Shown here one piece after another: positions 1 through 34,928 of a stretch of DNA of 34,928 nucleotides. The DNA is from Capnocytophaga sp. (GTDB taxonomy: Bacteria > Bacteroidota > Bacteroidia > Flavobacteriales > Flavobacteriaceae): positions 20,893 to 55,820 of the forward strand of contig JAUMUT010000014.1 of NCBI GenBank assembly GCA_030530525.1, given 5' to 3'. Position 1 is the first letter of the stretch. Every line of letters begins with the position of its first letter. Under the pieces are notes generated by a model, which had not been told where the DNA came from, did not search any database, and was given only the letters and a program-made list of their open reading frames with translations. The translations under genes were made by a program, and so were the position numbers.

Positions 1-296
1 TACCACAATATTTTTTTTTTATTACCACACAATAATTTTATTTAATAATTTAATAAATTATATATTAAATTATCAATTATTTAGATATAAAAAAATAAAT
101 TATTGGTTTAATGTTTTTTTTTTAGATTAATAGCCTTTGCAAAGTTTAGAATTTTGGCAAAATATGTACTTCAAAAAGGCGTTTTTATATTTTGAAATAC
201 TTTTGATAAACTCCATCAAAATTTCAGAATATTGTGAATGCTTCTTCTTATATATCCTAACATAAAATATAAAAACAAAAAAATTATGAAAAAACA
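1..296. other. AT-rich non-coding region upstream of ileS
   Basis: I see no credible coding sequence here. The stretch is dominated by A/T runs. A short direct repeat of the TACCACAATA type begins at 1 and, with one extra C, again at 22. The one clearly structured element is the hairpin at 187-232, listed separately. TTTG at 136-139, preceded by TA at 131, resembles an imperfect promoter -7 element with one extra base in the gap, so a small upstream transcript is conceivable but unproven. Confidence 0.6.
187..232. other. Long hairpin upstream of the ileS promoter
   Basis: An outer arm ATATTTTGAAA (187-197) pairs with TTTCAGAATAT (222-232) through 11 pairs, one of them a G-T wobble. After a 3-nt bulge an inner arm TTTTGAT (201-207) pairs with ATCAAAA (215-221), closing a 7-nt loop. 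That makes 18 pairs in 46 nt. No U tract follows, so it is not a classical terminator. It lies upstream of the ileS promoter and therefore is not in the ileS leader. It may belong to an upstream transcript, be a small RNA, or be a protein-binding palindrome. Confidence 0.45.
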
Positions 297-328
297 TTTG
301 ATTTTTGCAAAAAAATGTTATATCTTTG
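297..328 (+). promoter_or_regulatory. ileS promoter (Bacteroidota-type)
   Basis: The -33 element TTTG (297-300) is separated by 20 nt from the -7 element TATCTTTG (321-328), which matches the TAnnTTTG consensus. Transcription would begin around 333-336, leaving a leader of about 35 nt before the ATG at 369. This also excludes the in-frame upstream start at 315, which would lie before the transcription start. Confidence 0.75.
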
Positions 329-368
329 CTTCTTATTAATAAAAAGTAACCAAACTAAAATCAAAAAA

Positions 369-3300
369 ATGAAATTTACAGAATATAAAGCCTTAGAACT
401 GACAAAAATAGCAGAAGAAATATTAAAATTCTGGAAAGATAACCACATTTTTCAAAAAAGTATAGACTTCCGAAACGGAAAAGAACCTTTTATTTTTTAT
501 GAAGGGCCTCCCTCTGCTAATGGTCTTCCTGGTATCCACCACGTGATGGCACGAGCGTTAAAGGATATTTTTTGTCGTTTCCATACCCAATTAGGAGAAC
601 AAGTATTCCGAAAAGCAGGTTGGGATACTCACGGGCTTCCTGTAGAACTTGGGGTGGAAAAGGAACTCGGTATTACTAAGGACGATATAGGCAAAAAGAT
701 TTCTGTAGAAGATTATAACAAAGCCTGTAAAGAAGCAGTAATGCGCTATACAGATATTTGGAATGACCTCACTGAAAAAATAGGCTATTGGGTGGATTTG
801 GACGATCCTTATATTACCTATAAGCCTAAGTATATGGAAACCGTGTGGTGGTTACTTAAACAATTGTATAACAAAGGGTTACTATACAAAGGTTATACCA
901 TACAGCCCTATTCTCCAAAAGCAGGTACAGGACTTTCTTCTCACGAACTAAATCAACCTGGTTGCTATCGCGATGTGAGTGATACTACTATCGTTGCACA
1001 GTTTAAGGTAAAAACACTTTCAGCCACAGCACAACAAATTTTTACAGAGCAAAAGCCTACTCATATTCTTGCCTGGACGACTACCCCTTGGACATTGCCT
1101 TCTAATACAGCTTTAGCGGTAGGTAAAAATATTGATTATGTCCTTGTGAGAACCTTTAACCAATATACTTTTGAGCCTGTCAATGTTATTTTAGCAAAAG
1201 ATTTGGTTACAAAACAATTTGGAAATAAATATTTTGAAACTTTTGATGATGGTGATTTTTGGTCATTCCAAAATTATCATGATAACGACAGCAAGAAGAA
1301 AATTCCTTATGAAATTTTAGTCGAATTCAAAGGTTCTGATTTAGTAGAAACTACCTATGAACAGCTTATTCCTTGGTTTCTCCCCGCAGAAAACCCTGAA
1401 AAGGCATTTAGAGTGATTGCAGGCGACTTTGTAACTACCGAAGACGGTACAGGTATCGTCCATATAGCCCCTACCTTTGGGGCTGATGATGCTCGTGTTG
1501 CAAAGGAAAACGGCATCCCTCCTATGCTCGTAAAAGATGAAAATGACAATCTTGTGCCATTGGTAGATTTGCAAGGACGTTTCCTAAAAGGAGAAAAGGT
1601 GCCTGAGTTATTCTCTGGCAAATATATAAAGAATGAATATTACAAAAATGGAGAAGCCCCTGAAAAATCTTGGGATGTAGAGATGGCTATCTTGCTCAAA
1701 ACAGAGAATAAAGCCTTTAAGGTAGAAAAATATGTCCATAGTTATCCTCATTGTTGGCGTACAGATGCCCCTGTATTATATTATCCTTTGGATTCTTGGT
1801 TTGTCAAAATGACGGCTGTAAAAGAACGCTTAGTATCTCTTAATCAAGATATTAACTGGAAACCTAAGGCTACAGGAGAAGGGCGTTTTGCTAATTGGTT
1901 AGAGAATATCAACGACTGGAATCTATCTCGTTCTCGCTATTGGGGAATACCATTACCTATCTGGCGAACAGAAGACGCTAAAGAAGAGAAGATTATCGGT
2001 TCTGTAGAGGAGCTGATAACTGAAATAGATAAAGCAGTATCGGTTGGATTTATGCAAGAAAATCCTTTTAAGGAATTCAAAGTTGGAGATATGTCCGATA
2101 CTAATTATGCCTTAATAGATTTACACAAAAATATAGTAGATGAGATTATTTTAGTTTCGGATTCTGGCAAACCTATGAAGCGTGAAAGCGACCTGATAGA
2201 TGTATGGTTTGACTCAGGAGCTATGCCTTATGCTCAGGTACATTATCCTTTTGAAAATAAGGAACTTATAGATAAAAGAAAAGCCTTTCCTGCCGATTTT
2301 ATCGCAGAAGGAGTAGATCAAACACGTGGCTGGTTTTATACTTTGCACGCTATCGCTACTTCTGTATTTGATTCCGTAGCTTACAAAAATGTAATGTCCA
2401 ATGGTTTAGTATTGGATAAAAATGGACAAAAAATGTCCAAACGCTTAGGCAATGCCGTAGATCCGTTTGAGACCTTAGCTAAGTATGGAGCTGATGCAAC
2501 TCGCTGGTATATGATTTCCAATGCCAACCCTTGGGACAATCTCAAGTTTGATGTAGATGGAATAGAGGAAGTACGCCGTAAGTTTTTCGGTACGCTCTAT
2601 AACACTTATTCTTTCTTTGCCCTTTATGCTAATTTGGACGGTTTTACCTATGTGGAAGCAGAAATTCCTTTGGAAAAACGTCCAGAAATAGATCGTTGGA
2701 TTCTCTCCGAGCTTCATACACTTATTAGCAGAGTAAAAGAGTCTTTCTTAGACTATGAACCTACACGGGCTACTCGCTTGATTTCTGATTTTGTACAGGA
2801 AAATTTGAGCAATTGGTATGTACGTCTTTGCCGTCGTCGTTTCTGGAAAGGAGAATATGAAGAAGATAAAATATCAGCTTACCAAACCCTTTATACCTGT
2901 TTAGAGGTGGTTGCTAAACTCTCCGCACCAGTGGCACCATTCTTTATGGATAGGCTATATCGCGACCTCAATGCCGTAACAAGCAAAGACAAGGCTGAGT
3001 CTGTACACTTGACAGACTTCCCCGTAAGCAATGCGCAATATATTGATAAACAGTTAGAAAGCAAAATGGAGAAAGCTCAGAATATTTCTTCCTTAGTGCT
3101 TTCCCTTCGCAAAAAAGAGATGATTAAAGTGCGTCAGCCTTTACAAAAAATACTCATTCCAACTCTTAATGAGACAGAAAGAGCTGAAATATTGGCAGTT
3201 GCTAATCTGATTAAGCAAGAGGTAAATGTAAAAGAAATTCAGTTTATTGATGATGCTTCGGGTATCTTAGTAAAACAAATTAAGCCAAATTTCCGAACCC

Positions 3301-3791
3301 TTGGTCCTAAGTTTGGAAAGCAAATGAAAGATATTGCCACTATCATCAATGATTTCTCCCAACAAGATATACAAGCCCTTGAACGACAAGGAACTAAAGA
3401 GATTACACTCGCAGGGCAAACACTTTCTTTGGACTTAACAGATGTGGAAATCACCTCTCAGGATATAGAAGGTTGGCTCGTGGCAAGTTCTTCTACTGGT
3501 TTAGTCGTTGCTTTGGATGCAACCATTACGGAAGAACTACGGGCAGAAGGTATTGCTCGTGAATTGGTAAATCGTATCCAAAACCTACGTAAGGATAGCG
3601 GTTTGGAAGTAACCGATAGAATTCGTATTCTTTTACAAGAGCAAGACCTTTTAGAGGAAGCTATCCGTACCAACGAAGCCTATATTAAATCAGAAACTTT
3701 AGCTGACGAAATTTGTTTTAAAGAAGCTCTTGTAGGAGAAGAAGTCGCCTTTGATGATATAGTTACTAAAATTATTATTGAAAAGGCTTAA
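369..3791 (+). CDS. ileS: Isoleucyl-tRNA synthetase, type 2-like with GxHH motif
   Basis: This cytosolic class I synthetase charges tRNA-Ile with isoleucine. The product is 1140 residues from the ATG at 369, chosen because the promoter lies just upstream and the protein then begins with the usual MKFTEYK-type N-terminus. The first signature motif, normally HxGH, reads GIHH (residues 55-58, within PPSANGLPGIHH). The second signature is KMSKR (688-692). A CP1 editing region lies between them; the TTTPWTLPSN motif is typical of it. A C-terminal anticodon-binding and extension region follows. The KMSKR variant, the length and the lack of an evident C-terminal zinc module fit the eukaryote-like IleRS2 group. 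The gene is monocistronic, with its own promoter and a strong terminator. Confidence 0.97.
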   Translation: MKFTEYKALELTKIAEEILKFWKDNHIFQKSIDFRNGKEPFIFYEGPPSANGLPGIHHVMARALKDIFCRFHTQLGEQVFRKAGWDTHGLPVELGVEKELGITKDDIGKKISVEDYNKACKEAVMRYTDIWNDLTEKIGYWVDLDDPYITYKPKYMETVWWLLKQLYNKGLLYKGYTIQPYSPKAGTGLSSHELNQPGCYRDVSDTTIVAQFKVKTLSATAQQIFTEQKPTHILAWTTTPWTLPSNTALAVGKNIDYVLVRTFNQYTFEPVNVILAKDLVTKQFGNKYFETFDDGDFWSFQNYHDNDSKKKIPYEILVEFKGSDLVETTYEQLIPWFLPAENPEKAFRVIAGDFVTTEDGTGIVHIAPTFGADDARVAKENGIPPMLVKDENDNLVPLVDLQGRFLKGEKVPELFSGKYIKNEYYKNGEAPEKSWDVEMAILLKTENKAFKVEKYVHSYPHCWRTDAPVLYYPLDSWFVKMTAVKERLVSLNQDINWKPKATGEGRFANWLENINDWNLSRSRYWGIPLPIWRTEDAKEEKIIGSVEELITEIDKAVSVGFMQENPFKEFKVGDMSDTNYALIDLHKNIVDEIILVSDSGKPMKRESDLIDVWFDSGAMPYAQVHYPFENKELIDKRKAFPADFIAEGVDQTRGWFYTLHAIATSVFDSVAYKNVMSNGLVLDKNGQKMSKRLGNAVDPFETLAKYGADATRWYMISNANPWDNLKFDVDGIEEVRRKFFGTLYNTYSFFALYANLDGFTYVEAEIPLEKRPEIDRWILSELHTLISRVKESFLDYEPTRATRLISDFVQENLSNWYVRLCRRRFWKGEYEEDKISAYQTLYTCLEVVAKLSAPVAPFFMDRLYRDLNAVTSKDKAESVHLTDFPVSNAQYIDKQLESKMEKAQNISSLVLSLRKKEMIKVRQPLQKILIPTLNETERAEILAVANLIKQEVNVKEIQFIDDASGILVKQIKPNFRTLGPKFGKQMKDIATIINDFSQQDIQALERQGTKEITLAGQTLSLDLTDVEITSQDIEGWLVASSSTGLVVALDATITEELRAEGIARELVNRIQNLRKDSGLEVTDRIRILLQEQDLLEEAIRTNEAYIKSETLADEICFKEALVGEEVAFDDIVTKIIIEKA

Positions 3792-3803
3792 AATAAATTA
3801 TCA

Positions 3804-3847
3804 TAAAACATTAGGGATAAAGTAATACGTCCCTAATGTTTTATTTT
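3804..3847 (+). terminator. Intrinsic terminator after ileS
   Basis: A perfect 14-bp stem is formed by TAAAACATTAGGGA (3804-3817) and TCCCTAATGTTTTA (3830-3843) around a 12-nt loop, followed by TTTT. It lies 12 nt after the ileS stop codon and separates ileS from the manC operon. Confidence 0.85.
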
Positions 3848-3870
3848 AACATAATAAAAAACTAAATTTT

Positions 3871-4950
3871 ATGAATAAAAATCATTATGCAATTATTATG
3901 GCTGGTGGGGTTGGCTCACGCTTTTGGCCTGTAAGTACTTGGGCTTTTCCTAAGCAATTCCACGATATGCTGGGGACAGGACAAACACTATTACAACAAA
4001 CATACCACCGATTAGCAAGGTTTATTCCCAAAGAAAATATACTAATTTCCACTAATGAAATTTACAAAAATTTAGTTAAAATTCAACTTTCAGAAGTTGG
4101 TGATGAAAATTTAGTTTTAGAACCTTGTATGCGAAATACCGCTCCTTGTATTCTGTACGCTACAATGAAAGTTCAAAAGCGAAACCCAAACGCTGTACTC
4201 ATTGTTGCCCCGTCCGACCATTGGATAGAACAGGAAGACGAATTTCAAAAAAATGTTAAAAATTGTTTTGATTTATGTGAAAATCAAGATATTTTAATGA
4301 CTCTTGGTATAAAACCTACTTTCCCAAACACTGGGTATGGCTATATTCAATACAATAAAACCGACCAAAACACCGCTAAAAAAGTACTTCAATTCACAGA
4401 AAAACCCAATTACCAAACTGCCAAACAATTCCTAAATGAAGGTAATTACCTTTGGAATGCTGGTATTTTTATTTGGAAAACGCAAAGTGTTTTAAATGCT
4501 TTTAAGAAATATCAACCCAAAATGTATAATCTTTTCTTAAAAGGAGAAAATTTCTATAATACCCCAGAAGAATGGAGTTTTATTAAAGAAAATTACGGAA
4601 ATGCAGATAATATTTCTGTGGATTATGCTATAATGGAACCTTCTGATAATATTTTTGTTTATCCTGTTGGGTTCGATTGGAACGATTTAGGTACTTGGGG
4701 GTCTTTACACGAAAAATTACCCAAAGATACCAATAATAATGCGGTGGTAAATGCTCTTACTTTGTTTAAAAATGCTTCCGATAATATCATCCGAACAGAC
4801 ACGAACAAAGTTGTAATTGTAGATGGCATAGAACATTATATTATCGTAGATACCGCTTCCGTACTGATGATTTATCCTAAGGAAAAAGAGCAAAGTATCA
4901 AACAACTTTTAGAAGAAGTAAAAAATAAATTTGGAAATAATTTATCCTAA
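3871..4950 (+). CDS. manC: Mannose-1-phosphate guanylyltransferase
   Basis: This cytosolic nucleotidyltransferase makes GDP-mannose from mannose-1-phosphate and GTP, a precursor for GDP-fucose and mannosylated surface glycans. At 359 residues it has only the GT-A nucleotidyltransferase part and lacks the fused phosphomannose isomerase domain of the roughly 470-residue bifunctional enzymes. Visible motifs are AGGVGSRFWP (residues 11-20) with the FPKQF continuation, the FTEKP loop, NAGIFIWK, and DWNDLGTWGSL near the C-terminus. It is the first gene of a tight plus-strand run: hemC starts 13 nt after its stop. No promoter matching the local consensus is obvious in the short gap after the ileS terminator. 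Confidence 0.93.
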   Translation: MNKNHYAIIMAGGVGSRFWPVSTWAFPKQFHDMLGTGQTLLQQTYHRLARFIPKENILISTNEIYKNLVKIQLSEVGDENLVLEPCMRNTAPCILYATMKVQKRNPNAVLIVAPSDHWIEQEDEFQKNVKNCFDLCENQDILMTLGIKPTFPNTGYGYIQYNKTDQNTAKKVLQFTEKPNYQTAKQFLNEGNYLWNAGIFIWKTQSVLNAFKKYQPKMYNLFLKGENFYNTPEEWSFIKENYGNADNISVDYAIMEPSDNIFVYPVGFDWNDLGTWGSLHEKLPKDTNNNAVVNALTLFKNASDNIIRTDTNKVVIVDGIEHYIIVDTASVLMIYPKEKEQSIKQLLEEVKNKFGNNLS

Positions 4951-4963
4951 TTTTATCTAAAAT

Positions 4964-5875
4964 ATGGAGAAAATAATTAAAATAGGCACTCGCGATAGCG
5001 AATTAGCATTATGGCAAGCGTATTGTGTTAAAAATAAGTTAGAAAAATTAGGCTACAAAACCGAAATTATTTCTGTAAAATCACAAGGAGATATTATTCT
5101 TGACAAGCCTTTATACGAAATGGGAATTACAGGAGTTTTTACCAGAACACTGGATATTGCTATGTTACAAGGAGAAATAGATATTGCCGTACATAGTATG
5201 AAAGACGTTCCCACTTCTCTACCAAAAGGTATCGTACAAGGTGCTGTATTAGAACGAGCAAATGTTAAAGATATTTTAATTTACAAAGAAAATTTAGATT
5301 TTTTAACCCAAAAAGAAGCCGTCATCGCAACAGGAAGCCTTAGAAGGAAAGCGCAATGGTTACATAAATACCCCTCTCATACCGTAGAAAATTTAAGAGG
5401 AAATGTTAATACTCGCTTACAAAAACTTAATGACAATTCTTGGAATGGAGCTATTTTTGCCTCTGCTGGGTTAGAAAGAATTAACAAACTCCCTGATAAT
5501 CACTATGTTTTAGATTGGATGACCCCCGCTCCTGCACAAGGTGCTATTTTGGTTGTTGCTATGGAAAATGACAATCTCACACGAGAAATTTTAACAAAAA
5601 TAAACCATACTTCTACCGAAATTTGTGTAGATATAGAACGTCGTTTTCTCCGAAAATTAGAAGGTGGCTGTACTGCTCCTATTGGCGCATTTGCTGAGAT
5701 ACAAGGCGATACCATTTCTTTTACAGGAAATTTATTTTCCGTTTGTGGAACTCAAAAAATAGAAATTTCCAAAAAAGTACCTATACAATCTATCCAAAAA
5801 TTCCCCGAAGAATGCGCGGAATATATTCTTAATAATGGTGGAAAAGAAATTTTAGAAACTATTAAAAATATTTAA
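4964..5875 (+). CDS. hemC: Porphobilinogen deaminase (hydroxymethylbilane synthase)
   Basis: The enzyme condenses four porphobilinogens into hydroxymethylbilane for haem synthesis in the cytosol. Its 303 residues are the normal length. Family signatures are GTRDSELALWQA near the N-terminus, HSMKDVPT with the catalytic Asp81, ATGSLRRKAQW, and NLRGNVNTRL. Cys236 in LEGGCTAPIG is the attachment site of the dipyrromethane cofactor. The gene sits 13 nt after manC and 27 nt before phoH, so the three are probably co-transcribed. The combination is not a pathway, and no other haem gene is adjacent. Confidence 0.96.
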   Translation: MEKIIKIGTRDSELALWQAYCVKNKLEKLGYKTEIISVKSQGDIILDKPLYEMGITGVFTRTLDIAMLQGEIDIAVHSMKDVPTSLPKGIVQGAVLERANVKDILIYKENLDFLTQKEAVIATGSLRRKAQWLHKYPSHTVENLRGNVNTRLQKLNDNSWNGAIFASAGLERINKLPDNHYVLDWMTPAPAQGAILVVAMENDNLTREILTKINHTSTEICVDIERRFLRKLEGGCTAPIGAFAEIQGDTISFTGNLFSVCGTQKIEISKKVPIQSIQKFPEECAEYILNNGGKEILETIKNI

Positions 5876-5902
5876 TTTAACAAAATATTAAATAAAAAAA
5901 CA

Positions 5903-6859
5903 TTGAATCAAAGAACTATAACATTAGAAATTAACCCGCAAGGCTTTTTCGGAGAACAAAATAATAATATAGAAACGCTTAAAGATTATTTCTCTAAATT
6001 AAAAATTGTAGCAAGAGGAAATCAAATTATCGCTTTCGGTGAAGAAGATATTTTAGACGAATTTGAAAAGCGTTTAGAGATGCTTATTATTCATTTTGAA
6101 AAATATAACCACCTGAATAAGAACGATATAGAACGAATTTTAACCACAGACGGAAATTCTCCTATAAAAGAAACTTTATTGGATAAAGATTTTATAGTAC
6201 ACGGCGTACGAGGGAAAATTATCCGAGCGCAAACGCCTAACCAGCAACGACTTATAGAACTTATCCAAACTAATGATATGGTTTTTGCCGTAGGCCCAGC
6301 AGGAACAGGAAAAACCTATACAGGGGTAGCCCTTGCCGTGCGTGCGCTCAAAGAACGACAAGTAAAACGAATTATTCTTACCCGCCCCGCAGTAGAAGCA
6401 GGAGAAAATTTAGGCTTTTTACCTGGTGATCTAAAAGAAAAACTTGACCCCTATATGCAGCCTCTTTATGACGCTCTTTTGGATATGATTCCTGGTGAAA
6501 AACTAAATAATTACATAGAAAATGGTATTATCCAAATTGCTCCACTAGCGTTTATGCGTGGGCGAACCTTAGACAATGCCTTTGTTATCTTAGATGAAGC
6601 ACAAAATACCACTTACGTACAAATGAAAATGTTTTTAACACGTATGGGAAAAAATGCTAAATTTATCATAACGGGCGACCCTGGACAAATAGATTTGCCC
6701 AAGAAAGTTTCCAGCGGATTACCACAAGCTCTTGATATTCTGAAAGATATAAAAGGAATTGGTATGCTTTACCTTGATGACAAAGATGTGGTAAGGCATC
6801 CATTAGTTAAAGAAATCATAAAAGCATATAAACACTTAGAAAAAGAAGAAATATCCTAA
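5903..6859 (+). CDS. PhoH-like ATPase (YbeZ family)
   Basis: A cytosolic P-loop ATPase of the PhoH/YbeZ family, linked in other bacteria to ribosome and RNA metabolism together with YbeY. Walker A is GPAGTGKT (residues 131-138) and Walker B is FVILDEAQ (227-234); an ITGDPGQIDL sensor-like segment follows. The N-terminal 75 residues resemble the small RNA-binding-like domain of YbeZ. The start is TTG at 5903; no ATG or GTG in frame gives the conserved N-terminus. It is the last gene of the manC-hemC run, and its stop codon lies inside the terminator stem. Confidence 0.92.
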   Translation: MNQRTITLEINPQGFFGEQNNNIETLKDYFSKLKIVARGNQIIAFGEEDILDEFEKRLEMLIIHFEKYNHLNKNDIERILTTDGNSPIKETLLDKDFIVHGVRGKIIRAQTPNQQRLIELIQTNDMVFAVGPAGTGKTYTGVALAVRALKERQVKRIILTRPAVEAGENLGFLPGDLKEKLDPYMQPLYDALLDMIPGEKLNNYIENGIIQIAPLAFMRGRTLDNAFVILDEAQNTTYVQMKMFLTRMGKNAKFIITGDPGQIDLPKKVSSGLPQALDILKDIKGIGMLYLDDKDVVRHPLVKEIIKAYKHLEKEEIS

Positions 6860-6877
6860 ATTTTAGGATATTTTTTT
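6851..6877 (+). terminator. Terminator overlapping the phoH stop codon
   Basis: ATATCCTA (6851-6858) pairs with TAGGATAT (6864-6871) around a 5-nt loop, followed by a T run. The phoH TAA (6857-6859) is at the end of the left arm. The T tract runs into the 3' end of holA, which converges from the other strand. Confidence 0.75.
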
Positions 6878-7880
6878 ATTTCATTATATTGATAATCAAC
6901 TCTTTAAGTAAATCATAATATGATATAGATCCGCCATCTACTCCTTTACTTTTCATATCGGTCTCTCGGATATAAGCTATGCATTGGCTTACTTTTTTCA
7001 TTGGATAATTTTTGCCTGCCAAATGATAATCTTTTATAAAATAAGGATTTTTTCCTAATAAAATTGCTAAATCTTTATCTGCTTTACTATTAGAACCGTG
7101 ATATTTTAGCAAATCTTCAAAAAAACGATACAAACTACTCATTATCACTACCATAGGGTTATCTCTTTGATTTTCAGAGAAATACTGAACAATCTGCATT
7201 GCCTTTAACAAATCTTTTTTTCCTAAGGCTGTTTGTAGCTCAAAAACGTTAAATTCTTTGCTAATCCCTATATTTTGCTCTATATGCGTAGGTGTTATCG
7301 TTGTGCCTGCTGGCAAGGTAATTTTTAACTTATTGATTTCGTTTGCAATACGGCTCAAATCTGTTCCCAAATAATCCACCAACATTTGAGCAGAAGTTGG
7401 CTCTATACCAAATCCCATTTTTTTAACTAATTTATTCAGCCACGCAATTACCTGATTATCATATAGTTTCTTATCTTGCTGATAGAAAACATATTTTTTT
7501 AGTTCCTTAGATAATTTTGTTTTTCCATCAATTTTTCCATATTTGTAACAAAGCACCAAAATTGTGGTAGGGTTTGGGTTTTCCACGTAAGGCAAAAGTT
7601 GGCTAATGGTTCGGCTAAGCTCTTGAGCTTCTTTTACGATAATCACTCGATATTCTGACATCATTGGATACTCTTTGGCATAATGAATTAGGGTATCTAT
7701 GGTAATATCTTTTCCGTATATAACTTGCTGATTAAAAGCCTTTTCATCTTCTGAAAGTACATTTTTTTCTATAAAATCAGAAATGGTGTCAATGAAATAA
7801 GGCTCTTCACCAGCTAAATAATAAATAGGACTAAATTTTCTATTTTTTATATCTAAAAGAATTTTTTCAACTTCTTCCAT
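6876..7880 (-). CDS. holA: DNA polymerase III subunit delta
   Basis: This is the delta subunit of the clamp loader, which opens and loads the sliding clamp at replication forks. From the ATG at 7880 the product is 334 residues, the usual size. The N-terminus has the family signature FSPIYYLAGEEPYFID (a degenerate AAA+ fold without a working P-loop), and the middle has MLVDYLGTDLSRIANEINKL, typical of the delta lid region. A longer in-frame reading from 7928 would overlap the divergent gene's start and adds no conserved sequence, so it was not chosen. The neighbouring HsdR-N-like gene is a recurrent companion of holA in Flavobacteriia as far as I recall. Confidence 0.9.
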   Translation of the reverse strand: MEEVEKILLDIKNRKFSPIYYLAGEEPYFIDTISDFIEKNVLSEDEKAFNQQVIYGKDITIDTLIHYAKEYPMMSEYRVIIVKEAQELSRTISQLLPYVENPNPTTILVLCYKYGKIDGKTKLSKELKKYVFYQQDKKLYDNQVIAWLNKLVKKMGFGIEPTSAQMLVDYLGTDLSRIANEINKLKITLPAGTTITPTHIEQNIGISKEFNVFELQTALGKKDLLKAMQIVQYFSENQRDNPMVVIMSSLYRFFEDLLKYHGSNSKADKDLAILLGKNPYFIKDYHLAGKNYPMKKVSQCIAYIRETDMKSKGVDGGSISYYDLLKELIINIMK

Positions 7881-7884
7881 ATTA

Positions 7885-7918
7885 TTTGATAATTTTTTTA
7901 AATTTATTTGTATTTTTG
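7885..7918 (+). promoter_or_regulatory. Promoter of the HsdR-N-like gene
   Basis: TTTG (7885-7888) lies 22 nt upstream of TATTTTTG (7911-7918), a match to TAnnTTTG. The -7 element ends only 4 nt before the ATG at 7923, so the transcript would have almost no leader. The same 42-nt gap must also carry signals for the divergent holA. Confidence 0.6.
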
Positions 7919-7922
7919 CAAA

Positions 7923-8363
7923 ATGCAAGAATTAAATTTCCCTTTGTATGAATTTCGGTTCAAAAATGATGAAAATAAAACGTATATTTTTGATGAAATT
8001 CGTAAAAAATTTGTCGTTCTACAGCCCGAAGAATGGGTTAGGCAACACACTATAAAATATCTTTTAACTGAGAAAAAATATCCAAAAACACTACTTAATG
8101 TAGAAAAAAAACTTACTATTAATGGATTAACCAAAAGATATGATATTGTTATTTATCGCCCTAATGGAGATATTTTCTTAATTGTAGAATGCAAAGCACC
8201 AAATGTAAAAATAACCCAAGAGGTTTTTGACCAAATAGCTCGGTATAATCTTCAATTAAAAGCAGAAAACTTAATGATAACCAATGGTTTAGCTCATTTT
8301 TTTTGCCAAATGGATTATCTTAAACAACAATATATATTTTTAAGAGATTTACCTGAATTTTAA
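7923..8363 (+). CDS. HsdR N-terminal-like restriction-fold protein
   Basis: A 146-residue stand-alone protein resembling the HSDR_N_2 domain, the nuclease lobe of type I restriction HsdR subunits. Asp74 in RYDIVIY and Glu89-x-Lys91 in VECKAP form a PD-(D/E)xK nuclease signature, so the core could cut DNA. There is no helicase, methylase or specificity subunit nearby, so it is not a restriction system as it stands. Its place beside holA suggests a housekeeping DNA-repair or replication role (inference). The ATG at 7923 is preferred: the alternative TTG at 7908 lies upstream of the -7 element that drives the gene. Confidence 0.8.
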   Translation: MQELNFPLYEFRFKNDENKTYIFDEIRKKFVVLQPEEWVRQHTIKYLLTEKKYPKTLLNVEKKLTINGLTKRYDIVIYRPNGDIFLIVECKAPNVKITQEVFDQIARYNLQLKAENLMITNGLAHFFCQMDYLKQQYIFLRDLPEF

Positions 8364-8381
8364 CCTTTTAAGAAAATTCAG
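8353..8381. terminator. Bidirectional hairpin between convergent genes
   Basis: A perfect 9-bp inverted repeat, CTGAATTTT (8353-8361) and AAAATTCAG (8373-8381), encloses an 11-nt loop. The loop holds most of the HsdR-N stop and the whole uvrB stop codon, so one hairpin probably ends both convergent transcripts. A TTTTT run follows on the plus strand a few bases later. Confidence 0.6.
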
Positions 8382-10374
8382 AACGTTTTTCTTGCCAATA
8401 TTTTAGTTCATCACGATATTGAGCTGCTTTTATAAAATCTAACTCTTTGGAAGCGTTTTCCATTTGCTTACGAATTTCTTTTATTTTCTTATCAATTTCC
8501 TCTTTATTGAGTAAATTTTCGTTTTTATTCTTATTTTTAGTATTTTTTATAGTATTATCATAATAAAATTCAGTAATTGGGCTACGACTAAGCGCATTTT
8601 CTATCTTTTTATTGAGTGGTTTGGGTGTTATTCCGTTTCTTAGGTTATAATTTTGCTGTTTTTCTCGTCTGTAAGAGGTTTCTTCTATGGTTATACACAT
8701 ACTTTCGGTTATTTTATCGGCATACATAATCGCTTTTCCGTTAATATTCCGTGCTGCACGCCCCACGGTTTGTGTCATTGATCTATGAGAACGAAGGAAA
8801 CCTTCTTTATCCGCATCTAAAATGGCTACCAAAGAAACTTCTGGCAAATCTAACCCTTCACGGAGTAAATTCACCCCAACTAAAACATCAAAAAGCCCTT
8901 TTCTGAGGTCTTGCATTATTTCAATTCGTTCTAACGTATCCACATCGCTATGTACATAACGACAACGAACGCCTATCTTTGTTAAATATTTTGTTAATTC
9001 TTCTGCCATTCGTTTGGTCAAAGTAGTAACCAAAGTTCGTTCGTCTTCTTCCACTCGTTTTTGAATTTCTTCAACAAGGTCATCTATTTGATTTTCCGTT
9101 GGGCGAACTTCAATAATGGGGTCTAACAAGCCTGTTGGGCGGATAACTTGTTCTACATAAACTCCGCCTGTTTTTTGCAATTCATAATCGGCAGGAGTGG
9201 CACTTACGTAAATTACTTGATTTTGTAAAATTTCAAATTCTTCAAACTTTAAAGGACGATTATCCATCGCCGCAGGAAGGCGAAAACCATATTCTACCAG
9301 ATTTTCTTTTCTACTATGGTCACCTCCATACATTGCTTTTACTTGCGGAATGGTTGCGTGGCTTTCGTCAATCACCATTAAATAATCGTTAGGGAAATAA
9401 TCCAACAAACAGAAAGGTCGCGAACCAGGCTCTCTTCTATCCAAGTAACGAGAATAATTTTCAATTCCTGAACAATAGCCAAGTTCTTTTATCATTTCAA
9501 GGTCAAAATTGGTACGTTCTTCCAAGCGTTTTGCTTCCAAAATTTTCCCTTGTTGGGTAAAATATTCTACTTGTTTTACGAGGTCGTCCTGAATATCTTT
9601 AATTGCAGCTTGCAACACATCGGGCGAAGTAACAAACATATTGGCAGGATAAATGTTAATATGCTCAAAACGTTCTATTACTTTATTGGTTTCTCTGTCA
9701 AAAGATTCTATTAATTCTATTTCGTTTCCAAAAAAATGCACTCGGAGAGGCACATCGCTATAACCAGGAAAAACATCTACCACATCTCCTTTTACGCGAA
9801 AATTTCCGTTCAAAAAATCGGCAGTTGTACGAGAATATAAACTTTGCACAAGAGATTGCATAAATTTGGTACGAGAAATAGTTTGCCCATTTTTTATAGA
9901 AATAACATTTTTCTGAAATTCCATCGGGTTTCCTATCCCATACAAACAAGAAACCGAAGCCACCACCAACACATCGCGCCGACCAGAAAGCAGTGAAGAT
10001 GTGGTGCTAAGCCTCATTTTTTCTATTTCTTCATTGATGGCAAGGTCTTTTTCAATATAAACTCCCGTTACAGGAATATAGGCTTCGGGCTGGTAATAAT
10101 CATAATAAGAAACGAAATATTCTACGGCATTATTCGGGAAAAATGCTTTAAACTCGTTATAAAGCTGTGCCGCAAGAGTTTTATTGTGTGCCAAAACAAG
10201 CGTAGGAACTTGTATTTCGTTGATAACATTGGCAATAGTAAAAGTTTTCCCAGAACCTGTAACACCAAGTAACGTTTGGTATTTTTCGTTATCGTAAAAA
10301 CCATTTACTAACTGCTTGATGGCTTCGGGTTGGTCGCCAGTTGGCTTAAATTCGGATTGTATTTGAAACTTCAT
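8368..10374 (-). CDS. uvrB: Excinuclease ABC subunit B
   Basis: UvrB is the damage-verification helicase of nucleotide excision repair; it is loaded by UvrA and recruits UvrC. The product is 668 residues, full length. Walker A GVTGSGKT spans residues 37-44. Other features are the Tyr-rich beta-hairpin region YYDYYQPEAYIP, DESH (motif II), QTVGRAARNI (motif VI), and a C-terminal UVR domain ending in KAAQYRDELKYW that would contact UvrC. The ATG at 10374 gives the standard MKFQIQSEFKPTGDQP start. It is transcribed alone; its promoter and a flanking palindrome lie just upstream. Confidence 0.97.
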   Translation of the reverse strand: MKFQIQSEFKPTGDQPEAIKQLVNGFYDNEKYQTLLGVTGSGKTFTIANVINEIQVPTLVLAHNKTLAAQLYNEFKAFFPNNAVEYFVSYYDYYQPEAYIPVTGVYIEKDLAINEEIEKMRLSTTSSLLSGRRDVLVVASVSCLYGIGNPMEFQKNVISIKNGQTISRTKFMQSLVQSLYSRTTADFLNGNFRVKGDVVDVFPGYSDVPLRVHFFGNEIELIESFDRETNKVIERFEHINIYPANMFVTSPDVLQAAIKDIQDDLVKQVEYFTQQGKILEAKRLEERTNFDLEMIKELGYCSGIENYSRYLDRREPGSRPFCLLDYFPNDYLMVIDESHATIPQVKAMYGGDHSRKENLVEYGFRLPAAMDNRPLKFEEFEILQNQVIYVSATPADYELQKTGGVYVEQVIRPTGLLDPIIEVRPTENQIDDLVEEIQKRVEEDERTLVTTLTKRMAEELTKYLTKIGVRCRYVHSDVDTLERIEIMQDLRKGLFDVLVGVNLLREGLDLPEVSLVAILDADKEGFLRSHRSMTQTVGRAARNINGKAIMYADKITESMCITIEETSYRREKQQNYNLRNGITPKPLNKKIENALSRSPITEFYYDNTIKNTKNKNKNENLLNKEEIDKKIKEIRKQMENASKELDFIKAAQYRDELKYWQEKRSEFS

Positions 10375-10381
10375 TATTCAC

Positions 10382-10420
10382 CTTTTACAAACTTGCAAAT
10401 ATAGTTTTTTTTTGTAAAAG
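10382..10420 (-). promoter_or_regulatory. uvrB promoter inside a perfect inverted repeat
   Basis: On the minus strand TATATTTG (10396-10403) matches the -7 consensus and sits about 22 nt before the uvrB ATG. It is bracketed by CTTTTACAAA (10382-10391) and TTTGTAAAAG (10411-10420), a perfect 10-bp inverted repeat with a 19-nt spacer. No good -33 TTTG is seen. The arrangement looks like an operator overlapping a promoter (inference). Confidence 0.55.
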
Positions 10421-10477
10421 AAACTCTTTTTACTTACAGAAATTAAAATTTATTTTCTAAATATAATTTACTAATTT

Positions 10478-11599
10478 CTATAAAAATTCTAATAATTTTT
10501 TGAAAAATAAAGAAATTTCATCTTTGGTGTTGTAACTATGTAGGCAAATGCGCAAACGTTCTTCCCCTTTCGGAACAGTAGGCGATAAAATTGGCTTCAC
10601 CCCAAAACCTTCTTCTTGAAGTTTTTTTGCTATTTGCTTAACTCGCTCATTTCCAGAAACTATCATTGCTTGTATAGCTGAAAATGAGGTTATAAAAAGA
10701 TTTTCTAATTTATTTTGGTGCAATTTTTCTCTAAAAAATTGAATATTTTGGTGCAATTTTTCTCTACTTTCTGTATTCGGTAAATAGCTATAACCCGCCA
10801 AAATATAGGCTACACTATGCAGAGGCAAAGCTGTGGTATAAATAAAGGAACGAGCAAAATTTGTTAAATATTTTATGATAATTTCGTCTGCTAAAACCGC
10901 TGCTCCGTGTCCGCCCAACCCTTTCCCAAAAGTAACCAACCGAATAAAGATATCTTCTTTATATTTTTGTGTAAGCCCCTCTCCCCTATCTCCGAAAACT
11001 CCCAAAGCGTGCGCTTCATCAACTATCAGAAAAGCGTTATATTTCTTGGCTAAATTTACCATTTTTTGCAAATCTGGTGCATCTCCGTCCATTGAAAATA
11101 CACTTTCCGTAGCAATATAAACCACTTGGGAAGAATATTTTTTTAACTTTTCTTCCAAATCTTCCAAATCGTTATGTTTAAATTTAAACGACTGAGCCAT
11201 AGATAGTTGCAAACCATCTCGTATGGAAGCGTGAATGTATTGATCGTACAGAACAATATCATTTTTTTGAGGAATAGAAGAAAAAATACCGATATTAGCA
11301 TCGTAGCCAGAATTAAAAATAAGAGCCTTTTGCGTTTGGTGAAACGTTGCTATTTTTTCTTCTGCTTCTGTATAAAGTGTAAAATTTCCTGATAAAAGTC
11401 GCGAACCTGTCGAACCATTTCTATACGTATTTTTCTCTAAAATTTTATTAGTAACATTTTGAATTTCAAAATTTTGAGAAAACCCTAAATAATCATTAGA
11501 AAAAAAATCAATTGCATAATTATGCACAGAAAGTTCACGCAAAGCATTTTCTTGTACCCTTTTTTCTATTTTAGAAAGAATACTATTTGGTATTTTCAT
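10478..11599 (-). CDS. bioF: 8-amino-7-oxononanoate synthase-like PLP enzyme
   Basis: A fold-type I PLP enzyme of the alpha-oxoamine synthase family, 373 residues. It is most like BioF, which condenses pimeloyl-ACP/CoA with alanine in biotin synthesis. FFSNDYLGF and NGSTGSRLLSG near the N-terminus, DEAHALGVFG (PLP-ring Asp194, His197) and TFGKGLGGHGA with the Schiff-base Lys226 are all present. No other biotin gene is nearby, and 2-amino-3-ketobutyrate CoA ligase and related enzymes share these motifs, so the substrate is not certain. The start codon lies inside the end of brnQ with a 17-nt overlap, so translation is probably coupled. Confidence 0.82.
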   Translation of the reverse strand: MKIPNSILSKIEKRVQENALRELSVHNYAIDFFSNDYLGFSQNFEIQNVTNKILEKNTYRNGSTGSRLLSGNFTLYTEAEEKIATFHQTQKALIFNSGYDANIGIFSSIPQKNDIVLYDQYIHASIRDGLQLSMAQSFKFKHNDLEDLEEKLKKYSSQVVYIATESVFSMDGDAPDLQKMVNLAKKYNAFLIVDEAHALGVFGDRGEGLTQKYKEDIFIRLVTFGKGLGGHGAAVLADEIIIKYLTNFARSFIYTTALPLHSVAYILAGYSYLPNTESREKLHQNIQFFREKLHQNKLENLFITSFSAIQAMIVSGNERVKQIAKKLQEEGFGVKPILSPTVPKGEERLRICLHSYNTKDEISLFFKKLLEFL

Positions 11600-12881
11600 T
11601 TCTTAATTTTTCTAAAAAATATGTTATAATCCAAGCTATAAGAGAGAGCGGTAACCAAGAAAGTTTATATTCTTCCAAAGGTAAAGATAAACTGCCTGTT
11701 TCTATCCCAATTATTGCTAATGCATCAGGAATAGAGCTTAATAAAGCAACCGCAGATACCACTCGGAATATTAATGTAGTAGCGTATTTTTCAGGACATA
11801 AATTTAGAAAAATTAACATAATAGTCATCGGGTAAAATAACACCAAAGTAGGTTCTGCTATTTTTATGATAAAATCCACTCCCATTAGCCCTAAAATACA
11901 GCTTCCTATACAAATTATTCCTATAATAATTCGGTACATTCGTTCTTCCCCTTTGAATACTTGCCTGAGAAAATCTGCACCGCCCATCGTTATTCCAACA
12001 GCCGTTGTAAAACACGAAAGACTAACGGCTATCCCTAAAAATATTTTTCCGTAATTACCTAATAATCTTTGTGTTACACCAGAAAGAACTTCGGTACGAG
12101 TACTCATTTCTGTAAATTCATTGCTAAACAAAGCACCAGAATAAATAAATCCTGTATAAATAGTAAAAAGCATCAAACCACTAAGAATACCCGAAAAAAC
12201 AGTAATTCTACGTATTTGATGAGAATTTAATGACTTATCTGAACTCAACAAAAAAGTAATCACTCCACTGATGATAATTGCCGACATTGCGTCAAAAGTT
12301 TGATAACCTTCTAAAAGCCCTTTGGCAAACGGATTTTGAAGATGAGTGGGCGGAATTTCATTCGTGGAAAATATTGCTATTCCTATCATTAACATAATGA
12401 TAATGAGCATTGTAGGAGTTAAATATTTCCCTAAAACATTCAAAACGGTATTTCTGTTATAACACAAATAGAAAACCATAGAAAAATATAAAACATTAAA
12501 AATCAATAAAATAGAAAAAGTATTAGAAATTTCAAATACTTGTAGCAATGGCAAAACACCTATTTCATAAGTAACAGATGCCGTACGAGGCACAGGAAAA
12601 GTAATACACATTGCATATATTAATATTCCTAAAAAAAGTGCAATTTTTGGATGTACTTTTTTACCGAAATCAATTACTGTTCCTTGTAGCTTTGCTTGTA
12701 CAAAAACGCCTAACAACGGAATACAAACTGCTGATACACAGAATGCTAACGAAACAATCCACCAAGAATCTTTCGCCACAGAACCCAAATAAGGTGGCAA
12801 TATAAAATTACCTGCCCCAAAAAATATAGAAAACATAGCAAAGGCGGTTATCCATATTTTATTAAAAAAAGCTGTTTTCAT
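11583..12881 (-). CDS. brnQ: Branched-chain amino acid carrier BrnQ/LIV-II
   Basis: An inner-membrane cation-coupled symporter for leucine, isoleucine and valine. Its 432 residues and about twelve hydrophobic segments are the family norm. The N-terminal FSIFFGAGNFILPPYLG is the strongest family signature; FAKGLLEGYQTFDAMSA and TRTEVLSGVTQRLLGNYG also fit. A promoter lies 25 nt upstream, giving a short leader. It overlaps the bioF-like gene by 17 nt, so both are probably on one mRNA. Confidence 0.93.
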   Translation of the reverse strand: MKTAFFNKIWITAFAMFSIFFGAGNFILPPYLGSVAKDSWWIVSLAFCVSAVCIPLLGVFVQAKLQGTVIDFGKKVHPKIALFLGILIYAMCITFPVPRTASVTYEIGVLPLLQVFEISNTFSILLIFNVLYFSMVFYLCYNRNTVLNVLGKYLTPTMLIIIMLMIGIAIFSTNEIPPTHLQNPFAKGLLEGYQTFDAMSAIIISGVITFLLSSDKSLNSHQIRRITVFSGILSGLMLFTIYTGFIYSGALFSNEFTEMSTRTEVLSGVTQRLLGNYGKIFLGIAVSLSCFTTAVGITMGGADFLRQVFKGEERMYRIIIGIICIGSCILGLMGVDFIIKIAEPTLVLFYPMTIMLIFLNLCPEKYATTLIFRVVSAVALLSSIPDALAIIGIETGSLSLPLEEYKLSWLPLSLIAWIITYFLEKLRNENTK

Positions 12882-12905
12882 ATCATTATATTAGGTTTAG
12901 TTCTG

Positions 12906-12937
12906 CAAAAGTAAAATTTTTTTATTAAAAATACAAA
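12906..12937 (-). promoter_or_regulatory. brnQ promoter
   Basis: Read on the minus strand, TTTG (12937-12934) is followed after 20 nt by TACTTTTG (12913-12906), an exact TAnnTTTG match. Transcription would begin near 12899, giving a leader of about 18 nt before the ATG at 12881. Confidence 0.75.
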
Positions 12938-13062
12938 AAAAATATTTTTTATGAAACAAAAATATTATATCTATGTTTTTGTTAATTTTTTGTTATTATT
13001 TATTTATAAAACAATGATTTTCAAAGAAATAAAATTTAAAATTATATTTTTATTCATAAATA

Positions 13063-13094
13063 TTTGCACAGAAAAAAAAAATATACTACTTTTG
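13063..13094 (+). promoter_or_regulatory. tRNA-Tyr promoter
   Basis: TTTG (13063-13066), 20 nt, then TACTTTTG (13087-13094). The predicted start near 13101 is about 10 nt before the mature tRNA. It is an almost exact spacing copy of the divergent brnQ and the ileS promoters. Confidence 0.75.
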
Positions 13095-13110
13095 CACCCG
13101 AAATAAAGAA

Positions 13111-13192
13111 GGGAAGATACTCAAGCGGCCAACGAGGGCAGACTGTAAATCTGCTGGTTTTACCTTCACAGGTTCGAATCCTGTTCTTCCCA
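13111..13192 (+). tRNA. tRNA-Tyr (GTA anticodon)
   Basis: The acceptor arm GGGAAGA (13111-13117) pairs with TCTTCCC (13185-13191), with discriminator A at 13192. The anticodon stem GCAGA/TCTGC encloses loop CTGTAAA, with GTA at 13145-13147. A long variable arm with a GGT/ACC stem marks a class II tRNA, as expected for bacterial tRNA-Tyr. The T arm is ACAGG-TTCGAAT-CCTGT. The 3' CCA is not encoded. Confidence 0.96.
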
Positions 13193-13195
13193 CAG

Positions 13196-13222
13196 AGTCA
13201 TTCCTTGCGAATGGCTTTTTTT
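13196..13222 (+). terminator. Terminator after tRNA-Tyr
   Basis: AGTCATTC (13196-13203) pairs with GAATGGCT (13209-13216), with one G-T wobble and a 5-nt loop, followed by a run of Ts. It starts 4 nt after the mature tRNA end, so the tRNA is a single transcription unit separate from fabH. Confidence 0.75.
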
Positions 13223-13257
13223 ATATTTTATAAAAACAAAAACTGTACAATAAAATA

Positions 13258-14238
13258 ATGAGTTATATAAAAGCCATATCTACTTACGTTCCTAAAAAAA
13301 TTGTTACTAATGATGAAATTTCAGAACGTTTCCCAGAGTGGAATAGTGAGAAAATATTTAATAAAATAGGTATAGCTCAGCGTTTTGTATCTGCTGATGA
13401 TGAATTTGCTTCGGACTTGGCTGCTCGTGCCATAGAAAATTTACTTTCAGAACATTCTATTGATAAAACTTCCATTGATTTTCTATTAGTTTGTACCCAA
13501 AGCCCTGATTATCAACTACCTTCTACGGCTTGTTTGGTACAAGAAAAAGTAGGCTTACCTATATCGTGTGCAGCGTTGGATATTAACCAAGGTTGCTCGG
13601 GTTACATTTATGGTTTATCTGTTGCCGATGGGCTTATTGCTTGTGGCAATTTTAAAAATGTACTACTCGTTACGGTGGATACTTATACGAAATATCTTCA
13701 CCCAAAAGATAAAGGAAATATTACTATTTTTGGTGATGGAGCTACGGCTACCCTCATTTCTACCGAAGGGGAATATCGTATTGGGAAATTTACATTGGGA
13801 ACGGACGGAACCGGTGCAGAAAACTTAATCATTCGTAACGGCGGAAGTAAAAAGCCAAAAACCTCAGACACAGAGGATTTGGATAATTATTTGGAAATGA
13901 AAGGTGGTAAAATATTTAGTTTTATTGTACAATATATTCCGCCTGTGGTGTTAGAAAATTTAAAATTGAACAACGAAAGTATTTCTTCTATGGATTTGTT
14001 CGTTTTTCATCAGGCAAATACGCATATTTTGGAAAAAGTTCGGCAAGAATTAGATATTCCAAAAGAAAAATTTGTTTTGGAAATGTTAAATTACGGAAAT
14101 ACTGTTTCTTCTTCCATTCCACTTGCTTTTAAAAATCATTTGGAACAAAATCCTGAGAAGGCAAACAATAAAGTTCTGTTTGTAGGTTTTGGGGTTGGTT
14201 ATTCTTGGGGTTCTGTTTGTGTAGAAAAAGTTATATAA
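13258..14238 (+). CDS. fabH: 3-oxoacyl-ACP synthase III
   Basis: A condensing enzyme of the KAS III family that starts fatty acid synthesis by joining an acyl-CoA primer to malonyl-ACP. Its 326 residues are normal. The triad is visible: Cys113 in NQGCSGYIYGL, His251 in FVFHQANTH, Asn281 in NYGNTVSSSIPLA. Bacteroidota often have several KAS III paralogues, some using branched primers or other substrates, so this may be one of a set. It lies between the tRNA terminator and its own terminator. Confidence 0.88.
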   Translation: MSYIKAISTYVPKKIVTNDEISERFPEWNSEKIFNKIGIAQRFVSADDEFASDLAARAIENLLSEHSIDKTSIDFLLVCTQSPDYQLPSTACLVQEKVGLPISCAALDINQGCSGYIYGLSVADGLIACGNFKNVLLVTVDTYTKYLHPKDKGNITIFGDGATATLISTEGEYRIGKFTLGTDGTGAENLIIRNGGSKKPKTSDTEDLDNYLEMKGGKIFSFIVQYIPPVVLENLKLNNESISSMDLFVFHQANTHILEKVRQELDIPKEKFVLEMLNYGNTVSSSIPLAFKNHLEQNPEKANNKVLFVGFGVGYSWGSVCVEKVI

Positions 14239-14241
14239 TGT

Positions 14242-14268
14242 AAAAGCCGTTTTATAGCGGTTTTTTGT
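14242..14268 (+). terminator. Terminator after fabH
   Basis: AAAAGCCG (14242-14249) pairs with CGGTTTTT (14258-14265), including one G-T wobble, around an 8-nt loop and merging into a T-rich tail. It begins 4 nt after the fabH stop codon. Confidence 0.7.
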
Positions 14269-14291
14269 TTTTTTATCCAAAATATTGTGAA

Positions 14292-15176
14292 ATGAAATAT
14301 AAAATTAAATACTTTTCCGAATGGAAAAAAGCACAAAAATGGGGAATTTTTGGGCTATTGGTATTTATTTTTATTTTACAATTGGCTTATTTTTTTATAG
14401 ATTTTTCTGGTAATAAACAAGATTTTTCTTCGGAAGAAATAGCTCTTTTCCAAGAAAAAATAGATAGTTTAAAAAATATTTCTCCAATAAAAGAAGAAAA
14501 AATATATCCTTTCAATCCAAATTACATTACGGATTATAAAGCATATAGCTTAGGAATTTCCAAAGAAGAATATGACCGCCTTTTAGAATTTCGTAAGGAA
14601 AATAAGTTTATCAATTCTGCAAAACAATTTCAAGAAGTTACTCATATTTCGGATTCTCTTTTAGAAAAAATTTCTCCTTTTTTTAAATTTCCAGATTGGG
14701 TTACTAATCCAAAAAATAATTTCCAAAAAAATGAAATTAAAGATATTCCCCAAAAAAAATCTACCAACAAAAAAGATATAAATACAGCTACTGCACCAGA
14801 ATTAATTGCGGTGCGTGGTATTGGCGAAAAACTTTCTGAACGAATTATAAAATATAGAGAGCGCATACAAGGTTTTTCTATGAAAGACCAACTTAATGAA
14901 GTTTATGGACTTGATAATGAAGTAATTAAACGTATTTGGGAAGAATTTGATATTCTATCTCTACCTAATATTTCTAAAATAGATATTAACCACGCTTCCA
15001 AAAAGGAATTGTCAAAAATCCCTTATTTATCGTATAAAGATATTGAGGAAATTATCTTATATCGCTCCGAAGTAGGCACGATAAAAGACCTTTCCGAATT
15101 GTTAAAAATAAATAACTTGGATAGTAATAAAGTTGAAAAAATTAAACTATATTTGTCCGCTGAATTTGAAAAGTAA
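14292..15176 (+). CDS. Membrane-anchored helix-hairpin-helix protein (ComEA-like)
   Basis: A 294-residue protein with one N-terminal transmembrane helix (about residues 20-38, after a basic KYFSEWKKAQKW stretch). At least two helix-hairpin-helix repeats of the ComEA type follow: DINTATAPELIAVRGIGEKL with its continuation, and DINHASKKELSKIPYLS, with a more degenerate one around EYDRLLEFRKENKFINS. The domain binds DNA non-specifically in competence proteins; here uptake is not shown and no comEC or pilus gene is close. I chose the ATG at 14292 because a longer reading from 14265 starts inside the fabH terminator tail. The acyl-CoA dehydrogenase begins 3 nt after the stop, so the two are probably co-transcribed. 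Confidence 0.82.
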   Translation: MKYKIKYFSEWKKAQKWGIFGLLVFIFILQLAYFFIDFSGNKQDFSSEEIALFQEKIDSLKNISPIKEEKIYPFNPNYITDYKAYSLGISKEEYDRLLEFRKENKFINSAKQFQEVTHISDSLLEKISPFFKFPDWVTNPKNNFQKNEIKDIPQKKSTNKKDINTATAPELIAVRGIGEKLSERIIKYRERIQGFSMKDQLNEVYGLDNEVIKRIWEEFDILSLPNISKIDINHASKKELSKIPYLSYKDIEEIILYRSEVGTIKDLSELLKINNLDSNKVEKIKLYLSAEFEK

Positions 15177-15179
15177 AAA

Positions 15180-16322
15180 ATGATGAATTTTAATTATTCT
15201 GAAGAATTAAAAATGGTTGCGCAAGCTGCCAAAGACTTTGCTAAACAACACATTGAGCCGAATATATCACACTGGGACGAAACGCAAACTTTTCCGGTGG
15301 AAACCTTCCGAAAGGCAGGCGAATTGGGCTTTATGGGTGTTCTTGTTCCTGAACAATATGGTGGCTCTGGGCTAAGCTATCACGAATATATTGCTATTAT
15401 TGAAGAAATTTCTAAAATAGACCCTGCCATTGGGCTTTCTGTTGCTGCTCATAACTCCTTATGTACCAATCATATACTTTCTTTTGGAAATGAAGAACAA
15501 AAAAATAAATGGTTACCAAAATTAGCCTCAGGAGAATGGATTGGAGCGTGGGGAATTACGGAACACAACACAGGCTCTGACGCTGGTGGAATGAGTACAA
15601 CTGCCGTTAAAGACGGAAAAGACTGGATTATTAACGGAACGAAAAACTTCATCACACACGCTATTAGTGGAGATATTGCCGTAATTATTGCCCGAACAGG
15701 TGAGAAAGGCGATAAACACGGAATGACCGCCTTCGCCATAGAACGAGGTACAGCAGGATTTTCTGCGGGAAAAAAAATGGACAAATTAGGAATGCGAGCT
15801 AGCGAAACGGCTGAACTCGTTTTTCAGAATTGTCGTATCTCAGACGAAAACCGATTGGGCGAAGTAGGCGAAGGATTTATCCAAGCTATGAAAATATTAG
15901 ATGGTGGAAGAATTTCTATTGGGGCACTATCCTTAGGAACTGCCAAAGGAGCGTATGAAGCTGCGGTCAAATACGCCAAAGAGCGCACTCAATTTGGCAA
16001 GCCTATTATTGATTTTCAAGCTATTGGATTTAAACTTGCAGAATTGGCTACCGAAATAGAAGCTGCGGAATTACTTTTGCACAAAGCCGCTTTCCTTATC
16101 TCCAACAAACAAAAAGTAACCCAGCTGAGTGCAATGGCAAAAATGTATGCCTCAGAATTATGCGTAAAAGCTGCCACCGAAGCCATTCAAATACACGGAG
16201 GTTACGGCTACACGAAAGATTATCCTGTGGAGAAATTTTTCAGAGATTCTAAACTTTGCACTATTGGAGAAGGTACTACCGAAATTTTAAAATTAGTCAT
16301 CAGTAAAAATATCAGTAAATAA
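15180..16322 (+). CDS. Acyl-CoA dehydrogenase (short-chain type)
   Basis: A cytosolic FAD flavoenzyme that introduces the trans-2,3 double bond in acyl-CoAs and passes electrons to ETF. It has 380 residues in the usual order: helical N-domain, beta-domain with WGITEHNTGSDAGGM, and C-domain with RTQFGKPI and IHGGYGYTKDYPVEKFFRD. The catalytic base is Glu364 in GEGTTEILKLVIS, the position used by short-chain and butyryl-CoA dehydrogenases. Two adjacent Met codons at the start make the exact first residue uncertain by one. It follows the HHH gene by 3 nt and ends at a strong terminator. Confidence 0.93.
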   Translation: MMNFNYSEELKMVAQAAKDFAKQHIEPNISHWDETQTFPVETFRKAGELGFMGVLVPEQYGGSGLSYHEYIAIIEEISKIDPAIGLSVAAHNSLCTNHILSFGNEEQKNKWLPKLASGEWIGAWGITEHNTGSDAGGMSTTAVKDGKDWIINGTKNFITHAISGDIAVIIARTGEKGDKHGMTAFAIERGTAGFSAGKKMDKLGMRASETAELVFQNCRISDENRLGEVGEGFIQAMKILDGGRISIGALSLGTAKGAYEAAVKYAKERTQFGKPIIDFQAIGFKLAELATEIEAAELLLHKAAFLISNKQKVTQLSAMAKMYASELCVKAATEAIQIHGGYGYTKDYPVEKFFRDSKLCTIGEGTTEILKLVISKNISK

Positions 16323-16328
16323 CTTATA

Positions 16329-16355
16329 AAAGCTATCGTTTTGATAGCTTTTTTT
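16329..16355 (+). terminator. Terminator after the acyl-CoA dehydrogenase
   Basis: AAAGCTATC (16329-16337) pairs perfectly with GATAGCTTT (16343-16351) around a 5-nt loop, followed by Ts. It starts 7 nt after the stop codon and marks the left border of the accessory import locus. Confidence 0.85.
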
Positions 16356-16657
16356 ATTCAAAAATACTTCTTTTTAAAAAAAATATTTTTTTGTTAATAA
16401 AATCATTCTATATAATATTTTTTTACATTCTATTTTTCTTTCCAAAAACAAAAATATTTTTCCTACCAAAATTAAAAAAATATTTTTTCTTCTCTCAAAT
16501 ACAAATACATAGCTTACAATTCTTTTTGAAATTATTTTAAATAAAATTAAATTTTTAGTATATTTGCACCGATTTTTACTCTTTTAATTTAGTTAAAAAT
16601 ATTATTATTTTATTAGATAAATCCTTGTTTTTTTAATAAAATTTAAGCAAATTTTAA
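16356..16657 (+). promoter_or_regulatory. Regulatory gap before the import locus
   Basis: No gene is visible in this very AT-rich gap. It holds four AATATTTTT-like motifs (about 16382, 16414, 16453, 16479). A -7 match TATATTTG is at 16559-16566, but there is no TTTG at the normal distance: the nearest, 16525-16528, is 30 nt away. A 13-bp palindrome TTATTT-T-AAATAA (16532-16544) lies where the -33 region should be. A promoter with a degenerate -33 and a neighbouring operator would suit an inducible operon. The leader would be about 85 nt. Confidence 0.5.
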
Positions 16658-17833
16658 ATGAAAAAAATATTTCTTTTTATATTTTCTATTTTATTTATTT
16701 CGTGTGAAAAAAACACTAACGAAACCATTACTTCGTCATATATCCCACCTCTGTCGCTTCCTGTGGTTCTAAAATATGAATTTTCACGCAATGGATATAG
16801 TAGCGTAGATGTGCTGGAATGTAGCTTAGTGAAAGAGCCTTTGGACAGGTTGTATTCTATTCGTTTAGTGGGGGCGCAAATAACCAACGAAAGAGAGTAT
16901 AACGATGCTTTTAATCTATTCAATAACGGGCTTTATGGAGTAAAACCAAAAGACGAAATAGCCTCGTCGCCTTTACATCTTCCTAATAAAGAGAAAATAA
17001 CGCAAGATATTGAAAATCTTATAAATACAACTGCCACTATTTCAGGATATTATTCCGATAGTTCCGTAAAAAGACGTGCCGCACGCGCAGGACAAACAGG
17101 TTTTGTAGGAATAAATATCAGTGACCCAAACAGAGCGTATGTAAATGAAAAAGGCTTGGCTGTTGCCGATGTTTTCCAATATTCTATAATGGGTGCTATT
17201 TATTTGGATAAAATTCTTAATTATCATTTAGACGAATATTTCTTTGATAATCAAGAACTTATAGAAAAACATCAAAATGTTACACTTCCTGCGGGGCGAA
17301 ATTATACCGAGCTGGAACATCACTGGGATTTGGCTTATGGATATTATGATTTTTGGAAAAATTTAGCCCAACCCGAAGGCATTCCGTTACTGAAAGAAAG
17401 TGAAAAAAAGATTTTTAACGCTTTTGTACAAGGCAGATTGGAGCTTGGAAGATATCGTTATGAAGATATGAAAACGCAAATTCGTATCATTAGGGAAGAA
17501 TTATCCAAAGTGGCAGTAGCACGAGCAATGAATTTTCTACTTAGTGAAAATACGCTTGCCAATTTGGAAGAAGGCTCAGGAAGTGATGCTTTTGCTACCA
17601 TTTCCAAAGGTTATGGGCTTATTTATGCATTACAATTTGCAAGAAAAGCCAATGGCGAAACTTATTTTTCTTATAATGAAATAAAAAATATTTTAGCTAA
17701 AATGCAACAAGGACAAGGTTTTTGGGATAAAAATAAACTTCTTGCCGACGAAAATACCGATGGTTCTCTAAAAAATATAGCAAAAACCATTGCACAACCC
17801 TTTCAAATTTCAATAAACGACATAAAACGATAA
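16658..17833 (+). CDS. DUF4856 lipoprotein
   Basis: A 391-residue lipoprotein with a signal peptide ending at Cys16 (LFISC) followed by EKNTNE, a short charged stretch of the type that directs Bacteroidota lipoproteins to the surface. The mature part matches DUF4856: YEFSRNGYSSVDV after the linker, YVNEKGLAVADVFQYSIMGA in the middle, the ELEHHWDLAYGYYDF motif, and a helical C-terminal half. The family is of unknown function but is repeatedly found with TonB-dependent receptors and SusD-like proteins. It is the first gene of the locus; the next begins 5 nt after its stop. Confidence 0.85.
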   Translation: MKKIFLFIFSILFISCEKNTNETITSSYIPPLSLPVVLKYEFSRNGYSSVDVLECSLVKEPLDRLYSIRLVGAQITNEREYNDAFNLFNNGLYGVKPKDEIASSPLHLPNKEKITQDIENLINTTATISGYYSDSSVKRRAARAGQTGFVGINISDPNRAYVNEKGLAVADVFQYSIMGAIYLDKILNYHLDEYFFDNQELIEKHQNVTLPAGRNYTELEHHWDLAYGYYDFWKNLAQPEGIPLLKESEKKIFNAFVQGRLELGRYRYEDMKTQIRIIREELSKVAVARAMNFLLSENTLANLEEGSGSDAFATISKGYGLIYALQFARKANGETYFSYNEIKNILAKMQQGQGFWDKNKLLADENTDGSLKNIAKTIAQPFQISINDIKR

Positions 17834-17838
17834 TTATA

Positions 17839-18882
17839 ATGAACAAAAATATACTTTTTCTTATCTTTTTTTATCCTTTTTTACTAAAAGCACAAACTAA
17901 TTTGATAGAAAATGGAGATTTTGAGAAATATCAGAACCGCCGTTTTACGAATTGGTATTTTGATGGTACGCTAAGTTTGGACAAAAGCTCAGACGCTCAT
18001 CAAGGGAATAATGCTGCACAAATATATGCCAACGGAGGCTCTTTTCGTATTACCAAAAACGCAGAATATAACGTTATTGATGTAGAAGAGGGAGCGGAAT
18101 ATACGTTTTCTTATTGGGTGAAAGCTGGGAATAGCTCGGCAAATGTACAGCCTATTTTCACTTGGTATAAAGGAAATTCCCGAATAAGAGACGAACGCTT
18201 GAATACCATAAATTCTACTTTACAATGGAGAGAACACACACAAAGCATCACTATTCCAGCAGATGCGGATAAAGTAGGAATAGCTTTTTATATTCCTTCT
18301 CAAAGTGGGCAAATTGTTCTTTTTGACGACATTTCTTTTGTTTTTAAACGAGGCGCAACTACCGAACTTGCCCCACCAACAGGAATAACTTATAAAAATT
18401 ACCAAAGGGAAATTGAACTTTCTTGGAACAAATCTATACAAAAAGGAATACAATGGGAAATTGTTGTAAATAACCAAAATCCTATAAAAACTTCGGAAAA
18501 TTCTTATATTTTAGAAAATTTAGAACCTAATACCAATTATTCTATAAAAATAAGAGCTACCAAAGGCGGAAATTATTCGGATTATTCTTCCGTCATTAGG
18601 CTAAATACCCAACGATTATCTACCAATGTAGAAGACGAAAACCGAATTCCGTATTTGCGTACATTAAATAGCGAGGCCGAAGCAGATTCTACTATTTTAT
18701 TGTATTACAATGATTTAGCAGAAAAAAACGCAGAAATTACTTATTTTATTGACAATGTAAAAACACTTCCTGTTGGCAATACGCTTACTTTCCCGAAAAA
18801 GGGAAATCAAATTCTTAAAATTATCATAAAAGAAACCGATGACCGAGAATGGGAATTAGAATATAAAATGACTATTAAATAA
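17839..18882 (+). CDS. Secreted carbohydrate-binding-like/FN3 protein
   Basis: A 347-residue exported protein. The signal peptide ends at about LKA-Q (residues 17-19) with no lipobox Cys, so unlike its neighbours it is probably periplasmic or secreted. Residues about 20-170 form a jelly-roll carbohydrate-binding-like domain: LIENGDFEKY start, YTFSYWVKAGNSS, and the closing IVLFDDISFVF. Residues about 185-272 are a fibronectin type III domain (ISWNKS-like beginning and LEPNTNYSIKIRATKGG). The last 75 residues are an unrecognised beta-rich segment. No catalytic domain is present, so it probably binds a ligand or a partner in the complex. Confidence 0.75.
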   Translation: MNKNILFLIFFYPFLLKAQTNLIENGDFEKYQNRRFTNWYFDGTLSLDKSSDAHQGNNAAQIYANGGSFRITKNAEYNVIDVEEGAEYTFSYWVKAGNSSANVQPIFTWYKGNSRIRDERLNTINSTLQWREHTQSITIPADADKVGIAFYIPSQSGQIVLFDDISFVFKRGATTELAPPTGITYKNYQREIELSWNKSIQKGIQWEIVVNNQNPIKTSENSYILENLEPNTNYSIKIRATKGGNYSDYSSVIRLNTQRLSTNVEDENRIPYLRTLNSEAEADSTILLYYNDLAEKNAEITYFIDNVKTLPVGNTLTFPKKGNQILKIIIKETDDREWELEYKMTIK

Positions 18883-18888
18883 CAGATT

Positions 18889-19815
18889 ATGAACAAATTA
18901 ATTACACTTATTTTCCTTTCATTTTTTATTTTTGCTTGTAACAAAGAAAAAAATGAAACCACATATCCTGATATAAAAATAGGCAGAGAAAACCATTCTA
19001 TTTCTGAAATTTCTATAAATAAACTCACCGAAAGAGCTATTTTACTCTCTGGAGGAAACGAAAAATTTAGTGTTAGTATTGAAAATTCTAAATTTGCACA
19101 AGCAAGCATTAATAAAGATACATTGAAAATCAAAGCCTTATGGGAAGGTGAAACATTTGCCACCATACACTCTCACGACAAAAAGGCACAATTGAAAATC
19201 AAAGTAGTACCTTCTGAACTTAGCATTAGCCAAGATTTTGTTAGGCTATACCCAAAAGACGAAACCAAAACTATTAGTGTTAGCGGAGGAGGCGATATTG
19301 TAGATATGCATTTGGACGATCCTGAGCAGGCTGTTGTTGCCAAATGGAACGGCTCTAACGGAATTTTAGAGCTAAGAGCCATTCACGATGGAGATGCAAC
19401 CATTACTTTTTCTTCGGGGAATGTAACTTCTAAAACATTGAAAATCAGCGTAAGAAGTGAAGGTGTTAGTAATGAAATCGGGATTTATTCTACTACCAAC
19501 CGAAGCATTTATTCTGTCTTAACACCAAAAATGATTGTAAAACGTAAAGGAAAAGGAATTTGGCTTTCTACCACTACCAATCCGTACGGAACATATTTCA
19601 GTTTGTACCGAAAAGTAGCAGCAAAAATCGTTTTGGCAGAAAAAAATATTCAAAAAGACACTTATACGGACGTAAATTTATCTTTTTACCCCAGCACCAC
19701 CGAACTTTCAGGGATAAAAGAAGGCAAATACCAAGTTTTTGTTGAAGAAATAGGAACTTCTACTATTACTTTGCGCGGAAAAGGCTTCCGTTTGGTTCTT
19801 CCGAAGGAAAATTAA
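18889..19815 (+). CDS. Ig-like domain lipoprotein
   Basis: A 308-residue lipoprotein with a signal peptide ending at Cys17 (FIFAC) followed by NKEKNE. Two bacterial Ig-like (Big_2-type) domains occupy about residues 38-107 and 109-189, each with the pattern of a strand, a GG/SGG turn, an A-x-A-x-I strand and a closing I-x-V strand. The C-terminal 110 residues (about 195-308) form a beta-rich domain I do not recognise, ending in RGKGFRLVLPKEN. The protein lacks the LRR repeats of its two larger relatives in the locus. It starts 6 nt after the previous stop. Confidence 0.7.
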   Translation: MNKLITLIFLSFFIFACNKEKNETTYPDIKIGRENHSISEISINKLTERAILLSGGNEKFSVSIENSKFAQASINKDTLKIKALWEGETFATIHSHDKKAQLKIKVVPSELSISQDFVRLYPKDETKTISVSGGGDIVDMHLDDPEQAVVAKWNGSNGILELRAIHDGDATITFSSGNVTSKTLKISVRSEGVSNEIGIYSTTNRSIYSVLTPKMIVKRKGKGIWLSTTTNPYGTYFSLYRKVAAKIVLAEKNIQKDTYTDVNLSFYPSTTELSGIKEGKYQVFVEEIGTSTITLRGKGFRLVLPKEN

Positions 19816-19850
19816 CCTGAAAATAATCATTTATAATTAAAAAATTAGTT

Positions 19851-20675
19851 ATGAACCCAATGAAAAAACAATTAGACAAAATACCTGAAACAATGCTTAT
19901 CACTCTGTGGGCAAAAGCCGAAGAAACCAAACAAAAAGTGCCTTTGCTAAGAGATGAAACTGCTTTGGGTATTTTGAGCCAAATTGATTACGATTTTTCA
20001 AAGTTTAAAAAATCTAAATTCACACAAGCAGGAGTGTGTATTCGTGCAAATTTAATAGATAAGGAAGCAAAAACATTTATTGAAAACCACCCCGATGCTG
20101 TGGTGATACAATTGGGTACGGGCTTAGATGCTCGTTATGAGCGCTTAGGGTCTCCTTGTGTTACGCATTGGTATGATTTGGATTTGCCAGAAAGTATCGC
20201 CTTACGGAAACAATTTTTCCGAGAAAGCCCTTCTCGTACTTTTTTACCTATTTCTATGTTTGATTATAGTTGGATAGATAAAGTTTTGGCTCACCAAAAG
20301 CCTGTTCTCATCATTGTGGAAGGTGTTTTTATGTATTTTGAAAGAGAAATGATACAAAATTTCTTTAATGAAATATGCAAACAATTTGATAAAACTACCG
20401 TTCTCTTTGATATGTTAGCATTTGTTTTGGTAGGAAATGCAAAAAAACACGATTCTTTAGGAGCAATGTCAGAAGAACAACGCCCTGAATTTAAATGGAG
20501 TGAAAAATATGCCAAAGATATGGAGCAATGGAATCCAAAAATTCATATAGAAAAGGAACTTTTTATGAGTGATTATGACCAAAAACGATTTCCTTTTTTG
20601 TTCCGAATGTTTTATAAAATTCCTTATTTTTATAGAACATTCAACCAACGAATTATCCAAATAGGGATAAATTAA
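19851..20675 (+). CDS. TcmP/LCM-type SAM methyltransferase
   Basis: A 274-residue class I SAM-dependent methyltransferase of the leucine carboxyl methyltransferase/TcmP family (COG3315). Motif I is VIQLGTGLDARYERLG (residues 85-100). The acidic loop is WYDLDLPESIALRK (107-120), and EGVFMYFE (157-164) is the family's post-III motif. There is no signal peptide or membrane helix, so it is cytosolic, the only such product in an otherwise exported eleven-gene locus. Relatives O-methylate small acids or polyketides. Here the substrate is unknown; the context suggests a metallophore or the imported ligand (inference). Start ATG 19851 or 19860 cannot be told apart. Confidence 0.82.
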   Translation: MNPMKKQLDKIPETMLITLWAKAEETKQKVPLLRDETALGILSQIDYDFSKFKKSKFTQAGVCIRANLIDKEAKTFIENHPDAVVIQLGTGLDARYERLGSPCVTHWYDLDLPESIALRKQFFRESPSRTFLPISMFDYSWIDKVLAHQKPVLIIVEGVFMYFEREMIQNFFNEICKQFDKTTVLFDMLAFVLVGNAKKHDSLGAMSEEQRPEFKWSEKYAKDMEQWNPKIHIEKELFMSDYDQKRFPFLFRMFYKIPYFYRTFNQRIIQIGIN

Positions 20676-20705
20676 TTTTTTGTAACAAATTTAAATTAAA
20701 TAATA

Positions 20706-22454
20706 ATGTCAAAATTACGTTTATTTTGTGGGCTTATGACAGCCTTCATTCTTTCTACGGTGAGTTGTAATAAAAGTGAAGACTCGCCTGTACAGGAAGT
20801 GCCTGCCACGAAAGAATTAAAATTGGAAAGTACGGAAACACAACTTTCTATTAAAGGCACAACAACTATCAAAATCACGGACGGAAACGGCGAATATACC
20901 GCCAAATCTTCTGATGAAACCATCGCAAAAGCATCTATAAAAGACAATGCGGTTACTATTGAAGCAGTAAAAGACGGCTCGGCTACTGTTACCATTTCTG
21001 ATGCTAAAAACCAAACTGCAACTATCGCTGTTAGTGTTTGGAAATCTATCGCTTTGGATAAAAAAGAAGTTCAAGTAATAAAAGGAGCTACTGCCGAAGT
21101 TAATATTCTATCAGGGGAAGGAACTTATTCTGTATCTTCCAATAATGATGCTACTGCAACTGCTTCTGTTTCAGGTAATACCATTACTATCACCGCCGTA
21201 GAAAGTGGTGAGGCTACCATTACCGTAACCGATAGCAAATCTTCCCAAACGGAAACAATTAAAGTTGTAGTGGAACTTGGTTTCCATTTGGAAAAAGAAG
21301 CTATTACGCTAAAAGTTGGAGAAACACAAACTATTGCTGCTAAAAATGGTTCTGAACAATATCTTGTAAAAGCAGATAGCGAAACTATCGCTTTGGCAGA
21401 GTGGCAAGCTGGCGTTAAAGTTACTGGCGCAACTGTTGGTACTACCAATGTAATTGTTACGGACAACAAAACCAAAGAAACACTTACGCTAAAAGTAACC
21501 GTAGAGGCTTCTGACCTTACTTTATCTACCAATGCTATTGAGGTGGATAAAAACGGAGGCGGTACTTTCCAAATTAATAAAGGAAGTGGAAAATATACTA
21601 TCACATCAAGCAATGCTGCCGTAGCAACTGCCGAAATAAGAAAAGACCCAACTAATTATTATTATTCTGTGATAATTACCGACCATAAAGTAGGTACAAC
21701 CACTCTTACCATCACAGATACAGAAACCAACAAAACCGCTACGGTTAGTGTAACTGTTAAAGGCACTATTTTGGCTCTTGGCAAAGATAATGTAACCTTA
21801 GAAATAGGAAATACAGAAACTATTAACATTTTCGGAAATGAGGATTATACTGCATCTTCCAGTGCTGAAAGTATCGCAACAGCAATTATTGAGAATAAAC
21901 GAGTGAAAATTACCGCTGTTGCTGCGGGCTCGGCTACTATTACCATTACAGATAACGGAAGCTCACCAGCACAAACCAAAACTATTTCGGTAACCGTAAA
22001 TGCTCCTGTAACTAATGATAATAATTTTGTTGTAGATGAAAACGGCGTTCTTACCAAAGTGAAAAATATTACCGCCGAATTAGTTATTCCTTCCAATGTA
22101 AAAAAAATCAGTAGTAATCTTTTTTCTGGAAATAAAATAATTGAAAAAATAACTATGGAATCTGTGGAAGAAATTGAAGACTTTGCTTTTGCTAATTCTA
22201 ATGTTAAAGAAGTAATTCTTGGAGATAAAATAAAAATATTAGGAACAGGTGCTTTCCGTATTTGTAGAGAATTAGAAAGTGTTACTATAAAAACTGCAAC
22301 TCCTCCTACCCTTAATGGGGGGGCAGGTGTGTTCAGAAGCTCAAAAGCAACAAGAAAACTTATCGTTCCTAAAGGAGCTGCTGAAACTTATAAAGCAGAT
22401 AATAATTGGAAAAGTTCTTTCAGTCAAGGGAAAAATATTGAAGAAGCAAAATAA
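20706..22454 (+). CDS. Five-Ig-repeat plus LRR_5 lipoprotein
   Basis: A 582-residue surface-type lipoprotein with Cys21 (STVSC) followed by NKSED. Five tandem Big_2-like domains of about 78 residues fill roughly 36-435; each ends in a strand such as IAVSV, IKVVVE, LKVTVE, VSVTVK or ISVTVN. The C-terminal 145 residues carry BspA-type LRR_5 repeats (IPSNVKKISSNLFSG and following) and end in a TPPTL...VPKGAAETYK cap. The same cap appears in the gene at 28609, so the two are paralogues. Such proteins are long rods that present a binding tip. It is the last gene before the terminator at 22492. Confidence 0.85.
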   Translation: MSKLRLFCGLMTAFILSTVSCNKSEDSPVQEVPATKELKLESTETQLSIKGTTTIKITDGNGEYTAKSSDETIAKASIKDNAVTIEAVKDGSATVTISDAKNQTATIAVSVWKSIALDKKEVQVIKGATAEVNILSGEGTYSVSSNNDATATASVSGNTITITAVESGEATITVTDSKSSQTETIKVVVELGFHLEKEAITLKVGETQTIAAKNGSEQYLVKADSETIALAEWQAGVKVTGATVGTTNVIVTDNKTKETLTLKVTVEASDLTLSTNAIEVDKNGGGTFQINKGSGKYTITSSNAAVATAEIRKDPTNYYYSVIITDHKVGTTTLTITDTETNKTATVSVTVKGTILALGKDNVTLEIGNTETINIFGNEDYTASSSAESIATAIIENKRVKITAVAAGSATITITDNGSSPAQTKTISVTVNAPVTNDNNFVVDENGVLTKVKNITAELVIPSNVKKISSNLFSGNKIIEKITMESVEEIEDFAFANSNVKEVILGDKIKILGTGAFRICRELESVTIKTATPPTLNGGAGVFRSSKATRKLIVPKGAAETYKADNNWKSSFSQGKNIEEAK

Positions 22455-22491
22455 TTTTTCTTAATTACATATTTTTAACAAAAACTAACCC

Positions 22492-22529
22492 AAAGAGTGC
22501 AAGTGTATATTTGCATTTGCACTCTTTTT
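22492..22529 (+). terminator. Terminator splitting the import locus
   Basis: AAAGAGTGCAA (22492-22502) pairs perfectly with TTGCACTCTTT (22517-22527), an 11-bp stem followed by a T run. The loop contains TATATTTG (22506-22513), a match to the -7 consensus, without a recognisable -33. It lies 38 nt after the first block and 156 nt before the TonB receptor gene. Confidence 0.8.
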
Positions 22530-22602
22530 AATATAAAAGACTAAAAAACAAAATGTTACTAACTCTCTAACCTATCAAAATCTTTATATTTATAAAAAAT
22601 TA

Positions 22603-22628
22603 ATAACCAAAAAAATAATATTGGTTAT
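22603..22628. promoter_or_regulatory. Perfect inverted repeat upstream of the TonB receptor
   Basis: ATAACCAA (22603-22610) and TTGGTTAT (22621-22628) form a perfect 8-bp inverted repeat with a 10-nt spacer, 57 nt before the receptor's ATG. CTTTTT follows directly, so it could be a second weak terminator, but its position between a terminator and the first gene of a block also fits an operator. No consensus -7 is clear in this gap. Confidence 0.45.
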
Positions 22629-22684
22629 CTTTTTCCCTTCGTAACATTACAAAATAGTCTTAAACTTTTTAACTGATTTTTTTT

Positions 22685-24943
22685 ATGTCGCTGACCAAAG
22701 TATTCATAGGATTTTGTTTTTTTCTCCCTCTTTCTATCTTTGCACAAGAAGAAAAAGAAGAGAAAAAGAAAGATAGTATTCGGCAACTAAACGAAGTGGT
22801 GGTATCCGTAAAACAAATATTAGGAAGCAAGTTTCAGGCTCGTAACCGAACAGGCTCGGCGTATTACATCTCTCCGCAAGAAATAGCCAAGCTCGGTTAT
22901 ACCGATATTAACCGAATGCTCAAAGCCGTTCCTGGTGTAAATGTCTATGAAGAAGATGGTTACGGACTACGACCCAACATCAGTCTTCGCGGTACAAAAG
23001 CCGAACGAAGTGAAAAACTTACCATTATGGAAGATGGTATCCTTGCCTCGCCTGCACCTTATGCTGCGCCTGCGGCTTATTATTTCCCTAATGCAGCTCG
23101 TATGTATGCTGTGGAAGTACTAAAAGGAAGTAGCCAAGTGCAATATGGCCCTTTTACCACAGGTGGTGCCATTAATATGGTTTCTACGCCTATTCCTGCC
23201 AAGTTTGGAGGAAAAATAAATGCTTCTTTTGGTACAGATAACACCCTAAAAACTCTTGCCAATATTGGCGATACCAAAAAACATTTTGGCTATATGGTGG
23301 AATATCTTCGTTATCAATCGGACGGATTTAAACATTTTGAAGACGGAAAAAAAGCAGGATTCTACCGAAATGACCTTATCGCAAAATTTCTCTTAAAAAC
23401 CGATAAAGAAGAAGGCACTAACCATTCCTTAGAATTAAAATTTGGCTATGCCGATGAAAACTCAGACGAAACATATGTCGGGCTTTCCGAATCCGATTTC
23501 TATTCCAACCCTTTTCTTCGCTATGCGGGCTCTAAAAAAGATAATATGAAAACCAAACATCAGCAATGGGTTGTTACTTATTTACTGAATGTTTCGCCTC
23601 GTTTTCAGGTTACGACCAATGCTTATTATAACCAATTTCATCGTAATTGGTACAAACTCAACGATGTAAAAGCAGGAATTACCGATGCCGAAAAACGTTC
23701 TATCGGCGATATTCTTAAAGACCCCGAAACCAATCATTTATATTTTGATATCTTAACAGGAAAAACGGATTACAACGGAGCGGGGCTTTTAGTTCGTGCC
23801 AACAACCGAAATTATGACGCTATGGGCGTACAAACCAAAATCAATTATAAAACTACTTTCGGGAGTTGGTTTTTAGATGCCGAAGCTGGGTTACGATACC
23901 ATTCGGATAGCGAAGACCGATTCCAGTGGGACGATGCGTATAGCATTCAAAATAAACAAATGTCGCTTTTCTTAGAAGGAATACACGGCGAGCAAGCCAA
24001 TCAAATCAACTCCGCCGATGCTTTTGCTTCTTATTTACTTGCCAAAATATCCTATAAAAAATGGACTATCTCTGCGGGGCTTAGGTATGAAGATATTCAT
24101 TTGCATAAAAAAGATTATACCAAAGCCGATGTTCGCCGTTCGGGCAGAGTACGACAAGAAGCAGATAATTATGTTAATGTACTGATTCCCAGTGTTGGCG
24201 TGCATTATAAAATCACTTCGGATTGGTCGGTATTCTCTGGCGCACATCGTGGATTTTCGCCTCCAAGTGTTTATTTAGATACTCGCACAGGCAAAAGTAT
24301 AGAACAAAACCCTGAAAATAGTACTAATATAGAAGTAGGTTCTCGTTTTTCCAAAGGAACGCTAACTGCCGAATTGATAGGGTTTTATAATAATTATAGC
24401 AATATGCTTGGTAGCAACTTGGCTGCTGCTGGCGGAACGGGCGATCTCAATCAGTTTGACATCGGGAAGGCTATCGTAAAAGGAGCAGAATTTCTCGTTC
24501 ATTATCAACCTCTCCCCGAAGATTGGGCGGTAAAAACTCCGTTGCAACTTTCTTATACTTACACCGATACCGAAATGCAAAATACCTTCCAAGAAGACTC
24601 TTGGGGGTACGTTCATAAAGGAGATGAAATTCCTTACATTAACAAACATTCGCTTAACCTAAGCATTGGTTTGGAGTACAAACGTTGGGAAGGAAACATT
24701 GGCATACGATACAATGGCGATATGCGCACCACACCAGGACAAGGCACTATCGCAGAGCGAGAAAAAATCCCTTCGCATATTATTATTGATGCTTCTGTCA
24801 AATTCAAAGCCTACAAAAATCTTACTTTGAATATTAATATTATCAATGTAACGAATAAAAAATACTTAGTCTCTCGGCATCCTTCTGGGCTAAGAGCTGG
24901 GCATCCTTTTGGTATTTTTGCAGGAGCGAATTATCTTTTTTAA
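22685..24943 (+). CDS. FecA-like TonB-dependent receptor
   Basis: A 752-residue outer-membrane receptor. A signal peptide is cut near Ala20, and a TonB-box-like NEVVVSV lies at 36-42. The plug begins directly after it: RPNISLRGTKAERSEKLT (about 96-113), then EDGILASPAPYAAPAAYYFP and VEVLKGSSQVQYGPFTTGGAINM. These plug motifs are those of FecA-type ferric-chelate receptors, not SusC. The N-terminal carboxypeptidase-like domain typical of SusC and the FecA signalling domain are both absent. The C-terminal barrel ends in GANYLF with a terminal Phe, as outer-membrane barrels do. The SusD-like gene starts 50 nt downstream, so the receptor and lipoprotein lid are co-expressed. Confidence 0.92.
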   Translation: MSLTKVFIGFCFFLPLSIFAQEEKEEKKKDSIRQLNEVVVSVKQILGSKFQARNRTGSAYYISPQEIAKLGYTDINRMLKAVPGVNVYEEDGYGLRPNISLRGTKAERSEKLTIMEDGILASPAPYAAPAAYYFPNAARMYAVEVLKGSSQVQYGPFTTGGAINMVSTPIPAKFGGKINASFGTDNTLKTLANIGDTKKHFGYMVEYLRYQSDGFKHFEDGKKAGFYRNDLIAKFLLKTDKEEGTNHSLELKFGYADENSDETYVGLSESDFYSNPFLRYAGSKKDNMKTKHQQWVVTYLLNVSPRFQVTTNAYYNQFHRNWYKLNDVKAGITDAEKRSIGDILKDPETNHLYFDILTGKTDYNGAGLLVRANNRNYDAMGVQTKINYKTTFGSWFLDAEAGLRYHSDSEDRFQWDDAYSIQNKQMSLFLEGIHGEQANQINSADAFASYLLAKISYKKWTISAGLRYEDIHLHKKDYTKADVRRSGRVRQEADNYVNVLIPSVGVHYKITSDWSVFSGAHRGFSPPSVYLDTRTGKSIEQNPENSTNIEVGSRFSKGTLTAELIGFYNNYSNMLGSNLAAAGGTGDLNQFDIGKAIVKGAEFLVHYQPLPEDWAVKTPLQLSYTYTDTEMQNTFQEDSWGYVHKGDEIPYINKHSLNLSIGLEYKRWEGNIGIRYNGDMRTTPGQGTIAEREKIPSHIIIDASVKFKAYKNLTLNINIINVTNKKYLVSRHPSGLRAGHPFGIFAGANYLF

Positions 24944-24993
24944 GATATTTGATTTTTTATTAAAGAAATATTAATTTTATCAAAAATATACGA

Positions 24994-26517
24994 ATGAATA
25001 TAAAAAATATAATAATTTTCAGCTGGATAGTTTTTCTTTCTGTAAGTTGCCAAAATTATTTAGACAAAGACCCCGATTCTTCTTTAAATATTCCTATTGA
25101 TTCGGAAGAAAAAATAGCGGAACTCCTTACGGGAGCGTATCCTCAGGCGAGTTATTTCCCGTTTTTGGAAACGCGCACGGATAACGTTATGGAAAGAGAC
25201 AACGGCATTCATTCTCAGCTAAATGAAGCGATGTTTTTCTGGGAAGATTATGAGCAAGAAGATTTGGATACGCCACTTTTTTATTGGAATGCTTGTTATG
25301 CTGGTATCGCCCAAGTAAATAAAGCGTTGGAACTATTGGCTTCTTACCCAAAAACCAATAGAGTAAAAGCCTTATATGGCGAGGCTTTCCTGCTTCGGGC
25401 GTATCTTCATTTTATGTTGGTTAATATTTGGGCAGAGCCTTATGCGGGGGCGCGTTCTTCTCAAAGTATGGGCATTCCTTACCTTACCAAGCCTGAAAAA
25501 TATGCTTTGGTAGATTATGAAAGAGGCTCCGTTGCACAAGTCTATGACAAAATTGAGGAAGACCTAAAACTCGGTATTTCATTGGTAGATGATAAATATT
25601 ACCAAAAACCAAAATATCATTTTAATAAAAAAGCCGCTTATGCCTTTGCTTCTCGTTTTTATTTGATGAAAGCCGAATGGGATTTGGTTATCCAATACGC
25701 CGATTATGTTTTAGGTGCAGACCCCAAAAAAGTACTTCGCAATTGGGCAAGTTATGAGGAAGATTATACTTTTAACAGAAAAAATCTCTTCCGTTCTTAC
25801 ACCAATACCGAGCAAGAAGCCAATCTTCTGCTAACTACCACCGAATCGCGCATTGCGAGAAATATCGCTACGGAAAAATTTGGCGTTACTACCAATACTA
25901 TGGACGCTATTTTTAACAATAAAGGCATTGAAGCCTGCGATGCGGGTAGCAAATTACGATTGTCTATGTCGTACTTATTTTCCTCTTCCAATGCTCCTAT
26001 AAATAACGGAATGTACATTGCAAAGTTTGATGAACTTTCCCTTTTCGGAAATGTAAGTACCTCACCACGAGACTTATACGTTACCAATGTTCTCTTTACT
26101 ACCGATGAAGTTTTCCTTAACCGAACCGAAGCATATGCTATGAAAAAGGAATATGACCTTGCTATCAATAATATAAAAGAATTTATGACAGGAAAGTATG
26201 GGCGCACCACCGTCCCCTCTTGCGAGAATGATACTTACACTTCCATAAGTAATTCATATTATGATACGTATAGCCCTTTTTACGGACTGACAATCAAACA
26301 ATTAGCATTAATAAAAATTATTTCCGATTTTCGGCAAAAAGAATTTCTGCACGAAGGATTGCGTTGGTTGGATATTCGTCGTTTTTATATTCCTATCGCA
26401 CGAACTTCCAGAAGTGGCACGTATAATTATCGACCTTTACGAAAAGAAGACCCTCGTAAGTTATTACAAATACCAGCAGAGGCTATCCGTAGAGGATTAA
26501 CTCCTAATCCGCGTTAA
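24994..26517 (+). CDS. SusD/RagB-like surface lipoprotein
   Basis: A 507-residue lipoprotein with Cys19 (SVSC) in the family signature C-Q-N-Y-L-D-K-D-P. The body is alpha-helical and TPR-rich: FFWEDYEQEDLDTPLFYWNA, then AFLLRAYLHFMLVNIWAEPY, and a C-terminal ERRQEFLHEG-type segment (here FRQKEFLHEGLRWLDIRRF). SusD proteins sit as a lid on a TonB-dependent barrel and bind its ligand. The partner here is FecA-like rather than SusC-like, which argues against a simple glycan utilisation system. Confidence 0.9.
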   Translation: MNIKNIIIFSWIVFLSVSCQNYLDKDPDSSLNIPIDSEEKIAELLTGAYPQASYFPFLETRTDNVMERDNGIHSQLNEAMFFWEDYEQEDLDTPLFYWNACYAGIAQVNKALELLASYPKTNRVKALYGEAFLLRAYLHFMLVNIWAEPYAGARSSQSMGIPYLTKPEKYALVDYERGSVAQVYDKIEEDLKLGISLVDDKYYQKPKYHFNKKAAYAFASRFYLMKAEWDLVIQYADYVLGADPKKVLRNWASYEEDYTFNRKNLFRSYTNTEQEANLLLTTTESRIARNIATEKFGVTTNTMDAIFNNKGIEACDAGSKLRLSMSYLFSSSNAPINNGMYIAKFDELSLFGNVSTSPRDLYVTNVLFTTDEVFLNRTEAYAMKKEYDLAINNIKEFMTGKYGRTTVPSCENDTYTSISNSYYDTYSPFYGLTIKQLALIKIISDFRQKEFLHEGLRWLDIRRFYIPIARTSRSGTYNYRPLRKEDPRKLLQIPAEAIRRGLTPNPR

Positions 26518-26550
26518 ATAATTTATTTTTTCACTTATTTTGTGTTAAAT

Positions 26551-27498
26551 ATGAAAAAAAAGTATATTTTCTTGTGCCTTTGGGCTTTATTTAGTTGCTC
26601 CAAAGAGAATTTATCCAGCAATAGTGTTGTAGAAGATAATATTGTACAACGCCAACATACCGAATTGGATACATATATTTCTGAAAATTTTATAAAACCT
26701 TACGGAATTTCCGTAGAATATAGGTGGAACAACAATACCGCCCCAAAAGGGAATTACACCTACCCGCCTCAGCCTGAAAAAGTAAAACAAGTACTCCAAG
26801 CTATTCAGTATCTTTGGTTGGAAACTTATACCCTATCCAATATTGGCGGATCGGATTTTATGAAAGGTAAAAATCCTATTAAAATATATATGTACGGAGG
26901 TAAAAACTTAGATGCCAATGGGTTAGAACTTATTTCTAATCCCAACTCTGGTGCTATTGAAATGCATCTTTACAATATTAACGAATTTGACCCAAAAAGT
27001 ACAGAACAAGTTTATATCCTGATGCGTAGCGTTCATCATCAATTCGCTAAGCGTTTATTAGAACTTTTTCCTTATGATAGAGACAAATTTGTTGTCATTA
27101 GCCAAAAAAAATATCTTTCTTCCACACAAGACATTAAACAATTGAGTGGTTTAACGCGCCTTGAACTATTCGGAATTGAAAGTTATGCCAACAAAAGAGG
27201 ATTTTTTACGCAACATTCCCGACTTTCGGCAGAAGATGATTTTGCTGAAATTATCAGTGTAATGCTTACCAATTCCCAAAAAGAAGTAGAACAAGGCATT
27301 ACCACTGCCCAAACCCCAGATACCGACATTGACCCGCAAGTGCAACAACGTTATAATGAAGAAGCAAAAGAAGCATATGCCGAAATTACCCAAAAACAAA
27401 CAATGGTTTCCGATTATTTCAAAAAAGAAATAAAAATAAACCTAACCAGAATGCAAACCATTAGTGTACAACGAATTAAGGCTTACATTAACCAATAA
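26551..27498 (+). CDS. Degenerate substrate-import metallohydrolase lipoprotein
   Basis: A 315-residue lipoprotein (Cys16, LFSC, then SKEN) of the putative zinc-binding metallopeptidase family that accompanies TonB/SusD import genes in Bacteroidota. As I know the family, the active site reads HHEFAH; here the aligned residues 162-167 are H-H-Q-F-A-K, so both the catalytic Glu and the second His ligand of HExxH are replaced (Gln164, Lys167). The downstream AEDDFAEIIS segment is retained, and so is the overall length. It is probably a ligand-binding pseudoenzyme. The ATG at 26551 is preferred over the GTG at 26542 because it starts directly with the basic n-region of the signal peptide. Confidence 0.78.
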   Translation: MKKKYIFLCLWALFSCSKENLSSNSVVEDNIVQRQHTELDTYISENFIKPYGISVEYRWNNNTAPKGNYTYPPQPEKVKQVLQAIQYLWLETYTLSNIGGSDFMKGKNPIKIYMYGGKNLDANGLELISNPNSGAIEMHLYNINEFDPKSTEQVYILMRSVHHQFAKRLLELFPYDRDKFVVISQKKYLSSTQDIKQLSGLTRLELFGIESYANKRGFFTQHSRLSAEDDFAEIISVMLTNSQKEVEQGITTAQTPDTDIDPQVQQRYNEEAKEAYAEITQKQTMVSDYFKKEIKINLTRMQTISVQRIKAYINQ

Positions 27499-27504
27499 AA
27501 TGAA

Positions 27505-28566
27505 ATGAAAAATACATTATACTTTCTCTCTTTTTTATTATCTTTTTTCTACGTAAGTTGTAATAAAGATAAAAATGCTTTTGAGCAATCGCCTTCGGAG
27601 CGTACTGCCGAAAATCTTCGTACGCTTCGTTCAGAACTTACAGATGCCCCATACGGCTGGCGGGTTATGTATTTCCCAAATACAGATTCTCTTTTGTTTT
27701 CTGACAAAAATCAAATCATTGAAAAAATGGGTGATTATCGTAGCCTTTACGGCTTTGGTGGCTTTTATTTTTTAATGAAATTTGACCAAAACGGAACCGT
27801 AGAAATGCTTTCTGATAAAGACCAAACAGCTTTGGCTACATCACAAAAAAGCCAATTTGAAGTAAATCAAAGCACACTTACAGAGCTTAGTTTTACCACG
27901 TACAATTATCTGCAAGATTTGGTTAATGACCAATTCAAAGGCAAAAATGATTTTCTTTATGTTCGTAAAGATTTCAGCGGAAATTTACTTTTTAAAACCA
28001 ATTCTTCCATAGAACCAGCGCGTAATTTTATCGTTTTCCAAAAACTCACCAATGCCACACAATGGAATGGCGAAAATAATCAAAAAAATGATATTACTTT
28101 GGCTTACGAAAACAGAAAGTTTTTTGAAGAAATGCAAAATCCACAATTGGTAATAAAGAAAGGAAGCCGAATATTTTTTAAAAGCGATGTTTTTATAAAA
28201 ACCAATTCTCCTTTGGAGTCTTACCAAAAATTTCTTCAAGAAATAAAAGAAAAACGCTATTATCTTTTCCGTTTTAACAAAAAACGAAATGAAGACCCCA
28301 ATATTTACCAACCCGAAGAAAGCACAGGCTTAGGCTCTGGCTATGTAGGTACAGAAAAAGGAATTACTTTCCACGCGGGGCTTCGGTATGATAGCACTTA
28401 TATTTTCTATGATTTTCAACGAGTTGGCAACAAATTCGTCTGTGAATTGGTAAAAGTGTATGACCCTATTCGCAAGCGGTATTATTACGAAAGTAAGCAC
28501 CTTTTCCCCGATGGCGAGCCTACATTTTTCACTGCCGAAATAACCGATGAACCAAAACCTTTTTAA
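27505..28566 (+). CDS. DUF4302 lipoprotein
   Basis: A 353-residue lipoprotein with Cys19 (YVSC) followed by NKDKN. It matches DUF4302: SPSERTAENLRTLRSEL, then the hallmark APYGWRVMYFP, GFGGFYFLMKFDQNGTVEML, and a C-terminal ESTGLGSGYVG / ITFHAGLRYDSTY region. The family is uncharacterised but typically encoded beside the metallohydrolase family and SusD genes, as here (6 nt after the previous stop). A role as an accessory surface binding subunit is inferred from context. Confidence 0.85.
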   Translation: MKNTLYFLSFLLSFFYVSCNKDKNAFEQSPSERTAENLRTLRSELTDAPYGWRVMYFPNTDSLLFSDKNQIIEKMGDYRSLYGFGGFYFLMKFDQNGTVEMLSDKDQTALATSQKSQFEVNQSTLTELSFTTYNYLQDLVNDQFKGKNDFLYVRKDFSGNLLFKTNSSIEPARNFIVFQKLTNATQWNGENNQKNDITLAYENRKFFEEMQNPQLVIKKGSRIFFKSDVFIKTNSPLESYQKFLQEIKEKRYYLFRFNKKRNEDPNIYQPEESTGLGSGYVGTEKGITFHAGLRYDSTYIFYDFQRVGNKFVCELVKVYDPIRKRYYYESKHLFPDGEPTFFTAEITDEPKPF

Positions 28567-28608
28567 AATTATGTAACACAAAATTTGTAATTTAACAAAA
28601 ATCATTAT

Positions 28609-30027
28609 ATGTACAAAATTTTAAAATCAGCCTTTTTGCTATTAATGGCAATGGCTATCGCACAATGTAGTAAGGACGATAAAGCTCCTGAAACACCCAA
28701 ATTCAAAGATTTTTCCATAGAAAAAACAGAAATTTCTTTGGTGGAAAAACAAAAAGGAAGTATCAAAATCACTTCTGGAAACGAAGATTACCAAATCATT
28801 GCCTCCGAAGAAAGCAAAAAAATTGCTTCGGCAAGCATTACTTCGGATAAAAAAAGCATAGAAATAACTGCTATCCAAGAAGGAAAAACAGAAATTTCTA
28901 TCAAAGATAATAAAGTGCCAGACCAAGTGAAAACCATTCGCATTTCTGTTAGTGCCAAACCGAAAGATTTTTCCGTAGAAAAAACAGAAATAGTTGTAAA
29001 AATCAACGAAACAACTTCGGTTACTATACTTTCTGGAAATGATGAATACGAAATACAAAATTCTGAAATAGCGAAAGTTAGCCTTTCTGCGGATAAAAAA
29101 TCTTTCCAAATAGAAGGCGTAAAAATAGGTAAAGCCGAAGTAATTATTACAGATAAAAAAACGAATCATTCCGTAACGCTTTCCATTTCTGTTAATCAAT
29201 TTGTAGAAGATGTAGATTATACGCTAAGTTCGGACAAACTTACTTTGTTAAAGTGGAAAAATACTTCTGTTAAACAAATTAACTTAAAAACCGATTCCGT
29301 GCTTAGCAAAATCACAAAAATAGGCGAAAATGCTTTCAAAGAATCACAAATAGAAGCTATTATATTCCCTGAAACACTAAAAACTATCGGGAAAGATGCG
29401 TTTATTACTTCCATTCATTTAAAAACAATAAAATTTAACGAAGAATTAACAGAAATTAGCGAAAGTGCTTTCGGGTCTTGCCACAATTTAACCCAAATTT
29501 CTATTCCAAACTCGGTTACTTCTATCGGGAAATCTGCTTTTGCTAACAATGAAAATTTAGCCAGCATCACCCTTCCAGAAGGTTTAAAAACTATTGAAGA
29601 TGCTACATTCAACTTATGTGGTTTTACTTCCATCACGCTCCCTAAAACGATAACAGCTATCGGGAATGAAGCTTTTAATTCTTGCAAAAAATTAACAAAA
29701 ATTACCATTCCTGAAAATGTAAAAAGTATTGGAGAAAACGCCTTCGGAGATTGTGAAAAACTAACAGAAGTGACCGTAAAAGCGCAAACGCCTCCCGCTC
29801 TTAGCGAAGAAAATATTGGTGATGAGGATGACCAAGACGAAGAAAATGCTTCCAATTATAACGAGGAGGAAGAAGAAAACGAAGACGACGGAGATGATAA
29901 TAGCCAAGAAGGCGGTGTTTTCCCTTCCAATTTAAAAACAATTTATGTACCCAAAGGGAAAGCCGATATTTACAAAAATGCTTCGGGTTGGAGCAATTAC
30001 AAATCAAAAATACAAGAAGAAAAATAA
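28609..30027 (+). CDS. Ig-like/LRR_5 lipoprotein with acidic insert
   Basis: A 472-residue lipoprotein with Cys20 (AIAQC) followed by SKDDK, a strong surface-export-type signal. Two Big_2-like domains (about 33-115 and 117-196) are followed by about six BspA-type LRR_5 repeats (about 210-390, consensus IxIPxxVxxIGxxAFxxC). Between the last repeat and the C-terminal cap (VPKGKADIYKNASGW) is an acidic insert at about 400-434, in which 20 of 35 residues are Asp or Glu. The paralogue at 20706 has only a few residues there. The insert might bind cations or a basic host protein (inference). Confidence 0.87.
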   Translation: MYKILKSAFLLLMAMAIAQCSKDDKAPETPKFKDFSIEKTEISLVEKQKGSIKITSGNEDYQIIASEESKKIASASITSDKKSIEITAIQEGKTEISIKDNKVPDQVKTIRISVSAKPKDFSVEKTEIVVKINETTSVTILSGNDEYEIQNSEIAKVSLSADKKSFQIEGVKIGKAEVIITDKKTNHSVTLSISVNQFVEDVDYTLSSDKLTLLKWKNTSVKQINLKTDSVLSKITKIGENAFKESQIEAIIFPETLKTIGKDAFITSIHLKTIKFNEELTEISESAFGSCHNLTQISIPNSVTSIGKSAFANNENLASITLPEGLKTIEDATFNLCGFTSITLPKTITAIGNEAFNSCKKLTKITIPENVKSIGENAFGDCEKLTEVTVKAQTPPALSEENIGDEDDQDEENASNYNEEEEENEDDGDDNSQEGGVFPSNLKTIYVPKGKADIYKNASGWSNYKSKIQEEK

Positions 30028-30050
30028 TTTTTATATTTTAAGGTAAAATT

Positions 30051-30638
30051 ATGAAATATATTTATTACATATTGGGTAGCTGTTTGGCTTTGTCTGGCTG
30101 TAACAAAATTACCTCAGACCCCATAGAAGAAGACTATAAAAGCCTTTTCCCGTTCAAAGGAATTGAAAAACCAGAGTCCAGCTACGAGGATATGAACACG
30201 CAAATATGCAACCCCAGCGAGTCCTTAGAAAACTATCGCTACAAAGGAGTAGAAATTGCCGACAAACGAAAATATATCGTTACGATAAAATGTTTATACG
30301 AAGATAAAACCAACTACAAATCCACCTATTACGTCCGTTTTATTGACGAAAACAAACAACTTATCAGTATCGGAAGCCGAGAAATTAAAGATTCTTATTC
30401 CTATTATATGGAAAATGGAAAAGAATTTGTAAAATCTTTTGAAGTTTCCTCTGGCTATCCTATGTATTTGTTAGTAAATGGTGGTGGCGAGCGCGAATCG
30501 CATATAAAAGCTAGTATTTCTGCCGTTTCGGTAGATGGTTTGGTAAATGTTCCTATCCTAAGTACAGAACAATACCAAAACGAAGAAGGCCCCAACCCCT
30601 TGCCCAGCCCATTTTGTGAATATATAATTTTACCTTAA
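30051..30638 (+). CDS. Small lipoprotein of unknown function
   Basis: I do not recognise this 195-residue product. The signal peptide ends at Cys17 (ALSGC), followed by NKITSDPIEED. The mature part is beta-rich and hydrophilic, with YIVTIKCLYEDKTNYKSTYYVRF in its middle and SGYPMYLLVNGGGERE later. Two Cys near EDMNTQICNP and IVTIKC could form a disulfide, and PFCEYIILP ends the chain. It starts 23 nt after the LRR lipoprotein and is the last gene before the terminator, so it belongs to the import locus. Confidence 0.7.
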   Translation: MKYIYYILGSCLALSGCNKITSDPIEEDYKSLFPFKGIEKPESSYEDMNTQICNPSESLENYRYKGVEIADKRKYIVTIKCLYEDKTNYKSTYYVRFIDENKQLISIGSREIKDSYSYYMENGKEFVKSFEVSSGYPMYLLVNGGGERESHIKASISAVSVDGLVNVPILSTEQYQNEEGPNPLPSPFCEYIILP

Positions 30639-30652
30639 AATTTTTCTTAAAG

Positions 30653-30680
30653 AACGTTCCTTTTCAGGAGCGTTTTTTTA
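30653..30680 (+). terminator. Terminator ending the import locus
   Basis: AACGTTCC (30653-30660) pairs with GGAGCGTT (30667-30674), with one wobble pair and a 6-nt loop, followed by TTTTT. It lies 14 nt after the last lipoprotein gene. Confidence 0.8.
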
Positions 30681-30719
30681 TGTTTTTTCTAGTAATTTTT
30701 GTATTTTTTTAATTTCTTT

Positions 30720-30753
30720 TTTGCAAAATATAATGAAATTTGTTGTAATTTTG
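30720..30753 (+). promoter_or_regulatory. tamL promoter
   Basis: TTTG (30720-30723), 22 nt, then TAATTTTG (30746-30753). Transcription would start near 30760, about 20 nt before the TTG start codon of tamL. Confidence 0.65.
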
Positions 30754-30779
30754 AGCCGTTTTAAAAAATCCGTCATACA

Positions 30780-33338
30780 TTGAAATTTTTCACGAAAATA
30801 ATAGGTTTATTCGCCATAGTTTCGCTCGTTGGTTGCAACATTACCAAGCGAGTGCCAGATAACGCTTTTTTATTACGACAAAATACTATCTTAGAAAACG
30901 GACAAGCTCCAAAAAATAAAGACCTCAAAGAATATCTTCGGCAAGACCCCAATGCGCGCACCTTAGGTATTCCTATTCCTTTGTTTATATATAATTTAGC
31001 AAGCGAAAATTCAGAAAAAAATTATCATAAATGGTTAGAAAAACACCCAAAAATGAATAATTTTTTAGAGGCTTTATTGTCTAAAAAACAAGTAAATAGG
31101 CTCGGCGAATCATTCATTATTGCAGGAAAAGACAAAATGTTACAAAACATAGGCGAATCTCCTGTGATTTTGGATACCGCCCTTACCCGAAAATCTGCAC
31201 AAATACTAAAAGCATATTACCAAAGTAACGGATTTTTCAATGCCGAAAGCCATTATACCATTTCGCCCGTTCCTAACAAAAAAAAGCAAGCCGAAGTAAC
31301 GTATTCCATCTCCACAGGAAAACCTTATTTTATTGATTCTCTGGCGTATAGCATTGCTTCTCCTGAATTGGATTCTGTGTATAAAGCACATCTTAGCGGA
31401 CAAAAAATTAAAAAAGGCGAACAATATTCCCTTACCAAATTTTCAGATGAACGAAACAGGCTCAATACCATTTTCCGAAATCAAGGATTTTATAATTTTC
31501 AACAAAGTGCTATTACTTTTGATATTCAACGAGATACCATTTCTCAAAATAAAGATTCCCTCATTATCGTACAAACAAAAATTGATAATTATACTGACAG
31601 AAGTGGCGAAACAAGCAAAAAACGCCCTTATCTTATCCATAAGCTAAATCGTATTTATCTTTATACCGATTATGATTTTTCTGGCGGAAATAGCACCTAC
31701 GACAGCATCACCTACAAAGACCTTACTATCTTCTACAAAGGCAAACAGCGTTTCAGGCTACAAACCCTATACGATGCCATCGCCCTAAGAAAAGACGATA
31801 TTTATAAAGACGATAACCGAAGTGCTACTTACCGACAAATTAACAACTTACGTGCCTTCAAATATCCGAATATTCAGTTTGTTTATGACCCAAAAGATAA
31901 GGAAGAACGCAACCTGAATGCCAATATTTTCCTTTCGCCTTTATCTAAATTTGCATTAGAAACCAACACCGAGCTTACCCATTCTGGTATCCAAGCCTTT
32001 GGTATTGGGCTAAATGGCTCTTTCCTTGCCCGAAATGTTTTCCGCGGTGCAGAAACCTTAGAAATTATACCTGGTATTACGCTCGGTTCGCAGAAGTTTT
32101 TAACCAATTCCGAACAATTTTTCAATGTATTTGAATATCGTGGCGATGTTCGGCTAACTATTCCACGCATTTGGTTTTTCGGGAATATTGACAACCTTAT
32201 CCCCTACTCCAAAACGCCACAAACTATCTTCCAAGCAGGTACTTCTATACAAAAAAATATCGGCTTAGACAGAGAAAAACTCAACGCCGTTCTGCGTTAT
32301 TCGTGGAGTCCAAATATTACCAATCGTAGTATTTTTGAGTTTATGGACGTGGAATTTATCCGAAATATGAACCCTGATAATTTCTTTGAAGTATATCAAA
32401 CCTCCTATCAATATCTTAACGAAATAGCCCGTGCACATAGCTTTGCCTCTACTTATTTGGATAATTCTGGCAATTTAAACAGAACTCCTTCGGTTATTTC
32501 TACGTTTATATTAGATGCAATAGGAAATGCTAACAACTTAACCGCTTCCGAAAGACTACGTATTTTAAACGTTTTGGAAAATTATGAGCGATTAACCAAA
32601 AACAACCTCATTTTTGCTACAAGTTACACCTATCTTTCCAATAATTCTATCCGTTATTTTGAAGATAATTACGAACAATTCCGATTAAAACTAGAAACCG
32701 CAGGGAATGTTCCGCAATTAATCTCCACTATTTCCAAAATGAATACCGACGAAAACGGGCAACGCCAATTCTTCGGGGTTACCTATGCCCAATATGCCAA
32801 AATAGAACTCGAATATATAAAACACTGGCGTATGGGGCGCGATAAAGTGCTTGCCTGGCGGGTTTTCTCGGGCTGGGCTTTGCCATACGGAAACGGAAAA
32901 AATATTCCTTTCTCGCGTAGCTTCTTCGCGGGTGGCTCCAACGATAACAGAGGCTGGAAAGCCTATTCCCTTGGGCCTGGTAAAGGAAATTCTTTATTAG
33001 AATTTAATGAAGCTAATTTCAAATTTACTACCAATTTAGAATACCGCTTCCCTATTGCTGGCTCGTTAAAAGGTGCTGTTTTTGCCGATGCTGGTAATAT
33101 TTGGCATCTGATGGACGATGTTACCCAATCCGATTGGATGCTCGATAAACTCGAAGATTTTCAAGATATTGCCCTTGCCACTGGCTTTGGGGTGCGGTAC
33201 GATTTTAATTATTTCGTCCTCCGATTTGATTTCGGATTAAAAACCTACAACCCCGCCGAAAGTTATGGCAATCGCTGGAAAACGCATCTGAAATTCTCCG
33301 ATTTCGTTATCAATCTCGGCATAAATTATCCTTTCTAA
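30780..33338 (+). CDS. tamL: TamL-type BamA-family outer-membrane protein
   Basis: An 852-residue Omp85-family lipoprotein of the Bacteroidota TamA-like (TamL) group. The signal peptide ends at Cys19 in LVGC, followed by the family hallmark NITKRVPDNAFLLRQN. POTRA-like domains fill the region to about residue 400. The C-terminal 16-strand barrel follows, with FFAGGSNDNRGWKAYSLGPG as the surface-loop motif of Omp85 proteins, and the chain ends in GINYPF with a terminal Phe. It works with TamB in outer-membrane protein or lipid assembly; no tamB is visible in the window. The start is TTG at 30780, needed to give the complete signal peptide, and fits the promoter. Confidence 0.9.
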   Translation: MKFFTKIIGLFAIVSLVGCNITKRVPDNAFLLRQNTILENGQAPKNKDLKEYLRQDPNARTLGIPIPLFIYNLASENSEKNYHKWLEKHPKMNNFLEALLSKKQVNRLGESFIIAGKDKMLQNIGESPVILDTALTRKSAQILKAYYQSNGFFNAESHYTISPVPNKKKQAEVTYSISTGKPYFIDSLAYSIASPELDSVYKAHLSGQKIKKGEQYSLTKFSDERNRLNTIFRNQGFYNFQQSAITFDIQRDTISQNKDSLIIVQTKIDNYTDRSGETSKKRPYLIHKLNRIYLYTDYDFSGGNSTYDSITYKDLTIFYKGKQRFRLQTLYDAIALRKDDIYKDDNRSATYRQINNLRAFKYPNIQFVYDPKDKEERNLNANIFLSPLSKFALETNTELTHSGIQAFGIGLNGSFLARNVFRGAETLEIIPGITLGSQKFLTNSEQFFNVFEYRGDVRLTIPRIWFFGNIDNLIPYSKTPQTIFQAGTSIQKNIGLDREKLNAVLRYSWSPNITNRSIFEFMDVEFIRNMNPDNFFEVYQTSYQYLNEIARAHSFASTYLDNSGNLNRTPSVISTFILDAIGNANNLTASERLRILNVLENYERLTKNNLIFATSYTYLSNNSIRYFEDNYEQFRLKLETAGNVPQLISTISKMNTDENGQRQFFGVTYAQYAKIELEYIKHWRMGRDKVLAWRVFSGWALPYGNGKNIPFSRSFFAGGSNDNRGWKAYSLGPGKGNSLLEFNEANFKFTTNLEYRFPIAGSLKGAVFADAGNIWHLMDDVTQSDWMLDKLEDFQDIALATGFGVRYDFNYFVLRFDFGLKTYNPAESYGNRWKTHLKFSDFVINLGINYPF

Positions 33339-33472
33339 ATTTCGTATAATAGTAGCCCTTTCCCCTACTTTATTTATATATAAGGTACAGAAAACTACTC
33401 ACCAAAAATAGAAAGTAAAAAACCATTACACCCAATAAAAAACATTCATCTTTTATTAAAAATATTCTCCCG

Positions 33473-34642
33473 ATGAAACATTATAAAATGATAGCCAAAA
33501 CCTTTTTCGGCTTTGAAGATATTCTCGCCAACGAACTTCGTACATTAGGTGCAATAAACGTAGAAAAAGGTATCCGAAGCGTAAGTTTTGAAGGCGATAC
33601 AGGCTTTATGTACAAGGCGAATCTTTGCCTGCGCACCGCTTTAAAAATCCTGAAACCTATTCTTTCGTTTAGGGTACGAAATGAAAAGGATTATTACCAG
33701 AAAATATATAACCACGATTGGTCTTCCGTTTTGTCGGCAAAAAATACCCTCGCCATTGAGGTAACCCTCGCTTCCGAAACGTTTTCGCACAGCAAATATA
33801 TGGCACTAAGGGCAAAAGACGCTATTGTAGATAAATTCCGAAATACCGAAGGAAACCGCCCGAATATTGACACGCTACACCCTGATATTCAATTACATAT
33901 ACACATTACCAAAGACAACGAAGTAATCATTTCGTTAGATTCCTCTGGGGCTTCCTTACATCATAGAGGTTACCGAACTGCCACCAACATCGCTCCTATC
34001 AACGAAGTCCTTGCCGCAGGCATACTATTGCTATCGGGCTGGCGTGGGCAATGCGATTTCCTCGACCCTATGTGTGGTAGCGGTACTTTTTTAATTGAAG
34101 CAGGTATGATAGCTTGCAATATCCCTGCAAATCTTCACCGAAAAGAATTTGCCTTTGAAAAGTGGCGCGATTACGATGTAGATTTGTTTGAGACCATCTT
34201 TGATAGTTGCGTAAATAAAATCACCGATTTTTCTTATTCCATTACAGGGTATGACAAAGCTCCTTCGGCTGTTGCTAAGGCAAAAGAGAATGTAAAGAAT
34301 GCTAATCTTTCCGAATTTATTAAAATATCTAATGAAAATTTCTTTTTTACCAAAAAAAGTGAGGAGAAAAAGCTACATATGACCTTTAATCCGCCCTACG
34401 GCGAACGCCTGAATATTGAAATGGAATCCTTTTATAAATCTATCGGCGATACGCTAAAACAAAACTATCCCAACACCGAAGCTTGGTTTATCACCTCCAA
34501 TATAGAAGCAATAAAACACGTTGGCCTTCGTCCGTCAAGGAAAATAAAACTTTTCAACGGAAAATTAGAAAGCCGTTTGCTTAATTATTCTATCTACGAA
34601 GGAACGAAAAAAATACACAAGCTAAACGAAAACAACAAATAA
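33473..34642 (+). CDS. THUMP-domain rRNA guanine-N2 methyltransferase (RlmL-like)
   Basis: A 389-residue class I SAM-dependent RNA methyltransferase. A THUMP domain lies at about 45-165. The Rossmann core follows: LDPMCGSGTFLIEAG (residues 197-211) is the SAM motif I, and NPPYGERL (306-313) is the N-P-P-Y catalytic motif of guanine-N2 methylation. It corresponds to the N-terminal half of E. coli RlmKL (m2G2445 of 23S rRNA), without the RlmK half. It lies 134 nt after tamL, and no clear promoter is seen in between. Confidence 0.9.
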   Translation: MKHYKMIAKTFFGFEDILANELRTLGAINVEKGIRSVSFEGDTGFMYKANLCLRTALKILKPILSFRVRNEKDYYQKIYNHDWSSVLSAKNTLAIEVTLASETFSHSKYMALRAKDAIVDKFRNTEGNRPNIDTLHPDIQLHIHITKDNEVIISLDSSGASLHHRGYRTATNIAPINEVLAAGILLLSGWRGQCDFLDPMCGSGTFLIEAGMIACNIPANLHRKEFAFEKWRDYDVDLFETIFDSCVNKITDFSYSITGYDKAPSAVAKAKENVKNANLSEFIKISNENFFFTKKSEEKKLHMTFNPPYGERLNIEMESFYKSIGDTLKQNYPNTEAWFITSNIEAIKHVGLRPSRKIKLFNGKLESRLLNYSIYEGTKKIHKLNENNK

Positions 34643-34681
34643 TTTTTTTTATTTATTTTTATGTAAATAAAAGCATTTCTC

Positions 34682-34730
34682 ACTAAGATAATAATTATAT
34701 ACACAAAAAATTATTATCTTAGTTTTTTAT
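34682..34730. terminator. Perfect 15-bp terminator hairpin
   Basis: ACTAAGATAATAATT (34682-34696) and AATTATTATCTTAGT (34709-34723) are exact reverse complements around a 12-nt loop, followed by TTTTT. It ends the methyltransferase transcript. The long stem and an A-rich left flank could also stop transcription from the other side. Confidence 0.8.
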
Positions 34731-34773
34731 TCATTACACACTACACACAAATAAGCTATTTCACAAAATAATT

Positions 34774-34928
34774 ATTTTATTTCCGTAAAACAAAATATAT
34801 TTTTATTTGAAAAAATTTTATTTCATTGATATAAAATAAATTTTTATCTACGGAAATCTTATTTCAGTGAAATAAAACAATTTTTTTAATACGTAAATTC
34901 TATTGCATTAAAATAAATAAAACTTCTC
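34774..34928. repeat. Degenerate 41-bp tandem repeat, open at the window edge
   Basis: Units begin at 34774, 34815, 34856 and 34897, exactly 41 bp apart, each opening with ATTTTATTTC or a close variant. Units two and three agree at 32 of 41 positions; the fourth is cut by the window end. Each unit has an AT-rich core and, in the second and third, a TACGGAA/TACGTAA end. Unit three contains the palindrome TTATTTCA-G-TGAAATAA (34859-34875). A related half-unit may lie at about 34753-34773. There is no open reading frame and no unique spacer, so it is not a CRISPR array. Confidence 0.75.

Follow-up and report, generated by a model that had tools for sequence, protein, structure and literature searches.

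Does a locus that joins a FecA-like TonB-dependent receptor and a SusD-like lid to a series of lipoproteins from little-known families represent a new surface import system, or a known one whose genes have been rearranged? The question is raised by a stretch of 34,928 nucleotides (hereafter the window), part of a 55.8-kb contig in a draft Capnocytophaga sp. assembly (2.29 Mb, 76 contigs). The initial annotation had described eleven genes for surface capture and import, free of glycan enzymes and akin to the Capnocytophaga iron capture locus, and had proposed that they may form a distinct system. We find that the genes are a known kind of system and not a new one: the locus is likely a rearranged Capnocytophaga iron capture system (ICS), which would act in trans with an unlinked icsC gene. 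What is unusual here is the layout and the unlinked icsC, the ICS itself being already known.

All eleven open reading frames were found, on the forward strand from 16658 to 30638 (Table 1). A 230-bp gap (22455-22684) divides them into two blocks, 16658-22454 and 22685-30638, within which the remaining intergenic gaps measure 5-50 bp (50 bp between icsA and icsD). Searches with Pfam and NCBIfam profiles recovered the families named at the outset, and among solved structures the receptor is closest to FecA (4.6e-26), in keeping with its description as FecA-like. The absence of glycan genes was borne out as well, since none of the eleven proteins matched a profile for a glycoside hydrolase, a sulfatase, a sugar kinase or an HTCS above its cut-off. 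Within the Ig portion of the 582-aa protein, a match to GcnA_N (glucosaminidase N-terminal domain) stays below threshold, at 17.8 bits for a cut-off of 27. The N-terminus of the CBM_4_9/FN3 protein resembles a signal peptide without a lipobox. Seven of the eight lipoprotein-type N-termini carry a lysine at position +3 (counting the cysteine as +1), the exception being the SusD homologue; a lysine at this position is reported for 72% of C. canimorsus surface lipoproteins (PMC5080379). The listed start of icsE is a GTG, with an ATG three codons downstream.

Table 1. Genes and terminator-like hairpins of the locus, in window positions.
Feature	Position	Strand	Evidence
Terminator-like hairpin, end of upstream operon	16328..16352	+	pattern match alone
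IcsH orthologue, DUF4856 lipoprotein, 391 aa	16658..17833	+	PF16148 3.9e-90
CBM_4_9 + FN3 protein	17839..18882	+	CBM_4_9 5.6e-12, fn3 8.2e-09
Ig308, Ig-like lipoprotein, 308 aa	18889..19815	+	Big_2 0.0018, under Pfam cut-off
LCM-type SAM methyltransferase	19851..20675	+	LCM profile 5.5e-13
Ig-like + LRR_5 lipoprotein, 582 aa (variable tail gene)	20706..22454	+	Big_2 + LRR_5
IcsA orthologue, FecA-like TonB-dependent receptor	22685..24943	+	TonB receptor barrel 5.8e-45
IcsD orthologue, SusD-like lid lipoprotein	24994..26517	+	PF14322 (SusD-like_3) 1.4e-54
IcsE orthologue, Peptidase_Mx1/TIGR04549	26542..27498	+	Peptidase_Mx1 8.2e-69; TIGR04549 154.6 bits, cut-off 75
IcsF orthologue, DUF4302 lipoprotein	27505..28566	+	PF14135 4.7e-43
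Ig-like + LRR_5 lipoprotein, 472 aa, between icsF and icsG	28609..30027	+	Big_2 + LRR_5 3.9e-58
IcsG orthologue, 195-aa lipoprotein, without Pfam family	30051..30638	+	strong matches in ICS loci only, two weak ones outside
Terminator-like hairpin, 3' of gene set	30649..30678	+	pattern match alone

The ICS comprises icsA, C, D, E, F, G and H, each reported to be required for the use of serotransferrin iron by C. canimorsus (PMC5429918). Orthologues of all seven are encoded in the genome studied here, six in the window and icsC elsewhere. The FecA-like receptor is IcsA, the SusD homologue is IcsD and the metallohydrolase homologue is IcsE; the DUF4302 protein, the small lipoprotein and the DUF4856 protein are IcsF, IcsG and IcsH, letters that follow gene order and the Riemerella annotation of IcsE as a zinc metallohydrolase, not an alignment with the C. 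canimorsus proteins. The DUF4302, DUF4856 and metallohydrolase-like proteins, listed previously as extras, are themselves ICS parts. Identity to other Capnocytophaga is 66-74% for IcsA (nine genus genomes, full length), 74-81% for IcsC, 63-72% for IcsD and 40-60% for IcsE-H (46-60% for IcsH in nine other genus genomes). DUF4856, IcsG and full-length IcsA occur in an identical set of 10 of the 20 genus genomes, our own counted, and the nine other genomes have the order SusD, Mx1, DUF4302, small lipoprotein, DUF4856, CBM/FN3 (in six of nine) and Ig308, with SusC upstream of SusD and extra genes interspersed in places. Akin to the window, the Riemerella anatipestifer ICS cluster has a carbohydrate-binding neighbour: the homologues of icsC-H and this adjoining gene rise by 3.1-3.8 log2 units upon iron depletion, the induced neighbours being the carbohydrate-binding protein, a hypothetical protein, an HsdR-annotated gene and a FecA, and icsA is described as not cotranscribed with the other ics genes (PMC5429918). 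Physical linkage of all seven genes is accordingly not taken as a requirement for an ICS. The window genome departs from the C. canimorsus and R. anatipestifer systems in that (i) icsC is unlinked; (ii) icsH, the CBM gene and Ig308 precede icsA and do not follow icsG; (iii) a methyltransferase gene and two Ig/LRR_5 genes are added.

One DUF4856-alignment scan across named genomes placed these differences among 46 loci (the founding C. canimorsus locus not among them) from Capnocytophaga, Bacteroides, Phocaeicola, Prevotella and genera split off from it, Alloprevotella, Porphyromonas, unclassified Bacteroidales and Algoriphagus; in the two Algoriphagus loci DUF4856 is the sole ICS match. Most of the listed genera with an ICS are associated with vertebrates, consistent with a host protein as the iron source. 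With loci cut by a contig end or by the 10-kb flank scored as misses, IcsA was found in 38 of the 46, IcsC and IcsD in 43 each, IcsE and IcsF in 42 each and IcsG in 44, and beside them the CBM/FN3 protein in 41, Ig308 in 42, an LRR_5 protein in 23 and a methyltransferase in one. The CBM/FN3, Ig308 and LRR_5 proteins thus occur beside the ICS in other genera too, and the 'different and larger' accessory set ascribed to the window locus, like the suggestion of a distinct system, is not supported. The exact order A-C-D-E-F-G-H-CBM-Ig308 is present in 31 of the 46 loci, with LRR_5 next in 16 of these. Compared with this order, which is typical of the family though not necessarily required, the window retains D-E-F and H-CBM-Ig308, A-C-D is broken and the blocks are swapped, an arrangement found in none of the other loci compared.

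The IcsG-type lipoprotein is rare: one strong match was found in a sample of 394 class genomes, our own aside (a second, at E 8e-4, has no ICS around it), and three in a sample of 394 order genomes, plus a weaker one (E 4e-4) within a frame of 1235 aa. The three order genomes with a strong match carry C-D-E-F-G-H in sequence, followed in two of them by a CBM-type gene. Among viral contigs, 28 stretches fitted a pattern and none encoded a DUF4856 relative. Two further kinds of locus share part of the gene set. Contig C7 of the genome studied here bears a paralogous SusCD-Peptidase_Mx1-DUF4302 locus with the same four families in identical order, but no match to IcsA, IcsG or IcsH in 20 kb around, and its Mx1 protein retains HExxH (HEYCH). 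In other Flavobacteriaceae a DUF4856 gene, homologous over nearly its full length (hhalign 3.3e-52), lies with imelysin, HTTM and TonB receptor genes, whereas the SusD, Mx1, DUF4302 and small lipoprotein of the window are unmatched in the stretches read; a link between imelysins and iron uptake has been reported (PMC5561996).

Where, then, is the SusC-type partner of the lid? The receptor adjoining SusD in the window is FecA-like and has no CarbopepD_reg domain, which identifies it as IcsA and not SusC; an adjacent SusC-SusD pair is absent from the window. Searching the genome with an IcsC of the genus located the orthologue on contig C5 (7675-11028; 1117 aa, 75% identity, no internal stop). 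Its neighbours on either side encode a DEAD-box helicase and a CHU_C-domain protein, and this 12.5-kb contig holds no further ICS-gene match; the unlinked state is seen in one draft assembly of 76 contigs. In IcsC and IcsD trees of 33 rows each, the window genome falls into a five-row clade with C. cynodegmi, C. catalasegens and the genomes G003 and G017 (100/99 and 100/96). As the two trees agree, the unlinked icsC looks like the original partner moved away rather than a newcomer. Outside this clade the icsC-icsD gap is at most 321 bp in 39 of 39 measurable named loci (at most 74 bp in 37), and within it 1.6-2.9 kb in all four named loci, 0.8 kb in G003 and 2.2 kb in G017. Of the genes in the clade's gap, the recognisable ones count as cargo. 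They encode a luciferase-like oxidoreductase, a methyltransferase and, in C. catalasegens, an LCM-type enzyme that shares 57.8% identity with the LCM methyltransferase of the window, which is probably cargo as well. One gene also separates icsA from icsC in C. catalasegens, C. cynodegmi and G017. Judging from these living relatives, the window locus seems to represent the final stage in a graded series of icsC-icsD separation. In eight relatives the Omp85 gene lies apart from the other genes flanking the window locus (one 30% UvrB match), so that no empty insertion site could be demonstrated.

The same features might be taken as marks of a distinct system serving a new substrate, in which a shift away from transferrin iron accompanied the capping of a FecA-type barrel by SusD. 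Several features would suit such a shift: icsA directly adjoins icsD at 50 bp (an order that all 46 named loci lack), icsC has left the locus and lies on another contig, a second LRR_5 protein and the methyltransferase are present, and the window IcsD end branch is flagged as long (0.34). However, all seven ICS proteins are retained, icsC is intact and its tree is concordant with that of icsD, and the long IcsD branch is paired with a longer IcsC branch (D/C lengths of 0.34/0.19; G003, the single row compared, has 0.18/0.10); we regard this explanation as unlikely. A further reading, in which the lid exchanged the exiled IcsC for IcsA and so produced a lidded FecA transporter for iron from a host glycoprotein gripped by a dead metallopeptidase scaffold, we hold to be highly unlikely.

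The SusD homologue and the CBM_4_9 domain could also be read as parts of a glycan or glycoprotein PUL, directed for instance at the N-glycans of serum proteins with iron incidental, and transferrin is itself a glycoprotein. Such a reading is very doubtful given a FecA-like receptor, a total lack of CAZyme, sulfatase, sugar kinase and HTCS profiles over cut-off among the eleven proteins and the iron regulation reported for the Riemerella homologues (PMC5429918). An ICS in decay, its operon broken up and the system on its way out of the species, would account for the two blocks, the relocated icsC and the inserted genes, but it is quite improbable: all seven proteins are of full length and uninterrupted by stops, they keep the identities to other Capnocytophaga given above, and the gaps within both blocks are still 5-50 bp. 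A rearranged ICS that would work with its icsC in trans is the reading we retain.

As part of that likely reading, IcsE would be a pseudo-enzyme that serves for binding or as a scaffold. The window protein has HQFAK in place of HExxH, and solved relatives 9urd and 4l7a have HEFAH aligned at this position. The glutamate of the motif is missing from all 48 ICS IcsE sequences, close relatives included (43 alignment rows, G003 and G017, and three order-genome sequences), being replaced by Gln in 45, His in two and Asn in one; the His and Asn cases are the three order-genome sequences, positioned by eye. The second histidine is also gone from 42 of the 43 aligned rows and is retained in one (L114). 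HExxH is kept by 14 of 15 non-ICS family members (17 matches, two of them ICS IcsE), three of the 14 being paralogues in the same genome, and the exception scores under the family cut-off. The loss of the glutamate throughout makes iron release through IcsE proteolysis unlikely. A literature search covering titles and abstract openings returned no report of this motif loss.

These observations suggest a model in which the surface lipoproteins IcsE, IcsF, IcsG and IcsH, with Ig308, would grip a host iron glycoprotein, e.g. transferrin, from which iron would probably be removed with no proteolysis by IcsE. Import of the released iron or an iron chelate, powered by TonB, would then fall to IcsC, a barrel lidded by IcsD, and to IcsA, a barrel of the FecA type, and the methyltransferase and LRR_5 proteins may be cargo or variable tail genes. 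We infer the use of transferrin-like proteins from published relatives; the division of roles between IcsC/IcsD and IcsA is presumed.

Signals of iron regulation were sought with a Fur consensus. Fur-like sites before icsH and before icsC (contig C5), two of the three upstream regions, were at shuffle level; the site before icsA was equalled by 2 of 300 shuffles, with no counterpart at the equivalent place in relatives, and we do not find it convincing. Just 5' of the icsA -7 box, a TCTAAAT- or TATAAAT-type element was judged to be present in seven of nine relatives (L082 and L083 lacking an anchor). Elements of this type in the three upstream regions of the window genome were rejected, being at chance level and matched in at least 21 of 200 shuffles each. 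The B. thetaiotaomicron DUF4302 gene BT3961 has an entry of -3.2 fold in an iron table (PMC10434189); on that listing DUF4302 genes may not always be iron-induced.

ICS loci unite three poorly understood families, DUF4302, DUF4856 and TIGR04549, and in oral and gut Bacteroidota they usually bear at least two proteins, CBM/FN3 and Ig308, beyond the seven studied. IcsE is annotated as a zinc metallohydrolase, yet it lacks the catalytic glutamate in all ICS loci read, and Sus-like release of iron from transferrin becomes more testable, with IcsE proteolysis the first mechanism to set aside. The graded separation of icsC and icsD within one Capnocytophaga clade provides a natural test of whether the genes for SusC and SusD need to be linked. 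Finally, the AlphaFold model of IcsH (pLDDT 90) had no significant match among solved structures, and that of IcsF (pLDDT 88) has a first half that is perhaps lipocalin-like.

A DUF4856 gene also occurs outside the iron capture system (ICS), in a stretch (L034) where it adjoins genes for an imelysin (Peptidase_M75), an HTTM/vitamin-K-carboxylase-like protein and a TonB receptor. Similar stretches are found among L032–L042, the families having been confirmed with Pfam in L034 only, and the arrangement looks like a second context for DUF4856, one that is possibly iron-related as well. Within the genome of the window, contig C7 bears a paralogous locus in which the Mx1 gene encodes an intact HEYCH motif, and two more Mx1 genes, on contigs C10 and C39, both have HExxH.

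Around the ICS genes themselves, a TCTAAAT/TATAAAT-type element lies 5' of icsA, immediately upstream of the -7 box, in seven relatives (L075–L081), and a second copy follows the box in five of them; this element is a candidate operator of the ICS. In one Capnocytophaga clade (L023 and L025–L028), the icsC–icsD junction is occupied by other genes (a luciferase-like oxidoreductase, methyltransferases and small proteins). The unlinked icsC on contig C5 adjoins a gene for a CHU_C protein (type IX secretion) that also has HYR-like domains; this gene is truncated at the contig end. The right end of the window (34928), a very A+T-rich, repeat-like stretch, coincides with the end of the window's contig.

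Coordinates of the features described
Feature	Stretch	Position
DUF4856–imelysin–HTTM–TonB receptor	L034	9615-15885
SusC–SusD–Mx1–DUF4302	L058 (C7)	4417-11495
CHU_C protein	L057 (C5)	11178-12497
Repeat-like stretch	window	34650-34928
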